Assembly (NCBI GenBank): GCA_001897605.1 | Contig: MKTL01000016.1 | Location: 366,458 to 430,457 of the forward strand | Direction of reading: 5' to 3' | DNA from: Clostridiales bacterium 38-18 | GTDB taxonomy: Bacteria; Bacillota; Clostridia; Peptostreptococcales; Acidaminobacteraceae | Length of the DNA: 64,000 nucleotides | The notes under the pieces: generated by a model | Told to the model about the DNA's origin: nothing | What the model saw: only the letters and a program-made list of their open reading frames with translations | Database searches by the model: none | Shown here: positions 1 to 64,000 of the stretch, one piece after another | Position numbering within the stretch: position 1 is the stretch's first letter | Layout: the number at the start of each line of letters is the position of its first letter | Position numbers and translations under genes: made by a program

Positions 1-1
1 A

Positions 2-1630
2 TGTCAGGAAGCAGCAGGTGGCAAAGGCTGTTCGAAAATTGGTGTCTGTGGTAAAACAGATGATGTTGCAAATTTACAAGACTTATTAATCTTTACTTTA
101 AAAGGTGTTTCAGAGTTCAATCAACAAGCACGTCAAGCGGGCTTAAATACAGAAAAAGCAGATCATGTATTATTGGATGGTTTATTTGCAACCATCACAA
201 ATGCTAACTTCGATGGCAATGCAATCAAAGATAAAATCGAAGGCGCTTTGGCAGTTAGAGAAGAAATTAAATCAGCACTTACAAATGCTGGTAAATTAGC
301 AGAAAAGGCTTACCATGATTCAGCAGTGTGGTCATCAGACAGAGCTGGATTTGAAGCGAAATCTTTAGAGCCACAAGTAGGTGTTCTTGGTACTGAAAAT
401 GAAGACGTAAGAAGCTTAAGAGAATTAATCATATACGGCTTAAAGGGTATGGCTGCATATGCAGAGCATGCTGCTAACTTAGGACACAAAGATCAAGAGA
501 TTTATACGTTCATTGAAAAAGCGCTTTTAGCGACGATCAATGATGGCTTATCAGCAGATGAACTGGTAGCGCTTACATTAGAGACAGGAAAATACGGCGT
601 TAACGTAATGGCTCTTTTAGATACTGCTAATACGAGCACATATGGTAACCCTGAAATTACAGAAGTTAATATTGGCGTAGGTAAAAACCCAGCGATCCTA
701 ATCAGTGGTCATGACCTTAAAGATATGGAAGAACTTTTAGCACAAACTGAAGGTACTGGCGTAGACGTTTACACACACAGTGAAATGTTACCAGCGCATT
801 ATTACCCAGCATTTAAAAAGTACAGCCATTTCGTAGGTAACTACGGTAATGCTTGGTGGAAACAAAAAGAAGAATTTGAAACCTTCAATGGACCAATCGT
901 ATTCACAACTAACTGTATCGTACCACCACTTGCAAGCTATAAAGACAGAGTTTACACAACTGGTTCTGCAGGCTTTGAAGGCTTTAAGCACATTCCTAGC
1001 AGAGTTAATGGCGGCGCTAAAGACTTCAGTGAAGTCATCGCTCATGCAAAAAGATTACCTTCACCAACAGAGATTGAAACAGGTAAAATCATCGGTGGTT
1101 TTGCTCACAACCAAGTACTTGCATTAGCTGATAAAGTAGTTGATGCCGTTAAAACTGGCGCAATTAAGCAGTTCTTTGTAATGGCAGGCTGTGATGGTCG
1201 TATGAAGTCAAGAGACTACTACACTGAGTTCGCTAACGAGCTTCCAAGTGATACAGTAATCTTAACTGCTGGCTGTGCAAAATACAGATACAATAAGCTT
1301 AACCTTGGTGACATCGGTGGTATTCCAAGAGTACTTGACGCTGGTCAATGTAACGACTCTTACTCATTGGCAGTGATCGCGCTTAAACTTAAAGAAGTGT
1401 TTGAACTGAATGATATCAATGAATTACCAATCAGCTATAACATTGCTTGGTATGAGCAAAAAGCAGTTATCGTACTTTTAGCTCTTCTCTACCTAGGGGT
1501 TAAAAACATCAAGCTTGGGCCAACATTACCTGCGTTCTTATCGCCAAATGTTGCAAATGTCCTAGTAAATACTTTTGGTATCAACGGTATTTCAACTGTA
1601 AAAGAAGACATCGTTCAATTCTTAGGTTAA
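2..1630 (+). CDS. hcp: Hybrid cluster protein / hydroxylamine reductase (5' end outside window)
   Basis: Hybrid cluster proteins carry a cubane Fe-S cluster and an Fe-S-O hybrid cluster and act on NO or hydroxylamine in the cytoplasm of anaerobes. The frame is open from the window edge. It begins within the N-terminal cysteine motif ([18 protein letters not shown]), so probably only about five codons are missing. C-terminal family motifs are visible: [23 protein letters not shown] and [17 protein letters not shown], which supply hybrid-cluster ligands. It is followed by a clear terminator, so it probably ends its own transcript. Its promoter and any redox regulator lie outside the window. Confidence 0.95.
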
Positions 1631-1666
1631 TTAACAATAATGTGCTTCGTGGCTTACGAAGGTAAG

Positions 1667-1712
1667 CATAAATCATTAAATCATTAAATCATTAAATTCA
1701 TTAAAATTATTA
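1667..1712. repeat. Short AT-rich direct repeats, 8-9 bp unit
   Basis: Three copies of TAAATCAT in tandem are followed by degenerate copies (TAAATTCAT, TAAAATTAT). It lies between the hcp stop and its terminator. It looks like simple slippage sequence; no function is evident. Confidence 0.6.
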
Positions 1713-1742
1713 AAGCTTTTAAGCATAATAGGGTTTAAAATA

Positions 1743-1784
1743 AGCTGTAGTTACTTTATTAAATAGGGTAACTACAGTTTTTTG
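1743..1784 (+). terminator. Rho-independent terminator of hcp
   Basis: A perfect 10-bp stem, CTGTAGTTAC (1745-1754) with GTAACTACAG (1768-1777), is followed by six T. Confidence 0.9.
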
Positions 1785-1823
1785 TTATCAATTTTTATTA
1801 ACGAAAAAGCAACATGCTATAAA

Positions 1824-1852
1824 TTGTAATGGTTACACCTTTAGGGTATACT
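1824..1852 (+). promoter_or_regulatory. SigA-type promoter of the HAD phosphatase gene
   Basis: TTGTAA (1824-1829), 17-bp spacer, TATACT (1847-1852), about 20 bp before the start codon and just before a GGAGGTG ribosome site. The 5' UTR would be very short. Confidence 0.65.
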
Positions 1853-1872
1853 GTACAGGTGGAGGTGAAATC

Positions 1873-2709
1873 ATGAACAAACCAATAAAAGTCATTATTT
1901 CAGATTTAGATGGCACTCTCCTAAATGCAGAGCACACCATTAGTGAGTATAGTAAAAAAGTGGTAAGGCAGCTTGCAGAGCATGATATTAGATTTATCAT
2001 AGCAACTGGAAGACATTTAAGAGATGCAAGTAAAATTAAAGAAAAATTAGGTGTTAATGCTTATTTGATTACAGCAAATGGCGCAACGGTTGCAGATGAA
2101 GCTGGTAACTTAATCTATCAAGCTTCAATTCCTTCAGAAGTTGTTAAAGATATTTTATCCATTGAAGTAGAAGAAGGCGTCTTTAAAAATCTCTATCAGG
2201 GCGATCACTGGCTGATGGAAGAAAATGATACCGTATTTGATGAGTACTACCAAGAGGGTGATTTTGCTTTTACGCTGTGTCGTTTTGAAGAAAGATATGA
2301 ACATCCTACCAATAAGATATTTTTTACAACAAGGGATCATAGAAAATTAGAAAATGTGGCCAAAATCATATCAGAAAAATACGGAGAGATTGTCGATTTA
2401 ACCTTTTCTATGCCAGAATGCTTAGAAATCATGCCCAAAGGTGTTAATAAGGGTGCTGCAATTATTGAAACCCTACAACAGCTAGGCATTTCAAAGGAAT
2501 ATGTAATCGCATTTGGCGATGGTATGAACGACGTCGAAATGCTTCAAGTGGTGGGAAAGGGTTACTTGATGGGAAATGCAACACCTAAGCTTGTCGAAAG
2601 CTTGCCTAAGCATGAAATGATAGGTAAAAATAGTGACGACGGTGTGGCTAGACACATCGAAAAACTATTAGGACATTCGGTTAAAACACCTCATAAAGCG
2701 GTAGTATAA
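1873..2709 (+). CDS. HAD-superfamily Cof-type sugar-phosphate phosphatase
   Basis: A 278-residue cytoplasmic hydrolase of the HAD IIB (Cof/YidA) group, which dephosphorylates sugar phosphates and similar small metabolites. Motif I is DLDGTL near residue 11, with the nucleophilic Asp first. An IATGR segment follows near residue 43. The late Lys motif GVNKGAAI and motif IV FGDGMNDVEML are near residues 190-225. The cap domain sits between, and length is typical. It has its own promoter and a terminator that overlaps its stop codon, so it is probably monocistronic. The exact substrate cannot be read from sequence. Confidence 0.88.
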   Translation: MNKPIKVIISDLDGTLLNAEHTISEYSKKVVRQLAEHDIRFIIATGRHLRDASKIKEKLGVNAYLITANGATVADEAGNLIYQASIPSEVVKDILSIEVEEGVFKNLYQGDHWLMEENDTVFDEYYQEGDFAFTLCRFEERYEHPTNKIFFTTRDHRKLENVAKIISEKYGEIVDLTFSMPECLEIMPKGVNKGAAIIETLQQLGISKEYVIAFGDGMNDVEMLQVVGKGYLMGNATPKLVESLPKHEMIGKNSDDGVARHIEKLLGHSVKTPHKAVV

Positions 2710-2730
2710 ACGCTTTGTTAGGTGTTTTTT
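2683..2730 (+). terminator. Terminator overlapping the 3' end of the HAD gene
   Basis: AACACCT...AAGCG pairs with CGCTT...AGGTGTT, followed by six T. The 5' arm lies inside the last codons of the phosphatase gene. Confidence 0.75.
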
Positions 2731-2763
2731 ACATGAAAAAAATCTTTAGGTTTCCTTTCAAAA

Positions 2764-2772
2764 TGATATACT
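2764..2772 (+). promoter_or_regulatory. Extended -10 promoter candidate for the aro operon
   Basis: TGATATACT fits an extended -10 (TGN before TATACT). No good -35 is seen 17 bp upstream. It lies about 68 bp before aroB. Confidence 0.45.
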
Positions 2773-2839
2773 AGATAGAGATGCATGTGAAAGCAGTCGC
2801 TGTCGTGTATACGAACCTTAGAATTAGAAGGAAGGTCTT

Positions 2840-3934
2840 ATGAAATTCAATCAAACACCGACTATAACACTTGAGTTAAAGCAGGGAAGCTATCCCATAT
2901 ATATAGAAAATCAATTGATTAAGAATGGATTGATCAAAGCCTTAATAAGTGAATCAGACAATAAAGAAACCATCGTTATAACAGATGAAATGGTTTATAG
3001 AATTTACGAAGCGTTTCTTCCAAAGGAACGTGTTATCATCGTACCTGAGGGTGAAGCCTCAAAACAGATTAACATCTATACAGAGGTTGTTGAGCGATTG
3101 GCAGTTTTAAATTTAAATCGTCAAAGTCAAATTATTGCGTTTGGTGGTGGCGTAGTTGGTGATTTGGCTGGATTTGTTGCCGCGACGTTTATGAGGGGAA
3201 TTTCATACATTCAGATACCGACATCGCTAATGGCGATGGTGGACAGTAGCATCGGTGGAAAAGTCGCGTTGAATTTAAATCATGGGAAAAACCTGATTGG
3301 TAGTTTTTATCAGCCAGATGCGGTCTTTATAGATCCTTCCTTATTGATGACATTGAATCGTGAAGAGTGGATCAATGGTATGGCTGAGGTCGTTAAATAT
3401 GCTGTTGGCTTTGATCGGCAACTGTACAAGTTTTTAATCGAAAATACTCTGGATACTTTAATGGCAAATGAAGTCATTACTCGGCAGATGATTACCGCTT
3501 GCGTTATGATAAAATGCGAAATTGTTTCTCAGGATGAGCTAGATAAAGGCATTAGAAATTATCTTAATTTTGGGCACACGATAGGGCATGCCATTGAAAC
3601 ATACTACAACTACATCACCTACAAGCACGGTGAAGCAGTTGCTATTGGGATGTATCTTAAAATAAAACTCGCTTTTGAGTTAAATCTGTTATCACAGGAA
3701 GCCTTTGACGAAATATCGGATATCTACAAGAGATATCAATTGCCAACGCATTTTGATAAGAATGATGCTGATGCTGTATTTGAGCTTATGGCAAGAGACA
3801 AAAAGCGCGTTACAGATGAGGTTGATTGGATTCGATTCGAAGGCGTCGGTAAATTGGGAAAAGGTCGAGATCATTTAGGCTGGCTGATGACAACCTTTAA
3901 AGGCATTTTAAATGAAGGTGCTAAGGATGAATGA
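2840..3934 (+). CDS. aroB: 3-dehydroquinate synthase
   Basis: Converts DAHP to 3-dehydroquinate, the second shikimate step, using NAD+ and a divalent metal. The 364 residues match the family length. Visible motifs are the NAD-binding glycine-rich GGGVVGDLAGF near residue 101, the active-site region MVDSSIGGKVALN, and the metal-binding NFGHTIGHAIE. It is first in the aroB-aroA-aroC operon. Its stop codon overlaps the preferred aroA start, which suggests translational coupling. The ribosome site GAAGGAAGG is a few bases before the ATG. Confidence 0.97.
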   Translation: MKFNQTPTITLELKQGSYPIYIENQLIKNGLIKALISESDNKETIVITDEMVYRIYEAFLPKERVIIVPEGEASKQINIYTEVVERLAVLNLNRQSQIIAFGGGVVGDLAGFVAATFMRGISYIQIPTSLMAMVDSSIGGKVALNLNHGKNLIGSFYQPDAVFIDPSLLMTLNREEWINGMAEVVKYAVGFDRQLYKFLIENTLDTLMANEVITRQMITACVMIKCEIVSQDELDKGIRNYLNFGHTIGHAIETYYNYITYKHGEAVAIGMYLKIKLAFELNLLSQEAFDEISDIYKRYQLPTHFDKNDADAVFELMARDKKRVTDEVDWIRFEGVGKLGKGRDHLGWLMTTFKGILNEGAKDE

Positions 3935-5183
3935 GCAGATGAAGATCACCCCTAGATATTTGCATGGCATCTTATCGATGCCACCTTCGAAGAGTATCAG
4001 TCATAGAGCTATAATTTGCGCCGCTTTGTCACAGGGAACCTCTAGAGTTGAAAATTTGGTGTTATCAGAGGATATTAAGGCGTCTATAGCGGCTATGATA
4101 CAATTTGGCGCGAAAATAGAGCTCGACTACAACCCCATAAGCAATAGATATACGGCTAATATTTGGGGAATAAAGGAAGCGGTTGATCGTCCATTGACCA
4201 TTGACTGCAGGGAATCAGGCTCCACTGCGCGTTTTTTAATCCCCTTTTTTCAATTGACAAAAAGTAAAGTTACCTTTGTTGGTGCGGAAGGCTTAATGAA
4301 AAGACCCTTCGGTCCGTATTTAAGGCTCTTTGAAAGTCAAAAGCTTCAATACCAAAGTCATTCGGGTGCACTTCCAATCACCGTTTCAGGAAGCTGGCAA
4401 CCAGGAGAATATGAGCTTGTTGGTAATGTAAGCTCGCAATTTATCACCGGTCTGTTGTTTGTTCTGCCTCTTCTTGAGGGTGACAGTCAGATAAGGATTA
4501 AACCACCTTTTGAGTCGGTTGATTATGTGAAGCTGACCATTAGCTGTTTGAAAAAATTTGGCATAGACATTATTTGGAAGGATGATTTAACCCTTTGGAT
4601 TAATGGCCATCAGTCCTACCATGCATCAGATTACTGGGTTGAGGGTGATTATTCACAAGCTGCTTTTTGGTTAGTGGCGAATTCAATAGGCAGTCACATA
4701 GTGATAGAGGGGCTAAACACTGCCTCTGAGCAAGGTGATAAAAGAATTATTGAAATTATCGAACAAGTGACAAAGCAAAGTGAGTCAGAAGGCTATTTAG
4801 AGATCGATGTCAGCCAATGTCCTGATTTGGTTCCCATCATAGCGGTTCTTTGCACCGTTAAGCCTGGTCTATTTAAAATTACAGGAGCTGAGCGCGTGAG
4901 AATTAAAGAATCCAATCGACTTTTAGCGATTGCTTCTGAGCTCAATAAATTAGGCGCATTGATCACTGAAACTGAAGATGGTCTTGAGATAGTTGGAAAT
5001 AGGCAGTTAACAGGAGGCATGGTTGAAGCCTGGCAGGATCACAGAATTGCCATGGCACTTGCAATTGCAGCGACCTGTGCAAATGATGTGGTTACCATTC
5101 TAGGAAAAGACAGTGTAAATAAATCTTACCCAGAGTTCTGGAAAGATTATCATGCTTTAGGAGGTGTTATTAGTGGCGAGTAG
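3927..5183 (+). CDS. aroA: 3-phosphoshikimate 1-carboxyvinyltransferase (EPSP synthase)
   Basis: Transfers enolpyruvyl from PEP to shikimate-3-phosphate. Motifs: PSKSISHRA (shikimate-3-P binding) at the N-terminus, ESGSTARFL (PEP site), MKRPFGPYL, SSQFITGLL, DYSQAAFWL, RIKESNRL and QDHRIAMAL. I place the start at ATG 3927, with GAAGGTG six bases upstream; the frame also has an ATG at 3912 with no good ribosome site. It overlaps aroB by 8 bp and aroC by 11 bp, so the three genes are probably translationally coupled. The product is about 418 residues. Confidence 0.96.
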   Translation: MNEQMKITPRYLHGILSMPPSKSISHRAIICAALSQGTSRVENLVLSEDIKASIAAMIQFGAKIELDYNPISNRYTANIWGIKEAVDRPLTIDCRESGSTARFLIPFFQLTKSKVTFVGAEGLMKRPFGPYLRLFESQKLQYQSHSGALPITVSGSWQPGEYELVGNVSSQFITGLLFVLPLLEGDSQIRIKPPFESVDYVKLTISCLKKFGIDIIWKDDLTLWINGHQSYHASDYWVEGDYSQAAFWLVANSIGSHIVIEGLNTASEQGDKRIIEIIEQVTKQSESEGYLEIDVSQCPDLVPIIAVLCTVKPGLFKITGAERVRIKESNRLLAIASELNKLGALITETEDGLEIVGNRQLTGGMVEAWQDHRIAMALAIAATCANDVVTILGKDSVNKSYPEFWKDYHALGGVISGE

Positions 5184-6270
5184 TATAGGAAATTCAATTA
5201 AGCTGACTCTGTTCGGAGAGTCGCACGGACAAGGTGTGGGCTGCGTGATAGACGGTCTACCGCCTAACTATAAACTGAACAAAGCGCTGATTGAAAAGCG
5301 TCTCAATCAACGAAAACCAGGACAGGCTCTAACAACGCCGAGAGCTGAGTCGGATGAATATGAGTTACTAAGTGGTTATTTCAACGAAAAAACCACAGGA
5401 GCGCCACTAACGGTGTGGTTTGTGAGCCATAATACGCGATCAAAGGATTATGATGCTATAAAGCATGTTTTTAGGCCTGGGCATGCTGACTATGTTGGGC
5501 ATATTAAGTCTGATGGTGCCAATGACTATCGCGGAGGCGGTCATTTTTCAGCGAGATTAACGGCACCCTTAGTTTTTGCTGGTGCTATTGCAGAGGACTT
5601 ACTCAATAAAAGAGGCATTCAAATCGTTTCGCATATTTTCCAAATTGGCGGAGAAAAATCAATTTCATTATCCCGTTACGGTATATTTAATGAGGATTTA
5701 GAAAGACTGTCAGATGCTACGTATGGCATTTATCCCGATGCAAGAATGAGAATGCTGGATGTCGTAGAAGCTGCAAGAAATCAAGGAGATTCAGTTGGCG
5801 CAATAATTGAAACCTCAGTGTTTGAGCTTCCTATAGGCTTAGGTGAACCCTTTTTTGACTCAGCTGAAAGTCAATTGTCTCATGCGCTCTTTTCCATTCC
5901 AGGATTGAAAGGGGTTAGCTTTGGAGATGGCTTTGATTTTGCATCAAAATTAGGTAGTGAAGTGATCGATGCCTTTGTTTTGGACCACTTAGGCCAAGTT
6001 CAAACCAATGCCAATCATAATGGTGGCATCAACGGTGGCTTAACCAATGGTATGCCTTTGACCTTCAAGTGTGTGTTTAAACCAACCGCCTCCATAGGAA
6101 AGAAGCAAAATACGCTGAATTTCAATACAAAAGAAATGACTGAGCTCGAAATTGAAGGTCGACACGATCCGTGTATAGCCCTAAGAGCGGTTCCAATTGT
6201 TAAGGCAATGACAGCGCTAACGTTACTAGATATGTTAATCGCACATCAAAAGAGTTTCAAAGATGAGTAA
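5173..6270 (+). CDS. aroC: Chorismate synthase
   Basis: Makes chorismate from EPSP with reduced FMN, the last shared aromatic step. Motifs: GESHGQGVGCVIDG at the N-terminus, RPGHADY, GGGHFSARLTAP, NHNGGINGGLTNG and GRHDPCIALRAVP (FMN and substrate binding). A perfect AGGAGG at 5159-5164 places the start at GTG 5173, eight bases downstream, rather than the in-frame GTG 5164 within the ribosome site. The product is 365 residues. It is last in the aro operon. Chorismate is also the precursor of menaquinone, relevant to the ubiD/ubiA/ubiX cluster farther along. Confidence 0.96.
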   Translation: MASSIGNSIKLTLFGESHGQGVGCVIDGLPPNYKLNKALIEKRLNQRKPGQALTTPRAESDEYELLSGYFNEKTTGAPLTVWFVSHNTRSKDYDAIKHVFRPGHADYVGHIKSDGANDYRGGGHFSARLTAPLVFAGAIAEDLLNKRGIQIVSHIFQIGGEKSISLSRYGIFNEDLERLSDATYGIYPDARMRMLDVVEAARNQGDSVGAIIETSVFELPIGLGEPFFDSAESQLSHALFSIPGLKGVSFGDGFDFASKLGSEVIDAFVLDHLGQVQTNANHNGGINGGLTNGMPLTFKCVFKPTASIGKKQNTLNFNTKEMTELEIEGRHDPCIALRAVPIVKAMTALTLLDMLIAHQKSFKDE

Positions 6271-6544
6271 GAGCTGTACAGCGATTGGTCAAAAAATTGT
6301 ACATGATAACAAACTTATTTCAGATAACTCATTAATATGATAAATAAATGGTTTCATTTCTAATATTTAGGAGAAAATCAGTTTCCTAATAAGATGCGTT
6401 AAAACGCTGCAAGACAATCATTTCAATAGATTCTCTAAATTACAATCGTAATTCTATAGTTTAGTATAGGATGGGTCTATAATTGAATTTGATAGGAATG
6501 CATGACCTTAATTAACCGAGAAACCTATAAAAATGAAATAAATA

Positions 6545-6608
6545 TTGACAGTTGTTCACTTATTGTACATAAATTTGTACACAATTTGGACAACTGTCAA
6601 TTTTTTTA
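6545..6608. promoter_or_regulatory. Large inverted repeat, candidate enhancer site (or terminator)
   Basis: An 11-bp perfect inverted repeat, TTGACAGTTGT (6545-6555) and ACAACTGTCAA (6590-6600), encloses two TTGTACA copies separated by 5 bp. A T-rich tract follows the right arm, so a terminator function is possible. Its position 85-140 bp upstream of a sigma-54-like promoter is where an activator binding site would be expected. Confidence 0.5.
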
Positions 6609-6684
6609 TTCTAAATTGTAAAGCTTTTATTAATAAAGTCGTGTAAATGCACATTTTTAAGTGCAAGAATCTTAGTGAATATTT

Positions 6685-6700
6685 TGGCATAGGAATTGCT
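6685..6700 (+). promoter_or_regulatory. Sigma-54 (-24/-12) promoter for the chemoreceptor-liv operon
   Basis: TGGCATAGGAATTGCT fits the sigma-54 consensus TGGCAYRNNNNTTGCW at every defined position, with GG and GC ten bases apart. It ends 54 bp before the chemoreceptor start, giving a UTR of about 44 nt with AGGAG at 6744-6748. Confidence 0.7.
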
Positions 6701-6754
6701 AGTATAAAAGACAAGGAATGCAGGAAATAAACAACTAGAAATTAGGAGCTAATT

Positions 6755-7591
6755 ATGATCACGGATATTTCCCAAAATTCAACGATGCAGTTGTTCAATG
6801 AGATCATACCTTTGTTGAACCTTCTAGTCGATGAAAAGCTCATGGTCGGAATCAACAACACTGAGCGGTGTCTAAAGTTCTATACCGGAACTGCAGGGAC
6901 AGTACAATCGGAGGAACAGTCGTTACTTAAAAAGGGCTCTGCAGCCTATGACAGTATACAGACGGGTAAGCTCGTTCACAAAGTAATTCCTAAAGAGGTT
7001 TTTGGATTTCCTTACAAGGCAATCGGCTATCCAGTATTTGACGAAAATGGCATCGTCGTTGGCGCGATTGGCTTTGGCATCAGTCTTGAGAAGCAAAGTC
7101 AGATGGAAACCCTAAGTACGACATTATCTGTAGCATTAGAAAAGCTTTCCGCATCGTTTAAGGAGGTATCTACAAACATTCAGAGTGTTGTAGATCGAAA
7201 CATCGATATTGGAAGAGATGTCGTTGCTTCAAGAGAATCAACCGATAAGACAGATGAAATCATAAGTTTCATTAGCAACATTGCAAACCAAACGAATTTG
7301 CTAGGTCTAAACGCAGCGATTGAGGCGGCGCGATCTGGTGAGCACGGTAGAGGCTTCGGTGTTGTGGCAGAAGAAATTAGAAAAATGTCGAAATCGAGTA
7401 AGGATTCTGCAGACTTAATTAAGAATACTTTGACCCAAATCAAAGGTTCTATTGGCAACATTGAACGTAAAATTCACGATAATAACGGAATCTTTAGTAT
7501 GCAGACCGAAGCATTAGAGGAGATTTCAAAGTCGGTTGAAGCGCTCAATGAAAGTGCTAAAACGCTTGAAAGCCTTGCAAAGCAGTTTTAG
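6755..7591 (+). CDS. Soluble methyl-accepting chemotaxis-type protein (YfmS-like)
   Basis: A 278-residue protein with no transmembrane segment. The N-terminal ~125 residues form a small sensory domain (segment [17 protein letters not shown] followed by [11 protein letters not shown]). The C-terminal half is a short chemoreceptor signalling coiled coil with the hairpin-tip motif [19 protein letters not shown] near residues 172-190, which contacts CheA and CheW. Size and layout resemble the soluble receptor YfmS of Bacillus. It is 31 bp upstream of livH on the same strand, with no terminator between. I infer cotranscription and a link between amino-acid transport and taxis; ligand unknown. Confidence 0.85.
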
Positions 7592-7622
7592 TTATGAAAA
7601 AACATTAGATGAGGTGAACATT

Positions 7623-8498
7623 TTGAGTACTTTTATTCAAGTCATTCTGCGTAGCTTAGAGACTGGGAGTATATACGCACTCGCAGCGCTAAGCATCATC
7701 ATTATTTTTAGAACATCCAATATTGTTAACTTTTCTCAGGGTGCAGTTGCGATGTTTAATACTTTCGTCGTTACCTACTTATTTAACACAATGGGCATTA
7801 ACATCTGGTTGGCTGCTCTAGGTGGTATCGTCAGTGCGATCTTAATCGGTATACTGATTGACCTTGTAGTTATTCGACATACTAAAAAAGTTCATCCCGA
7901 AGCAAAACAGATTATCACGCTGGGTATGATCATGATTGTTTTAGGAATTGCGCCACTTATCTTTGGTGTTGATCCACTGAGATTACCGAGACTGATTGAA
8001 CAAGGTAACCTTTCAATCCTCGGAGCAGATATTTCCTACAATGGTATTTTTAATATTTTATTTGGTCTACTCGTAATGGGCGGACTGTTTGTGATTTTAC
8101 AAAAAACAAAAATTGGATTAGCAATTCGTTCTACTGCTTCAAACGAGCATACTGCAAAATTAATGGGCGTACCAACAAAGACAGTCACTATGGGTGCATG
8201 GGCAGTTGCGGGAGTACTCGGCGTTATCTCTGGTGTAATGACAGCGCCTATGACCTCTGTAACCCTTCACATTATGGATGATGTCCAATTAAACGCACTA
8301 ATCGCAGTTGTATTAGGTGGGTTCCAAACTTTTTATGGTCCAGTAGTTGGCGCATATATTATCGGTGTTGGTAGAAACCTATTACTTTACTACGGCAGCT
8401 CAGTATGGGGCGGACAGATTTTATATATTCTAATCTTAGTATTCTTGGTGTTTAGACCTCATGGGTTATTCGGCAAGAAAATCATTAAAAAGGTGTAG
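7623..8498 (+). CDS. livH: Branched-chain amino acid ABC transporter permease LivH
   Basis: Inner-membrane permease of the HAAT family, about 291 residues, with some eight hydrophobic segments, including the early GSIYALAALSIIIIF helix. The cytoplasmic EAA-like loop includes RSTASNEHTAKLMGV. The longest frame opens at 7536 inside the chemoreceptor gene, but GAGGTG at 7611-7616 sits six bases before TTG 7623, and that start gives a normal LivH N-terminus (MSTFIQVILRSLETG). It pairs with LivM and is energised by LivG and LivF. Confidence 0.92.
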   Translation: MSTFIQVILRSLETGSIYALAALSIIIIFRTSNIVNFSQGAVAMFNTFVVTYLFNTMGINIWLAALGGIVSAILIGILIDLVVIRHTKKVHPEAKQIITLGMIMIVLGIAPLIFGVDPLRLPRLIEQGNLSILGADISYNGIFNILFGLLVMGGLFVILQKTKIGLAIRSTASNEHTAKLMGVPTKTVTMGAWAVAGVLGVISGVMTAPMTSVTLHIMDDVQLNALIAVVLGGFQTFYGPVVGAYIIGVGRNLLLYYGSSVWGGQILYILILVFLVFRPHGLFGKKIIKKV

Positions 8499-8506
8499 GT
8501 GAAAAG

Positions 8507-9493
8507 ATGAAGAAAATAATTAAAAATCCTTACTTACATTTTGTCCTTTTAGGTTTGATATTAGCACTTGTGCCAACTTTGGCAAAAATGGGACTAATGA
8601 AGACAAGTTATTTAACAACGCTTGGCGGCACCTTTATTTTCGCAATTGCAGCGTTGGGACTTAATATTCTACTTGGCTATTCAGGATTAATTTCACTAGG
8701 TACAGCTGGTTTTATGGGCTTTGCAGCTTACTTATCAGCCTATTTCACAGCAGATTTAGCATTGCCTTTTGAGCTAAGCATCATCTTAGCAGTTGTTATA
8801 CCAACGTTATTGGGTATCTTAGTCGGATTGGTATCACTGAAAATAGAAGGTATTTATCTTGCGATTGCAACATTAGCAGTATCTGAAATTCTCAAAAAGA
8901 CATTTGAGGAATTTGATTTCTTTACAAATGGCTTTAGTGGTAAAACCGCTCAGTATCCAACACTTCTTGGAACTTTTGAGTTAGATCGTGCAGGCACCTA
9001 TTATTTTGTGGTTGCAATACTGATACTTGTAATGCTTTTAACCTATAACCTTATGAACGGTAGATTGGGAAGAGCATTGAATGCAATGAGAGGTAGTGAA
9101 GCGGCTTCACAGGCAATGGGCGTAAATCTTCTCAATCATAGATTAATCGCATTTGCTCTTGCTACTATGTATGCAGCAATTGCAGGTGTTCTCTATGTAC
9201 ACTTTGTTAAATATTCATATCCAACCATTTGGTCGCTTAACCTATCCCTTAACTTCCTTGCGATGATCGTTATCGGTGGTCTTAGATCCATTTATGGAAC
9301 CTTACTCGGTGCATTTATCGTATTCGCGGTACCGGATTTACTATTAAAACAAGTGCCGTTTTTCAGTGATTTATCGTATGTTTTAAATGGTATTCTCATC
9401 ATCGTCGTTATCATTTTCTATCCAAATGGCTTGGTGCATATGTTTACTGATTTAAAACGCTTTATAGTAAAACTGGTAAAAGGAGAGAAATAG
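8507..9493 (+). CDS. livM: Branched-chain amino acid ABC transporter permease LivM
   Basis: Second membrane subunit, 328 residues with about nine hydrophobic helices. Typical LivM segments are LGLNILLGYSGLISLGTAGF near residue 50 and the cytoplasmic loop LNAMRGSEAASQAMGVN near residue 200. It lies 8 bp after livH and directly before livG, in the usual HMGF order. The C-terminus is short and basic, as normal for the family. Confidence 0.94.
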   Translation: MKKIIKNPYLHFVLLGLILALVPTLAKMGLMKTSYLTTLGGTFIFAIAALGLNILLGYSGLISLGTAGFMGFAAYLSAYFTADLALPFELSIILAVVIPTLLGILVGLVSLKIEGIYLAIATLAVSEILKKTFEEFDFFTNGFSGKTAQYPTLLGTFELDRAGTYYFVVAILILVMLLTYNLMNGRLGRALNAMRGSEAASQAMGVNLLNHRLIAFALATMYAAIAGVLYVHFVKYSYPTIWSLNLSLNFLAMIVIGGLRSIYGTLLGAFIVFAVPDLLLKQVPFFSDLSYVLNGILIIVVIIFYPNGLVHMFTDLKRFIVKLVKGEK

Positions 9494-9494
9494 T

Positions 9495-10304
9495 ATGCAA
9501 AATAATATTGACGGCTTAGTACTCAAAGTCGATGGACTTTCCATAGCATTTGGAGGCTTAAAGGCTGTAGACAATCTCTCTTTTGACATCAAAGAAAATG
9601 AAGTCTTTGGATTGATCGGACCAAATGGTGCTGGTAAGACAACGGTATTTAACTGTATCACACAGTTCTATAAACCTAACTCTGGTGATATTTTATTTAA
9701 AGATAGAAATGGCTCTGTACACAACCTGCTCGATAAGAATGTACATGATATCATTAAGCTCGGCTTGGTAAGAACCTTTCAAAATGTTGAGTTAATACGT
9801 GAGCTTAGCATAATTGATAATGTGCTTATCGGCGCTCATGTGGATTTTAAATCGAACATATTAGATCAAGCCTTGAGATTACCAAGAGCTAGAAAAGAAG
9901 AAAAAAAATACAGAGCAGAAGCGATGCGTGTGCTCAGCATTTTAGGTATTGAAGATCGTGCTGATGCACCAGCTGGCGGACAGCCTTATGGTGTTCTTAA
10001 AAAGGTTGAATTTGCTAGAGCCCTTATGTCTAATCCGAGACTGATTATCTTAGATGAGCCAGCAGCGGGTCTCAACGATGTTGAAACCATCGAATTGTCT
10101 AAGTTAATTCGTCGATTAAGAGATGAGCTAAACTGTTCAATTCTTTTAGTTGAGCACGATATGAGGCTGGTTATGGAAGTATGCGATCGTATCTGTGCGA
10201 TTTCGTTTGGTAAGTTCTTAGCAGTAGGAACGCCAAAGGAAATCAAAGAAAACAAAGATGTGCAGGTAGCATATCTTGGAATCGAGGTAGATGAAAATGC
10301 GTAA
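9495..10304 (+). CDS. livG: Branched-chain amino acid ABC transporter ATPase LivG
   Basis: Cytoplasmic ATPase, 269 residues. Walker A is GPNGAGKTT, Walker B is LIILDEPAAGLND, and the family-specific insertion RTFQNVELIRELS is present. The signature region reads PAGGQPYGVLKKVEFARAL, with AGGQPYG in place of the usual LSYGQQR-type motif; this departs from the common form but keeps the glycine-glutamine core. A GGAG ribosome site precedes the ATG. It overlaps livF. Confidence 0.93.
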   Translation: MQNNIDGLVLKVDGLSIAFGGLKAVDNLSFDIKENEVFGLIGPNGAGKTTVFNCITQFYKPNSGDILFKDRNGSVHNLLDKNVHDIIKLGLVRTFQNVELIRELSIIDNVLIGAHVDFKSNILDQALRLPRARKEEKKYRAEAMRVLSILGIEDRADAPAGGQPYGVLKKVEFARALMSNPRLIILDEPAAGLNDVETIELSKLIRRLRDELNCSILLVEHDMRLVMEVCDRICAISFGKFLAVGTPKEIKENKDVQVAYLGIEVDENA

Positions 10305-11025
10305 AGATAAAAAAACGGCGTTGTCAATTAGTGGCCTGGTTGTAAGATATGGAGCAGTAGAAGCTTTAAAGGGAATCGACATCGAGGTTAAGGAGGGTGA
10401 AATTGTTGCACTTCTTGGCGCAAATGGTGCTGGAAAAACCTCAACACTAAGAACTATTTCAGGCTTGGTAGAGCCTGCTGAAGGTACAATCAAATTATAC
10501 GATGAAGACATTGTAAAAAAAGAAGCAGAAAAAATAGCAGCACTTGGAATTGCACAATCTCCTGAGGGTAGAGCCGTATTCAGAGATTTCACAGTTGAAG
10601 AAAACCTTAAAATCGGTGCATTTACACTTAGAGATAAGGTGCAGATTGCAGCTAACTTTGAACGCGTCTATAAATATTTTCCCGTTCTTAAAGAGCGTAG
10701 AGCTCAAGTCGCATCGACGTTATCAGGTGGTGAGCAGCAAATGCTAGCAATTGCCAGAGCGTTAATGAGTAGTCCTAAGGTTCTTTTACTTGATGAACCT
10801 TCACTTGGACTTGCACCATTGATCGTTCAAGACATTATGAAGATCGTAAAGGAAATTAAGGAAGAGGGAACAACCGTAATTATTGTTGAGCAAAATGCTG
10901 CTCAAACACTTAAGATTGCTGATTATGCGTATTTGCTTGAGCTTGGCCAAATAAAAACGCATGGGCCAGCAGATCAGCTTAGAAATGATCCAAAATTAAT
11001 TGAAGCATATCTTGGTTCTCATTAA
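10297..11025 (+). CDS. livF: Branched-chain amino acid ABC transporter ATPase LivF
   Basis: Second ATPase, about 242 residues. Walker A is GANGAGKTS, the signature LSGGEQQMLAIARAL, and Walker B VLLLDEPSLGLAP, all characteristic of LivF. The open frame has ATGs at 10291 and 10297. GAGGT at 10284-10288 is better spaced for the second, giving MRKDKKTALS. It overlaps the end of livG, indicating coupled translation. Confidence 0.93.
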   Translation: MRKDKKTALSISGLVVRYGAVEALKGIDIEVKEGEIVALLGANGAGKTSTLRTISGLVEPAEGTIKLYDEDIVKKEAEKIAALGIAQSPEGRAVFRDFTVEENLKIGAFTLRDKVQIAANFERVYKYFPVLKERRAQVASTLSGGEQQMLAIARALMSSPKVLLLDEPSLGLAPLIVQDIMKIVKEIKEEGTTVIIVEQNAAQTLKIADYAYLLELGQIKTHGPADQLRNDPKLIEAYLGSH

Positions 11026-11060
11026 TCAAAAATAACAGAGTAACATTTTGAACGGTATTG

Positions 11061-11085
11061 AGTCGAAATAAATCCCATTTCGACT
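11061..11085. other. Intercistronic hairpin between livF and livJ
   Basis: A perfect 9-bp stem (AGTCGAAAT / ATTTCGACT) with a 7-nt loop and no T-run. It is probably an mRNA processing or stability element that lets the binding-protein message accumulate more than the membrane genes. Confidence 0.55.
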
Positions 11086-11131
11086 GAATATAAATTACAG
11101 ATTTAGACTCATAAGAGGAGGAGTAAGAAAA

Positions 11132-12403
11132 ATGAAAAGATTTTTATCGCTTTTATTAGTTTTTGTTATGGTTTTTTCATTAGCTGCTTGTGCTAAAAAG
11201 GACGAACCAGCTACAACTGAAGCTACAACTGCTGCAAATGGTGAAACTCAAGCAACAACAGAAGAACAATTAGAATGGGCTCAAGGTATCACTGATACAG
11301 AAATCGTCGTAGCAAACAGCGCGGCAACTTCTGGTGCATTTGCACCTGTTGGCGTTCCATTCAATGCTGGTATTGAAGCTTATTTCAAAAAAATCAATGA
11401 AGCTGGTGGCGTTCAAGGTAGACAAATCGTTTTCAAACATGTTGATGACGAGTTTGACCCAGTTAAAGGTAAAGCTGCTTTAACAAGCTTTGTTGAAGAT
11501 GAAAAAGTATTTGCAATCGTAGGTCACTTTGGTACACCTGTAGTTGCAGCTACTATTGAAGATCTTAAATCTTATGGTATCCCAGCTGTTTACTTTGCAA
11601 CTGGTATCGGCCAATTATACAATGAAAATGCAACTGGCTCTGATAGAAATATCTTCCCAGTTCAACCAATCTATAAAACTGAAGGTAAAATCATGGTAGC
11701 TCGTGCTGCTGGAGACTTCGAAGCTAAAAAAATCGGTATCGTTTATACAAATGATGATGCTGGTAAAGACTTACTTTGGGGCGCTCAAGAAATGGCTAAA
11801 GAACTTAGCTTAGAACTAGTTGAGCAACAAGTTGCTGCTGGTGCTACTGACGTTTCTTCTGCTATTACAGCAATCAAAGACGCAAACGTTGATTTCGTAA
11901 TCGTTGCTGCAATTCAAGCAACATTCCCAACAATCGTTAAAGAATTAGCTGCACAAAACGTGAACAAAGACGTTATCACAACTTACGTTAACGTTTCTCC
12001 AGTCATCGCTCAAGGCGTTGTAAATGAAATCGCTGGAAAATTTGATGTATACGGTAATGGTTGGGTTTCATTCGAAGGCGAAAGAGCTAAAGCTTTAGAA
12101 GAATTCCAAAAATACGCTGTAGGATATGAAACAAACGTATATGCTATGACTGGCTGGATCGCTGCTTACTTCTTTGTTGAAGGTTTAGAAAGAGTTGACG
12201 GCGTAATCACTTGGGATAAGTATATGGACGCATTAGAATCTGCTCCAATCATGAACCCATTTGGTGGTGAAATCAACTATGCTAACGGCTTAAGAGCTGG
12301 TACACAAGAAATGAACCTTTCTAAAATTGATCCAGAAAACAAAGATGGCGCTTGGTTACCAGTAAAAGACCTTGCATCAATCAACTCAATCTTAGGAAAA
12401 TAA
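11132..12403 (+). CDS. livJ: Branched-chain amino acid ABC transporter substrate-binding lipoprotein
   Basis: A 423-residue extracytoplasmic binding protein. It has a lipoprotein signal peptide with lipobox LAAC and Cys20 as the lipidated residue. A Thr/Ala/Glu-rich tether spans about residues 24-45, and a type I periplasmic-binding fold (Leu/Ile/Val-binding family) follows from about residue 57. Within it, PVGVPFNAGIEAYFKKINEAG is characteristic. It is the last liv gene and has a strong ribosome site (GAGGAGG). Codon use looks biased toward frequent codons, which suggests high expression. True specificity could be another amino acid or amide. Confidence 0.92.
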   Translation: MKRFLSLLLVFVMVFSLAACAKKDEPATTEATTAANGETQATTEEQLEWAQGITDTEIVVANSAATSGAFAPVGVPFNAGIEAYFKKINEAGGVQGRQIVFKHVDDEFDPVKGKAALTSFVEDEKVFAIVGHFGTPVVAATIEDLKSYGIPAVYFATGIGQLYNENATGSDRNIFPVQPIYKTEGKIMVARAAGDFEAKKIGIVYTNDDAGKDLLWGAQEMAKELSLELVEQQVAAGATDVSSAITAIKDANVDFVIVAAIQATFPTIVKELAAQNVNKDVITTYVNVSPVIAQGVVNEIAGKFDVYGNGWVSFEGERAKALEEFQKYAVGYETNVYAMTGWIAAYFFVEGLERVDGVITWDKYMDALESAPIMNPFGGEINYANGLRAGTQEMNLSKIDPENKDGAWLPVKDLASINSILGK

Positions 12404-12428
12404 TTAATAGAACGACTCTTGTTTAATC

Positions 12429-12507
12429 AAACAACCTTTATAGATGACAGCTCACATTATACTCATTTAGGGTATAATGTGAGTAGGCATCAACAGGTTG
12501 TTTATTT
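12429..12507. other. Nested inverted-repeat structure after livJ
   Basis: An inner perfect 12-bp stem CTCACATTATAC / GTATAATGTGAG (12451-12483) lies inside an outer stem AAACAACCT / AGGTTGTTT that is followed by a T-rich tract. It could be the liv terminator or an operator for the hydrolase genes. The right inner arm contains a TATAAT. Confidence 0.55.
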
Positions 12508-12603
12508 TAATCGAAAAACACGGATTATTCATAAAATCATTTGTCTAATGGGGGATGATTTTAATAATAGTCTGGGAATAAGACAAGAAAGAGGGCACTT
12601 AGC

Positions 12604-13491
12604 ATGAACGAATTTGAATTTAAAAAGATTCATATTAAAAATGAAGTCCTCGCATATCGTGAGGGTGGATTAGGTGACAGAACTCTGTTGTTGATCCATG
12701 GTAATATGTCTTCATCAGCACATTTTGACAAGCTGATGGATGCACTTTACGATGACTTTAAAATCTACGCAGTTGATCTTAGGGGCTTTGGACATTCTTC
12801 TTACCATGAAAGATTTGATTCGCTTAAGGAACTCAGTGAAGACCTAGAATACTTTATCGACAAATTGAGACTCAAGGATGTGGAAGTTTTGGGATGGTCC
12901 ACAGGTGGTGGTATTGCCATGCACCTAGCTATCGATTGTCCTGATTTGATCAAACGTGTTATTCTTCTTGAAAGTGTTGGCATTATGGGATATCCAATGT
13001 TCAAGAAAGATGCTCAGGGACAACCTATTCTTACTGAGCTTTTGATGACGAAGGAAGATATTGAAAATGATCCAGTTCAGGTTGCGCCAGTTCTAGATGC
13101 AATTAAAAATCAAAATGCTGATTTTTATAAGTTTTTATGGAATGCAGCTATTTACACAGCTGGTAATCAACCAAATCCAGAGGATTATGATTATTACGTA
13201 TCCGAAATGCTGTTACAGAGAAATTTAGTTGATATTGACTATTCATTAACGAGATTTAATCTTTCACATGCTGATAATGGTTACGGTGTAGGCAGTGGTG
13301 AAATTGAGAGGATTAAATGTCCTGTTTTAATTATTCAAGGCGACAAAGATATTGTCGTACCAATGGATATGGCAGTAGGCATTAAAGATGCTCTAAAGGA
13401 TACTGCAAAGCTAGTTGTTTTAGAAAATTCCGCACATAATCCAATGGTGGATAGCTTAGATAAAGTTGTTGCATTAATCAAGGAGAAATAA
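12604..13491 (+). CDS. Alpha/beta-fold hydrolase (first of a pair)
   Basis: A 295-residue cytoplasmic alpha/beta hydrolase with no signal peptide. The oxyanion-side motif LLIHGNMSS is near residue 30, the nucleophile elbow GWSTGGG near residue 98, the acid segment QGDKDIVVP near residue 253 and the catalytic-His region ENSAHNPM near residue 276. The substrate cannot be predicted; esters, lactones and C-C bonds are all possible in the family. The next gene starts immediately after its stop codon, so the two hydrolases are an operon. Confidence 0.85.
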   Translation: MNEFEFKKIHIKNEVLAYREGGLGDRTLLLIHGNMSSSAHFDKLMDALYDDFKIYAVDLRGFGHSSYHERFDSLKELSEDLEYFIDKLRLKDVEVLGWSTGGGIAMHLAIDCPDLIKRVILLESVGIMGYPMFKKDAQGQPILTELLMTKEDIENDPVQVAPVLDAIKNQNADFYKFLWNAAIYTAGNQPNPEDYDYYVSEMLLQRNLVDIDYSLTRFNLSHADNGYGVGSGEIERIKCPVLIIQGDKDIVVPMDMAVGIKDALKDTAKLVVLENSAHNPMVDSLDKVVALIKEK

Positions 13492-14310
13492 ATGGCATTT
13501 TTAGAGGTGAATGGAAAAAAAGCCTACTATGAAGTGCATGGCGATCATGAGTCTACACTTGTCATACTCAATGGTATTATGATGAGCTGTAGCAGCTGGC
13601 AACCGTTTGTCAGCCTTTTGTGTCAACATTTTAAAGTGGTGCTTTTGGACTTTTACGATCAAGGTAAGTCCGAATATTTAGTAGAAAACTATACTCAAGA
13701 ATTACAGATTGAATTAGTAAAAGAGACGATCATGGCACTTGACCTTCAGCAAGTGACCCTAATGGGAATCTCCTATGGTGGTGAAGTTGCCATGAAGTTC
13801 GCTGTAAAATACCAAAACTTAATTGAAAAGCTGATCCTAGCTAATACGACAGCTTATACCAATCAACAGCTAAGAGCAATTGGTGATGCATGGGTATATG
13901 CTGCTAAAACACATGATGGTAAGCAGTTTTTTAAAAATACAATTCCTCCGATTTACTCCATGGATTTTTATGAAAAGAACATCGATTGGTTAAATGCTAG
14001 AGAGGAAATGTTTGCAAGATTATTTGATGCAAGATGGTATGATGGTTTCATCAGATTGGTAATTAGTGCGGAAGCACACGATGCTAGAGGCGATGTAAAT
14101 CAAATAAAAGTACCAACTCTACTCATTGGTGCAGATGAGGATATTATTACACCTTTATCTTGTCAGATTGAGTTAAACGAAGCGATTGAAAATAGCCGAT
14201 TCGTTGTGATTAAGAATTGTGGACATGCCTCCATGTATGAAAAGCCAATTGAATTTTTTTCTGCAGTTATTGGCTTTGCAGCAATCGGGGAGCAATCGTT
14301 TAAAATTTAA
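13492..14310 (+). CDS. Alpha/beta-fold hydrolase (second of a pair)
   Basis: A 272-residue alpha/beta hydrolase related in layout to its neighbour. The nucleophile elbow is GISYGGE, the acid region GADEDIITP and the catalytic-His region NCGHASMYEKP. Near the N-terminus VILNGIMMSCSSW takes the HGxxxx position with Asn-Gly in place of His-Gly. It starts on the base after the preceding stop, with AAGGAGAAATAA as ribosome site. The tandem arrangement suggests successive or partner steps on related substrates; this is inference. Confidence 0.83.
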   Translation: MAFLEVNGKKAYYEVHGDHESTLVILNGIMMSCSSWQPFVSLLCQHFKVVLLDFYDQGKSEYLVENYTQELQIELVKETIMALDLQQVTLMGISYGGEVAMKFAVKYQNLIEKLILANTTAYTNQQLRAIGDAWVYAAKTHDGKQFFKNTIPPIYSMDFYEKNIDWLNAREEMFARLFDARWYDGFIRLVISAEAHDARGDVNQIKVPTLLIGADEDIITPLSCQIELNEAIENSRFVVIKNCGHASMYEKPIEFFSAVIGFAAIGEQSFKI

Positions 14311-14319
14311 GTAGCTCCT

Positions 14320-14365
14320 TCTAAGCCGATGGGATGTATGTGCTTCTCATTTGGCTTTTTTTAAT
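14320..14365 (+). terminator. Terminator after the hydrolase pair
   Basis: AAGCCGATGGGA pairs imperfectly with TCTCATTTGGCTT, followed by a run of T. Confidence 0.75.
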
Positions 14366-14401
14366 GTAATCATATTGACTTGTTTGAAGTGATTGTGTTG
14401 A

Positions 14402-14410
14402 TGATATAAT
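14402..14410 (+). promoter_or_regulatory. Extended -10 promoter candidate for the sigI-like gene
   Basis: TGATATAAT (TGN plus a consensus TATAAT) lies 17 bp before the start codon. The -35 is weak. Confidence 0.5.
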
Positions 14411-14427
14411 AGCATTGGAGGCATATT

Positions 14428-15084
14428 ATGGATCACAATCAGTTAATGAAAGCCAAAGTTGACTCTGTAGTAAGAGAGTCCTTTATTAAAGAGAATATGA
14501 ACTTTATAATATATACGACTTCCAAGCAGCTGGGCAGATATTTATCGCTTGAAAATGATGAAGAGTTCAGTGTAGCGTTAGAGGCTTTTAATGATGCCAT
14601 AGATACCTATGAGGAAGGGGTTAGTAAGTTTGAAACGTATGCGACCACCGTCATCCGTAATCGATTGATCGACTTTCATCGCTCTGGTGTAAAGTACAAG
14701 ACGATGAGTCAGTCTTGGGATGAAGATCTTGAAGAACCAATGGCACCTGAGACAGATCTGATTCTAAAGATTGAAATCGAAGCCTTCGGTAAAAGGCTAG
14801 GTGACTTTAACGTATCATTTGATGAGCTAGTAGATGCGAGTCCTGATCATGAAGATACAAGAGTAAAGGCGATAGAAGTGGGTGAAGAATCTTCCAAAGA
14901 TGAAACTGTTATTGAGTTTCTATATAAGACCCTTAAGCTGCCAGTTATGGCCATTGTTAAAGTGGTTAAAACCACAAGGCGGTTCGTTTATGCTCACAAG
15001 ACATTTATACTATCCGTAATTCTTATCTTTCATGAGGAGTTTCCATCGCTAAAGGAATGGATTGGTGGCGTGAAAAAACTTTAA
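14428..15084 (+). CDS. SigI-family RNA polymerase sigma factor (orphan)
   Basis: A 218-residue protein whose N-terminal ~90 residues match region 2 of SigI-type sigma factors: SKQLGRYLSLENDEEFSVAL, then EAFNDAIDTYEEG and TTVIRNRLIDFHR (the -10 recognition helix area). The C-terminal part is more divergent but basic, as expected for a SigI C-terminal DNA-binding domain. It is somewhat shorter than the ~240-250 residues usual. In Bacillus and cellulolytic clostridia the partner anti-sigma factor RsgI lies just downstream. Here the next gene is a flippase, so the regulator is missing or elsewhere. Confidence 0.78.
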   Translation: MDHNQLMKAKVDSVVRESFIKENMNFIIYTTSKQLGRYLSLENDEEFSVALEAFNDAIDTYEEGVSKFETYATTVIRNRLIDFHRSGVKYKTMSQSWDEDLEEPMAPETDLILKIEIEAFGKRLGDFNVSFDELVDASPDHEDTRVKAIEVGEESSKDETVIEFLYKTLKLPVMAIVKVVKTTRRFVYAHKTFILSVILIFHEEFPSLKEWIGGVKKL

Positions 15085-15175
15085 GATGCCGCTTTAAATT
15101 GTACTCCCAATGGCTTATAATGTAATTTGACACCTATGTAACTGTCAGATTTTGATTTTAAATAAAAGAGGTCAT

Positions 15176-16711
15176 ATGAAAAATAAATTTGCAAAAAATC
15201 TTGGAATTTTAGGAATTATTGGACTGTTAGTTAAAGTGATCGGTGCATTTTATCGTGTACCACTTGCTATTTTTATGTCCGAGGATGCAGTTGCCTATTA
15301 TTCATTGGCATATCCTTGGTACAATATTTTAATAGTAATATCTACCACATCTATCCCAGCAGTTATTGCAAAACTAACTGCAGAAGCAATTGCCACCGAA
15401 AATCAGGTGCTGCAGGATGATGTCTATCATGTCTCCAAGCGATTTTTACAGATTTTCGGGATTGCGGCGATGATTTTCTTAATTGGATTTGCTGGTGTTA
15501 TCTCAAACGCTCTTGGATATCCTGAAAGTCGTTACTCCTTTTATGTTTTAGGTATAGCTGCCTTTTTCGTTTCACAGAATGCTGCGTATAGAGGTTATTT
15601 CCAAGGAACACAAAGAATGGAATTCTACGGTATTTCTCAGCTAATCGAGCAATTAGGTCGAGTAATTATCGGTTTAGGTGTCGTTGCTGTGGTATCAGGC
15701 TTTGCTATGGGCGATGGGTATGTCGCTGCTGCGGGAACATCAGGTGCCTTTTTCGGAGCTATAATTAGCTGGGGATATTCTATTAGTCGTCATAGAAAGC
15801 ATTTTAAGGTCGTGAACAAAGAGGTTCATAATTTTAAGAGTATTTCTAAGCGAATTTTTGAAGTGTTAATACCAATTGCTATAGGTGCTTCAATTATGCC
15901 ACTTCTTACCATTATCGATGGAACGCTGGTCGTTTGGAGACTTAGAGATGTGGGCTTTATTGATGAAGCTGCAGTAATGTATTCCTATTTATCATTTTAT
16001 TCAACACCGATTATCAATATTTCTCAAGTTGTATTTTCGGCACTTGAAGTTAGTTTATTACCGATGATTACACGAGCTTTTACTCAGAAGAATCCCAATC
16101 TAAAGCATCAGGTAGACTTAGGCATTTTATTATCAGTTTCGCTTGGGATGCCGATGGGGGTTGGTATTTGGGCATTTGCTGAACAAATTTTATTATTCCT
16201 TTACCCATCGAAGGCTGAGATAGCTGTGGATGCAGCACCGGTACTTGGCATTATGGGTCTTTCGATTGTTTTGTTCTCTGTATTCCTTGCAACGACAAGT
16301 ATTTTACAGGGCATTGATAAATACAGAAAACCTGTCCTTCACTTGGGTATTGGGGCAATAGCTAAAGTGATTTCAGCCTATATTTTAATAGCTATCCCAA
16401 GCTTAAACATCGTTGGAGCAGCATATTCAACACTAATTGCATACTTTGTAGCAGCAGTGTTAAATGTCAGTGTGGTTTATAAATCGTTTAAGCCGTCTTC
16501 TGAGTTTATACGAAAGATACTGATGACGATAGTAGCCAATGTCGTCATGGTAGTCCTTTCAAAAGGCGCATATGGCATTATCGAGCCGCATTTGGGTATG
16601 AGACTTTCCTTGATGATTGCAATCATGATAGCGGTCATCGTCTATGGCGCTATCCTTTTAGGTGCTAAAATTGTGACAAAAGCAGATTTCGATAAACTGG
16701 GTGATCACTAG
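15176..16711 (+). CDS. SpoVB/MurJ-type MOP-superfamily lipid flippase
   Basis: About 511 residues with some 14 predicted hydrophobic helices. The N-terminal segment (KNLGILGIIGLLVKVIGAFY, then RVPLA) and the central region resemble SpoVB/YtgP proteins, which move lipid-linked peptidoglycan or polysaccharide precursors across the membrane. The start at ATG 15176 follows AGAGG by four bases; the open frame extends upstream to a TTG without a ribosome site. It is probably a cell-wall or spore-cortex precursor flippase; paralogues are common, so the specific role is not assigned. Confidence 0.85.
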   Translation: MKNKFAKNLGILGIIGLLVKVIGAFYRVPLAIFMSEDAVAYYSLAYPWYNILIVISTTSIPAVIAKLTAEAIATENQVLQDDVYHVSKRFLQIFGIAAMIFLIGFAGVISNALGYPESRYSFYVLGIAAFFVSQNAAYRGYFQGTQRMEFYGISQLIEQLGRVIIGLGVVAVVSGFAMGDGYVAAAGTSGAFFGAIISWGYSISRHRKHFKVVNKEVHNFKSISKRIFEVLIPIAIGASIMPLLTIIDGTLVVWRLRDVGFIDEAAVMYSYLSFYSTPIINISQVVFSALEVSLLPMITRAFTQKNPNLKHQVDLGILLSVSLGMPMGVGIWAFAEQILLFLYPSKAEIAVDAAPVLGIMGLSIVLFSVFLATTSILQGIDKYRKPVLHLGIGAIAKVISAYILIAIPSLNIVGAAYSTLIAYFVAAVLNVSVVYKSFKPSSEFIRKILMTIVANVVMVVLSKGAYGIIEPHLGMRLSLMIAIMIAVIVYGAILLGAKIVTKADFDKLGDH

Positions 16712-16779
16712 TATAATCGTTTACATGGGACATTAATCAAAGGATGAGTTAAAGAATATTAGAATTGAGATAAAGAAAT

Positions 16780-16816
16780 AAACGCCTGTTAACCATAGAT
16801 TGTTAACAGGCGTTTT
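16780..16816. terminator. Bidirectional terminator between the flippase and speB
   Basis: A perfect 14-bp stem, AAACGCCTGTTAAC / GTTAACAGGCGTTT, with an 8-nt loop, sits between two convergent genes. It is T-rich on both outgoing sides. Confidence 0.9.
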
Positions 16817-16821
16817 ATATA

Positions 16822-17673
16822 CTATTTAAGCATGGTTAGCATTAGCTCTCTAATGACTTTACAAGCAGTTGCTGTACTGACGCCTGTTTGGTCATAATGT
16901 GGTGAAAGCTCTACGACATCTGCGCCGATGATGTTAAGCGGCGCAAGTGTCTTCAAAATATCGATCATATCCTTAAAGAAGATACCACCTGGTTCAGGGG
17001 TACCCGTACCAGAGAAGATCGATGGATCGAAAACATCGAGATCGATAGTGACATATACAGGTGTATCTGTCCCAATGCCAGATACGACATCCTTAAGTGT
17101 ATCATAGGTGAATTTTTCAAGATGGGTATGTGTCTTTGCCCATTCAAACTCTTGTCTTTCTCCAGAACGGATACAGAACTGTGAGATGGTACCATCGCCC
17201 ATAAAATCCCAAGCACGTCTGATCACCGCTGCATGAGATAGTGGTTCGCCCATGTAGTGATCTCTTAAATCTGTGTGTGCATCAAAGTGAATCAGCTTCA
17301 TGTTTGGATACTGCTTATAAGCTGCACGAATTGTACCAAGTGATACCAAATGCTCACCACCGATTAAGAATGGTTTTTTGCCAGCCGTTAGTATTTCTGA
17401 AGCCGTTGACTCGATCACATCAAGTGCTTTAGCAGCATTACCAAATGGTAAATCGAGGTTGCCAATATCGGTAAGTGCATAGTCGCTTAAATCTTTATCG
17501 AGGTAAGGGCTATACGTTTCTAGTCCAAAAGAGTCCATACGGATATAGTCCGCAGCAAAACGTGTCCCCGGTCTAAATGAAGTTGTAGAGTCAAACGGAG
17601 CGCCAAAAATGACGACGTCAGCCTCATCAAACTCACAATCACATCCGATAAACGTATGAATATTTGAATGCAT
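16822..17673 (-). CDS. speB: Agmatinase
   Basis: Hydrolyses agmatine to putrescine and urea; Mn-dependent ureohydrolase family. Metal-binding motifs are complete: GGEHLVSLG, HFDAHTDLRD and DLDVFDPSIFSGTGTPEPGG. The start is ATG at 17673, with GGAGG six bases upstream; the longer open frame begins inside speE. It is the last gene of the speD-speA-speE-speB operon, 1 bp from the speE stop. SpeA supplies its substrate and SpeE uses its product, so the metabolic logic of the operon is closed. Confidence 0.95.
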   Translation of the reverse strand: MHSNIHTFIGCDCEFDEADVVIFGAPFDSTTSFRPGTRFAADYIRMDSFGLETYSPYLDKDLSDYALTDIGNLDLPFGNAAKALDVIESTASEILTAGKKPFLIGGEHLVSLGTIRAAYKQYPNMKLIHFDAHTDLRDHYMGEPLSHAAVIRRAWDFMGDGTISQFCIRSGERQEFEWAKTHTHLEKFTYDTLKDVVSGIGTDTPVYVTIDLDVFDPSIFSGTGTPEPGGIFFKDMIDILKTLAPLNIIGADVVELSPHYDQTGVSTATACKVIRELMLTMLK

Positions 17674-17674
17674 C

Positions 17675-18520
17675 TTATTCCTCCAACATCTTTTTAACGA
17701 AAGTAGGGAGGGCAAAGCAGCCTACATGTAAATCTGTATTATAGTATTTTGTTTCAAGACCAAAAGATGCCCATTTTTCAGGATTGAAATCTTTAATTGG
17801 ATCAAGTGTTTTAGAAGCAAATCCAAATAACCAGTGACCTGATGGGTAAGTAGGCATATGGAATTGATATACTTTACTAATTGGGAAGATTTTTTCAATT
17901 TTTGAATGCGAACGCTTCATTTCTCTAGCATAGTTTGGATAATATGGGCTCTCATGTTGGTTAATTAAAATACCATTTGGAGAAAGAGCAGCATAGCAAT
18001 CCTTGTAGAATGCTTCAGAGAATAAACCTTCTCCAGGACCGATTGGATCAGTACTATCTACTAAGATTAAATCATAAACATTCTCTTTACCTTCGATAAA
18101 TTTAAGACCATCTTCGAAGTAAAGAGATACTCTTGGATCGGTTAATTTTGATGCTGTAATAGGTAGGTATTTTTCGCAAGCGCGAACAACCATTTCATCG
18201 ATTTCAACCATATCAATTTTTTCGATATGTGCATATCTTGTTAATTCTCTTACTGTACCACCGTCACCACCACCGATAACGAGTACGCGTTTGATTTCTG
18301 GATTCGTTGCCATCGCCACGTGTGTAATCATATCGTGATAGACAAACTCATCCTTTTCATTTACCATCATTAAGCCATCTAATGTAAAGAAAGTACCAAA
18401 TTCTTCAGACTCAAAGAAGTCGATCGTTTGAAATGGGCTCTCTTCTGAGTAAAAGTGTTTCTTTACTTTTATTGAAAAGTCAACTGTATCTGTGTGTTTT
18501 TCCGTGTACCAAAGTTCCAT
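17675..18520 (-). CDS. speE: Spermidine synthase (polyamine aminopropyltransferase)
   Basis: Transfers aminopropyl from decarboxylated S-adenosylmethionine to putrescine. Motifs: VIGGGDGGTVREL for the nucleotide, MVEIDEMV for the ribose, and the substrate-gating LVDSTDPIGPGEGLF. The 281 residues are typical. It is preceded by AGGAGGTAATC. Two small hairpins lie between it and speA, so expression may be uncoupled from the upstream genes. Confidence 0.95.
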   Translation of the reverse strand: MELWYTEKHTDTVDFSIKVKKHFYSEESPFQTIDFFESEEFGTFFTLDGLMMVNEKDEFVYHDMITHVAMATNPEIKRVLVIGGGDGGTVRELTRYAHIEKIDMVEIDEMVVRACEKYLPITASKLTDPRVSLYFEDGLKFIEGKENVYDLILVDSTDPIGPGEGLFSEAFYKDCYAALSPNGILINQHESPYYPNYAREMKRSHSKIEKIFPISKVYQFHMPTYPSGHWLFGFASKTLDPIKDFNPEKWASFGLETKYYNTDLHVGCFALPTFVKKMLEE

Positions 18521-18541
18521 GATTACCTCCTAATAATAACG

Positions 18542-18621
18542 CCTGACGAAGTCGTCAGACTTAGTTTATATATAACCTTACAAATGAACAGCCAATCATT
18601 TTATAAAACAATTGGCTGTAA
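18542..18621 (-). other. Two intercistronic hairpins between speA and speE
   Basis: ACAGCCAAT / ATTGGCTGT (about 18589-18619) and CTGACGA / TCGTCAG (18543-18559). Neither has a strong T-run on the minus strand, so partial attenuation or mRNA processing is more likely than full termination. Confidence 0.5.
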
Positions 18622-18627
18622 TTTAAA

Positions 18628-20076
18628 TTATTCTTTAATGACCTTGATGAAATCGGCATTTGGATCTTCCATGCCGGTTACAATACCGTGAGATGATTTG
18701 AACAGTTTAATCTGTTCGATGACCGATTCGTTGATACGCTCGCCGTAGCTGACGACTGGGATACCAGGTGGGTAGCTCATAAGCGATTCGCCACTGATTC
18801 GGCCAAGGGTGTCTTCTAAAGCGATCATCTCTTTCTCAGCATAAAAAGCGTCTCTTGGAGAGATGATAACCTCAGGATAGTGCAAATCGATTTTCTTATA
18901 ATCGATGCGCTTGTCCATAAATCGTTTACTGATATCATTAAGTGCTTCAATTAATAGATCCACATGATCATAATCATCACCAACGCTTAAGATGGCAAGA
19001 GAATTATAAACATCGCCAGTTTCCATCTGAATGTTGTATTCATCCCTTAAAATATCATAAAGCTCCATACCGTTTAATCCCATATCGCGTGTTGTAACAC
19101 TTAGCTTAGTAGGATCAAAGGCGAAAATACCAGGTCTGCCTTCTGATTCTATTCCAATCGCATAGCAACCGGGAATTTTGTTGATTTCAGTTCTAGCATA
19201 CTCTGCAACTTCGAGGATATGATCTAAAATGACTTTGCCTTCAGTTGCGAGCATCTTTCTTGCCACATCCAACGAGCCCATTAATAGATAGGAAGGGCTA
19301 GTCGTTTGCATCATGTTGATGACTTTTCTAACGTACCTGCCATCCACACGAGTGGTATTGACCAAAAGTGCAGAGCTCTGTGTTAATGAACCACCAGTTT
19401 TGTGTAAACTAACCGAAGACATATCTGCACCTGCTTGCATCCCACTAAGAGGAAAGGCATCATTAAAATGAAAATGTGTGCCATGTGCTTCATCGATTAA
19501 AACCAAAAGTCCTTTCTCATGACAGTAATCAACGATCTCTTTAAGATCGCAGACAGCACCATAATAAGTAGGATTAATGATAAAAGCAGCTTTAGCATCT
19601 GGATGTGCTTCATATGCTTTCGTAAGTGATTCTAAAGTAATATTATGAGAGACACCCATTTCTTCATCGATCTCAGGACTCATGTAGACGGGCGTTGCAC
19701 CGCATAGAATCAAGGAATTAATCGCTGATTTATGAACGTTTCTTGGTAGTATAATCTTATCACCTTCACCTACAGCGGTCATAATCATCACTTGTACCGC
19801 AAATGAGGTACCATTTACGATAAAATAACCTCGATCTGCACCAAAGGCTTCGGCTAATAAATCTTCTGATTCTTTTATAACACTAATTGGATTCCCTAGA
19901 AAATCTAGAGGCTTCATAGAATTGACATCAAGCTCTAGCATAGCGTCGCCAAAATATGCCGCGTATTCCCTTAAACCTCTACCGTGTTTGTGACCGGGAA
20001 CGTCAAACGGAATTACTTTCTTATCACGATACGCCTTCATTGCAGTAAAGACGGGTGTTTTGTTTTGATCTAGCAT
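18628..20076 (-). CDS. speA: Arginine decarboxylase (PLP fold type I, SpeA of Bacillus type)
   Basis: Member of the Orn/Lys/Arg decarboxylase family, 482 residues. N-terminal VPGHKHGRG, the PLP-phosphate region VNGTSFAVQ, the cofactor-stacking IDEAHGTHFHF, and the PLP Schiff-base motif SLHKTGGSLTQ are all present. Family members act on arginine, lysine or ornithine; the adjacent agmatinase makes arginine the logical substrate. It is second in the operon, after speD. Confidence 0.9.
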   Translation of the reverse strand: MLDQNKTPVFTAMKAYRDKKVIPFDVPGHKHGRGLREYAAYFGDAMLELDVNSMKPLDFLGNPISVIKESEDLLAEAFGADRGYFIVNGTSFAVQVMIMTAVGEGDKIILPRNVHKSAINSLILCGATPVYMSPEIDEEMGVSHNITLESLTKAYEAHPDAKAAFIINPTYYGAVCDLKEIVDYCHEKGLLVLIDEAHGTHFHFNDAFPLSGMQAGADMSSVSLHKTGGSLTQSSALLVNTTRVDGRYVRKVINMMQTTSPSYLLMGSLDVARKMLATEGKVILDHILEVAEYARTEINKIPGCYAIGIESEGRPGIFAFDPTKLSVTTRDMGLNGMELYDILRDEYNIQMETGDVYNSLAILSVGDDYDHVDLLIEALNDISKRFMDKRIDYKKIDLHYPEVIISPRDAFYAEKEMIALEDTLGRISGESLMSYPPGIPVVSYGERINESVIEQIKLFKSSHGIVTGMEDPNADFIKVIKE

Positions 20077-20100
20077 TTAGCCGTCTCCTCTCAGTAGTAA

Positions 20101-20913
20101 CTATGCTTTACCAATGTTTCGACCATAGTAGATTTCTGTCATTTCTTTTTTAAGCTTAGTCATAATCTCTCTTTGATCTTTTGGTGTTAAATCATCTTTG
20201 CTAACTTCGAACAAGTAGTTGTTGAGCTCAAAATCCTTAAGCATCATTTTTGTGTGGAATATATTTTCTTGATAGACGTTAACATCAATTAACTGGTATT
20301 TATTTAAAGTTCTTTTTGCGATGTAGTTTTGAATTGAATTAATATTGTGGTCGATGAATAATTTTTGACCAGATGCATCACGCGTAAAGCCTCTAACTCT
20401 ATAATCAATCGTGATGATATCAGAATCAAAACTGTCGATGAGGTAGTTAAGTGCTTTAAGTGGTGAAATTTGACCACACGTCGATACATCGATATCAACT
20501 CTAAAAGTGCTAAGACCATTATCGGGATGATATTCAGGATAAGTATGCACCGTTAAGTGACTCTTATCTAAGTGACCGACAACATGTTGTGGTACATTGA
20601 CGAGAACGCCTTTGTTACACGATGCGTCTAAAGCGCCGTCAGGTACCTCTTCTTCTGAAATTAAGATGGTAACGCTTGCGCCCTGTGGTTCATAATCTTG
20701 CTTTGCGACATTTAAGACGTGAGCACCAATCATTTTAGTAACATCTTGCAAGATATTCGTCAAACGTTCTGAATTGTATTGCTCATCGATGTATTCGATG
20801 TATTTTTGACGATCCTCAGCTGTTTGTGTGTAGCAGATGTCGTAAATGTTAAAGCTCAAAGTCTTCGTTAAGTTATTGAACCCATGAAGTTTAATTTTCT
20901 TATAACCTTTCAA
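20101..20913 (-). CDS. speD: S-adenosylmethionine decarboxylase proenzyme, E. coli class
   Basis: Makes decarboxylated SAM, the aminopropyl donor for SpeE. The 270 residues match the long E. coli-class enzyme, not the ~125-residue Bacillus type. The autocleavage motif [13 protein letters not shown] is intact: Lys117-Ser118 is the predicted cleavage bond, and Ser118 becomes the pyruvoyl group. The start is TTG at 20913, six bases after AAGGAGG. It is first in the polyamine operon. Confidence 0.95.
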
Positions 20914-21148
20914 ATCAGGCCTCCTTAATTCAAGATAGTCTGTTATTTAAAACGATAGATAATACTTAAAATATTAACCCGTAAGTATACTAATACTGTT
21001 TTTAGCACAAGTACAATTATAGCACAAAATATGAGAAATGCTAGTATCTAATGCGGTTTTTTTATAAAAATTTTATAGGTGGTTTTTAAACGAAGTTAAG
21101 TTTAATATATTAAACAAAATAGGGTTAAATATGAAACAAAAAATAAAA
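20914..21148 (-). promoter_or_regulatory. Leader and promoter region of the polyamine operon
   Basis: On the minus strand TGCTATAAT, an extended -10 (21016-21021), lies about 105 bp before speD, with a weak -35. The leader of roughly 95 nt holds a 7-bp inverted repeat ATACTTA/TAAGTAT (about 20970-20997). I recognise no known riboswitch in it. Confidence 0.55.
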
Positions 21149-21180
21149 AGCCATTTTATGGGAATTCCCTAAAATGGCTT
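21149..21180 (-). terminator. Terminator of the metal ATPase gene
   Basis: AAGCCATTTTA / TAAAATGGCTT with an inner GGG/CCC pairing. On the minus strand it is followed by TTTTTATTTTTT. Confidence 0.85.
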
Positions 21181-21236
21181 AATTGGTCTATTTGGTGTCT
21201 TGTCACTTGAAAATGCTTGTTAAAAATTAAGGAATT

Positions 21237-23363
21237 TTATTTTGCGACACTTGGAGGCTTGAATCCTAAAACGCGTGTTGAATTGAGAACGGCTATCAAA
21301 GCCACGCCTACATCAGCAAAAATTGCCATCCACATGGAACTCAATCCGACTGTGCCCAGTGCCATAATTAAAAGCTTAGCACCTAGTGCGAAAACGATGT
21401 TCTGTGTAACAACACTTTTTGTCTTTTTAGAGATAGCGATTGCTTCGATGATTTTTGAAGGCTCATCGGTCATAAGAACGACATCAGATGCTTCTATAGC
21501 GGCATCACTACCGATAGCACCCATAGAGATGCCCACGCTAGCAAGTGCTAAAACAGGGGCATCATTTATACCATCGCCTACAAAACCGACGTTCTTACCT
21601 GAGCGAATCAACGCATCGACGATCTCATATTTATTTTCAGGGAGTAACTCACTGGAAACTTTGTCTATTCCAAGCTCTGCACTTACTGAAACCGCAGCTT
21701 CTTTGCGGTCGCCAGTGAGCATATGAACTTCAATTTGGCTCGAGTGTAAAGCAGCTACAGTTTCAAAAGCATCCGCTTTAATTTCATCACGCACTTCAAA
21801 TGTTCCTTGGTATTTCGAATCTAAAGCGATGTGAACCTGTGTATGCGGAGAATTGATCGGCATAACATCGATATGGTTTTCATTCATCAAACTGAGATTA
21901 CCCGCGATGATTTTACCCAAAGACGTTTCGACGATAACGCCTTTACCACTGACTTCTTCGATCTTATTTAGGCTCACAGAACGATCATAATCGCCGGTAT
22001 AGTCTAAGATGGATTTTGCTATAGGATGGTTACTGTGCGACTCAGCAATTGCTGCAAGCTTAGATAGCTGACCTCTGTCGATTGAATCATTAGCAACATA
22101 GATTTCATGAACTTTAAACTTGCCTTTAGTGAGAGTTCCTGTTTTATCAAAGACCACCGTGTCAATTTGGCTAAGTGCTTCAAGATAGTTGCTGCCCTTA
22201 ACGAGAATGCCATGCTTAGAGGCATTACCGATACCGCTGAAGAATCCGAGTGGCACTGAAACCACAAGTGCACATGGACATGAAATAACTAAGAAAATTA
22301 GTCCTCTGTACAGCCAAGTATTGAATTGATCAAATCCGAATAGGAGCGAAGGGACGAGGACCAATCCAAGTGCAAACAAGACGACAGCAGGTGTATAATA
22401 TCTAGCAAATTTCGTAATAAAGTTCTCCGTTGGCGCTTTATTTGCAGTTGCATTCTCAACTAAGGATAAAATTCTTGCGACTGTAGACTCACTGTAGATC
22501 GAAGTCGCCTTTACCTGAACGACGCCACTTAGGATGACGCTGCCACTTAAGACATCATCGCCCTTGGTAATAAATCGTGGAACTGATTCACCAGTTAATG
22601 CTGAGGTATCGATGGACGAACTTCCTTCTATAATAATACCGTCAAGTGGTACGCGCTCACCAGGTTTAACCATGAGGGTTTCACCCAGAGATACAGATTC
22701 AGGAGAAACAGACATCCAGAAGCCATTTCTAAGAACTGTTGCTTGATCAGGTCTTATATCCATAAGCGAACTGATTGCTCTTTTTGAACGGTTAACAGCC
22801 AAGTCCTGAAAGTATTCGCCAATTTCATAAAAAATCATAACGGCAACTGCTTCAGGATATTCGCCAATTGCGATTGCACCGAAGGTTGCAAGCGACATAA
22901 GAAAATTCTCATCAAAGATTTCACCTCGACGAATGTTTCTAAAGGATTTGTGTAAGACCTTATATCCAGAAAGCAGATAGGCAACTAAAAAGAAGGGCAG
23001 TGCAATGGTTGAATCTGAACCGATTATGATACCGATTAAAAACAAAGCCAAACTCGAAAAGAGTCTTGCCACTTCCTTTTTATCGTGAATCCAGTGAGAA
23101 AGCCCGCTATTTTGACTTGTAGCTTTCGTTTCAGCAGGTGCGCCAGCAACTGAAACGACAACATCAGGCTCAAGATCAAGTACGATTTGTTTAATAGCTT
23201 GTATGGTTGCATCGGCATCGCCTTTACTTTCAAAGGTTAACCGTGATCTTGAAAAGTCTAGAACCACATTATCGGCACCCGCTAAGCTTTTAGATCTTGA
23301 TTCAATTTTTGCGGCACAGTTGGCACAGCCAAGCCCTGTGAGATTTAACGTTACTTTTTCCAT
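21237..23363 (-). CDS. Heavy-metal-exporting P1B-type ATPase (CadA/ZntA-like)
   Basis: A 708-residue membrane pump. It has one N-terminal heavy-metal domain with GCANCAAKI (Cys13, Cys16), then transmembrane helices. SCPCALVVSVPLG gives the CPC ion site, TGES is the actuator, DKTGTLTKG holds the phosphorylated Asp, and TGDRKEAA and GDGINDAP form the P-domain hinge. A CPC motif with a GxxCxxC domain and no His-rich stretch favours Zn/Cd/Pb over Cu, though CopA-type specificity cannot be excluded. It is a single gene with its own terminator and promoter, and the promoter carries a metal-sensor operator. Confidence 0.92.
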   Translation of the reverse strand: MEKVTLNLTGLGCANCAAKIESRSKSLAGADNVVLDFSRSRLTFESKGDADATIQAIKQIVLDLEPDVVVSVAGAPAETKATSQNSGLSHWIHDKKEVARLFSSLALFLIGIIIGSDSTIALPFFLVAYLLSGYKVLHKSFRNIRRGEIFDENFLMSLATFGAIAIGEYPEAVAVMIFYEIGEYFQDLAVNRSKRAISSLMDIRPDQATVLRNGFWMSVSPESVSLGETLMVKPGERVPLDGIIIEGSSSIDTSALTGESVPRFITKGDDVLSGSVILSGVVQVKATSIYSESTVARILSLVENATANKAPTENFITKFARYYTPAVVLFALGLVLVPSLLFGFDQFNTWLYRGLIFLVISCPCALVVSVPLGFFSGIGNASKHGILVKGSNYLEALSQIDTVVFDKTGTLTKGKFKVHEIYVANDSIDRGQLSKLAAIAESHSNHPIAKSILDYTGDYDRSVSLNKIEEVSGKGVIVETSLGKIIAGNLSLMNENHIDVMPINSPHTQVHIALDSKYQGTFEVRDEIKADAFETVAALHSSQIEVHMLTGDRKEAAVSVSAELGIDKVSSELLPENKYEIVDALIRSGKNVGFVGDGINDAPVLALASVGISMGAIGSDAAIEASDVVLMTDEPSKIIEAIAISKKTKSVVTQNIVFALGAKLLIMALGTVGLSSMWMAIFADVGVALIAVLNSTRVLGFKPPSVAK

Positions 23364-23414
23364 ATGAATACCCCTAAGTTAAAAGATTAGTTTAGTAAAT
23401 TGATTTCCAAGTAC

Positions 23415-23434
23415 ATATGAACAGTTGCTCATAT
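23415..23434 (-). promoter_or_regulatory. ArsR/SmtB-type operator of the metal ATPase
   Basis: ATATGAAC and GCTCATAT form an inverted repeat with a 4-bp centre, the form bound by ArsR/SmtB-family metal sensors. It covers about +4 to +23 of the predicted transcript. No ArsR-family gene is in the window. Confidence 0.65.
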
Positions 23435-23444
23435 GTTCAATTAT

Positions 23445-23473
23445 ATTTTAATCCAATTCTACTATGATGTCAA
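23445..23473 (-). promoter_or_regulatory. SigA promoter of the metal ATPase
   Basis: On the minus strand TTGACA (23468-23473), 17-bp spacer, TAAAAT (23445-23450). Confidence 0.8.
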
Positions 23474-23551
23474 TAGTATAGAAAGGTTGTATCAAAGTTA
23501 TTTGAGGTGTAAAATAGTGAAGGTAATGATGTGATTAGACAAGGAGCAATG

Positions 23552-25492
23552 ATGAGGAATTTTAACGGAAAGAAAATTGAGTTACTTGCGCCAGCCGGTA
23601 ATTTAGAAATTTTTAAAGGGATAGTAGACAGTCGCTGTGATGCGATCTACTTTGGTGGACAGCGTATGAACATGCGCATGATCCGCAAAGGATTTAACTT
23701 TAGTGACGCTGAATTAAAAGAAGCGGTGGAGTTGGCAAAAGAGAGAGAAAAAGCCACTTATATAACCGTCAATAACCTAATAGATGCGAACGAGCTTTCT
23801 GAATTAGACGATTATTTATTACTATTAGAAGACATAAAGCCAACTGGGATCATCGTACAGGATATGGCAGTACTTGAACGTGCAAACGCACTGGGTTTAA
23901 CCATCGAAAAGCACGCATCGGTTATGTTTAACGTACACAACACTGAAATGATACATGCACTTGAGTCACTTGGCGTTAGCAGAGTCGTGCTTTCACGTGA
24001 AGCGACCCTTGTAGATGCGGCACGATTTAAGAGGGAAGCCAATCTTGAGCTAGAGTATTTTACACATGGCGATATGTGTATCGCACATGGCGCTCAGTGT
24101 TATTACAGTGCCATGCTCTTTGGCATGAGCAGCAACAGAGGCAAATGCTTAAAGCCATGCAGATGGTGGTTTGAACGCGAAGGCAAGCAAGAATTCCCTC
24201 TGGCTGTAAAGGACATGTCCATGATTGCCCATCTCCCAGAGATGATTCATGCGGGGATTACGTCGTTTAAAATCGAAGGCAGAATGCGCGAAAGGGACTT
24301 TATCGTCAATCTCATCAACCACTATGGGGATGTGTTAGACGCTTATATCGCCGACCCTGTAAGCTATGATTATAAGGGTTCAGAAGCGTGGATCTATGAA
24401 AATCGTAAGCGCGATCTTTCAACTGCCTATGCTTTTGGCACACCTGGCGTCGCGAACATCAATACTCGATATGAAGGCACAGGCAAATTTTACAGCACAG
24501 GTAAAATGTTCAGTACCCCAACGGCAGAATCAAAAATTGAGCTACACCAAGTCAAGAATATTAAAGAAGTCTTTGCTGGTAAAACAGCCAAAGGCTTTAC
24601 AGATAAAAATAGCGAAAGCGACGAATTGCCATCCAATAACAGCAGTCGTTCTTTTAGTAACACAGAGCGTTTGGAGAAGCATAAGCTTTCAGTACGTGTG
24701 ATGGATATGGCACAAGCGCGCATCGCATTCGATAAGAAGGTAGATAGAATTTATCTCAGTGCAGATGTGTTTGAGCCAAAAACGCCATTTACGCTATCAC
24801 AAATCAAGGAACTCATCCGTGAAAAGGGGGATACAGAGGTGTATTGGTCGTTACCTAAGATGATGAGCGATGCACAAATCGAAACCTATCACGCTTGGTT
24901 TAAGAGACTTAAAGTAGAAGGCATTCATCTGGATGGCTTATTGATTACCAATCTAGGTGCACTCCATGCCTTTAAAGGCTATGGCTATAAAATGATAGGC
25001 GATTATTCGCTCAACCTCTTTAATGACATTGCAGTTAAAGGGTATGAGCAGCTTGGATTAAGTGCTTTTACACCATCCATCGAAATCCCTGCAGAGCATC
25101 TTGCTAACCTACTGGCTTCAGACTATGAGTTTGAAGTGATCTCACATGGTAGACTGACCAGTATGTATCTGTCACATGATCTTTACAAAGCCTACGGGAT
25201 TTCAACAGATGAAGCCTTGATTCTTGAAAACGAAGGTGGCAAGTATTTGATTCGCAAGGATGTGAATGGCATGTGCCATTTGTTGATGCAGATGGATTAC
25301 AGTTTAGTACCTTTGTTGAATGATCTTCCAGCAAGTCGCTTTAGAATTGAAGCACAGGAAATGTCATCAGAGAAGCTAATGGCAGTTATCGATTTACATC
25401 AAGAAATACTCGGTTCAGATCTTACGGTAGAAGCAGCTTTAAATGCGCTTAATGCTGTGACCGATGCCACACTTGGCGCAACGCGATTTTAG
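23552..25492 (+). CDS. U32-family peptidase-like protein
   Basis: About 646 residues. The N-terminus ELLAPAGNLEIFKGIVDS and the U32 signature EYFTHGDMCIAHGAQCYYS (residues ~165-190), followed by RGKCLKPCR and FKIEGRMR, place it in the U32 (collagenase-like) family. Some family members are tRNA- or cofactor-hydroxylation factors, not proteases, and conserved cysteines here fit an Fe-S site. AAGGAG at 23541-23546 favours ATG 23552. The long second half (from about residue 290) is the extended C-terminal region of the large U32 subgroup. An aminotransferase gene follows 8 bp later. Confidence 0.88.
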   Translation: MRNFNGKKIELLAPAGNLEIFKGIVDSRCDAIYFGGQRMNMRMIRKGFNFSDAELKEAVELAKEREKATYITVNNLIDANELSELDDYLLLLEDIKPTGIIVQDMAVLERANALGLTIEKHASVMFNVHNTEMIHALESLGVSRVVLSREATLVDAARFKREANLELEYFTHGDMCIAHGAQCYYSAMLFGMSSNRGKCLKPCRWWFEREGKQEFPLAVKDMSMIAHLPEMIHAGITSFKIEGRMRERDFIVNLINHYGDVLDAYIADPVSYDYKGSEAWIYENRKRDLSTAYAFGTPGVANINTRYEGTGKFYSTGKMFSTPTAESKIELHQVKNIKEVFAGKTAKGFTDKNSESDELPSNNSSRSFSNTERLEKHKLSVRVMDMAQARIAFDKKVDRIYLSADVFEPKTPFTLSQIKELIREKGDTEVYWSLPKMMSDAQIETYHAWFKRLKVEGIHLDGLLITNLGALHAFKGYGYKMIGDYSLNLFNDIAVKGYEQLGLSAFTPSIEIPAEHLANLLASDYEFEVISHGRLTSMYLSHDLYKAYGISTDEALILENEGGKYLIRKDVNGMCHLLMQMDYSLVPLLNDLPASRFRIEAQEMSSEKLMAVIDLHQEILGSDLTVEAALNALNAVTDATLGATRF

Positions 25493-25500
25493 GAGGGCTT

Positions 25501-26772
25501 ATGAACAATTGGCTATCACCAGAAGGGATTATAGATAAGAAGAAAACCTTTTTTTATCCCAACACCATGCACTTTTACAAGCAACCACCACATATCGTAA
25601 AAGGCGAGATGCAGTATCTATACGATCATAACGGTAAACGCTATACGGACTTCTTCGCAGGTGTGACCGTTTTAAACTGTGGACACAGCAATCCAGAGAT
25701 TATCAAGGCAATTGAACTGCAACTTGAAAATTTACAGCATACGTCCATCATTTATCTGACACAGCCTATGGTTGAACTTGCAGAAAAATTGGCAACGAAA
25801 CTACCTGGAGACATTCAGACCACCTTTTTCTGCAACAGTGGCACTGAGGCAAACGAAGGGGCATTGCTACTTGCGAGGATGCATACTGGCAAAAAAGGCT
25901 TTGTGGCATTGGAAGGTGGCTTACATGGTCGATCACATCTCACCATGAGTGTCACGGGTATCCCAATGTGGCGAATCGATCCCTTTTTAGAGGAGAATGT
26001 CTACTTTGCGCCTTGCTATGCGACGAGTGGTGAAGACACTGAAAGTGCAAGTCAAAAGACCATAGATGCCATTGAAGCGATACTAAAAGTACATGGTCAT
26101 GAGATTGCAGCCTTTATCGTAGAACCGATGCAAGGCAATGGCGGTATGATGGTGCCAAGTGATGATTTCTTTAAAAAGCTAAAACCCATTTTAGAAAAAC
26201 ACGAAGTTTTACTAATAGCAGATGAGGTTCAAACTGGTTTTGCTAGAACCGGTAGGTATTTCGCAGTGACACACTTTGATGTGGTGCCAGACATCATCAC
26301 CTATGCCAAAGCGCTCGGCAATGGTGTGCCAATCGGTGCATTCAGTGCAAGACCACATGTGGCAGCTTCCTTTAACAAGCCTTCCGCATCGACCTTAGGC
26401 GGGAATCCCGTTTCTTCAACTGCGGGTATAGCAGTCCTCGATTATATCGACCGACATGACTTGGTATCACAGACTGAAGTGCTTGGCGCAATTTTGAAAG
26501 CAGAACTGATAAAATTAAGTGAGCAGTTTGACTGTTTTAAAGAGGTTAGGGGACTCGGTTTGATGCTTGGGGTTGAGGTAGCTGGCGAGCGTTCACCAGA
26601 AATCGTGGATTATATTCTTGAAGAGATGAAAAACAGAGGCTTCATCATCGGTAAAAACGGTATGAATCGCAACGTACTTGCTTTTCAGCCACCACTGGTG
26701 ATAACGAAAGCGGATATTCAAGCGATGATCAACGAACTGATAGTGGTACTGGAATCTTTACCTATAATGTAA
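25501..26772 (+). CDS. Class III PLP-dependent aminotransferase
   Basis: A 423-residue cytosolic fold-type I aminotransferase. PLP-phosphate region CNSGTEANEGA, EGGLHGRSHLTMS, the ring-binding Asp in IADEVQTGFARTG, and the Schiff-base Lys in YAKALGNGVPIGAF are present. Class III enzymes act on omega-amino groups or on alanine-glyoxylate; the sequence resembles the alanine-glyoxylate/4-aminobutyrate branch, but the substrate is uncertain. It probably forms a two-gene operon with the U32 protein. Confidence 0.88.
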   Translation: MNNWLSPEGIIDKKKTFFYPNTMHFYKQPPHIVKGEMQYLYDHNGKRYTDFFAGVTVLNCGHSNPEIIKAIELQLENLQHTSIIYLTQPMVELAEKLATKLPGDIQTTFFCNSGTEANEGALLLARMHTGKKGFVALEGGLHGRSHLTMSVTGIPMWRIDPFLEENVYFAPCYATSGEDTESASQKTIDAIEAILKVHGHEIAAFIVEPMQGNGGMMVPSDDFFKKLKPILEKHEVLLIADEVQTGFARTGRYFAVTHFDVVPDIITYAKALGNGVPIGAFSARPHVAASFNKPSASTLGGNPVSSTAGIAVLDYIDRHDLVSQTEVLGAILKAELIKLSEQFDCFKEVRGLGLMLGVEVAGERSPEIVDYILEEMKNRGFIIGKNGMNRNVLAFQPPLVITKADIQAMINELIVVLESLPIM

Positions 26773-26866
26773 GTAAAAATAGACAAGAGAATAAGAAAAC
26801 AAGAACACAAGAAAATAAGAAAATAAGAAAACAAGTTAATAAGTTTAATATTTAGTAAGCATAATT
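26773..26866. repeat. AT-rich degenerate repeats after the aminotransferase gene
   Basis: Purine-rich low-complexity sequence built from variants of AATAAGAAAACAAG, leading into the ordered 19-bp repeat. No gene is seen. Confidence 0.6.
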
Positions 26867-27058
26867 AAAGTTACTAAGAAAAATAAAAGTTACTAAGAAA
26901 AATAAAAGTTACTAAGAAAAATAAAAGTTACTAAGAGAAATAAAAGTTACTAAGAGAAATAAAAGCTACTAAGAGAAAAAAAGCTACTAAGAGAAATAAA
27001 AGCTACTAAGAGAAATAAAAGCTACTTAGAAATATAAATGCTACTAAGAGGTATAATT
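26867..27058. repeat. Ten-copy 19-bp tandem repeat
   Basis: The core G(T/C)TACT recurs at 26870, 26889, 26908, 26927, 26946, 26965, 26983, 27002, 27021 and 27040, a 19-bp period with one 18-bp step. The first five units read GTTACT and the last five GCTACT, so the array is graded. There are no spacers and no open frame through it. Confidence 0.9.
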
Positions 27059-27078
27059 TAAACTAAAAGATAAAACAA

Positions 27079-27123
27079 AAATCCTACGGTCACATCAAAT
27101 AAAACGATGTGACCATAGGATTT
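27079..27123. terminator. Bidirectional terminator between the aminotransferase and ABC permease genes
   Basis: An 18-bp stem with one mismatch (AAATCCTACGGTCACATC / GATGTGACCATAGGATTT) has T-rich flanks on both sides. Confidence 0.9.
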
Positions 27124-27135
27124 ATTTTTTGATAA

Positions 27136-27876
27136 TTAGTCTCTCGTATTTTGCCAACGGCAAAGCTTTTTCTCAATAAAATCTATGCTTTGGAAGAGAA
27201 ATACGCCCATTAAGCTGATGGCAACGATGCCGGCAAACATCCCCTTATAATCGAGTTTTAACCAGCTGTCCATGATGTAGTACCCGATCCCGTACTTGGT
27301 CGCAAAGTTCTCTGCAAAAAAGAGTACGGAGATAGAGGTACCTATGCTGACTCTTAATGACGTTAAGAGATTGGGCAGTAGTGCGGGGATAATGAGGTGC
27401 CTATAAACTTGAGTCTTTGATGCGCCAAGTGTTTGCATGGCCGTAAAATAGCTTTTGTTAATCCCTTTGACACCATCTCGTGTACTGACGAGGATTTGGA
27501 AAATCAAAATCAAACCGACAAGGATGATTTTTGATAGATTGCCTAGTCCAAAGAAAAGCATCAATAAAGGAAGAAATGCAATTTTAGGCACAGGATAAAG
27601 CGCGTAGATAACAGGTGACAACCAGCTGTCGAGTTTGGGATGCATCGCAATTAGGATTCCTATCGGAGCACCAATAATGACTGTAAAAAAGATTGCAACT
27701 AGGATTCGATATAAGCTATAGACAACATGAAGGCCAATGGTTGGCGCATGCTTTACGAAAACCATAAAAGTATCATGTGGTGCGGGTACGAGTCTTTGAC
27801 CAGCAGTGAAGCTCATGAGATACCAGACGATAAGTATAACACAGAGTGCATAAAGGTGGCGTTTTGACTGTTTCAT
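27136..27876 (-). CDS. ABC transporter permease, NitT/TauT (SsuC-like) family
   Basis: A 246-residue inner-membrane protein with about six hydrophobic helices. The cytoplasmic EAA loop region TAMQTLGASKTQVYRHLIIPALLPN is typical of taurine/nitrate/thiamine-precursor type importers. Its start overlaps the ATPase stop by 4 bp (ATGA). It is the last gene of the ubiD-ubiA-ubiX-ATPase-permease operon. The matching binding protein is most likely the divergent lipoprotein gene at 31977. The substrate is inferred only from neighbours. Confidence 0.9.
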   Translation of the reverse strand: MKQSKRHLYALCVILIVWYLMSFTAGQRLVPAPHDTFMVFVKHAPTIGLHVVYSLYRILVAIFFTVIIGAPIGILIAMHPKLDSWLSPVIYALYPVPKIAFLPLLMLFFGLGNLSKIILVGLILIFQILVSTRDGVKGINKSYFTAMQTLGASKTQVYRHLIIPALLPNLLTSLRVSIGTSISVLFFAENFATKYGIGYYIMDSWLKLDYKGMFAGIVAISLMGVFLFQSIDFIEKKLCRWQNTRD

Positions 27877-28634
27877 CTAGCACCTCCATCTGCAAGGTGA
27901 ATTTCTTTCATCGCCTGTCTGATCTGTAGGCAGAGCGCATAAAATTCAGGCTTTTCACGAAGCTCAAGGTCACCGAAGCTGGGGTTATCAAAGCGATGTG
28001 TGATTGCACCACCCGTTTGTGACATCAGTAAGATCTCACGTCCAAGGAATACGGCTTCTTCAATGTTATGTGTAACCGTAACCCAAGTGGTCTCTTGTTT
28101 ACTAGAAAGACCGATCACTGAATTTTGAAGCGCTTCCCGGGTGATGGTATCCAGTGCTGAAAACGGTTCATCCATCAGTAGTAGCTCTGGGCTTAATAGC
28201 CATGCACGACCTATAGCAACCCTTTGTTTTTGCCCACCACTGAGCTGGTGTGGGTACTTGTCCAGATGTGTATCGAGACCTAATTTAATGGCTAATTTTG
28301 CGATAGAATCCGTCATTTCAGAGCTGAGTTTTTTATACTTGATGATCAGACCTAGCGAAAGATTTTCTCTGACGGTTTTCCATGGAAACAGCCCGTACTC
28401 CTGTAATACAGTCGCAACGTGTGAAGGTGTAGACTCGCTTTCGAAGTTTAAGTTACCGGTCTTTGGCTGAATCAAGCCTCCCAACGTAAAGAGTAGCGTC
28501 GTCTTACCACAGCCAGAATGTCCGATTAAGGTATAGGATTTTCCCTTTTCTAAGGTAAGTGTCAAGTTATCTATAATGGTTTGTTCACCATAGCCTACTG
28601 TAACTTCATTAAGTGTGAGCAGATGTTTACGCAT
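27873..28634 (-). CDS. ABC transporter ATPase, NitT/TauT (SsuB-like) family
   Basis: Cytoplasmic ATPase of about 253 residues: Walker A GHSGCGKTT, Q-loop VLQEYGLFPWKTV (typical of TauB/SsuB), signature LSGGQKQRVAIGRAW and Walker B LLLMDEPFSALD. I choose ATG 28634, six bases after GGGGAG; the longer frame starts inside ubiX. It overlaps the ubiX stop by 8 bp, which ties the transporter tightly to the prenylation genes. Confidence 0.92.
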   Translation of the reverse strand: MRKHLLTLNEVTVGYGEQTIIDNLTLTLEKGKSYTLIGHSGCGKTTLLFTLGGLIQPKTGNLNFESESTPSHVATVLQEYGLFPWKTVRENLSLGLIIKYKKLSSEMTDSIAKLAIKLGLDTHLDKYPHQLSGGQKQRVAIGRAWLLSPELLLMDEPFSALDTITREALQNSVIGLSSKQETTWVTVTHNIEEAVFLGREILLMSQTGGAITHRFDNPSFGDLELREKPEFYALCLQIRQAMKEIHLADGGAR

Positions 28635-29208
28635 GTGTTTCTCCCCAAACGCGGTGTGACTCTGATTTGATTCCCAGAGATAATAGCACTCTGGCAGCCG
28701 TCTGTGTGACGATTTCATCTACAGTCGTAGGTCGATTGTAATAGGCAGGTACTGGTGGCAATATAGTCGCGCCATTCTGCGTGAGGGTCAACATGTTTTG
28801 TAGATGAATGCCGCTAAGTGGCGTCTCTCTCGTGACGAGAACGAGGGGTCTTTTTTCCTTTAAAGCAACATCCGCCGCTCGGATAATCAAAGTATCTGAA
28901 ATGCCATGCGCGATTTTCCCCAAGGTCCCCATACTACAAGGCACGATGACCATGGCATCTATGCTATAGGAGCCACTTGCCAGTTGTCCGAAGAGATCGG
29001 TGTTATCATACTTTATAAAGTGCGGGTGACTTAAGTAGTTTGAAAGCCATGTCGCATAAGGCGTTTCAAGTTCATAGGAAAGCACTTTTTCACCCACTTG
29101 CGTCGCCACAAAGTGAACCTCGTGCCCACCGTCGAGTAGCTGCTTGATGACGCTGTTTGCAAGTGTACTGCCACTGGCGCCAGTAAGACCAACAGCGATT
29201 TTTTTCAT
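28627..29208 (-). CDS. ubiX: Flavin prenyltransferase UbiX
   Basis: Makes prenylated FMN, the cofactor of UbiD-type carboxy-lyases, from FMN and dimethylallyl (mono)phosphate. The 193 residues are typical. N-terminal flavin motif GLTGASGS, VIVPCSMGTLGKIAHGIS in the middle, and LVTRETPLSGIHLQNM with PAYYNRPTT near the end match the family. It lies between the UbiA-type prenyltransferase and the ABC ATPase, in the same operon as a UbiD homologue that would need its product. Confidence 0.95.
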   Translation of the reverse strand: MKKIAVGLTGASGSTLANSVIKQLLDGGHEVHFVATQVGEKVLSYELETPYATWLSNYLSHPHFIKYDNTDLFGQLASGSYSIDAMVIVPCSMGTLGKIAHGISDTLIIRAADVALKEKRPLVLVTRETPLSGIHLQNMLTLTQNGATILPPVPAYYNRPTTVDEIVTQTAARVLLSLGIKSESHRVWGETHA

Positions 29209-29242
29209 AGGGTTTCCTTTCTATCTCACAATTGAAAATCCT

Positions 29243-30136
29243 TTATTTTAAGAAAATATCAAGTGTGGTTGTAATCAACAGTTGTGTTGAAATCAGTTGG
29301 TTGATATGATAAGCTGCAAAATTCATTTTGATACGGTGTCCGGGATCGATTAAGCCGTGCTCGATCAGTAGAAGTAAAGCGCTGATGCCAACACCGACGT
29401 AATAAATCACGCCTAGACCAGCCAATACGCCTACCGCAATTAAAAGCCCCCACATGATCAGGTGGAAGGTTCTTGCGATAGTGAGTGCGCCTTTCAACCC
29501 GAAACGAGCAGGGATTGAAAAGAGGCCAGTCGCTCGATCGAAGTCGATGTCTTGAGTGCCATAGATGATATCGAAGCCAGCGATCCAAAGGGTAACGATG
29601 GCACCTAGAAGAAATGGGATCCAGTCGATACCAGCGGTTACAGCAATCCAAGCGCCTACTGGTGCACCTGCACAAGTTATACCGAGGACGATGTGGCAGA
29701 GCCATGTGAAACGTTTGGTATAGCTATAAAGTGTAAAAAGTGCTAGTGCAACCGGTGAAAGATAAAAACAAAGCGTGTTGATTTGATAAGCACCAAATAC
29801 GAATAAGATATAGCAAAGCGCTGTAATAATTAACACTTCTTTCGACTTCACGATGCCTTTGGGCATGTGTCGATGCTGTGTCCTTGGATTGAGCGCATCG
29901 TACTTTTGATCAACGTAGCGGTTGAGCGCATTGGCGCCATTTCTACCAGCAAATAGACAGACCATAACCCATATGAAGGTATGGAGATCAGGAAAGCCTT
30001 TTGCTGCGATAAAGAGCGAGATCAGTGCAAAGGGGAGCGAAAAAAGCGTATGAGAGAACATAACGAGCTCGCCATAGGTATTGATTTTACTAAAAACCCT
30101 TTGCAACCAACCTTGTGTATTATTATTTAATGCCAT
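29243..30136 (-). CDS. UbiA-family aromatic prenyltransferase
   Basis: A 297-residue membrane protein with about eight or nine hydrophobic helices. Both Asp-rich prenyl-diphosphate motifs are present: NRYVDQKYDALNPRT and YGTQDIDFDRATG. The second resembles 4-hydroxybenzoate polyprenyltransferase (UbiA) and its futalosine-pathway counterpart (MqnP) rather than MenA. It overlaps the ubiD gene by 14 bp. The likely reaction is attachment of a polyprenyl chain to an aromatic acid, then decarboxylation by UbiD. The aromatic substrate is unknown. Confidence 0.88.
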   Translation of the reverse strand: MALNNNTQGWLQRVFSKINTYGELVMFSHTLFSLPFALISLFIAAKGFPDLHTFIWVMVCLFAGRNGANALNRYVDQKYDALNPRTQHRHMPKGIVKSKEVLIITALCYILFVFGAYQINTLCFYLSPVALALFTLYSYTKRFTWLCHIVLGITCAGAPVGAWIAVTAGIDWIPFLLGAIVTLWIAGFDIIYGTQDIDFDRATGLFSIPARFGLKGALTIARTFHLIMWGLLIAVGVLAGLGVIYYVGVGISALLLLIEHGLIDPGHRIKMNFAAYHINQLISTQLLITTTLDIFLK

Positions 30137-31859
30137 ATTTGTCCCATCTTTCTGTCACATAGGCTTTCATTTCGTCAGACATCTCGATATCATCTGGCCA
30201 AGGACGATGTAAGCCATCTGTAGGTCCTTTTTTCGTGGCATCCAGCGCGATATAGAGTCGATCGTGTGCGTTTTTACCCGTCATCATATCGCGTTTTGGA
30301 TCGATGTTATTAAAAATCTTCCAAAACACTGTGGATAAATCTTCTGGTTTAACCCATTCATCCACAACGACAACGAGACGGTGTTCGCCTTTTTCGTTTT
30401 CTTTCATGATGTCATGCGCAGTCTGTGAAGCGTTGGCCTTATCAAAAGGAATGACCTTAAGTGCTTTAAGGGGTGCATCATAAGAACGCGTTTGATTGTA
30501 GCTTGGATCGAACTCAACTTCTCTTTTGCGGGTTGCATCGACACCCAATCTAAAGCCTTGGAAGGCTCTATTAGAGGCATGATCCAGTGCATCAAGTGGT
30601 CCTTCCGTAATGATGAGATGACTTTCATCGGTCACATTTGCCTCAAGTGCAGCGGCAACTGCTTGATAATCATGCACGTTAACCGTATGGTCAACGACGA
30701 TAATCATTTTGGTATACATCATCTGACCGAGACCCCAGAGACCGTAGAGCACCTTATTGGCGTGTCTTGGGAAGGCCTTTTTAATAGAGACGATGGCACA
30801 GTTGTGAAACACGCCTTCAAGTGGCATGTCCATATCTATGATTTCAGGTGTTTGTATTTTCATTAGTGGTAAAAAGATGCGCTCAGTTGCCTTTCCGAGA
30901 TAACAATCCTCCATCGGTGGCTTGCCCACTATGGTCGTCGGATAAATCGCGCCATTACGATGCGTGATTTTCTCCAGATGAAATACAGGATACTGATCGG
31001 CAAGAGAATAATAGCCCGTGTGATCCCCAAATGGACCTTCCAGGCGTCGCTCGTCTAAATCCACATAACCTTCGAGGATAAACTCAGCTTCAGCGGGAAC
31101 GTAGATGTCGTTGGTAACGGATTTGACCAACTTAACCGGTTTCTTTTTAAGGTAGCCAGCAAAAATCATTTCATCGACCATTTTTGGTAGTGGGGCAGTT
31201 GCGGCATAGATGATTGTTGGATCACATCCTATCGCTACTGAAACCGGCATTTTCTTCCCTAGTTTTCTATATTTTTCGTAGATTTCTTTTCCATCTTTGT
31301 GTAGGTGCCAGTGCATACCTGTGGTTTTTGCATCGTAAACCTGCATACGGTACATACCGACATTTTGCTGACCGTTATCAGGGTCTTTGGTAAAGACCAG
31401 TGGTAGGGTGATGTATTTACCGCCGTCATCTGGCCAACATTTTATGATAGGCAATAAGTCGAGGTTGGGTTCGATGATCACATCCTGACAAGCCCCTTTC
31501 TTTACCTTTCGTGGAAATATAAACGGGAGTGGTGCAAGCTTTGGAATGGCTTTAACCTTTCCTAATAGTGAAGCATAAGCGCCAACGTCCATATAGCCTG
31601 CAATTTCTTTAGCGATATCATCTAAGTTTGTAACGCCAAAGCTCAGATTGAGTCGCTCGTAAGTGCCCATTGCATTGATGACCAGTGGGAAACTCGATCC
31701 TTTAACGTTATTAAACTGTAGTGCATTACCGTATTTTTTTGAGATTCTGTCTGCGATTTCTGTGATTTCTAATTCTGGGTCAACTTCTATATCTATCTCT
31801 GTGAGAAGTTCTCTTTCTTTTAAAGCTTTCAGGAAGCTCTGAAGATTTTTATAGGGCAT
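30123..31859 (-). CDS. UbiD-family prenyl-FMN-dependent carboxy-lyase
   Basis: A 578-residue decarboxylase. Family motifs include NVGMYRMQVYD, TGMHWHLHKDG (cofactor and metal region), LEGPFGDHTGYYS (catalytic acidic region), and GKPPMEDCYLGKATE. It is longer than E. coli UbiD (about 500) and closer to the size of UbiD-like proteins assigned to menaquinone synthesis (MqnL-type). It is first in the minus-strand operon, with a consensus promoter upstream and UbiX, which makes its cofactor, two genes downstream. Confidence 0.9.
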   Translation of the reverse strand: MPYKNLQSFLKALKERELLTEIDIEVDPELEITEIADRISKKYGNALQFNNVKGSSFPLVINAMGTYERLNLSFGVTNLDDIAKEIAGYMDVGAYASLLGKVKAIPKLAPLPFIFPRKVKKGACQDVIIEPNLDLLPIIKCWPDDGGKYITLPLVFTKDPDNGQQNVGMYRMQVYDAKTTGMHWHLHKDGKEIYEKYRKLGKKMPVSVAIGCDPTIIYAATAPLPKMVDEMIFAGYLKKKPVKLVKSVTNDIYVPAEAEFILEGYVDLDERRLEGPFGDHTGYYSLADQYPVFHLEKITHRNGAIYPTTIVGKPPMEDCYLGKATERIFLPLMKIQTPEIIDMDMPLEGVFHNCAIVSIKKAFPRHANKVLYGLWGLGQMMYTKMIIVVDHTVNVHDYQAVAAALEANVTDESHLIITEGPLDALDHASNRAFQGFRLGVDATRKREVEFDPSYNQTRSYDAPLKALKVIPFDKANASQTAHDIMKENEKGEHRLVVVVDEWVKPEDLSTVFWKIFNNIDPKRDMMTGKNAHDRLYIALDATKKGPTDGLHRPWPDDIEMSDEMKAYVTERWDKYGIK

Positions 31860-31884
31860 ACCTTCCTCCTTATTAACACCTTAG

Positions 31885-31913
31885 ATTATAGCCATTTTAA
31901 GGGCTGGTGTCAA
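31885..31913 (-). promoter_or_regulatory. SigA promoter of the ubiD-ubiA-ubiX-ABC operon
   Basis: On the minus strand TTGACA (31908-31913), 17-bp spacer, TATAAT (31885-31890): both hexamers match consensus. Constitutive strength is expected unless a repressor acts. Confidence 0.85.
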
Positions 31914-31923
31914 TTTAGCTATA

Positions 31924-31952
31924 TTGACTGACTTGGTCGAATATGTTAGCAT
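31924..31952 (+). promoter_or_regulatory. SigA-type promoter of the binding-protein gene
   Basis: TTGACT (31924-31929), 17-bp spacer, TAGCAT (31947-31952). It is back to back with the ubiD promoter, so the two transcripts could share control. Confidence 0.55.
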
Positions 31953-31976
31953 GATTAGGTTGACAAGGAGGACATC

Positions 31977-32909
31977 ATGAAAAAAATGATAACAGTAATG
32001 CTTGCTATTTTATTAGTTGCAAGCTTAGTACTTGCAGGCTGTTCTGCAAAGGAAGAAGAGAAACAAAGCCTTAGAATTGGCGTTATGTCAGATTTAGGGG
32101 CTGCGCCATTTGTCGTTGCAAAGGAAAATGGCTTTTTCGATAAATTAGGATTAGATGTAGAAATCACGGTATTCAAAAGTGCTACAGATAGAGATACCGC
32201 AATGCAAACGGGCAACTTAGACGCTGCAATGGCAGATATGTTAACGATTGTATTTTATAACGACGGTGCATTTGATTCTAAAATGATTGCTGCAACCTAT
32301 GGTGACTATGTGATGTCATCGACACCAAGCCTAGATGCATCTGCCTTAAAAGCACTTGATCAAATCAATGTGGGTATTTCTGCAAACACCGTTATCGATT
32401 TTGCAACGCAACAAATCGCTGAGAGCTTAGGCGTTGAAGGTCAAGTAGAAACGGTTGCAATTCCACAAATGCCAGTAAGACTTGAAATGCTTGCCGCTGG
32501 TGAACTTCAAGCGGCGACATTACCTGAGCCTTTGGCATCAGCTGCTGTTTTAGGTGCTGGCGAGAAAGTGAGCGGTACTTTGGAGTTAGGGCTTGAGCCA
32601 GGGATCTTTATCGCGACACAAGCGGTAATCGATGAAAAATCTGCAGCTTTAGAGAAGCTAATGGAAGGTTACAATCAAGGTGTCGATTATTTGAATGATA
32701 CAGAGCAAGGCACTTATATTCAACTTTTAATCGATCAGTTGGGTTTCCCACCAACACTTGCAGAGTCGTTTGACTTCCCAACACTTGCACATGCAACTGC
32801 AGCAAACGAAGCAACATTTGCTAAAGTACTTTCTTGGATGCAAGAAAGAGAACTAACAACTTCTGAATACAGTTATTCAGACTTAAACGAAGGCAAGTTC
32901 ATCAAATAG
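31977..32909 (+). CDS. ABC transporter substrate-binding lipoprotein, NitT/TauT (SsuA/ThiY-like)
   Basis: A 310-residue extracytoplasmic protein. The lipoprotein signal peptide has lipobox LAGC with Cys22. The mature part is a type II binding fold of the NMT1/SsuA type: RIGVMSDLGAAPFVVAKENGFFDKLGL near the N-terminus and the AMADMLTIVFY ligand-pocket segment. The enzymes MqnA and MqnD share this fold but have no lipoprotein signal, so this is a transport component. It is divergent from the ubiD operon, which encodes the matching ATPase and permease. Confidence 0.9.
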   Translation: MKKMITVMLAILLVASLVLAGCSAKEEEKQSLRIGVMSDLGAAPFVVAKENGFFDKLGLDVEITVFKSATDRDTAMQTGNLDAAMADMLTIVFYNDGAFDSKMIAATYGDYVMSSTPSLDASALKALDQINVGISANTVIDFATQQIAESLGVEGQVETVAIPQMPVRLEMLAAGELQAATLPEPLASAAVLGAGEKVSGTLELGLEPGIFIATQAVIDEKSAALEKLMEGYNQGVDYLNDTEQGTYIQLLIDQLGFPPTLAESFDFPTLAHATAANEATFAKVLSWMQERELTTSEYSYSDLNEGKFIK

Positions 32910-32951
32910 TCGTCAACAAAATAAGTCTTTGGTAAAATTGAATAAAAAAGT

Positions 32952-32997
32952 AAAGGACCGTAACCAATCAAAATTTGATTGATTTCGGTCCTTTTTT
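32952..32997 (+). terminator. Terminator of the binding-protein gene
   Basis: Outer stem AAGGACCG / CGGTCCTT with an inner AATCAAA-type hairpin, followed by six T. Confidence 0.85.
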
Positions 32998-33004
32998 AAT
33001 CATA

Positions 33005-33058
33005 TGAAAAAGAGCTATTACGCATCTATTTAACTAGATTTGCAACAGCTCCTTTTTT
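33005..33058 (-). terminator. Terminator of the MarR gene
   Basis: Stem AGCTGTTGC..ATCTA / TAGAT..ATAGCT with internal mismatches. On the minus strand it is followed by CTTTTT. Confidence 0.65.
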
Positions 33059-33067
33059 ATTACCGTT

Positions 33068-33541
33068 TTAGTTGTTCCTTCCGTTTGAAGGAAAGAGCGT
33101 TTCAGAGAGCAGATGATTGAGATTGGAAAAGGACTGATCCAATTTTTCTAGTGTTTTGAAATCGAGGTCAAGTAATTGTGATGCCATTTCATCACCGAAG
33201 CTATCGAGGGTTGATTCCACGATTTGCTTGCCTTTTTCAGTTAATGAAATGTAATAAATTCTCTTGTCCTCGAGGTCAATTTGCTTTTGTATATAGCCAT
33301 TTTCAATTGCAGTTTTTACGTATCTACTACAATTAGGTAATGAAATGTTTAGAATTTCAGAAACTTCTGAAATCATCAATTTCTCATGGCGATACACAGT
33401 ATGTAGCAATTTGAATTCAAGTTTACTCACTGCCTCTGCTTGATTCTTGATGATGCTAGACTGAATAACTTCTTCGTAAAAATCGTTGAAAATCATGACT
33501 TGTTTCAAAATGTTTTTGATCTTATGGTTGTTGTCCTTCAT
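33068..33541 (-). CDS. MarR-family transcriptional regulator
   Basis: A 157-residue winged-helix protein. The recognition region ISEVSEILNISLPNCSRYVKTA is near residues 57-78 and the wing KQIDLEDKRIYYISLTEKGK near 87-106; both are typical of MarR. It stands alone between the binding-protein terminator and proA, with no clear partner gene. FabT, the repressor of fatty acid genes, is also a MarR protein, and a fab operon lies 2.3 kb away; nothing in the sequence proves that link. Confidence 0.85.
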   Translation of the reverse strand: MKDNNHKIKNILKQVMIFNDFYEEVIQSSIIKNQAEAVSKLEFKLLHTVYRHEKLMISEVSEILNISLPNCSRYVKTAIENGYIQKQIDLEDKRIYYISLTEKGKQIVESTLDSFGDEMASQLLDLDFKTLEKLDQSFSNLNHLLSETLFPSNGRNN

Positions 33542-33613
33542 TTGTCAATCACACTCCTTAACTCATTATAAAATGACAGATATATAATTGCAACCTACAA
33601 TCCTGTCAGAAAA

Positions 33614-34894
33614 CTATTTTCTGATTTGACCTGTCCCATAAACGATATATTTAATCGTGGTTAATGCTTTCAGCCCCATTGGACCTCTTGCATGTAGTTT
33701 TTGTGTACTAATGCCTATTTCAGCGCCAAAGCCAAACTGTCCACCGTCTGTAAAACGCGTAGAAGCATTGACATATACAGCTGAGGAGTCCACACTTGCA
33801 AGGAATTTTTGTGCGTGCTCATAATAATCCGTTAAAATGGCCTCACTATGACCCGTACTGTAGTTGTCGATATGATCGACGGCTTCAGTTAAGCTATCAA
33901 CTACTTTTATAGCTAATTTGAAATCGAGGTACTCGGTTTGATAATCCACTTCAGTTGCATGCCATGCGCTTGATAGATCACAATTTGAAGCTTCAGCTAT
34001 CTCCCAGCTCTTATCACAAAGTGCAACACTGACGTTTGATGCTTTCAGTGAAGTGAGTAGCGTAGGAAGAAGCTCAGGGGCGATACGGTTATGAATAAGA
34101 ACCGTTTCAACCGCATTACATGCACCAGGCCTTTGAACCTTTGCATTGAGAATGATGTCCACACTTTTTTCGATAGAATAATATTCGTCTACATAAATAT
34201 GGCAGTTGCCTGTTCCTGTTTCAATCATTGGCACCTTAGAATGCTCAGCGACAAATTGAATTAAACCTGCGCCGCCTCTAGGGATCACACAGTCAATGGC
34301 ATCTCTTGCACTTAAAAGCTGCTTAGTAAAGTCGCGATCTGGCGTTTTCACAAGTTGAACGGTACCTACCGGCATGCCTTGCTTTTCTATAGCGGCGTCA
34401 ATTGCCTTTAAAAGCGCAATATTGGTCGTGAGCGCATCAGAACCACCCTTGAGGATAACTGCATTACCAGTCTTTAAACAAAGCGCAGTGGCGTCCACAG
34501 TGACGTTTGGACGGGATTCATAAATCATAGCGATTACACCAAGCGGCACGCGTTTTTGACCGATACTGAGTCCAGCTTCATTTAGCCACATAGCATCGAC
34601 TTCACCTACAGGATCACTTAATAGAGCGACTTCTTCCAGCCCTTGGATCATTTCGTTAAATCGTTGATCGGTAAGCGAGAGTCTTTCTACCATTGCTTCC
34701 TTTAAGCCACCCGCTCTAGCATCAGCGACATCAATGCTATTTGCAGAGAGTATATCTGTCTTGGCATTTATAAGCTCTTCCTTAATCGCTAATAGCAATT
34801 GATTCTTATCTGCTGTAGATAAGGTTCTTAGAACTTTGGAAGCTTCTTTAGCAAGCTTTCCCATCTTTTTAATATCTTCACTATAATTTTGCAT
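33614..34894 (-). CDS. proA: Gamma-glutamyl phosphate reductase
   Basis: NADPH-dependent reduction of glutamyl-5-phosphate to the semialdehyde, second proline step. About 426 residues. The catalytic Cys is in VQRPGACNAVET, and GVIAMIYESRPNVTVDA and LKGGSDALTTN are family motifs. The start is ATG 34894, with GGGGAT upstream; the longer open frame starts within proB. It lies 4 bp after the proB stop. No proC is in the window. Confidence 0.95.
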   Translation of the reverse strand: MQNYSEDIKKMGKLAKEASKVLRTLSTADKNQLLLAIKEELINAKTDILSANSIDVADARAGGLKEAMVERLSLTDQRFNEMIQGLEEVALLSDPVGEVDAMWLNEAGLSIGQKRVPLGVIAMIYESRPNVTVDATALCLKTGNAVILKGGSDALTTNIALLKAIDAAIEKQGMPVGTVQLVKTPDRDFTKQLLSARDAIDCVIPRGGAGLIQFVAEHSKVPMIETGTGNCHIYVDEYYSIEKSVDIILNAKVQRPGACNAVETVLIHNRIAPELLPTLLTSLKASNVSVALCDKSWEIAEASNCDLSSAWHATEVDYQTEYLDFKLAIKVVDSLTEAVDHIDNYSTGHSEAILTDYYEHAQKFLASVDSSAVYVNASTRFTDGGQFGFGAEIGISTQKLHARGPMGLKALTTIKYIVYGTGQIRK

Positions 34895-34898
34895 ATTT

Positions 34899-35690
34899 TT
34901 ATCCCCTAAAATCAAAAAATGTACCGTCTGCATTCCCCTCTAGTAGTAGATTGAGAATGTTAGGTGTGCCACTATTGACAATTAACATCGTTTTTTCAGC
35001 GCTTGCAATGATGCGAGCTGCTTTGAATTTGGTTTGCATACCACCAGTTCCCACTTTAGAGCCAGCGTCTCCAGCATCAATCTTTGATAAATCATCAAGA
35101 GAGTTGATTTTAGGAATCATAGTTGCGTCCTCAAACTTCCTAGGGTCTTTATTATATACCCCATTAATGTCTGATAAAATAATTAAATTTTCAAAATCAA
35201 TCATTTTACAAACTGCAGCCGACAAAGTGTCATTATCGCCTACTTTGATCTCATCTATAGCCACCACATCGTTCTCATTGACGATGGGAATTACGCTGTG
35301 TTTTGTAAGTGCAGAGAGTGCGTTAACACTATGTGTTTTTCTCTGAGGGTCTACCATATCTTCCTTAGTAAGTAATACCTGAGCGACAGTTATCCCATAT
35401 TCAGAGAAGAATTTTTCGTACATATGCATTAGAGTACCTTGTCCGACTGCTGCAGCTGCTTGCTTTTCGGGAATAGATTTAGGCTTCTCGGGCAGTTTCA
35501 TCTTTCCAATCCCAGCAGCGATAGCGCCAGAAGAGACGACGATGATCGATCGACCGCTATTATATAGATTAGCAATTTGTTTGACGATGCTCTCCATCTT
35601 CCAAAGATCTAGTAAGCCACTTTCATGTGTTAACGAGGAAGAGCCAATTTTGATAACGATTTTATTAAATTCTTTAATTGAGTGTTTCAT
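34899..35690 (-). CDS. proB: Glutamate 5-kinase (no PUA domain)
   Basis: Phosphorylates glutamate, first step of proline synthesis. Motifs: KIGSSSLT (ATP/phosphate) at the N-terminus, VSSGAIAAGIGKM, IVNENDVVAIDEIKVGDND, LSDINGVYNKDPR and GTGGMQTKFKAA. At 263 residues it is only the amino-acid-kinase domain; the C-terminal PUA domain of E. coli ProB is absent, as in many Bacillota. It is first of proB-proA. Confidence 0.95.
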   Translation of the reverse strand: MKHSIKEFNKIVIKIGSSSLTHESGLLDLWKMESIVKQIANLYNSGRSIIVVSSGAIAAGIGKMKLPEKPKSIPEKQAAAAVGQGTLMHMYEKFFSEYGITVAQVLLTKEDMVDPQRKTHSVNALSALTKHSVIPIVNENDVVAIDEIKVGDNDTLSAAVCKMIDFENLIILSDINGVYNKDPRKFEDATMIPKINSLDDLSKIDAGDAGSKVGTGGMQTKFKAARIIASAEKTMLIVNSGTPNILNLLLEGNADGTFFDFRG

Positions 35691-35712
35691 ACCTGCCTCC
35701 TAAATTTCAATG

Positions 35713-35742
35713 AGTATATCACAATTAAAGGCGCATTGTAAA
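35713..35742 (-). promoter_or_regulatory. SigA-type promoter of proB-proA
   Basis: On the minus strand TTTACA (35737-35742), 18-bp spacer, TATACT (35713-35718). No T-box leader fits in the short 5' UTR. Confidence 0.65.
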
Positions 35743-35788
35743 GACGTTAACAGTTTAACGAACATACAAAAAAATATATATGGAACTG

Positions 35789-35826
35789 AAAAAAGAAGTC
35801 TATGTGCATGGTTGACACATAGACTT
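35789..35826 (-). terminator. Terminator of the fab operon
   Basis: A perfect 11-bp stem AAGTCTATGTG / CACATAGACTT, followed on the minus strand by CTTTTTT, 14 bp after the fabZ stop. Confidence 0.88.
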
Positions 35827-35839
35827 AATGGAGGATTTT

Positions 35840-36265
35840 CTATCCAATCATAAAGGAAAGTTCTGCTTCACAAGCGACCGTATCACCCACGTAAGCAACT
35901 GCCTTTCCAACACCGAAATTAGAGCGTGATTTAATAATTTCGATGGTGAGTGTAAGCGTATCACCTGGAATAACTTTTCTTCGGAATTTACAGTTGTTAA
36001 TAGAGGCAAAATAAGCTATTTTACCTTGGTTTTCGGGCTTTTTTAGGATGGCGATTGCACCTACTTGAGCAAGTGCTTCTACTATAAGAACGCCCGGCAT
36101 AACGTGTTCAGAAGGAAAATGACCTTGGAAAAACGATTCATTTGCAGTTACGTTTTTAATACCAGTCGCTTTTACCCCTTCTTCTAGCTCTAGGATTTGA
36201 TCCACAAGCATAAAGGGATAGCGGTGTGGTATGATTTCTTGTATTTGATTACTATTTAATAGCAT
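35840..36265 (-). CDS. fabZ: 3-hydroxyacyl-ACP dehydratase FabZ
   Basis: Dehydrates 3-hydroxyacyl-ACP in each elongation cycle; hot-dog fold, 141 residues. The catalytic His is in [19 protein letters not shown], with the Glu on the following helix. N-terminal [11 protein letters not shown] is typical. It is last in the fab operon, 2 bp after fabF, and is followed by the operon terminator. Confidence 0.96.
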
Positions 36266-36267
36266 AA

Positions 36268-37506
36268 TTAACCTCTGTATTTCGCAAATATAAGCGATGC
36301 ATTATGACCACCAAAGCCGAGAGAATTTGTAAGCGCATATTCAACTTCTTGGTTTCTACCTGTATTAGGTACATAATCAAGGTCACATTGTGGATCAGCT
36401 TCATTGAAATTAATCGTAGCGGGAACATAACTATTTTGAATTGAAAGTGCACAAACAGCAGATTCAATACCACCAGCTGCACCGAGGAGGTGACCAGTCA
36501 TTGACTTAGTCGAGGATACCGGTACTTTATAAGCATAATCGCCAAACGCGGTTTTGATTGCAGCAGTTTCGAAGATGTCGTTGTATGGCGTACTTGTTCC
36601 ATGAGCGTTGATGTAACCCACTTTTTCAGGTGCTATATCGGCGTCTTTTAGTGCCATCTTCATCGCTCTAGCGCCACCCTCGCCACCTGGAGCAGGTGTC
36701 GTGATGTGGTGTGAATCACTTGTTGTACCATATCCAACAAGCTCAGCGTAAATTTTTGCGCCACGTGCTTTTGCATGGTCGAGTCTTTCGAGGACGAGCA
36801 TCGCAGAACCCTCTGCCATAACAAAGCCACTTCTGTCTTTGTCGAAAGGAATCGATGCACGCATTGGGTCTGTCGATTCACAAAGTGCAGTCATTGCTTG
36901 GAAACCGCCGATACCGAGTTTTGAGATAGATGCTTCAGTACCACCTGCTAAGATCACATCGTGTGTACCGTATCTGAGTTCTTTTAAAGCCTCTCCAATA
37001 GCACTTGCACTTGATGCACAAGCTGTGTTGTAAGTGAGACATGAACCTTTGATACCAAGTTCGATAGAAACATTACCAGCAGCTAGGTTGGCAATCGATT
37101 GTGGGATAAAGAAAGGTGAAATTCGATCCACGCCTTTAGTCATCATTTTTTCAGCAGTTTCTTCTATAGTAATAAGACCACCGATACCATTACCGAGGTA
37201 GACGCCAACATTTTGTGCATTGTCATCGGTGATTGTAAGTCCAGAATCTTCAAGAGCCATTTTAGATGCAGTGATTGCAAAGTGTGTAAAGCGATCCATA
37301 CGCTTTGCATCTTTTTTATTAATGGTTAAAGTCGGGTCGTAATCTTTGATTTCGCCTGCAACTTTGACTTTAAAATCAGTTGTATCAAACGATTCAATGT
37401 GGCTGATACCACATTTACCTGCTTTTATGCCATTCCAAAAATTTTCAACGCCTTGACCGATTGGTGAAACGATACCGATGCCTGTTACAACTACTCTATG
37501 TTTCAT
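36268..37506 (-). CDS. fabF: 3-oxoacyl-ACP synthase II
   Basis: Condensing enzyme for chain elongation, about 412 residues. The Cys-His-His catalytic triad is visible in [23 protein letters not shown] and [15 protein letters not shown]. The start is ATG 37506, with TTAGGAGG seven bases upstream; the longer frame starts inside fabG. No fabH (initiating condensing enzyme) is in this operon. Confidence 0.96.
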
Positions 37507-37519
37507 GTTTCCTCCTAAA

Positions 37520-38242
37520 TTACATAGCCATTCCGCCGTCAACTTGAACGACTTGGCCTGTGATGTATTTTGCTTGCTCCGATGCTAAGAAGACGACGAG
37601 ATTAGCTACGTCCTCAGCTTCTCCAAATTTACCCATTGGAATATTCGATAAAGTAGCTTGTTTTACAGTTTCATCAATCACATCTGTCATGTGGGTTGCG
37701 ATGAATCCTGGTGCAACAGCATTGACACGAACACCCCTAGGTGCTAGTTCTCTAGCAACTGCTTTTGTGAAACCGATAACGCCTGCTTTTGAAGCCGCAT
37801 AGTTTGCTTGACCGATATTACCAGAGATACCAACTACTGAAGAAATATTGACGATTGAACCGAAGCGTTGTTTGAACATAATTTTAGCAACGTGCTTTGT
37901 GCAGTTAAAAGTACCTTTTAGGTTGGTATTGTTAACTGCGTCAAAGTCTTCCTCAGACATTCTAACGAGAAGGGTGTCTTTAGTAATCCCAGCATTGTTG
38001 ACGAGTAAATCAATCCTACCAAAATGATCAAAGGCAGCCTTTGCGAGATGCTCTGCGTCTTCAAATGAACTAACATCACCTTTGACAAGAAGTGCATCTG
38101 CGCCAATTTCATCGACGAATGCTTTAAGCTCATCTTCATTTTTTCTGTAATTTAGAACCAAACTGTAGTTTGCTTTAGCAAGTGCCTCTGCGATACATCT
38201 TCCGATACCTCTACCGGCACCTGTTACGATAGCTACTTTCAT
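37520..38242 (-). CDS. fabG: 3-oxoacyl-ACP reductase
   Basis: NADPH-dependent short-chain dehydrogenase, 240 residues. Cofactor motif GAGRGIGRCIAEA, NNAGITKD, catalytic Ser in NISSVVG, and YAASKAG with the catalytic Tyr and Lys; C-terminal VNAVAPGFIATHMT and GQVVQVDGGMAM fit FabG. It lies between fabD and fabF. Confidence 0.96.
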   Translation of the reverse strand: MKVAIVTGAGRGIGRCIAEALAKANYSLVLNYRKNEDELKAFVDEIGADALLVKGDVSSFEDAEHLAKAAFDHFGRIDLLVNNAGITKDTLLVRMSEEDFDAVNNTNLKGTFNCTKHVAKIMFKQRFGSIVNISSVVGISGNIGQANYAASKAGVIGFTKAVARELAPRGVRVNAVAPGFIATHMTDVIDETVKQATLSNIPMGKFGEAEDVANLVVFLASEQAKYITGQVVQVDGGMAM

Positions 38243-38250
38243 GATGCCTC

Positions 38251-39207
38251 CTAAATGGCTTTTTCTATGGTCAATTCTTTAAGTGTATCTACTGCAGTAT
38301 GCAGTGTTTCTATATCATAAATTGAGATAACCTTTAATGACTTATCAATTTTTGAAACAAATCCTGAAAGGGCATTTCCAGGACCAAATTCAACTAGCGT
38401 ATCGATTCCCAATTGCTTCATTGCCTCGATGCATTCAATCCATCTTACGGAACTCGTCACTTGCTTTGCCAAGTAAACAGGAATGTCATCTGTGCTTGAG
38501 ACGATTCTGCCATCTACATTTGTAATAACTGGTGTACGCATTTCGTTAAATGTTATTTTTTCAAGCTCTGTCGCTAAGTTCTTTTCGGCTGGTTGAAGCA
38601 TAGATGTATGGAATGGTGCGCTAACGGGTAGTGGAAATACGCGTCTTGCACCTTCTGCCTTTGCGTATTCGTGCGCCATTTCAAGAGCAGCTAGCTCTCC
38701 ACCGATTACGATTTGGTTAGGAGCGTTGTAGTTACAAACCTCTACTATACCGTGCTCAGATGCTTTTTCAGCTACTTTGTCAGCTTGCTCAGGTGTTAAC
38801 CCCATAAGAGCCGTCATACCACCAATGCCGAGTGGTACGGCATCCTGCATGAATGCCCCTCTTTTTCTAACGAGCTTAACCGCATCTGAAAATGCGATAG
38901 AGCCAGCGCTGACATGTGCACTGTATTCGCCAAGTGAAAGACCAGCGCATGCGGATGGTGATAAATCTATTAAAGATTCAAAGGCCTTAAGCATCGCAAC
39001 TGAAGTGGTTAGAATCGCAGGCTGTGTTACCTCAGTTTCATTGAGTGCTTCTTGAGAGCCGTTAAAGATCAAGTCTTTTAAATCATAGCCTAAAGCTAAA
39101 TTTGCTTCGTCGAAAACAACTTTTGAAGCTTCGAAAGCCTCGTAAAAATCCTTACCCATACCTTGTTTTTGAGCGCCTTGTCCGGCAAACAGATACCCGA
39201 TTTTCAT
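38251..39207 (-). CDS. fabD: Malonyl-CoA:ACP transacylase
   Basis: Loads malonyl groups on ACP. The 318 residues include FAGQGAQKQGMG at the N-terminus, the nucleophilic Ser91 in GLSLGEYSAH, and the active-site His in LPVSAPFHTSML. It is third in the fab operon, 8 bp from fabG and 9 bp from fabK. Confidence 0.96.
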   Translation of the reverse strand: MKIGYLFAGQGAQKQGMGKDFYEAFEASKVVFDEANLALGYDLKDLIFNGSQEALNETEVTQPAILTTSVAMLKAFESLIDLSPSACAGLSLGEYSAHVSAGSIAFSDAVKLVRKRGAFMQDAVPLGIGGMTALMGLTPEQADKVAEKASEHGIVEVCNYNAPNQIVIGGELAALEMAHEYAKAEGARRVFPLPVSAPFHTSMLQPAEKNLATELEKITFNEMRTPVITNVDGRIVSSTDDIPVYLAKQVTSSVRWIECIEAMKQLGIDTLVEFGPGNALSGFVSKIDKSLKVISIYDIETLHTAVDTLKELTIEKAI

Positions 39208-39216
39208 AAATGCCTC

Positions 39217-40161
39217 CTATTTTATATGGTCGTAAACACGCGTCATGACCGCTTGGCAATCGCTTAGTAATTCTTCTACGATTTCCTGTGCACTTTGTCT
39301 TTTCGTAATTAAACCTGCAACTTGTCCTGCCATAACTGAACCGTAAGTAACGTCGCCATCTACAGCAGCCTTTTTAAGAGCACCTGCACCTAGGGCTTCA
39401 AGCTCATCAGCGGATGCGTTATTTTTTTCGAGTTCACAGTATTGTCTATAAAGCTTATTTTTAAGTATTCTAACTGGGTGACCTGTTGGTCTGCCCGATA
39501 CCACTGCTGACGTATCTTTTGCATCAAGTACCATTTCTTTGTAGTTATCGTGAACGTTACATTCGTGAGCAACTAAGAAACGCGTCCCAACTTGTATCCC
39601 TTCAGCGCCGAGCATAAAAGCGGCTGCTGCGCCACGGCCATCTGCTATACCACCTGCAGCAACTACAGGAATCTTAACTGCATCGACCACTTGAGGTACA
39701 AGTGCCATCGTCGTGAGTTCACCAATATGACCACCAGCTTCAGTACCCTCGGCGATGAGTGCGTCAACCCCTAAGCTCTCCATACGTCTAGCAAGTGCTA
39801 CGGATGGCACAACTGGAATGATTTTAATACCAGCTTCTTTTAGTCTTTCAACGTATTTACCAGGGCTGCCAGCACCTGTGATGACGATTGGCACTTTTTT
39901 ATCTATAGCAAGATCGATGATATCGTCAGCAAATGGACTAAGTAACATGACATTAAGTGCATAAGGACGATCGGTTAAGGTTCTAATTTTATCAACTTGT
40001 TCTTCAACGACTTGACGCGGTGCGTTGCCACCTGCGATTACACCTAAGCCACCTGCGTTTGAAACTGCTGCAGCTAAATCTGCATCTGAGATCCAAGCCA
40101 TACCACCTTGTATCAGCGGGTACTTAGTACCAAGCAAATTACTTAAGTCATTTGCTTTCAT
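39217..40161 (-). CDS. fabK: Enoyl-ACP reductase II (FMN-dependent)
   Basis: Final reduction of the elongation cycle by the flavoprotein FabK, not the triclosan-sensitive FabI. About 314 residues of TIM-barrel type: IQGGMAWISDADLAAAVS, VITGAGSPGKY, AEGTEAGGHIG and VAAGGIADGRG (FMN phosphate binding). The start is ATG 40161, five bases after GGAGG. Its place between acpP and fabD is common in Clostridia and streptococci. Confidence 0.95.
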   Translation of the reverse strand: MKANDLSNLLGTKYPLIQGGMAWISDADLAAAVSNAGGLGVIAGGNAPRQVVEEQVDKIRTLTDRPYALNVMLLSPFADDIIDLAIDKKVPIVITGAGSPGKYVERLKEAGIKIIPVVPSVALARRMESLGVDALIAEGTEAGGHIGELTTMALVPQVVDAVKIPVVAAGGIADGRGAAAAFMLGAEGIQVGTRFLVAHECNVHDNYKEMVLDAKDTSAVVSGRPTGHPVRILKNKLYRQYCELEKNNASADELEALGAGALKKAAVDGDVTYGSVMAGQVAGLITKRQSAQEIVEELLSDCQAVMTRVYDHIK

Positions 40162-40264
40162 AAAAACCTCCAAATTTTATAAAAAGTTTATTTTTCCCCT
40201 TATGAAAGAAAATCCAAAGCATGCGCCATGGATTTTCTAGTGAAGTGGATGTTATTTAAATTGA

Positions 40265-40495
40265 TTATGCGTTATAGTTTTCAATATAAGTGACGATGTC
40301 ACCAACTGTCTTAATAGAAGCAGCATCGCTTTCAGCTACTTTGATATCAAACTCATCTTCGATAGACATGATTAAATCAACCATATCAAGTGAGTCAGCG
40401 CCAAGATCTTCTTTAATTTTACTTTCTAAAGTTACTTCTTCAGCATCTAAATCCAATTCTTCAACTAATATTAATTTTACTTTTTCGAAACTCAT
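40265..40495 (-). CDS. acpP: Acyl carrier protein
   Basis: A small acidic carrier, 76 residues. Ser35 in GADSLDMVDL takes the phosphopantetheine arm. The start is ATG 40495, six bases after GGAGG; an upstream ATG at 40501 touches the ribosome site and is less likely. It is first in the fab operon, about 90 bp before fabK, so it may be expressed at higher levels than the rest. Confidence 0.96.
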   Translation of the reverse strand: MSFEKVKLILVEELDLDAEEVTLESKIKEDLGADSLDMVDLIMSIEDEFDIKVAESDAASIKTVGDIVTYIENYNA

Positions 40496-40533
40496 AGTCA
40501 TCCTCCATATACCTTCTCTTTTTATAAGTTCAA

Positions 40534-40563
40534 ATCATACGATTAATCGACTTCAAAAGTCAA
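40534..40563 (-). promoter_or_regulatory. SigA-type promoter of the acpP-fab operon
   Basis: On the minus strand TTGACT (40558-40563), 18-bp spacer, TATGAT (40534-40539), with the transcript starting about 35 bp before acpP. Confidence 0.6.
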
Positions 40564-40780
40564 TCAAAGTATATTGGATTAGAATGTCCCATTCAATAGC
40601 TTTTATAAATTGTTTATAATTGAGAATAATTTCTTTATAATCCTTTTTTAATGTGTTTAATCGTCTTATTTAATCATTTATATGTTAAAATAATTATAAT
40701 CTTGGCAGTTTGAATTTGGTCTTAAAATGGTATAAAAAAGCTAATGTAGTTGAAAGATTAATGTAGAAATGGAGGCAGAA

Positions 40781-41953
40781 ATGGGTCTTTTGAATTTTAT
40801 TAAAGGTGAATTTTTAGAAGTTGTACATTGGGAAGATGACAGTCAGGATACGATGGTATATAAGTTTCCTATGACGGACAAACAACAAATTAAAGAAAAT
40901 GCACAATTAGTCGTACGACCTTCTCAGGTCGCAATTTTTGTATATCAAGGTCAAATCGCAGACGTATATCAACCTGGAAAATACACACTACATACGGACA
41001 CGATGCCAATTTTAACAAGTCTTTCAAACTGGAAGTATCTATTTGAAAATCATTTTAAGACAGATGTTTACTTTGTTAATACAAAGCAATTTGTCAATCA
41101 AAAATGGGGAACCGCCAATCCGATTATGATGCGAGATCAGGATTTTGGTATCTTGAGATTAAGAGGGTTTGGTGTTTACTCTTTCAAAGTAAATGAGCCT
41201 GTGGCGTTCCTTAAAGAAGTATTTGGATCGAACAAGTTTTTCACTGTGGATCAGATTAATGAGCACCTCAAAAGTCTAATCGTATCAACCGTATCGGATT
41301 CTATAGCAGAAGCTAAGATACCGGCGATCGATCTTGCGATGCAATACGATGAAATCGGTCGTTTAACGCAATCGAGAATCGATGAACGATTTGCAGTTTA
41401 TGGACTCACGATATCTGACTTTGCGATAGAAAATATATCTCTGCCAGAATCAGTCGAACAAGCCATCGACAAGCGTTCACAAATGGGTGCACTTGGCGAT
41501 CTAAACAAATACATGCAGTTTCAAACCGCAGAGGCGATACGCGATGCCGCGCAAAATGAAGGCGGTGGTATGGCAGGCATGGGCGCAGGTATGGGTGCTG
41601 GCATGGGGATTGGTAAAGCGATGAGTGATATGATGAACGGTATGTCAGGTGGACAGGGTACTGGTAGCCCATCACAACCACAAGTACAGCCGCAAAATCA
41701 AACGAACACGCCAACTAAGCCTTGTCTTAATTGTAATCAACCTGTTCCAGAGGGCGCAAAGTTCTGTCCGGAGTGTGGTTCAGATCAGGTTAAAAGATGT
41801 GTTCATTGCCAAACAGAGATCAAAGGCAATCCAAAGTTCTGCCCTGAGTGTGGTGGTATACAAGCCCTGGAAGGTACTTGCGGTAAATGTGGAGAGACCT
41901 ATGAAGGTGACTTAAAATTCTGTCCAAATTGTGGCAATAATTTGAAGGGATAA
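40781..41953 (+). CDS. SPFH-domain / zinc-ribbon protein (YdjI-like)
   Basis: About 390 residues. The N-terminal ~240 form an SPFH/virion-core-like domain (LLNFIKGEFLEVVHWEDDSQ at the start, VVRPSQVAIFVYQG). A Gly/Met-rich linker follows near residues 260-295. The C-terminus has three short zinc ribbons, each with paired CxxC-type motifs (CLNCNQ...CPECG, CVHCQ...CPECG, CGKCG...CPNCG). B. subtilis YdjI has this layout and helps recruit PspA to the membrane under envelope stress. GGAGG at 40771 favours ATG 40781. No PspA/LiaH gene is beside it here. The next gene is its usual partner type. Confidence 0.85.
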   Translation: MGLLNFIKGEFLEVVHWEDDSQDTMVYKFPMTDKQQIKENAQLVVRPSQVAIFVYQGQIADVYQPGKYTLHTDTMPILTSLSNWKYLFENHFKTDVYFVNTKQFVNQKWGTANPIMMRDQDFGILRLRGFGVYSFKVNEPVAFLKEVFGSNKFFTVDQINEHLKSLIVSTVSDSIAEAKIPAIDLAMQYDEIGRLTQSRIDERFAVYGLTISDFAIENISLPESVEQAIDKRSQMGALGDLNKYMQFQTAEAIRDAAQNEGGGMAGMGAGMGAGMGIGKAMSDMMNGMSGGQGTGSPSQPQVQPQNQTNTPTKPCLNCNQPVPEGAKFCPECGSDQVKRCVHCQTEIKGNPKFCPECGGIQALEGTCGKCGETYEGDLKFCPNCGNNLKG

Positions 41954-41957
41954 GGTC

Positions 41958-43067
41958 ATGAGCGATGTGAATTTAAATGAAAAAACGAAAGTAAGCTCTT
42001 GCCCTACCTGTGGTGGCCAAATGGCATTTGACCCTGAGACGGGAGCTTTAAAATGCGGCTACTGTGACTCGGTTAAGGCAATTGAAATGCTAAAAGAAGC
42101 CGTAGTTGAAAACCCGTTTGTAGCGACGCTAATGGATGGCGTTCGGGAATGGAATGACGATGATATCGCATTGATACAATGTAAAAATTGTGGCGCCCAA
42201 ATTGTTTTTGATCCACATACCAAAGCACAGTTTTGCAATTATTGTGGCTCATCTCACGTCAGTGTTATAACCGCAGAAAAAACCATAGCGCCTGGTTATG
42301 TTATACCGTTTAAAGTAACGGCTAAAAAAGCGGGTGAAGCTTTTAAGACTTGGATTGGCAAAAGATGGTTTGCACCAAACGATTTGAAAACCGCTTATAA
42401 AAACGATAAAATTCTTGGCACTTATATACCGCACTGGACTTTTGATACACAGACCTTTAACCGATACACCGCTCAAAGAGGTGATTACTACTATGTGACC
42501 AAGACCAGAGTGGTTAATGGTAAAACTGAAACTTATCAGGAAAGACAAACACGTTGGACCAATGTAAGCGGCAATTACGAACGTTTCTTTGACGACGTAC
42601 TCGTTATAGCTTCGAAAAAGGTGGACAATAAAATCCTTTCGCAGGTAGATTCATTTGATCTGCATGAACTCATCACCTATAAACCGGATTATCTAGCTGG
42701 ATTCTTCGCTGAGCGTTATAGCATAGCGCTTGAAGAGGGCTGGGGAATTGGAAAGAGGGTTATTGACAACCAACTTGAGAGTGATATCAAACATCGAATT
42801 GGTGGCGATGAAGTGCGTATGCTCAAGGTGGCAACGAATTATGACGATGTCACTTATAAGCACATCCTATTACCACTTTGGATCTCAAGCTACCTTTATA
42901 AGGGAACGACCTATCACTTTATGGTCAATGGACAAAATGGAACAGTAAAGGGCACTTATCCAAAGAGTGCGCTTAAAATAGCATTGGCTATTTTGGCAGT
43001 AGTTGCTATTCTAGTGGTGGCATACGTTTTGATTTCAAGTAATTCAGGAAATGTGAGCACGTATTAA
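41958..43067 (+). CDS. Zinc-ribbon membrane protein (YdjG-like)
   Basis: A 369-residue protein. Two TFIIB-type zinc ribbons are at the N-terminus (CPTCGG...CGYCDS and CKNCGA...CNYCGS). A long soluble middle domain contains YIPHWTFDTQTFNRYTA and other aromatic-rich segments. A single C-terminal transmembrane helix lies near residues 340-360 (KIALAILAVVAILVVAYVLI), followed by a short tail. It matches YdjG in plan, which together with YdjI forms a membrane complex in Bacillus. It lies 4 bp after the YdjI-like gene. Confidence 0.82.
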   Translation: MSDVNLNEKTKVSSCPTCGGQMAFDPETGALKCGYCDSVKAIEMLKEAVVENPFVATLMDGVREWNDDDIALIQCKNCGAQIVFDPHTKAQFCNYCGSSHVSVITAEKTIAPGYVIPFKVTAKKAGEAFKTWIGKRWFAPNDLKTAYKNDKILGTYIPHWTFDTQTFNRYTAQRGDYYYVTKTRVVNGKTETYQERQTRWTNVSGNYERFFDDVLVIASKKVDNKILSQVDSFDLHELITYKPDYLAGFFAERYSIALEEGWGIGKRVIDNQLESDIKHRIGGDEVRMLKVATNYDDVTYKHILLPLWISSYLYKGTTYHFMVNGQNGTVKGTYPKSALKIALAILAVVAILVVAYVLISSNSGNVSTY

Positions 43068-43092
43068 AACATAAATTTATAAGAGGGAAATT

Positions 43093-44298
43093 ATGAAGCA
43101 GAATAGCATAAAGGCAATCACTGTCATTATCGCTTTGTTAATTTCATTTGGATACGAAAACGCCGCTCAGGGCAGAATGGCACTTTTAATTGCCTTGGGC
43201 GGTTCTTTTGTGCTGCTCTCATTTTTACGAGGTAGTTCTCATCAAAGGTTTAAATGGTCGCTTTTAATTGATGTACTTGTGGTCTTGGGGCTAAATTTCA
43301 ATACTAGATTTGATGTGAATTATCTTTATATTTTATTCTATCTTTGGATTATCATTGAGGCAGTTGGTTATCATGATCTCTACTTTGGAGCAGGATTCTC
43401 TTTTTTATGTATTATTGCTGCAGGTTCGAGTTTTTATTATAGTCTTAGCTTTCATATTAATTATCAAGGTATTATGGAAGCGTTTATTATTTTGTTTCTT
43501 ATTGGATTATTTATTGCAATGCTGTTTATCTACAAGCTTTATAAAAGTGAGAAAATCAGAGTTGATGTACTCAATGAAAAGCTAAATCAGCAAATCGATT
43601 TGATGGTACAAACCAATTTAAAACTAGAGGTGTCCAATGCATCCTTGGAATCGGCAAGGGAAACCGTCGAACAGCTAACGCGTATAAAAGAGCGTTCACA
43701 GCTAGCAAGAGACTTGCATGATACCATCGGTCATGAGCTGACAGGACATATTATGTCGCTTGAGATGATAAAATTATCTCCAGAGTCAACCGCTATTAGA
43801 ACAGAGCTACAAGAGACGATTGATCATTCAAGGGAGATATTAAGAGCACTGAGGGCAATGGTTGAAAAAAATAAAGACGTTATTCTCCAAGATAATTTTT
43901 ACGAGAATATACTAAAGAAGCTAGAAAGCTTTTCAGCTCACACAAAAATTCAAGCTAAGCTGAGCTTTCATCTTAAAAGTACATCGATAGAGGAACAAAT
44001 ATTACAAATTGCCCAGCGCTGTATTGTAGAATCACTCACCAATACTGCCAAGCATAGTCGTTCTAAGAACGTATGGGTTTCAATTCAAGAGTTAGATGAA
44101 GGGGCTATTTTGATAAAGATTCAGGACGACGGTGGTAGTCAGCTGCCTATAGAATTGGGAAATGGCTTGAATTTCATCAAAGAGCGTGTTAAAAGACTTG
44201 ATGGGCTGGTTACGTTTGAATGTGATGAAAATGGTTTTAGAACGACGATCAGATTACCTGTAGGCGTTGGTAAAGGGAGTGAGGTAAATCGTGATTAA
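43093..44298 (+). CDS. Sensor histidine kinase, NarX/LiaS class (HisKA_3)
   Basis: A 401-residue membrane kinase. About five or six hydrophobic helices occupy residues 8-150, with no large extracellular domain, so it probably senses within or at the membrane. After a coiled coil (150-200) the H-box ARDLHDTIGHELTG has the phosphorylated His209. The N-box ESLTNTAKHSRS and the G-box DDGGSQLPIELGNGL follow. It overlaps the response-regulator gene by 8 bp and lies 25 bp after the YdjG-like gene. Intramembrane-sensing kinases of this type often respond to envelope damage; signal unknown. Confidence 0.88.
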   Translation: MKQNSIKAITVIIALLISFGYENAAQGRMALLIALGGSFVLLSFLRGSSHQRFKWSLLIDVLVVLGLNFNTRFDVNYLYILFYLWIIIEAVGYHDLYFGAGFSFLCIIAAGSSFYYSLSFHINYQGIMEAFIILFLIGLFIAMLFIYKLYKSEKIRVDVLNEKLNQQIDLMVQTNLKLEVSNASLESARETVEQLTRIKERSQLARDLHDTIGHELTGHIMSLEMIKLSPESTAIRTELQETIDHSREILRALRAMVEKNKDVILQDNFYENILKKLESFSAHTKIQAKLSFHLKSTSIEEQILQIAQRCIVESLTNTAKHSRSKNVWVSIQELDEGAILIKIQDDGGSQLPIELGNGLNFIKERVKRLDGLVTFECDENGFRTTIRLPVGVGKGSEVNRD

Positions 44299-44920
44299 AA
44301 TAGCGATCGTGGACGATCAGGTTTTACTCGTAAAAGGCATAAGTATGATTGTGAGCACTACAAGTGATATGGAAGTGATTTGGACGGCAAATAATGGTGA
44401 AGAGGCTTTATTTTTTGCAGATCAAAACGTACCCGATGTGGTGTTAATGGACATTAGAATGCCAATTATGGATGGGGTTGAAGCTACAAAGCAAATCAAA
44501 TTAAGGTTTCCTAACACAAAAGTCATTATACTCACCACCTTTATGGAGGACGATGAAATTTACCTTTCGATGAAGTTTGGTGCAAGTGGTTATTTACTAA
44601 AGGATGCGTCACCTGAGCAGATTTTAGAGGCGATTAGAAATGCGATGACCGGTGGCACCATTATGGCACCACATGTTGCGTCAAAGCTGGTTAAGCAATT
44701 GGATCGCAGTCAAACACCTAATTTTTCTTTTTTAGAAGCACTCACTGTACGAGAATCAGAGATTGCAATCCTCATTTCGGATGGGTTAAGCAATCGAGAG
44801 ATCGCAGACCAGCTGTTCGTCTCCGAAGGAACTGTAAAAAATCACCTTACCAGTATTTTAGAAAAGCTAAGCCTAAGAGATCGAACACAGCTAGCGATTT
44901 ACATCCTAAAAAACAAATAG
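44291..44920 (+). CDS. NarL/LuxR-type response regulator
   Basis: A 209-residue regulator. The receiver domain has DD at residues 8-9, phospho-acceptor Asp54 in VLMDIRMP, and Lys in LLKDASPEQ. The LuxR-type helix-turn-helix LSNREIADQLFVSEGTVKNHLTSI is at about residues 165-188. The start is GTG at 44291, preceded by GAGG, and the gene overlaps the kinase. Likely targets are its own region and the exporter operon that begins 185 bp downstream. Confidence 0.92.
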   Translation: MIKIAIVDDQVLLVKGISMIVSTTSDMEVIWTANNGEEALFFADQNVPDVVLMDIRMPIMDGVEATKQIKLRFPNTKVIILTTFMEDDEIYLSMKFGASGYLLKDASPEQILEAIRNAMTGGTIMAPHVASKLVKQLDRSQTPNFSFLEALTVRESEIAILISDGLSNREIADQLFVSEGTVKNHLTSILEKLSLRDRTQLAIYILKNK

Positions 44921-44935
44921 AATGGATAATGTCAT

Positions 44936-45000
44936 TTTCATAACCCTTTTTTACGAAATAACTGAAAAAAGTTGTTTCATAAAAAGGGGTTATTTTAGTT
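44936..45000 (+). terminator. Terminator after the two-component system
   Basis: ATAACCC..TTTTT arms pair with AAAAAGGGGTTAT around a GAAAAAA loop with mismatches, followed by TTTTAG. Confidence 0.65.
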
Positions 45001-45015
45001 ATGTACACAAAACCG

Positions 45016-45027
45016 TGACAAAAGTCA
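45016..45027 (+). promoter_or_regulatory. Dyad upstream of the lipoprotein-exporter operon
   Basis: TGAC-AAAA-GTCA, about 78 bp before the lipoprotein start. It is a candidate binding site for the adjacent response regulator. No clear SigA promoter could be fixed nearby. Confidence 0.35.
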
Positions 45028-45104
45028 TGGACAAATTAGCTATAAGTCAGAGGTATATTTAATCGATACACTGTAGAATAACATTAGAAAGTGAGGTAGT
45101 CTTT

Positions 45105-46067
45105 ATGCGAATTAATAGGAAAATAGGGATTTTACTGCTTGTAATTGTGAGTCTTTCTTTTACGGGATGCCAGTATGGTACTGACTATAAAGATTATATA
45201 GAAGCAAGTGACAGAACGGATCAGATAAAAAAAGGTGCTGTGTCCTTTGATTTTAGTATGGACAATCAGATGAGTGAACTGGTTAATAATAGTGATGATG
45301 AGACTTTAAAACAATTGGGAACGTGGCTAAAAACAATCGTTATAAATGGCATAACCCGTTTTGATAGAGATAATCAATCTTCTATAACAGAACTCAATTA
45401 TAAACTTGCTGGACTAGGAAATGATGTAACGCTCTACCAACCCGCTAATGATGAAATGTATATTAAATTACCTTTTGACAGTCGATGGTTCAGTTTACCT
45501 AAAGCGGAAAATTCTGATCAGTACAATGCATTCGGAACGGCTTTAATTGCCATCGGAAGTGAATGGGCGCAGATGATGCAAAAGGAAAATATTTTTATCG
45601 GCGAGAAGACCATTATTCAAAACGAAGCTGGTGACATAAAGGCGACTAAGTTTACAGTGAGACCAACCGCGGAGCAGCTAGATACTTTTCAATCAAAGCT
45701 AAAGGTGGTGCTTCAAAATAATGTCCATCTATTAAACGGTATGCTCAAAGAACAATTTAGTGGCGTTGAAATGTCAGATGAAGAATTGGGTCAGCTAATC
45801 AGCGCATTGTTTGACTCTATAGAGATTGGTAAATATGAAGAGGTGGCTTACATGGATATGGATGGCTACCTTGTTGATCAAACGATTTATATTGAAATCG
45901 CTTATCATTCAAGCTCTCAGATGACCAATTTATTCGAGTCGCAGAAGATAGAGCTTCATATCAGTTATTTTGATATTGAAAAAAATCAAAGTATGGATTT
46001 TAGTGAAATACAGAAAGACAGTGCAGTCCCAATCGACGCTTTAAGGTCACCTATGGGGAATGAATAG
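45105..46067 (+). CDS. Lipoprotein of unknown function
   Basis: A 320-residue secreted lipoprotein. The signal peptide ends in a lipobox FTGC with Cys22. The mature part has no transmembrane segment. Segments such as QTIYIEIAYHSS and a repeated amphipathic beta pattern suggest a lipid-binding or LppX-like fold, but I do not recognise the family with confidence. It is first in an operon with an ABC-2 exporter (14 bp to the ATPase), so it may be the exporter's outer-face partner or a stress-sensing lipoprotein. Confidence 0.7.
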   Translation: MRINRKIGILLLVIVSLSFTGCQYGTDYKDYIEASDRTDQIKKGAVSFDFSMDNQMSELVNNSDDETLKQLGTWLKTIVINGITRFDRDNQSSITELNYKLAGLGNDVTLYQPANDEMYIKLPFDSRWFSLPKAENSDQYNAFGTALIAIGSEWAQMMQKENIFIGEKTIIQNEAGDIKATKFTVRPTAEQLDTFQSKLKVVLQNNVHLLNGMLKEQFSGVEMSDEELGQLISALFDSIEIGKYEEVAYMDMDGYLVDQTIYIEIAYHSSSQMTNLFESQKIELHISYFDIEKNQSMDFSEIQKDSAVPIDALRSPMGNE

Positions 46068-46081
46068 AGGAGGAAAGGAAA

Positions 46082-47017
46082 ATGATGATAGTTGCTGAAA
46101 AACTAACGAAGAAATTTGGAGATTTTACTGCGGTTGATGCCATCGATTTATCGATTGAGAAAGGAAAAATAGTAGGTCTTTTAGGTCCAAACGGGGCTGG
46201 AAAATCAACTACGATTTCAATGATATCAACCTTATATAAGCCAACCTCAGGCAGACTTTTTTTCGAGGGAAATGATATCATAAAAAGCCCAAAGTGGATT
46301 AAACCCCACCTAGGATACGTGCCTCAGGAGCTTGCACTCTATGATTCACTCTCTGGTTACGAAAATCTAAAGTATTTTGGAGGTCTCTATGGTCTTTCTG
46401 GTACAGCACTTAAAAAGAGAGTGGATGAGGTTTCAAGGGTTATCGGTATAGATGAAAGACTAAAGGATCGCGTTTCTGAGTATTCTGGAGGCATGAAGCG
46501 ACGCATCAATATAGGCGTGGCACTTTTACATGAGCCAAAGCTGATCATCATGGATGAGCCTACCGTCGGTATTGATCCTCAATCGAGAAACCATATTCTT
46601 GAAACGGTGAAAAGTTTAGGCGAGCAGGGGATAACAGTCATCTATACGAGCCATTATATGGAAGAGGTCGAGGCGATTTGTCAAGACGTATGGATTATGG
46701 ATCACGGTAAAATGATTGCCAATGGCACACAGGAAGCGTTAATTGAGCAGGCGGGAATTCATACTGCGATACGCATGAAATTCGATTCACAGATTAAAGA
46801 TAGACTCGATCCTCTTAGAAAATTAAATCACGCAATGGCAGTGGACTTAATTTCTGATGATGAATTGGTCGTGCTGGTTAATGGCGGTGGAAACACCCAC
46901 AAAGAGGTCATAAAAAGCGTTATGGAATTGAATTACGATTTAACTTCATTCGACATAACTAGGCCAAATTTAGAGCAGGTCTTTCTGAAATTAACGGGCA
47001 GAGGCTTGAGAGATTAG
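46082..47017 (+). CDS. ABC-2 type exporter ATPase
   Basis: A 311-residue ATPase of the CcmA/drug-exporter group. Walker A GPNGAGKST, Q-loop VPQELALYDSLSG, signature YSGGMKRRINIGVAL and Walker B LIIMDEPTVGIDP are complete. The C-terminal ~90-residue extension is typical of drug and lipid exporters. It pairs with the two following permeases. The gene order (sensor, regulator, lipoprotein, exporter) resembles antibiotic- or peptide-stress resistance loci. Confidence 0.92.
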   Translation: MMIVAEKLTKKFGDFTAVDAIDLSIEKGKIVGLLGPNGAGKSTTISMISTLYKPTSGRLFFEGNDIIKSPKWIKPHLGYVPQELALYDSLSGYENLKYFGGLYGLSGTALKKRVDEVSRVIGIDERLKDRVSEYSGGMKRRINIGVALLHEPKLIIMDEPTVGIDPQSRNHILETVKSLGEQGITVIYTSHYMEEVEAICQDVWIMDHGKMIANGTQEALIEQAGIHTAIRMKFDSQIKDRLDPLRKLNHAMAVDLISDDELVVLVNGGGNTHKEVIKSVMELNYDLTSFDITRPNLEQVFLKLTGRGLRD

Positions 47018-47027
47018 AGGTGAAAAG

Positions 47028-48359
47028 ATGCTACTTAAATTATATAAGAAGGATATGGCAGTATTGCTATCAGACAAAAAGGGCTTGTTTATCTTTATCT
47101 TAATGCCTATCGTACTTACCACAATCCTAAGCTTTGCCCTTTCAGGTAACTTTGGTGAACCAGGTGTTATGTCACCTATAGAGGTTGCAATCGTCAAGTC
47201 ATACGATAAAGAAGCAGAAAGCAACGCTTATTTAGATATGGTATCGCCCTATATGGGAGAGGGATTGGCATCCCTTAAAGCGTCCCTAAATACGGAGCTC
47301 GACTTTGAAGGATTGTTCTTCAATACATTCTTAGAAAATGAAGAAGTAAAAGCAATGATATCCACCGAAGTCATGTCTGAGGATGAGGCACTACAGGCAT
47401 TAGAAGAAAAGTCGGTGAAAGCAATCATCGAACTACCAAAAGGCTTTATTAAAGATCAGCTAATAAACTATACCTTACCGAATCGAAATGAGATGACGAT
47501 TCGAATCGTTCGACATCCAGACTATGGCTATTCGGGAGATATTGTCGAAAGCATTATTAACAGTTATTTTGAAACTCTGAATAAACAAATCGTCAATAAA
47601 AATACCTATTTAAGTGTCGGCTCAGGCTATTTGGATCAAGCGACCCTAATGGCGTCTCTATCAGAGATTATGTCAAGCGAAGCAGTTTCTAGCTCAGAAA
47701 AGGTAACGCGTACACTAGTACCAGGAAAAAGATTGATCGATAGTCCTACCTATTATTCCATCGCCATGATGGGGATGTTTATTCTATATAGTGCTGGCTA
47801 TATGGGGCGGGAGCTTCTAAGAGAAAAAAGACTGCTTACCTTAGACCGTGCCAGTGTGGCAGGTATTAGCTATATTAAGGTTTTAGCTGGAAAGTTCTTA
47901 ATGACCATTACACTATGTGTGATTCAAATGAGTCTATTAATTCTATATGCTAAGTTTGCTCTCGGAGTAGAATGGCTCAATCCACTTAAAATATTAGTTG
48001 GCATTTTCTTTTCTGCAGTGGCTGTTAGTGGTGTGGGTGTATTTGTTAGTGCGTTGACACTAACCTCCGAAAATTATCGCGTAGCGAATATTTTTGAGAA
48101 TTTACTCATTCATCTTTTTGCTTTATTTGGCGGTAGCTATATTCCACTGGATGTATTGCCTAAGATTTTTATGACATTGAAATACTTTGCATTAAACGGA
48201 ATTGTCATCGACCTCTTTCTCAATACGTATCAGGATGCAGACTGGCGTAAGTTAGGGCTGTATTATCTCTCTTTAGTGGGTATTTCAGTTTTCTTTAGCA
48301 TACTTACAGTATTGATGATCAAAAGAAAGGAGGTATTCACTTATGAAGGCACTCATTAA
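47028..48359 (+). CDS. ABC-2 type exporter permease, first subunit
   Basis: A 443-residue permease with one N-terminal helix near residues 17-38, a large extracytoplasmic domain of about 200 residues, and five or six C-terminal helices (from about residue 243). This is the YhgE/LinN-like ABC2_membrane_3 layout. Its 3' end overlaps the second permease by 17 bp. The two permeases probably form a heterodimer. Confidence 0.88.
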   Translation: MLLKLYKKDMAVLLSDKKGLFIFILMPIVLTTILSFALSGNFGEPGVMSPIEVAIVKSYDKEAESNAYLDMVSPYMGEGLASLKASLNTELDFEGLFFNTFLENEEVKAMISTEVMSEDEALQALEEKSVKAIIELPKGFIKDQLINYTLPNRNEMTIRIVRHPDYGYSGDIVESIINSYFETLNKQIVNKNTYLSVGSGYLDQATLMASLSEIMSSEAVSSSEKVTRTLVPGKRLIDSPTYYSIAMMGMFILYSAGYMGRELLREKRLLTLDRASVAGISYIKVLAGKFLMTITLCVIQMSLLILYAKFALGVEWLNPLKILVGIFFSAVAVSGVGVFVSALTLTSENYRVANIFENLLIHLFALFGGSYIPLDVLPKIFMTLKYFALNGIVIDLFLNTYQDADWRKLGLYYLSLVGISVFFSILTVLMIKRKEVFTYEGTH

Positions 48360-49503
48360 ATTAAAAATAAGATTAATGAAAGACAATCTCATTTTATATG
48401 TTATCATGGCAGCGATGAGCTTAATCCTTTCAGCAGTCTTTGGTGGTACCATGGGCGGTAGCTACAGTCCGACCATCGTTGTAGTAGACGAGCTTCAAAC
48501 CGTTGAAACCTCAAATATCATCAATGATCTCCAATCGGAGCATGCCTTTAATGTAAAGCTGATGGATTACGATGCAGCACTTGATGAAGTGATGGGACGA
48601 AATGTAATAGCGGCGGTGGTCTTTGATAAAAGCTTAGATCAGGGCGTGAATGTTATTCAGCTGAGAGACACTGTAGAAGGCTTCCAGCTTTCTAGACTAC
48701 TAGAGGACGAGCTCAGCTTGTTAGAAAATATAAAGACATTGGATTCGCAATTATCAGGTATACTGGTTAATGAAAAAATTGTATTTAATCAAGATGATCT
48801 TTATCTTGAGGTGAAAAATACCTTTGGCGATCAGTGGGAAAACAAACGACCAATTACCATAGAATCTTATCTAGTCGCATCTGATAACGCATTGACCTCA
48901 AATGTAAGTCGTCACTATATGATCGGCATGACATTGTTCTTTGTCACCTATTCACTCATGTTTACTGTGGGGGATTTTCTTGAGGACAAGAGGTTGCGCA
49001 CACTAGATCGCATGATGATTGCTCCGATAAGCCGTAGAGGTATCCTTTTTTCAAATTTAGTCAGCTCAATGGTCGTTGGCGTTTTACAAATTTGTTTCAT
49101 GGTACTAGCAGGAAAATTCTTATTTCACATCGATTGGGGTCAGAATTTACTTGGAGTCATCGGTGTTGGCGTCTTATATATTTTCGTTATGACCACACTT
49201 AGCTTATTTGTCGTTAGTATTGTGAAGACCATGGCGCAATTAGGAGCGGTTTCTCCAATTATCCTTACCGGTATGGGGATGCTAGGTGGTTGCATGTGGC
49301 CACTTGAAATTATCTCATCGAGGTTACTGCTCACGTTAGCGAATTTCACCCCACACAAATGGGCACTTGAAGCGATTGAAGCACTTACTAATGGCAATAC
49401 CTTTTCCTATCTGCCTATCCTTGTTCTACTTGGAATGGGGTTAACGTACCTCATCCTTGGTGAAAGAGTGATGTATTTTAAATCTCTTAAGGACAATCAG
49501 TAA
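48343..49503 (+). CDS. ABC-2 type exporter permease, second subunit
   Basis: A 386-residue paralogue of the preceding permease with the same plan: N-terminal helix, external domain, then about six helices (from about residue 190). The start ATG 48343 lies within the first permease gene, with AAAGGAGG just upstream. It is the last gene of the exporter operon; no strong terminator is evident before the next gene. Confidence 0.88.
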   Translation: MKALIKLKIRLMKDNLILYVIMAAMSLILSAVFGGTMGGSYSPTIVVVDELQTVETSNIINDLQSEHAFNVKLMDYDAALDEVMGRNVIAAVVFDKSLDQGVNVIQLRDTVEGFQLSRLLEDELSLLENIKTLDSQLSGILVNEKIVFNQDDLYLEVKNTFGDQWENKRPITIESYLVASDNALTSNVSRHYMIGMTLFFVTYSLMFTVGDFLEDKRLRTLDRMMIAPISRRGILFSNLVSSMVVGVLQICFMVLAGKFLFHIDWGQNLLGVIGVGVLYIFVMTTLSLFVVSIVKTMAQLGAVSPIILTGMGMLGGCMWPLEIISSRLLLTLANFTPHKWALEAIEALTNGNTFSYLPILVLLGMGLTYLILGERVMYFKSLKDNQ

Positions 49504-49663
49504 ATAAGCTTTATAATAATCTCTAAAACAATTAGAACTTTATAAAATGTGCGGCTCAATAAGAATGTATTTTCAATAAGAAGCAAAGAAAAATAAATCC
49601 CTGTTTAATCTAATCGCATCTGTCGTATATATGAGATAAGAAGCCGTGATTGGAGGGGTGTTT

Positions 49664-50062
49664 ATGTTTAAAACAATCGACATTAAAACGACAGAGCAAT
49701 ATCAAATGTACGAAATTTTAGAGGAAATCAAGCGAATCGTAAGTGAAAGTGGTGTTTTATATGGGATTGTAATCGTTCATGTACCTCATGCGACTGCGGC
49801 ACTGACGCTTAACAAAAACTACGATCCTGTGGTTCAAAAGGACATCATTGAAAAGCTTAAGGACATTGTACCGAAGGATGGCAACTATTTGCACATCGAA
49901 GGAAACAGCGACGCACACATTAAGGCATCCTTATTCGGTAACACCGAAACCTTAATTATTGAAAATGGTAGAGTTGAGCTCGGGATGTTCCAATCCATTT
50001 TCTTATGTGAGTTTGATGGTCCAAGAAAACGTAAAATTAATATTAAGGTTCTCGAAGGATAG
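49664..50062 (+). CDS. YjbQ/UPF0047-family protein
   Basis: A 132-residue protein of the YjbQ family, small trimeric cytosolic proteins with conserved His and Asp residues, some of which have weak thiamine-phosphate-synthase activity. Visible family elements are HVPHATAALTLN and GNSDAHIKASLFGN. A GGAGGGG ribosome site lies before ATG 49664; the longer frame begins at the ribosome site. It stands alone with its own terminator. In vivo role unclear. Confidence 0.88.
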   Translation: MFKTIDIKTTEQYQMYEILEEIKRIVSESGVLYGIVIVHVPHATAALTLNKNYDPVVQKDIIEKLKDIVPKDGNYLHIEGNSDAHIKASLFGNTETLIIENGRVELGMFQSIFLCEFDGPRKRKINIKVLEG

Positions 50063-50074
50063 TTTGTTGACGAT

Positions 50075-50116
50075 AACTCTCAGCTTGTGATACCATGAGC
50101 TGAGAGTTTTTTTTTA
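50075..50116 (+). terminator. Terminator of the yjbQ-like gene
   Basis: CTCTCAGCT / AGCTGAGAG perfect stem followed by nine T. Confidence 0.92.
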
Positions 50117-50189
50117 GCCACAATCTCGCTTGTGGCAAAATCGGAAGGCTAGATGCCTAAAGATTTGATAAAGCAAAAGGGGAGTCGAT

Positions 50190-52889
50190 ATGAGAAAAAT
50201 TGATGAAGTACTCAATTGGATTTCAGCAAAACCAAATGAATCGTTTACAGCAAATCAAATATCAGAAGCATTATCTATCGACAGAACCAATGCAAGTCGA
50301 CATCTCAATCAATTGGTTTCTGAGAGTAAAGTCCAAAAATTAAAGAGTCGCCCCGTTCAGTATCAGATATTACATATAGATGCCAAAACGGCTGTCATTT
50401 CAAAACCAGTTTTGGATAAAAAAACCTCACTTGACCTTTTGATAGGTGCCGAGAAAAGCCTAAGCGTGCCCATTCAGCAGGCAAAAGCGGCGATCTTATA
50501 CCCGCCTAGAGGACTTCATACTTTGATCTTAGGAGAGACGGGTGTGGGTAAATCCATGTTTGCAGAGCTGATGTATCAGTTTGCAAAGAATTCGGGAATG
50601 ATTGGTGAGGATGCACCATTTGTCAGGTTTAACTGTGCAGACTATGCTGAGAACCCGCAATTATTAACCGCCCAGATCTTCGGTGTGAAGAAGGGCGCAT
50701 ATACGGGTGCAGAAAAGGATAGAGAAGGTCTCTTAAGTAAAGCGAACGGTGGTATCATCTTTTTAGATGAGGTACATCGCTTATCCTATCAAGGTCAGGA
50801 AATGCTCTTTACTTTTATCGATAAAGGCTACTTTAGACGGCTTGGCGATACTGAAGAGCGACAATACGCTGAGGTACAGATTATCGCTGCAACCACAGAG
50901 GACCCAGAATCGGCACTCTTAAGAACGTTTACCAGACGTATACCGATGACGATTCAGCTCCCTGCACTGAGCGAGCGTGGCTTAAAGGACAGATACATGT
51001 TGATACAGACCTTTATAAAGGAAGAGTCAAAGCGTCTGTCTAAAAGCATTTACATTAACAAAAATGCACTTGAGTCATTTTTGCTGTATGATTGTCCAAG
51101 TAATATCGGACAGCTTAAAAGCGATATTCAGCTGGCCTGCGCTAAGGCTTTCTTCAACTATAAATCACAAGACAAAAGCTATATTTTAATAGAGCTAAGC
51201 GACCTGCCACAGCAAGTGGGGCGTGGTCACCTCAGAATCAAAGAAAATCGATCTGAAATAGAAAAACTCATTAAAAACCAAGATGACATCTTTAAGTTTC
51301 ACTACGATGATGAAACCATGTATCTCAATGAGGATTTGGATGACACTTACTTTTATGAGCAAATCGAAAGCAAGCTGACGCGACTTAGAAATGAAGGTCA
51401 CAGTGAAGCTGATATCAATCAGATTATGAGCATTGATATTGAGACGCACTTTAGAAAATACATGGTGGATATGACGCCACACTTTAAGAAGGATGAAATC
51501 GCTAAGGTGGTGGATGTTGGGATCGTGGAATTCACCGAAAAAGCGCTTTCAGAAGCAAGTGAAAAGCTAGGCAAGTCCTTCGACGAAAAGATTTTTTATG
51601 GGTTTGCGCTTCACCTCAACGGCAGTATCGAACGCCTTAGAAGAGGTAAGAAAATCTATCATCCAAAGCTCAATCTAATAAGGGTTAACTACCCTGACGC
51701 GTTTTTAGTTGCCATGGAGCTAGCGAAAAAGATAGATGAATCATTTAATGTAGAGACACCCCTAGATGAAATCGGATATTTGACCATGTTTCTCGCATCC
51801 AGCCCAAATGAACAGATCGGGGAAAAGGATGAGAATGTCGCTGTTTTGATTATCATGCATGGTAATGCCACTGCCTCAAGTATGGCGCAAGTGGTGAATT
51901 CGTTGGTAGGCACAACACATTGTCATGCGCTGGACATGCCCCTGAACATGAAGCCTCAGGCGATGGTAGAACTGGCAGTGAGTAAGGTGAGGGAGATTCA
52001 CGAAGGCAGAGGCGTCATTCTTTTGGTAGATATGGGCTCACTGGTGAATTTTTCAGAAATCATTTACGATGAGACCGGTATTTCCTGTAAAACCATCGAT
52101 TGTATCAGTACACCAATTGCACTTGAAGCGTGTAGAAGGGCAGTGTTAGGGCGCGACCTTGCTGAAATTCATTCTGCCTGCTCTGAGCTGATGGGCAGAG
52201 CGCCTATTGCGTTGAACGTCCCCGATATTCGCAAGAAAAACCTAATTATTACAGTGTGCTTTACCGGTGAAGGTGCAAGTGAAAAATTAAAAGAGCTCAT
52301 CGTCTCGCAGCTGTATTTAGGCGATTCTTTTGAGGTCGTTCCGCTAGATATCCTCAACCGTAAAGCGTTTTCGGCCTCAGTTGCTGAATATCGAAGAACG
52401 CATGAAATTCTTGCAATCGTTGGAACTGTAGAGGTAGAAGAGCAAGGTATTCCTTATATTTCAGCAGTGGATGTACTAACAGGTAAGGGCATGACGTTAT
52501 TAAAGACCTTGGTAGCTCATCAGGACGAATACATTAAAATAGGCGATTCACTTTCAGAGCATATAGAAACCGTAGATGCCAAAGAACTCATTTCCTATGT
52601 GCGACAGTTTAGCATCGACGCAGAACGCTTATTAAAGGTAAAGGTACCGGATGATGTGAAGGTTGGTATCGCGCTTCATATGAGCTTCCTAGTAGAGCAA
52701 ATCAAAATGGGGACACACAGCAAGCGTCGCGATGATGTGGATGCCTTTATTTCAAAGAATTCTAGAGAAATTGCATTGATCAAGCAGGCCCTAGGGGCAC
52801 TTGAAGGTCGCTTTGGACTAAAGTTCAATGAAAGTGACGTTGCTTACCTTGCCAAACTTTTTTTATCGAATAATATTGAGAGTGTGTAA
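50190..52889 (+). CDS. LevR-type sigma-54 activator with PTS regulation domains
   Basis: An 899-residue activator. It begins with a winged-helix DNA-binding domain (residues 1-60: SIDRTNASRHLNQL). The AAA+ sigma-54 domain follows: Walker A GETGVGKS at 115-122, GAYTGA (the sigma-54-contacting loop) at 169-174, Walker B GGIIFLDEVH at 187-196. Then come a PTS regulation domain (near 430-540), an EIIA-Man-like domain with IIMHGNATASSMAQ, an EIIB-like segment, and a second PTS regulation domain at the C-terminus. This is the LevR/ManR design, controlled by HPr and EII phosphorylation. A sigma-54 promoter for a PTS operon lies just downstream. Confidence 0.92.
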   Translation: MRKIDEVLNWISAKPNESFTANQISEALSIDRTNASRHLNQLVSESKVQKLKSRPVQYQILHIDAKTAVISKPVLDKKTSLDLLIGAEKSLSVPIQQAKAAILYPPRGLHTLILGETGVGKSMFAELMYQFAKNSGMIGEDAPFVRFNCADYAENPQLLTAQIFGVKKGAYTGAEKDREGLLSKANGGIIFLDEVHRLSYQGQEMLFTFIDKGYFRRLGDTEERQYAEVQIIAATTEDPESALLRTFTRRIPMTIQLPALSERGLKDRYMLIQTFIKEESKRLSKSIYINKNALESFLLYDCPSNIGQLKSDIQLACAKAFFNYKSQDKSYILIELSDLPQQVGRGHLRIKENRSEIEKLIKNQDDIFKFHYDDETMYLNEDLDDTYFYEQIESKLTRLRNEGHSEADINQIMSIDIETHFRKYMVDMTPHFKKDEIAKVVDVGIVEFTEKALSEASEKLGKSFDEKIFYGFALHLNGSIERLRRGKKIYHPKLNLIRVNYPDAFLVAMELAKKIDESFNVETPLDEIGYLTMFLASSPNEQIGEKDENVAVLIIMHGNATASSMAQVVNSLVGTTHCHALDMPLNMKPQAMVELAVSKVREIHEGRGVILLVDMGSLVNFSEIIYDETGISCKTIDCISTPIALEACRRAVLGRDLAEIHSACSELMGRAPIALNVPDIRKKNLIITVCFTGEGASEKLKELIVSQLYLGDSFEVVPLDILNRKAFSASVAEYRRTHEILAIVGTVEVEEQGIPYISAVDVLTGKGMTLLKTLVAHQDEYIKIGDSLSEHIETVDAKELISYVRQFSIDAERLLKVKVPDDVKVGIALHMSFLVEQIKMGTHSKRRDDVDAFISKNSREIALIKQALGALEGRFGLKFNESDVAYLAKLFLSNNIESV

Positions 52890-52970
52890 AAAATACACTA
52901 AAATGCTAAAATCACACACAAATATAAACTGTGTAAAAATGTGTGTCGATGTTTTACACACTAAATACAC
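52880..52970 (+). promoter_or_regulatory. Clustered TGTGTAAAA dyads, candidate enhancer for the LevR-type activator
   Basis: AGTGTGTAAAAAATACACT at 52880-52898 overlaps the regulator's stop codon. TGTGTAAAA / TTTTACACA (52930-52960) is an inverted pair with a 13-bp centre, and a further TACAC follows. They lie about 180-270 bp upstream of the -24 element, a suitable distance for activator binding. Confidence 0.55.
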
Positions 52971-53003
52971 CTAATTTAGGACTAATTTTACAATAAAAAG
53001 CTA

Positions 53004-53033
53004 AAAAATCCGTATATACGGATTTTTTTTTAT
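53004..53033 (+). terminator. Terminator of the LevR-type gene
   Basis: AAATCCGTATATACGGATTT palindrome followed by a long T-run. It isolates the activator from the PTS operon. Confidence 0.88.
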
Positions 53034-53145
53034 CTTTTTTTACAGAAAAGTAAAAGTTGAAATCCGCTAAAATGCACGAACAATTAAACATAACACCAAT
53101 TTTTTAAAATACATCCGATAAAATTGGATGATAGGGCATGGGTTT

Positions 53146-53161
53146 TGGCATCATTCATGCA
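53146..53161 (+). promoter_or_regulatory. Sigma-54 promoter of the PTS operon
   Basis: TGGCATCATTCATGCA: GG and GC exactly 10 bp apart, one departure from TTGC in the -12 box. It lies 33 bp before the HPr start codon and downstream of a LevR-type activator gene. Confidence 0.82.
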
Positions 53162-53193
53162 TTATATAAGCGTGTAAGTGAGGAGGTGTGTGT

Positions 53194-53451
53194 TTGAAAC
53201 AATTAGCAGTTAGAGTACAAAGCGAAACAGGACTTCACGCTCGACCAGCGAGCCAGTTTGTCACTGAAGCTTCAAGATATTCAAGTGAAATCAAAGTTCA
53301 GAAAAATGAAAAGCTCGTCAATGGCAAAAGCATTATGGGCATCTTAGGATTATGTGTTAATACGGGTGATGAAATTATCATCATCGCAGAAGGCGAAGAC
53401 GAGGCGCAAGCGATTGAGGGGATCAACCTATTATTTGAAGGCGGTCTATAA
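53194..53451 (+). CDS. HPr-like phosphocarrier protein
   Basis: An 85-residue PTS phosphocarrier. His15 in GLHARPAS takes phosphate from enzyme I, and Ser46 in NGKSIMGI is the site used by HPr kinase in Bacillota; both are intact. AGGAGG at 53181-53186 with seven bases of spacing fixes the start at TTG 53194; the in-frame GTG 53188 touches the ribosome site. It is first in an inducible PTS operon, so this is probably a dedicated carrier and not the general HPr. Confidence 0.9.
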   Translation: MKQLAVRVQSETGLHARPASQFVTEASRYSSEIKVQKNEKLVNGKSIMGILGLCVNTGDEIIIIAEGEDEAQAIEGINLLFEGGL

Positions 53452-54345
53452 ATGTATTATATCGGAATAGATGGTGGCGGTTCAAATACCATAGGCATGA
53501 TCGGTAACGCAGATCAAATATTATTTGAAGCGATTGCAGGGCCATCCAATTATCATAACATCGGTAAACAAGGCGCTCAGGCGACGATAAAGGATTTATT
53601 GTTTCTTTTGCTTGACCATGAGCGCATTTCACTGAGCGATATTGAGACCATTTGCTTCGGTGGCGCAGGTGTGGACACTCCTTCAGATGAAGCGGTTGTA
53701 AGGTCGTTATTTAATGAACTTGGTTTTAACGGTAGACTCATAGTCATCAACGACGCACTCGTGGCGATGGCAGCTGAGACGGGTACCCTAACCGGCGGTA
53801 TTCTCATCAGCGGAACAGGCTCTATCGCTGTAGGTGTTGACGCTGAGGGTCAGGCGCATCGCGTCGGTGGATGGGGACACCTTGCAGATGATTATGGCAG
53901 CGGTTATAGAATTGGTATCAGAGCGATCGAGGCAATGTTCAGAGCCTATGATGGTAGAGGAGAAAGCACAGGATTATTTGAAGCTTTAAAGGATCAAATG
54001 GCGGTAACCTCGGTCCCAGATATAATCGATTTTCTCTACAATAGAGGCAATCAAAAACACCAGATAGCAGCACTTGCAAAAACTGTAGCAGCACTGGCTG
54101 AAACCGATCAGGTTGCAAATGCAATCATCGATCAAACGGCTATGGATTTGGTGGAAATGTGCTTCGCTTTAAAGAAAAAGGTGAAACAGTCGTCTCTCGA
54201 TATCGTGTTAAGTGGCAGTGTGGTTATGAACAATGATGCGATCGTTAATAAAATGAAAGCGCTCTTACCAAGTGACATTCGCATTAAAAGATTGAGCGAA
54301 CGACCTGTAGTTGGGGCATATAAAATAGCTAAAAATAAGAAATAG
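53452..54345 (+). CDS. BadF/BcrA-type ATPase, N-acetylglucosamine kinase-like
   Basis: A 297-residue sugar kinase of the ASKHA fold. GIDGGGSNT (phosphate 1) is at the N-terminus, CFGGAGVD and VINDALVA in the middle, ISGTGSIAVG (phosphate 2), and GGWGHLADDYGSGY, which is characteristic of N-acetylglucosamine/glucosamine kinases (NagK of BadF type). It starts on the base after the HPr stop. It would phosphorylate the unphosphorylated amino sugar released inside the cell after PTS uptake. Confidence 0.85.
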   Translation: MYYIGIDGGGSNTIGMIGNADQILFEAIAGPSNYHNIGKQGAQATIKDLLFLLLDHERISLSDIETICFGGAGVDTPSDEAVVRSLFNELGFNGRLIVINDALVAMAAETGTLTGGILISGTGSIAVGVDAEGQAHRVGGWGHLADDYGSGYRIGIRAIEAMFRAYDGRGESTGLFEALKDQMAVTSVPDIIDFLYNRGNQKHQIAALAKTVAALAETDQVANAIIDQTAMDLVEMCFALKKKVKQSSLDIVLSGSVVMNNDAIVNKMKALLPSDIRIKRLSERPVVGAYKIAKNKK

Positions 54346-54355
54346 GAGAGAAGTT

Positions 54356-54655
54356 ATGAAAAAAATCATGTTGGTATGTTCGGCGGGAATGTCGACGAGT
54401 CTTCTCGTAACTAAAATGAAGAAGGCTGCAGATGAGCAGGGAATGGCGATAGAGATTTTTGCATGCTCTGAGTCAGAGGCAAAAGCAAAGTACAATGACG
54501 TGGACATCATCCTGTTAGGACCTCAGGTTCGTTTTTTACTATCTAAGATTCAAAAGGCAGTGGAAGCAAAAGGAACACCCGTTGCGGTAATCGATAGTAT
54601 CGATTATGGCACGATGAATGGACCAAAGGTCCTTGAAAAAGCATTAAAATTGTAG
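54356..54655 (+). CDS. PTS lactose/cellobiose-family EIIB
   Basis: A 99-residue phosphotransfer subunit. Cys8 in MLVCSAGMST is the phosphorylated residue. Length and the DIILLGPQVRFLLSK segment match the cellobiose/chitobiose EIIB (CelA/ChbB). It accepts phosphate from the EIIA encoded three genes on and passes it to sugar bound to EIIC. Confidence 0.94.
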   Translation: MKKIMLVCSAGMSTSLLVTKMKKAADEQGMAIEIFACSESEAKAKYNDVDIILLGPQVRFLLSKIQKAVEAKGTPVAVIDSIDYGTMNGPKVLEKALKL

Positions 54656-54725
54656 ACGTACAATTTTAAGTTTCATCACCACAGCACGTGATCAACTGCT
54701 GTGTTAAATCTAGAGCACATGCTCA
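54646..54725 (+). other. Intercistronic hairpins between EIIB and EIIC
   Basis: AAAATTGT / ACAATTTT (54646-54667) includes the EIIB stop. CACAGCA / TGCTGTG (54680-54703) and GAGCA / TGCTC (about 54713-54724) follow. None ends in a T-run, so they may set mRNA stability or relative expression. Confidence 0.55.
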
Positions 54726-54796
54726 GGGTTTATCGTATGGAATCATAAATTTAGCAGAAAAGCTTTTCATCAACTTTTAATTACAGGGGGTTAGTC

Positions 54797-56080
54797 ATGA
54801 ACAAAATTATGAGACTTCTAGAGAGAAGTTTTATCCCAGTGGCTGGGAGAATTGGTTCACAAAGACATCTCGTCGCAATTAGAGATGGTTTCGTGGCATT
54901 GATGCCGATCCTTATAGCAGGATCATTTGCAGTATTAATTAACAATTTACCAATTGACGCTTATCAAAATGCGATGACATCTATCTTCGGCGAAGGCTGG
55001 AAGACTTTTGGTGGCAACATTTGGTGGGGCGCATTTGCAGTGATCTCTATCTATCTTGCTTATAGTATTTCCTACAATCTAGCTAAATCCTATGAAGTAG
55101 ATGGTTTAGCAGCTGGTATGATTTCACTTGCTGCATTTTTCATCATGGTACCTCAAGTATCACCAAACGGTGGCTGGGGTGACATTAGCTGGACTTATCT
55201 CAACTCAGGTGCAATGTTCGTGGCATTAATCGTCGCAATCGTTTCAACTGAAATTTTTGTCAGATTAACACGCGTTAAGCACTTAGTGATTCGTATGCCT
55301 GAAGGCGTACCACCAGCGGTAGCAAAATCATTTGCTTCATTGTTCCCAGGTTTATTAACTTTAGTCATCTTTGCTTTCGCATCGATTTTATCGACTAAAT
55401 TACCTGATGGCAACTTATTCACATTTATCAATAGAGTTGTTGCAGCGCCACTTACAAACGTTGCTGATACCATTGGCTCAGCAGTTATAATCGTATTTAT
55501 GAATCAGATTTTATGGTTCTTTGGTCTTCACGGGTCAAACATCATCGGCGGCATCATCGAGCCGATTTTACTACCAATGATTCAAGCGAATATCGATGCC
55601 TTCCAAGCTGGTGCTGAACCAGTTTACACTGTAACAAAAGTTATGCTTGATACGTTTGTTTATATGGGTGGTAGTGGTGCTACTATCGGTCTTTTAATTG
55701 CAGCGTTTATCGTAGCGAAGAGAAAAGAACATAGAGAGATCGCTAAATTAGGTATCGGACCTGGTCTATTCAACATCAATGAGCCTGTGGTTTACGGTTT
55801 GCCAATCGTACTCAACCCATTCTTGTTAATTCCATTTATTATCGGCCCAATTTTAATGGTTATCAACACCGTTGTCCTTATGAAGCTTGGCATTTGTCCT
55901 AAAACGGTTGTTATCGTTCCTTGGACGTTCCCACCAGTAATTGGCGCTGCTTTAGCAACTGCTTCTATAAGAGGTGGTATCGTTGCACTAATCAACCTTG
56001 CTATTGCTACGGTGGTATACTTGCCATTTATGGGTGCACTGGATAGAAACAAAACATTAAACTCTGGCGAGATCAAATAG
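54797..56080 (+). CDS. PTS lactose/cellobiose-family EIIC permease
   Basis: A 427-residue membrane permease with about ten hydrophobic helices. Family-typical segments include the N-terminal VAGRIGSQRHLVAIRDGF, RMPEGVPPAVAKSFASLFPG, LWFFGLHGSNIIGGI, and GIGPGLFNINEPVVYGLPIV, the sugar-binding loop with the conserved Asn-Glu. The last motif marks beta-disaccharide transporters (CelB/ChbC). It has its own GGGGG ribosome site after a structured gap. Confidence 0.94.
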   Translation: MNKIMRLLERSFIPVAGRIGSQRHLVAIRDGFVALMPILIAGSFAVLINNLPIDAYQNAMTSIFGEGWKTFGGNIWWGAFAVISIYLAYSISYNLAKSYEVDGLAAGMISLAAFFIMVPQVSPNGGWGDISWTYLNSGAMFVALIVAIVSTEIFVRLTRVKHLVIRMPEGVPPAVAKSFASLFPGLLTLVIFAFASILSTKLPDGNLFTFINRVVAAPLTNVADTIGSAVIIVFMNQILWFFGLHGSNIIGGIIEPILLPMIQANIDAFQAGAEPVYTVTKVMLDTFVYMGGSGATIGLLIAAFIVAKRKEHREIAKLGIGPGLFNINEPVVYGLPIVLNPFLLIPFIIGPILMVINTVVLMKLGICPKTVVIVPWTFPPVIGAALATASIRGGIVALINLAIATVVYLPFMGALDRNKTLNSGEIK

Positions 56081-56091
56081 AAAAACAGTAT

Positions 56092-56126
56092 AATGAGATT
56101 AGGGGATGAGCAATCATTCTCTAATC
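56092..56126 (+). other. Intercistronic hairpin between EIIC and EIIA
   Basis: GAGATTA / TAATCTC with further internal pairing (GGGGATGA / CATTCTC); no T-run. Like the previous hairpins it probably affects mRNA processing. Confidence 0.5.
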
Positions 56127-56152
56127 TCGATTTACTAGAATAGGAGCATTTT

Positions 56153-56467
56153 ATGGAAATGGTTATAATGAATCTGATTACGAATAGTGGCGAGGCAAAA
56201 AGTGCGGCTATGGAAGCGATTGGCTATGCAAAGACTTTTAAGTTCGAAGAAGCACATGCTGCTATCGAAGCATCTGCTGCGAGTCTTTCAAAGGCACATA
56301 AAAGTCAAACTGCTTTGATTCAATCAGAGGCATCTGGTGATAAGGTTGAGCTTTCGATGCTCTTAATTCACGCACAGGATCACTTAATGAATGCTATGAC
56401 TGCAAAAGATTTAGCATCTGAAATCGTAGATTTGTATCAAGTGATCTATAATATGACAAGAAAGTAG
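56153..56467 (+). CDS. PTS lactose/cellobiose-family EIIA
   Basis: A 104-residue helical EIIA. His73 in LLIHAQDHLM is the phosphorylated residue and Asp76 the metal-binding partner, as in LacF and ChbA. It completes the IIB-IIC-IIA set and also can signal to the PTS regulation domains of the upstream activator. AGGAG precedes the ATG. Confidence 0.94.
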   Translation: MEMVIMNLITNSGEAKSAAMEAIGYAKTFKFEEAHAAIEASAASLSKAHKSQTALIQSEASGDKVELSMLLIHAQDHLMNAMTAKDLASEIVDLYQVIYNMTRK

Positions 56468-56473
56468 GCTGAA

Positions 56474-57559
56474 ATGAGACGACTAGGCGTATCGGTCTAT
56501 GTGGATCAAGCACCGATAGATGAGATTAAGAATTATCTAAGCTTGGCGGCTGAAAATGGGTTTTCGCGCGTTTTTACCTGCTTGATCTCCGCAGGGGAGG
56601 AAGGGAATGCATTTATTGACAAGTTTAAAGAAATGACAGAGCATGCTTCAAGACTGGGAATGGAAGTGATTGCAGATGTTGATCCTACAGTATTCTCAGC
56701 TTTTGATTTATCACCTAGGGATCTGTCTTTTTTTAAAGAGATGCATCTTACAGGAATTCGTTTGGATCTTGGCTTTTCTGGACATGAAGAGGCTTTGATG
56801 TCATTTAATCCGCATGGGATTAAAATAGAACTTAATATGAGCAATGGTAATCGGTACATCGATAATATTCTCAGCTATCAGCCGAATTTAGGCAATATTT
56901 ATGGCTGTCACAACTTTTACCCACACGTTTATACTGGTCTTTCTAGAACTCACTTTTTAAAATGCTCAGAGCAGTTTAAGCAGCTCAATGTTAAAACAGC
57001 TGCATTCGTAAGTTCATCACATGCTGAGTTTGGCCCATGGCCTGTCTCTGAGGGGCTTTGTACCGTAGAGTCACATAGAACCTTACCGATTGAAACGCAG
57101 GCAAAGGATTTATTTAATACTGGACTAATCGACGATGTCATTATCGGCAATATGTTTGCCTCTGAAGAGGAAATTAAAGCACTGGGCAAACTCGATCGCT
57201 ATCTTTTATACCTTCAGGTAGTATTTACAGAGAACACGACAGACCTTGAAAAAACCATTGTCTTAGACGAACCACATTTCGTAAGGGGCGATGTTTCTGA
57301 ATATGTTCTAAGATCAACGATGAGTAGGGTGAAATTCAAAGGAAAGTCTTTCCCGCCTCACGATACAGATGAGATTAAACCAGGTGATATTCTTATAGAG
57401 AACGATCTATATAAAAGATACACTGGAGAATTGCAAATCGCATTAAAGGAGATGCCAAATAGCGGAAAAACCAATCATGTGGCAACTGTAGTATCACATG
57501 AACAGTTCTTACTAGATGAACTGAAACCATGGCAATCCTTTAGATTTTGTACCAAATGA
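56474..57559 (+). CDS. DUF871 / MupG-like 6-phospho-glycosidase
   Basis: A 361-residue cytosolic protein of the DUF871 family. It has a TIM-barrel N-terminus (RRLGVSVYVDQAP, then GFSRVFTCLIS and VIADVDPTVF) and a C-terminal cyclophilin-like domain (from about residue 245; ends NHVATVVSHEQFLLDEL). The one well-studied member, S. aureus MupG, splits 6-phospho-MurNAc-GlcNAc. It is the last gene of the PTS operon, 6 bp after EIIA. With the GlcNAc-kinase-like gene, the logic is uptake and phosphorylation of an amino-sugar disaccharide, then cleavage and phosphorylation of the free half. No murQ etherase is in the window, so MurNAc is not certain. Confidence 0.82.
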   Translation: MRRLGVSVYVDQAPIDEIKNYLSLAAENGFSRVFTCLISAGEEGNAFIDKFKEMTEHASRLGMEVIADVDPTVFSAFDLSPRDLSFFKEMHLTGIRLDLGFSGHEEALMSFNPHGIKIELNMSNGNRYIDNILSYQPNLGNIYGCHNFYPHVYTGLSRTHFLKCSEQFKQLNVKTAAFVSSSHAEFGPWPVSEGLCTVESHRTLPIETQAKDLFNTGLIDDVIIGNMFASEEEIKALGKLDRYLLYLQVVFTENTTDLEKTIVLDEPHFVRGDVSEYVLRSTMSRVKFKGKSFPPHDTDEIKPGDILIENDLYKRYTGELQIALKEMPNSGKTNHVATVVSHEQFLLDELKPWQSFRFCTK

Positions 57560-57590
57560 TTTGGTTCCAAATGATTTTAAAATTATAGGA

Positions 57591-57618
57591 TGGACAAGTT
57601 GTGACGATGTGCTATACT
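57591..57618 (+). promoter_or_regulatory. Promoter candidate of the MFS gene
   Basis: TGGACA (57591-57596), 16-bp spacer, TATACT (57613-57618), with TG one base before the -10 hexamer (extended -10). Confidence 0.6.
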
Positions 57619-57670
57619 GATGCTTAAGGCATATTTTACAAACAAATTTTAAAGATCTTTTGAGGCATCA

Positions 57671-58822
57671 ATGAATCGTTATAAGTCATTCTATTTTGTA
57701 TTATTTTTTACATGGTCATCTGTGTATACGTTAATAACGCTCTATCTCAATGAAGAGATAGGGCTTTCTTTGTCTACAATTGGATTAGTAATGTCTATCT
57801 TGCCATTAATCTCACTAGTTTTTCAGCCAATTTGGGGATTGGTGTCAGATATGAAGGGCAATAAGCGGATTGTACTACAAGGATTATTAATAGCGACAGC
57901 ACTTCTTACAGGTGCAATTACTTTAATAACCCAACAGTTCTGGGTCATCGCACTGTATTATCTCTATCAGATTTTCCTGTGTGGTCAAGGGCCATTGTCA
58001 GATGCGATGACAATCGAATATGTGAATCAGGCAACTGAAGGGTCATTTGGATTCGTTAGAACCTGGGGTTCTCTGGGTTATGCGATAGGAGCTTTTTTCG
58101 TCGCTTGGATTTCCAATCGTTACGGACTGGTGTGGTTATTTTATATAGCGAGTATCGGTTATGTTTTAAGTTTATTCCTGACCTTTCGATTAGATGCGTT
58201 CAAATTGCCAAGGCTAGATAAGACGCTTAAGGCAGATTTATCAGCATTGTTAAAGGAAAAGAAATATCTTTTTGTACTGGTATACAGTTTTCTGCTCATC
58301 GGTTCATTTTTTGGATCCGATCAGTACCTAGGGCTTTTTATAAGAAGCACTGGTGTGGATTTGTCAAAGTTAGGACTGATAACGTTTATTTCCGTATGCG
58401 TGGAAGTACCGTTGATTTCTCAGTCTAAAAGGTTAATAAAACGCTTTAGCGCAACAAAGCTGCTGGTTTTCATGAATGTGATCGCCATCATAAGGATGCT
58501 GGTGCTAAGTCAAAGTACTGAGCTTTGGCAGTTTGTTTTAGCGGGTGTGCTAAGGGGACTATTGGTTGGTATATTTGTGCCACTTTTCGTTGAACTTATA
58601 ATTGAGATGACACCTAGAGCAGTGGTTACTTCAGCTATTGCCATCTATTCGGCAGTTTCCTCTGGAATAGCAAACTTTATCTTTACTTTGATCAGTGGAT
58701 TTTTGGCGGATTATCTAGGCTATCAAGGGTTGTTCTTGACCGTGGGCATCTTCATGTTGCTACCATTAGGTTTGGCGATTAAGATGCACCGAAAGACGTA
58801 TTCTGCAGAAACAATAAAATAA
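57671..58822 (+). CDS. MFS transporter (MFS_1-like / sugar-nucleoside symporter type)
   Basis: A 383-residue membrane protein with about 12 helices. The conserved loop between helices 2 and 3 reads GLVSDMKGNKRIV (the GxxxDxxGxRR region), and FVRTWGSLGYAIGAFFVAW is typical of the LacY-like MFS_1-like family. It has its own promoter and a shared terminator. The substrate is unknown; it is not clearly tied to the PTS operon. Confidence 0.85.
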   Translation: MNRYKSFYFVLFFTWSSVYTLITLYLNEEIGLSLSTIGLVMSILPLISLVFQPIWGLVSDMKGNKRIVLQGLLIATALLTGAITLITQQFWVIALYYLYQIFLCGQGPLSDAMTIEYVNQATEGSFGFVRTWGSLGYAIGAFFVAWISNRYGLVWLFYIASIGYVLSLFLTFRLDAFKLPRLDKTLKADLSALLKEKKYLFVLVYSFLLIGSFFGSDQYLGLFIRSTGVDLSKLGLITFISVCVEVPLISQSKRLIKRFSATKLLVFMNVIAIIRMLVLSQSTELWQFVLAGVLRGLLVGIFVPLFVELIIEMTPRAVVTSAIAIYSAVSSGIANFIFTLISGFLADYLGYQGLFLTVGIFMLLPLGLAIKMHRKTYSAETIK

Positions 58823-58823
58823 A

Positions 58824-58880
58824 AATCCTGTGTTCATATCATGCTTTCTTAGAAAGTGTTTGATGAACACAGGATTTATT
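58824..58880. terminator. Bidirectional terminator between MFS and LysR genes
   Basis: AAATCCTGTGTTCAT pairs with ATGAACACAGGATTT (15-bp perfect stem) around a 25-nt loop that itself holds CTTTC/GAAAG. T-rich on both sides. Confidence 0.9.
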
Positions 58881-58898
58881 TTATTTGAGAAAAGTTTT

Positions 58899-59792
58899 TC
58901 AGACTTCATCCTTAAGGCTAATTAAAAGCTTCACGAAATCCTCTGCAGCCGGTGAAAGTGTCCTACGTCTGTTAGTAATCAAATGTATGTTACGTGTCGT
59001 ATTTAAGCCTTTAATTTGAAAAGCTTTTACAGGTAGATTTTTACTATAGCATTTGAACAATCGATCGGACATGTATGAGATCCCAAGTCCAGAAACGACA
59101 AGATTGATGATTAAATTCAGGTTGTCACTTTCAACAATGGTATCCAGTAAGGAGATATCAAGGCCACATTCAGCCATTAGTCTTTCTATTTCTATACGAG
59201 TAGCAGATTGATCGCTTCTACTGATAAATTTATAGGGGAGAATTTCTGTAAAATCGACAATACCCTCTAAAGGCAATTCCTTACTGCAGATGAAGACCAT
59301 ATCCTCGTCAAACAGAGGTGTACTGATAAACCGTTCATTTTCGACATGCATACCAATTAAACCAAGGTCACTAGAAAGCGAGCAAACGTCTTCTAAAATG
59401 AGAGTTGAGGTCTTTTCTTCTATAATGAATTTAACCTCAGGATGTAAGGTTTGATAAATTTCAATGGCCTTTGGTAATAGCACAAGGCTAGGAGTTGTCG
59501 ACGTTGAGATGGTTATAGAGCCTGTGATTTTCATTTGAGAGGTAATAATATTATGAATGGCCCTATTTTTCATGTTAATCATATCAAGGGCATAGTTAAG
59601 AAACTCAGAACCAGCAGGTGTGAGATTTACTTCCTTGGATGTACGATCAAAAAGTGGTGTGCCAAGCTCTTTTTCAAGATTGGAAATATGCAAGCTAATG
59701 GTAGGCTGTGACAAGAAGAGCGCTTTTCCAGCTCTTGAGAAATTCTTGTAACGCGCTACATTAACGAAAGCCTCAAGCTGTCGAAAATCCAT
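58899..59792 (-). CDS. LysR-family transcriptional regulator
   Basis: A 297-residue regulator. The N-terminal winged helix spans residues 1-60 (RQLEAFVNVARYKNFSRAG and LSQPTISLHISNLEKELG). The C-terminal ligand-binding domain begins near residue 90 (ITISTSTTPSLVLLPK). It is divergent from the T-box-controlled cysK-cysE operon, so a CysL-like role in sulfur metabolism is possible, as LysR proteins usually act on the adjacent divergent gene. Ligand unknown. Confidence 0.88.
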   Translation of the reverse strand: MDFRQLEAFVNVARYKNFSRAGKALFLSQPTISLHISNLEKELGTPLFDRTSKEVNLTPAGSEFLNYALDMINMKNRAIHNIITSQMKITGSITISTSTTPSLVLLPKAIEIYQTLHPEVKFIIEEKTSTLILEDVCSLSSDLGLIGMHVENERFISTPLFDEDMVFICSKELPLEGIVDFTEILPYKFISRSDQSATRIEIERLMAECGLDISLLDTIVESDNLNLIINLVVSGLGISYMSDRLFKCYSKNLPVKAFQIKGLNTTRNIHLITNRRRTLSPAAEDFVKLLISLKDEV

Positions 59793-59907
59793 AATATCAC
59801 CTCTGATACTATTTTAACACATAAAATTTAAAGTGGACATAGGCTTAAAGAATGAAAAGTTAAAAAATTAACGACATATCCTTAACAATTTATTTACTTT
59901 TTCATAG

Positions 59908-59936
59908 TTGACAGTTGTGGAGTAAGAGGGTAAAAT
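59908..59936 (+). promoter_or_regulatory. SigA promoter of cysK-cysE
   Basis: TTGACA (59908-59913), 17-bp spacer, TAAAAT (59931-59936). Confidence 0.85.
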
Positions 59937-59944
59937 ACGTATTA

Positions 59945-60229
59945 AGATATCGTACTGAATTAGTTGGAATTAATTTGGTAGGGATTATAGGTTAAAGCAT
60001 TGAAGAAGGAAAGTAGTTTTCAAAAGTCTTTTAGAGAGAAAACGGGTGGTGAAAGTTTTCAGACGTTTGTCAATGAAGTGCCCTTCGGAGCAGTATACCG
60101 AATTAAGTAGGCTATACCGGGTTCTCCCGATACAGAGATAGAGTACATCGTACTTGAAGGTGGATCTTTGATCAATTAGAGTGGAACCGCGGAGTTTACT
60201 TCGTCTCTTAGTAGAGACGGGGTTTTTTT
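59945..60229 (+). ncRNA. T-box leader controlling cysK-cysE
   Basis: A leader of about 285 nt. The T-box core AGAGTGGAACCGCGG is at 60178-60192. The terminator CGTCTCT / AGAGACG (60202-60219) with a seven-T run follows; the antiterminator would use the T-box bases. Stem I lies in the first ~120 nt, with an AGAGAGA bulge region and the apical GGGTGG area. TGC at 60079-60081 (in GAAGTGCCC), on the 3' side of Stem I, is my candidate specifier, meaning tRNA-Cys, which suits the genes. Uncharged tRNA would permit readthrough. Confidence 0.93.
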
Positions 60230-60303
60230 ATTTTATGAAGCGTACGAATCAAAGATCCCTTAAGACAAGGCGCTGTATTCGTAGCAGAAAGAGAGAGGAA
60301 AAA

Positions 60304-61227
60304 ATGATGGAATCGAAATTAGTAAAGGAAGATGTATTATCACTTATTGGCAACACACCAGTTGTTAAACTAAACCATTTAGTGGATGAAAATATGGCAG
60401 AGGTTTATGTTAAGCTTGAAGGCATGAACTTAACAGGAAGTGTTAAAGCTAGAGCCGCACTGGGTATGATTTTAGACGCTGAGAAGTCAGGTGCACTAAA
60501 AAACGGTATGACAATAATCGAACCAACAAGTGGCAATACGGGAATCGCACTTGCATATATAGGAAAGCTTAAAGGCTATCCGGTAACCATCGTTATGCCA
60601 GATACGATGAGCGTTGAAAGAAGAAACATCATCAAAAGCTATGGTGCAGAGCTGATCTTAACTGATGGTAGTAAAGGAATGAGCGGTGCAATTCAAGAAG
60701 CAACTAGACTTTCTGAGACGCCAAACTACTTTATGCCACAACAGTTTAAAAATAAAGCCAATAGAGACTATCACTATCAAACAACCGGTCAAGAAATCAT
60801 TGATTCATTTGAAAGCTTAGATGCGTTTGTCGCTTCTGTTGGTACGGGTGGTACAGTATCAGGTGCAGGCGCAAGACTAAAAGAACACTTTGAAGGTATT
60901 AAAGTCATCGGTGTTGAACCAGTAGAATCACCGGTTTTATCAGGTGGTCAGGCTGGACCACATAAGATTCAAGGGATTGGCGCAGGCTTTGTACCTGAAA
61001 TCTATGACGCAAATGTCGTCGATCAAGTTGAAAAAGTAGACAGTACGCAGGCATACCAGCTTACAAAAGATATATTTGAAAAAGAAGGACTGTTTTTAGG
61101 AATTTCAAGTGGTGCAGCGATTGAAGCAGCGCTTAGAGTTGCTAGAGAGCTTGGTAAAGGTAAAAAGGTGGTCGTAATTTCTCCAGATGGTGGTGACAAG
61201 TACATTTCCAACAACGTATTTTTATAG
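60304..61227 (+). CDS. cysK: Cysteine synthase (O-acetylserine sulfhydrylase)
   Basis: Makes cysteine from O-acetylserine and sulfide; PLP fold type II. About 307 residues. The Schiff-base Lys is in LTGSVKARAAL, PTSGNTGIALAY binds substrate, VGTGGTVSGAG binds the PLP phosphate, and the C-terminal GISSGAAIEAAL is typical. GAGAGAGG at 60291-60299 favours ATG 60304. The longer frame from GTG 60181 runs through the T-box terminator and is not real. It is followed by cysE. Confidence 0.95.
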   Translation: MMESKLVKEDVLSLIGNTPVVKLNHLVDENMAEVYVKLEGMNLTGSVKARAALGMILDAEKSGALKNGMTIIEPTSGNTGIALAYIGKLKGYPVTIVMPDTMSVERRNIIKSYGAELILTDGSKGMSGAIQEATRLSETPNYFMPQQFKNKANRDYHYQTTGQEIIDSFESLDAFVASVGTGGTVSGAGARLKEHFEGIKVIGVEPVESPVLSGGQAGPHKIQGIGAGFVPEIYDANVVDQVEKVDSTQAYQLTKDIFEKEGLFLGISSGAAIEAALRVARELGKGKKVVVISPDGGDKYISNNVFL

Positions 61228-61238
61228 AAGGTGATTGA

Positions 61239-61820
61239 ATGTTTAAACGTGCAAAAGAGTATTTAAAATTTATAAAAGAGTCCGATCCAGCTGCGCGCAG
61301 CTATTTAGAGGTGCTTTTACTCTATCCATCCGTTCATGCGATAGCGCTTTATAGAGTAAGTCATTTTCTCTATAGTCATAACCGATTTTTCTCAGCCAGA
61401 TTTGTTTCACAGCTAAGTAGATTTTTTACAGGTATTGAGATTCATCCTGGTGCGACGATAGGCAAAGCCTTGTTTATCGATCATGGCACAGGCGTGGTTA
61501 TCGGTGAAACCGCTATAGTGGGTGACTATGTTACGATTTATCAGGGGGTAACCCTTGGCGGAACTGGAAAAGATACTGGGAAGAGACATCCAACGATAGG
61601 TAATCGCGTTACGATCGGTGCTGGTGCAAAAATTCTTGGTCCAATCCACATTGCAGCGGGAACAAAAATAGGTGCTGGCTCAGTAGTTTTGACGGATACT
61701 AAGACTGAGTCAACTGCAGTCGGCATTCCAGCGAGAGTCATCGGTGGCATCGAATCATCAGTGATTCCAATTTTTAAATATAAAGACAAATGCGACGTTT
61801 ATAACGATATGGTGATTTAA
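61239..61820 (+). CDS. cysE: Serine O-acetyltransferase
   Basis: Makes O-acetylserine, the CysK substrate. A 193-residue left-handed beta-helix acyltransferase. Signature elements are [21 protein letters not shown] and [23 protein letters not shown]. It is the short form (N-terminal domain reduced), as in many Bacillota. It lies 11 bp after cysK under the same T-box, so both steps from serine to cysteine respond to cysteinyl-tRNA charging. Confidence 0.95.
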
Positions 61821-61828
61821 AATCAGGC

Positions 61829-61877
61829 GGCAGCGGTTTGTAACATAAGTTACAGACTTGCCGTTTTTTCTATTTTA
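61829..61877 (+). terminator. Terminator of cysK-cysE
   Basis: CGGCA..TGTAAC / GTTACA..TGCCG hairpin followed by TTTTTT. Confidence 0.88.
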
Positions 61878-61916
61878 TAATAAGCTTACAATATGAGTGA
61901 TGTGTAGGAGGAAATT

Positions 61917-62675
61917 ATGAAAAGAAATGTTATTGAAATTAATGAAGATAAATGTATTGGCTGTGGGTTATGTGCTGGCGCTTGTATGCAGGGTGCTATT
62001 GAGATCATCAATGGCAAAGCAAAGCTTGTAAGTGAGTCTTATTGTGACGGACTAGGAATGTGCTTGCCTAAGTGTCCAGTTGACGCGATTCATATCGTTG
62101 AAAAGGAAACGGATGCTTTTAATCAAGAACGTAAAAATATCAAGGCTAAAAGTGATGCGCCTAAGGCTATGGAAAGTGGCTGTGGCTGTGCTGGCTCACA
62201 AGCGAAAACCTTTGATAGAATAGCGACGATTCCTACTTTAGATATGGCACCTAAGGCGACGATTACGCCTTTAACTTCTAAAGCTGAAGCTACATTTGAT
62301 GGCGTAGTGCCTTCAGAGCTTATGCAGTGGCCTGTGCAGTTGAGATTGGTTAGTCCAAATGCACCGTATTTTCAAAATGCGGATCTTTTAATTGCAGCGG
62401 ATTGTACGGCTTTTGCTTATGGCGATTTCCATAGAGATTTTATAATGGGTAAGGTTACTGTCATCGGTTGTCCAAAGCTAGACGATAACCAGTACAATAC
62501 GGATAAAATAGCTCAAATTTTAGCGTCGAACGAGATCAAGAGCATAACGGTCGTTAAAATGGAAGTGCCATGCTGTGGTGGTATGATCTCTGCGGTTAAA
62601 GCGGCGATGTTAAAAGCACAATGTATTGTTCCTTACAGCGAAGTCACTATTTCAACAGATGGCAGAATCAAGTAG
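61917..62675 (+). CDS. Ferredoxin-type 4Fe-4S protein with C-terminal cysteine domain
   Basis: A 252-residue cytosolic iron-sulfur protein. The N-terminal ~60 residues are a two-cluster ferredoxin (CIGCGLCAGACMQG and CDGLGMCLPKCPVD). A linker has CGCAG near residue 89. The C-terminal ~120 residues carry scattered Cys (ADCTAFAYGDF, GCPKLDD, EVPCCGGM). I recognise the general type (4Fe-4S binding protein of anaerobes, function unknown). It is a single gene after cysE with its own terminator; GGAGG precedes the ATG. Confidence 0.8.
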   Translation: MKRNVIEINEDKCIGCGLCAGACMQGAIEIINGKAKLVSESYCDGLGMCLPKCPVDAIHIVEKETDAFNQERKNIKAKSDAPKAMESGCGCAGSQAKTFDRIATIPTLDMAPKATITPLTSKAEATFDGVVPSELMQWPVQLRLVSPNAPYFQNADLLIAADCTAFAYGDFHRDFIMGKVTVIGCPKLDDNQYNTDKIAQILASNEIKSITVVKMEVPCCGGMISAVKAAMLKAQCIVPYSEVTISTDGRIK

Positions 62676-62718
62676 TAAAAAGCATTTAATATGAGTTAAC
62701 AGCAATTCTAATTTCTAT

Positions 62719-62780
62719 AAAAAATCCTATCCTCACAATAAGCATGTTTGCTTGTTATGAGAGATAGGATTTTAATTTTG
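62719..62780. terminator. Terminator between the Fe-S protein and phzF-like genes
   Basis: AAAATCCTATC..TCACAATAAGCA pairs with TGCTTGTTATGAG..GATAGGATTTT. It sits between two convergent genes and is T-rich on both sides. Confidence 0.88.
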
Positions 62781-62864
62781 TAATCGTTTATTTTAATAGT
62801 AGTTTCTTATAATAGTAGTTTCTTATAATAGTATTTGGTTTTAAAAAACTGTTATAAGCGAGAT

Positions 62865-63782
62865 TTATTCGGTCTTCTGCGCTTCGATTAAAACGCGTTC
62901 GCCTACAAGGTAGCAGTTACCACCCACCCATACTGCAAGGTTGGGTTCTTCAAAGAGTTTTGTTTGAATCAGACTTGTATTTGACATGGCCTCTCCTTGA
63001 AGCACATCCATTTTATAGTAGACAGGCAACTGTAAATCTTTTGCGAGAAGTGGTGCTTTGTCTTGAAGATTTTGATACAAGTATGCAACCAGTGCACCAT
63101 TGGATGTCCCCGTCGCCGATTCTTCGTCAATGCCATAGAGAGGTGCGAAATTTCTTGCATAGACTTTACCCTCCTCAATTGTAAAAGCATGTGCACCGAC
63201 AACGTCGTAAGTTTTAGAGAGCTTTGCCAATGCTTTCATGTTGACACTCAAACGGTTTAGAGCTTGTCTTGAGCAAATCGGCACAAACAAATCCTTTAAC
63301 CCTGTGCTCCAAATTGCAATGGGTAATGATTGTTGTTGATCCGTTTCGATAGAAGGAAAAGCTTTGATAAAATCGTCGGAAACTTCTATACGAGGCGTAA
63401 TCTCATCCGGTGTTGACTGTGCCATCCAAATGGTAACCTCGGGTACTGATGTATCGATTTTAACCGCGAGCTCACCGGCACCTGTCAATTGTGTATAACT
63501 GCCCTCTGCTATATACCCAAGATGATTTAATAGCCAAAAGCTGGCAATGGTTGCATGGCCACACAAAGGCACTTCATCAGTAGGTGTAAAGAACTTAAGC
63601 TCAAAGTCAGCAAGAGCTGTTGAGCGAATAAAGGCAGTTTCTGAAAAACCAACTTCTTTTGCAATGGCTTGCATTTGAGCATCGGACAGAGCATTTTCAA
63701 AATCGAGAACGACTCCAGCTGGATTGCCACCTCTCAATTGATATGAAAATGAATTAACCAAGTAAACTTGAACTTTTTTCAT
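62865..63782 (-). CDS. PhzF-family isomerase/epimerase-like protein
   Basis: A 305-residue protein of the PhzF (diaminopimelate-epimerase-like) fold, cytosolic. The catalytic Glu region is GFSETAFI near residue 46, and FTPTDEVPLCGHATIAS is the family's main signature; the C-terminal domain has EESATGTSNGAL. Only PhzF of phenazine producers has a proven reaction; most homologues have no known substrate. Its ribosome site AAAAAAGGAG lies in the last codons of the upstream gene, so the two are coupled. Confidence 0.88.
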   Translation of the reverse strand: MKKVQVYLVNSFSYQLRGGNPAGVVLDFENALSDAQMQAIAKEVGFSETAFIRSTALADFELKFFTPTDEVPLCGHATIASFWLLNHLGYIAEGSYTQLTGAGELAVKIDTSVPEVTIWMAQSTPDEITPRIEVSDDFIKAFPSIETDQQQSLPIAIWSTGLKDLFVPICSRQALNRLSVNMKALAKLSKTYDVVGAHAFTIEEGKVYARNFAPLYGIDEESATGTSNGALVAYLYQNLQDKAPLLAKDLQLPVYYKMDVLQGEAMSNTSLIQTKLFEEPNLAVWVGGNCYLVGERVLIEAQKTE

Positions 63783-63785
63783 AGA

Positions 63786-64000
63786 TTACTCCTTTTTTAA
63801 TGTCTCTTTGTAGGTGACATATGTGTTGAGCGTTTCCATGTAGTTTAATATGCTACCTGAGCGCTCTTTTTTTATCTGAAATTCCTTTAACATGGCTTTA
63901 TATGGAATAGATCGCCTTGTGCTATCTTTTGTGTAATAATCGGCAATCATTTCATATGGCACCAGATAGAATTCATCATTGAACTTAAAATGGATGATGA
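63786..64000 (-). CDS. C-terminal part of an unrecognised protein (cut by window edge)
   Basis: About 71 codons are open from the window edge to a TAA at 63788-63786. The peptide is basic and helical in character, including HFKFNDEFYLVPYEMIADYY and ending TYVTYKETLKKE. I do not recognise a family. It ends 3 bp before the phzF-like start. Confidence 0.7.
   Translation of the reverse strand, partial: IIHFKFNDEFYLVPYEMIADYYTKDSTRRSIPYKAMLKEFQIKKERSGSILNYMETLNTYVTYKETLKKE

Follow-up and report, generated by a model that had tools for sequence, protein, structure and literature searches.

The window analysed here, a stretch of 64,000 nucleotides, comes from Clostridiales bacterium 38-18, a Fusibacter relative of the class Clostridia. 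Open reading frames and family assignments place ubiD, ubiA, ubiX and the genes for the ATPase and permease of an ABC importer in a single unit on the minus strand. The gene for a substrate-binding lipoprotein (SBP) lies on the plus strand, as does a further pair of genes beyond the other end of the unit:

23549..25492, plus strand (ORF from 23531): U32-family protein, 647 aa (PF01136)
25501..26772, plus strand: class-III aminotransferase, partner of the U32 gene (PF00202)
27079..27123, minus strand: terminator-like hairpin past the permease gene, at the operon end (19-pair stem and T-rich tail)
27136..27876, minus strand: ABC importer permease of NitT/TauT type, 246 aa (PF00528)
27873..28634, minus strand: ABC importer ATPase, 253 aa from the ATG at 28634 (PF00005; Walker A, LSGGQ, Walker B)
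28627..29208, minus strand: UbiX flavin prenyltransferase, 193 aa (TIGR00421, 192.6 bits; cut-off 108.9)
29243..30136, minus strand: UbiA-family polyprenyltransferase, MqnP-like, 297 aa (TIGR01475; DIDFD motif)
30123..31859, minus strand: UbiD-family prFMN decarboxylase, MqnL type, 578 aa (TIGR03701)
31885..31913, minus strand: promoter-like site of the operon, TTGACA-17-TATAAT (12 of 12 consensus positions)
31960..31987, plus strand: second promoter-like site, uncertain (10 of 12), which runs into the 5' end of the lipoprotein gene
31977..32909, plus strand: substrate-binding lipoprotein of the NMT1/SsuA family, 310 aa (PF13379 and PF09084, both above cut-off)

The first-pass annotation had described one minus-strand operon with overlaps of 14, 8 and 4 bp, a consensus promoter and a divergent binding lipoprotein of NitT/TauT type. 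Reading frames, families and coordinates all agree with this picture: ubiD and ubiA overlap by 14 bp, ubiX and the ATPase gene by 8 bp (with the ATG at 28634), and the ATPase and permease genes by 4 bp, while 34 bp separate ubiA from ubiX. Both the operon promoter and its terminator are calls by consensus match only. The plus-strand promoter-like site is perhaps a product of chance, because it overlaps the start codon.

The three enzymes belong to the same families as those catalysing the late steps of the futalosine pathway (MqnP, MqnL and MqnM). UbiD, the sole PF01977 match in its genome, scores 643.6 bits on the menaquinone biosynthesis decarboxylase model TIGR03701 (cut-off 495.9), which marks it as MqnL-like, and can be aligned to the E. 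coli UbiD structure 5m1c. UbiA reaches 292 bits on TIGR01475 (cut-off 180.8) and 301 bits on MqnP_DT, the latter under an ‘exception’ cut-off of 430 that is likewise missed, at 356 bits, by UbiA from a true Mqn locus; scored against the proteobacterial UbiA model, the locus protein attains 111.7 bits, short of the 275.45 needed. UbiX, whose product prenyl-FMN is the cofactor of UbiD, is alignable to the solved UbiX 7km2 and is identified as MqnM/UbiX by TIGR00421. Identity to proteins of Mqn loci is 54–59% for UbiD and 36–45% for UbiA, compared with 38% and 29%, respectively, to the E. coli enzymes. Judged by profile scores, identities and trees, UbiD is of MqnL type and UbiA is MqnP-like.

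Lipoprotein, permease and ATPase make up a complete NitT/TauT importer set. The top NCBIfam matches of the permease are SaoP and TauC, neither reaching cut-off. The SBP carries the lipobox LAGC; its AlphaFold2 model (mean pLDDT 92) has the NitT/TauT fold by structure comparison, and 22 members of its family align together with 18 invariant columns. The structural matches include anion-binding proteins of the fold: 3un6 (Z 27.8), and CmpA and NrtA (Z about 27). The PQQ-binding protein PqqT (PDB 9b1u and 9ooz) shares the fold class (Z about 24; rmsd 3.1–3.2 over 272–273 residues) but only 12–13% identity, and scores below those other proteins; PQQ, moreover, is used as such and is not finished into a lipid quinone. 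Against MqnD (2czl) the model gives Z 18.9. Despite this common fold we rejected a catalytic MqnA/MqnD-like enzyme as the main reading of the SBP, because of its lipobox, the permease and ATPase alongside and the complete lack of PF02621 matches in the genome. As a test for import of flavins or thiamine precursors, 31 loci were scanned for FMN and TPP riboswitches, none of which was found at gathering score, and positions 20000–40000 of the window returned no riboswitch match even at E 1. The scan of the 31 loci matched only two tRNAs and two cobalamin aptamers, one ahead of another gene (L126) and one directly 3' of ubiX, before the following gene (L139).

Linkage between the ubi genes and the importer was surveyed in 391 sampled genomes of class Clostridia, of which 20 others pass the TIGR03701 cut-off for UbiD. 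Two genomes under that cut-off (G189 and G279) were left out of the locus set; relatives with any UbiD match numbered 22, and 12 with a distant UbiD only (85–125 bits at best) were likewise left out. Six duplicate places (L038, L039, L041, L042, L048 and L049) were counted once. The controls were 40 loci of genomes not belonging to the class, with MqnA/MqnD assigned by the PF02621 search, drawn from 103 MqnA-positive genomes; eight of the 40 have ubiD, and three (L226, L230 and L231) match no query at all.

The first-pass annotation had asked whether the ABC genes stand beside ubiD and ubiA in related genomes. They are conserved there: 18 of the 20 class loci have the SBP and/or the permease, with the SBP present at 17 and permease plus ATPase at 15, whereas none of the 40 control loci has either, no match of either kind reaching E 1e-5 (Fisher, 2e-13, ignoring relatedness). 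Among family and order relatives, permease and ATPase are found at all nine loci. The exceptions are one locus lacking the importer on a 14.9-kb stretch (L123) and one cut by a contig end (L129); three more (L132, L136 and L137) have the SBP and no permease on the fetched stretch. The reciprocal search, in which loci were picked by the SBP, found ubi genes alongside at 13 of 15. At the remaining two (L051 and L052) the SBP and ABC genes sit beside apbE-type genes with no ubiD; we do not count them as counter-examples, since an MqnL-type UbiD is encoded elsewhere in both genomes. Gene order varies between loci, and the linkage is kept across many families. Linkage of ubi genes and importer is far above chance.

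No complete futalosine or Men pathway that might supply the quinone ring was found elsewhere in the genome, a possibility the first-pass annotation had asked to have checked; its statement that the window holds no mqnA–E or UbiE-type gene is in line with genome-wide PF02621 (MqnA/MqnD) and PF01209 searches, which gave no match inside it. MqnA/MqnD (PF02621) has no match in this genome. Across 32 UbiD-bearing genomes, weak PF02621 matches occur in nine (22–47 bits; six above the family cut-off, at 26.1–47 bits, and three below), as against 161–271 bits for full-length matches elsewhere in the phylum, and the weak ones are probably binding proteins. The MqnC model finds nothing above its cut-off of 428 bits in any of the 32, with weak radical-SAM matches in all (best 56 bits); a true MqnE gets 401 bits from the same model. 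(In control locus L205, a profile scan showed the longest ORF beside MqnA to be a radical-SAM protein of MqnC/MqnE type.) MenD is likewise absent above its cut-off (244.2) from all 32 genomes, weak matches in 30 of them peaking at 82 bits.

For the methylation step, nine proteins of this genome match PF01209, all above Pfam’s low cut-off of 20.1 and none exceeding 54 bits. On rescanning with NCBIfam models the highest scores among the nine were 58.6 bits for MenG/UbiE (cut-off 158.35) and 74.5 bits for UbiG (cut-off 102.95). We rejected them as UbiE, since all score well short of the MenG cut-off and look like methyltransferases of a generic kind. One of the nine is MnmM. On these profile searches the organism, an anaerobe, seems to be without the key genes for synthesis of a vitamin-K-type ring.

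A likely user of a quinone is encoded elsewhere. NDH-2 is present in all ten UbiD-bearing genomes examined, and genes for NDH-2, a NusG_II protein, a PF07456 protein and a polyprenyl synthase adjoin ubiD at three loci (L036, L037 and L133). In this genome (L083), as in G001, G018, G023 and G030, they form a separate cluster. The same four families are common to the locus for flavin-based extracellular electron transfer (EET) of Listeria and Lactiplantibacillus (Ndh2, EetA, EetB, DmkA and DmkB). The Listeria layout leads one to expect a DmkA-type gene within the locus; the three joined loci differ in that ubiD–ubiA(–ubiX)–importer occupies this position, and among eight scanned proteins of this genome’s own ndh2 neighbourhood none was recognised as DmkA, PplA or FmnB. 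Counting against quinone use, passages of PMC9751042 report that five Fusibacter genomes have no succinate dehydrogenase/fumarate reductase and that strain 3D3 lacks arrC and cymA.

We consider it reasonably probable that this operon serves the salvage of a quinone precursor, in that an aromatic acid is imported, prenylated and decarboxylated to yield demethylmenaquinone; the ligand, the direction of transport, the product and its user are what we infer. On the outside of the cell the lipoprotein would capture a soluble aromatic acid, which permease and ATPase would bring in. UbiA would then attach a polyprenyl chain, with the polyprenyl diphosphate synthase as the source of that chain, and UbiD, using prenyl-FMN supplied by UbiX, would strip the carboxylate. 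The product would be demethylmenaquinone, because no MenG was recognised, and its user the membrane NDH-2 encoded with the EetA/EetB-type genes, serving NDH-2-linked or extracellular electron transfer. Import of an aromatic acid followed by prenylation and decarboxylation had been the central claim of the first-pass annotation, and it is supported: of the refuting outcomes open to sequence analysis, neither a complete pathway elsewhere nor a lack of conserved ABC linkage was found. Of the two ligands that it offered as examples, 1,4-dihydroxy-6-naphthoate is the better fit and 4-hydroxybenzoate the lesser, because the enzymes are MqnL/MqnP-like. 1,4-Dihydroxy-6-naphthoate is the final soluble intermediate of the futalosine pathway, and is the most likely ligand because MqnP/MqnL/MqnM-type enzymes have been kept and the searches brought up neither MqnA/D nor MqnC/E. 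What sets the locus apart from the futalosine pathway is this lack of the early enzymes at the expected level and the presence of an ABC importer.

Salvage of the same kind could act on a different precursor handled by UbiA and UbiD, either the Men intermediate 1,4-dihydroxy-2-naphthoate (DHNA) or 4-hydroxybenzoate, which we think doubtful. Release of DHNA by bacteria is known: according to passages of PMC12421875 and PMC10746273, Lactococcus lactis secretes it and Lactiplantibacillus plantarum uses it. Sequence alone cannot tell the substrates of UbiA and UbiD apart, and for a benzoate-derived ring the U32 neighbour could provide oxygen-independent hydroxylation. Yet UbiD is of MqnL type and UbiA MqnP-like, and none of the nine PF01209 candidates in the genome is a methylase at UbiG, UbiE or MenG level. 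MenA-type enzymes, furthermore, remove the carboxylate of DHNA without UbiD, so that with DHNA as ligand UbiD and UbiX would be superfluous. A bolder version, unlikely in our view, leads to a new quinone: once the imported acid had been prenylated and decarboxylated, the U32 protein would add a hydroxyl group in an oxygen-independent step and the class-III aminotransferase might add an amino group. It overlaps the preceding alternative, so the odds of all the readings do not sum to one. Eleven of 37 UbiD-type loci, and none of the 40 controls, carry the U32–aminotransferase pair (lone class-III aminotransferase matches without U32, at L123 and control L225, were not counted as pairs); it lies between ATPase and permease genes in L130, and in L132 it stands 3' of the SBP gene, sharing its strand. 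In a tree the 11 U32 proteins are separate from the E. coli proteins UbiU, UbiV, TrhP and RlhA, and four clustered cysteines are conserved in them. The window copy has nearly equal scores for UbiU and TrhP, 123 and 121 bits, both far under the cut-offs of these models. Against this, the fetched stretches of 26 of the 37 loci contain no such pair, the aminotransferase is similar to acetylornithine/GABA-type enzymes, all four cysteines are present in the RNA hydroxylases RlhA and TrhP as well, and the U32 tree is uncertain because of its long branches. The pair has no role in the salvage scheme and could hint at another precursor.

Two further explanations detach the importer from the quinone ring. 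It might be a flavin importer whose riboflavin or FMN goes to UbiX/prFMN and to the ApbE-dependent flavinylation within the NDH-2/EET system. Some SBPs for riboflavin fall in the same broad family. The gene apbE lies close to ubiD at five of the 20 class loci, and in L051 and L052 it adjoins the SBP–ABC genes. Passages of PMC9973259 link EetB-type genes to FAD export. We hold it to be quite improbable, given that the loci picked by the SBP bring up ubi genes at 13 places and apbE at two, that FMN and TPP riboswitches are lacking from the 31 loci and the scanned part of the window, and that the importer genes overlap ubiX here, which makes a common transcript probable. Permease and SBP do resemble TauC/SsuA-type families, as they would if a sulfonate or taurine importer lay by chance next to ordinary UbiD, UbiA and UbiX genes; such a chance neighbour is contradicted by linkage conserved over many families in varied gene orders, the SBP scores 65 bits on the sulfonate-family model, far under the cut-off of 163.5, and the idea is very hard to credit.

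That bacteria exchange soluble quinone precursors had been proposed before, with the transporters as the gap. Quinone auxotrophs among gut isolates and Lactiplantibacillus lack full de novo synthesis and respond to external quinones or DHNA (passages of PMC5738691 and PMC10746273). Parts of three studies mark the same gap: a genome study of 2016 states that transporters for quinone precursors need prediction and then validation (PMC4746308), one of 2017 on gut isolates that none had been described (PMC5738691), and one of 2023 that uptake pathways are expected, yet unidentified (PMC10746273). By title and abstract we found no published description of such an importer in the open-licence PMC literature. 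Unlike auxotrophs whose transporters are undescribed, the organism studied here encodes a candidate importer together with the finishing enzymes.

With this locus there is now a concrete importer candidate whose ligand can be predicted, and its genes can serve as a marker in surveys of sediment and gut communities. Recurrence of the operon in many related bacteria hints at a class of importers for quinone precursors that had been missing. It is tempting, if probably too bold, to suppose that many Clostridia are obligate quinone-precursor auxotrophs, whose dedicated importer of a futalosine-pathway acid arms NDH-2 and EET, and that in a subset a U32 oxygen-independent hydroxylase and an aminotransferase modify the ring to give an undescribed quinone. 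If salvage of this kind takes place, it would explain why fermentative Clostridia without quinone biosynthesis carry genes for NDH-2 and EET.

Re-examination of open reading frames and protein families bore out the gene list, coordinates, strands and overlaps that the first-pass annotation had given for the ubiD-ubiA-ubiX operon and its ABC importer genes. Two candidate signals accompany it:

31913-31885, minus strand: promoter-like site at the operon start, a match to the consensus
27123-27079, minus strand: terminator-like hairpin at the operon end

The host genome is 3.4 Mb and 98% complete; judged by the divergent substrate-binding lipoprotein (SBP), its closest named relatives are Fusibacter bizertensis, a FUSI1 MAG, F. 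ferrireducens, Fusibacter sp. 3D3 and F. paucivorans, and these Fusibacter relatives belong to the class Clostridia. Adjoining the SBP gene is a gene for a MarR-type protein (33068-33541), kept in the Fusibacter-type loci L029, L030 and L032 at 80–88% identity, which could regulate it.

Among 61 relatives searched, 22 carry some UbiD and 10, the host included, the close type. Permease and ATPase genes adjoin ubiD-ubiA in all nine others of close type, and the SBP gene does so in seven; in genome G043 an SBP-like gene lies ~14 kb from ubiD (L088). A class-wide sample gave TIGR03701 matches at E 1e-100 in 23 of 391 genomes, 21 of them (with the host) above the cut-off. The pairing of ABC genes with ubiD, which the first-pass annotation had taken for one system, recurred among the 20 other class loci: SBP at 17, permease plus ATPase at 15, and SBP and/or permease at 18. 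At L129, which has no counted importer, the contig ends within an apparent SBP; L123 has no importer gene on its 14.9-kb stretch. As controls we took 40 of the 103 MqnA-positive genomes in a 398-genome sample of the phylum, all 103 being outside the host's class. These control loci hold ubiD in 8 cases, ubiA in 17 and an MqnC/E-type protein in 37, and none of the 40 gave an SBP or permease match, even at E 1e-5. With relatedness ignored, Fisher's test gives 1e-5 for 18/20 versus 0/8 and 2e-13 for 18/20 versus 0/40.

In L132 and L134, as in the Fusibacter loci, the SBP gene is transcribed divergently; it sits between ubiX and the ATPase gene in L122, L124-L127, L131, L135, L140 and L141; ubiX is the last gene in L139. 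That linkage persists despite such rearrangement speaks for a common function. An M16C (PreP-like) peptidase gene separates ubiA from the SBP gene in L136, with a similar-size ORF there in L137 and L138. When 15 loci were picked reciprocally by the window SBP, ubi genes stood alongside in 13 and apbE in L051 and L052; an MqnL-type UbiD was present in all five SBP-picked genomes searched, those of L050, L051 and L052 among them. In L051 and L052 (~8780-12474) the importer adjoins apbE, in L051 ahead of Rex-like and hydrogenase-like genes; ubiD-ubiA lies at another place in these genomes, together with a polyprenyl synthase gene.

Both enzymes resemble those of the futalosine (Mqn) pathway. On the curated model for the decarboxylase of menaquinone biosynthesis (cut-off 495.9), the window UbiD reaches 643.6 bits; it is 54–59% identical to eight UbiD from MqnA loci versus 38% to E. 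coli UbiD. The window UbiA has far higher scores on the models MqnP and TIGR01475 than on the one for proteobacterial UbiA, is 36–45% identical to 17 UbiA from MqnA loci versus 29% to E. coli UbiA, and gave no meaningful match to MenA in sequence comparison. In trees of each, the proteins from Mqn loci cluster together next to those from salvage loci, at a resolution too low for rooting and with very long branches for the E. coli references. Fusibacter-type UbiD, at 578 aa, is ~100 aa longer than most Mqn-locus UbiD (~480 aa). Pfam splits the C-terminal domain of the window UbiD into two stretches, a hint that residues around 445-540 hold an insertion or a partial repeat, although a simple comparison of the sequence with itself revealed no repeat.

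A profile search of the host genome found no MqnA or MqnD, and the 32 UbiD-bearing genomes gave nine weak matches (22–47 bits, six above the Pfam cut-off), the yardstick elsewhere in the phylum being 161–271 bits for full-length matches and 85–95 for fragments. None of the 32 has MqnC above cut-off (top match 56 bits, in the host) or MenD (top 82 bits); as genuine MqnE scores 401 bits on the MqnC model, that search covers MqnE too. Nine host proteins match PF01209 (at most 54 bits); rescanned with the MenG/UbiE model, all nine reach at most 58.6 bits versus a cut-off of 158.

We favor 1,4-dihydroxy-6-naphthoate as precursor because it is the presumed soluble substrate of the enzyme types kept, and the preceding steps (MqnA/D, MqnC/E) were not found. 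The soluble aromatic acid would be imported, prenylated, and decarboxylated with prFMN, delivering demethylmenaquinone to the membrane. The chemistry and order of the MqnP and MqnL steps follow a prediction in PMC4746308, which itself calls for experiments.

Three loci (L036, L037, L133) show the order NDH-2, NusG_II (which we take to be EetA), PF07456, polyprenyl synthase, ubiD, ubiA, (ubiX in L133), ATPase, permease. The first four cluster in G001, G018, G023 and G030 also, and lie together in the host on another contig (C4; L083 8174-16409), where a further U32 protein (U32 + DUF3656) is found nearby. PF07456 is EetB, which PMC9973259 connects with the export of FAD that serves extracellular electron transfer in Listeria. 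NDH-2 occurs in 10 of 10 UbiD genomes, a count over UbiD-bearing genomes only and hence no correlation. In L128 (7042-14895) a member of the geranylgeranyl-reductase family is encoded ahead of ubiD, and the importer genes are followed by one for a FixC/ETF-QO-like protein that weakly matches a quinone-binding domain.

Alignment of 22 SBPs from such loci left 18 invariant columns; two of these are arginines and could hold a carboxylate. The AlphaFold2 model (mean pLDDT 92) best matches the Staphylococcus aureus ABC binding protein 3un6 (Z 27.8), then bicarbonate- and nitrate-binding proteins (~27), and SsuA/TauA (~25); PQQ-binding PqqT reaches ~24, and MqnD, an enzyme of the Mqn pathway, 18.9. 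A common fold is no proof of ligand.

The genes for a U32-family protein and a class-III aminotransferase (23549-26772), which adjoin the operon, do not fit the salvage scheme. This pair occurs at 11 of 37 loci versus none of 40 controls: 6 of 17 Fusibacter-type and named loci, the window counted, and 5 of 20 class loci (besides the window, L029, L030, L040, L043, L044, L126, L130, L131, L132 and L135). Its position varies: in L130 it lies inside the operon, separating the ATPase gene from the permease gene, and in L132 it follows the SBP gene on the same strand. The locus U32 proteins form their own group, on long branches, apart from E. coli UbiU, UbiV, TrhP and RlhA, and have four clustered cysteines common to RlhA and TrhP. 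Their nearest models, both far below cut-off, are UbiU (anaerobic ubiquinone biosynthesis) and TrhP (prephenate-dependent tRNA hydroxylation). Oxygen-independent hydroxylation is thus possible and would point to a different precursor or to a new quinone.

Taken singly, the enzymes and the importer belong to known kinds. The open-licence PMC literature searched, judged by titles, abstracts and passages, yielded no description of a quinone-precursor salvage operon of this make-up, and such transporters are stated as unknown in PMC4746308, PMC5738691 and PMC10746273. The odds beyond salvage lie mainly with import of a flavin and with chance neighborhood of importer and ubi genes, the rival readings overlap, so a sum of one is not to be expected from their odds. 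Whichever acid it takes up, the locus very probably serves some form of quinone-precursor salvage.
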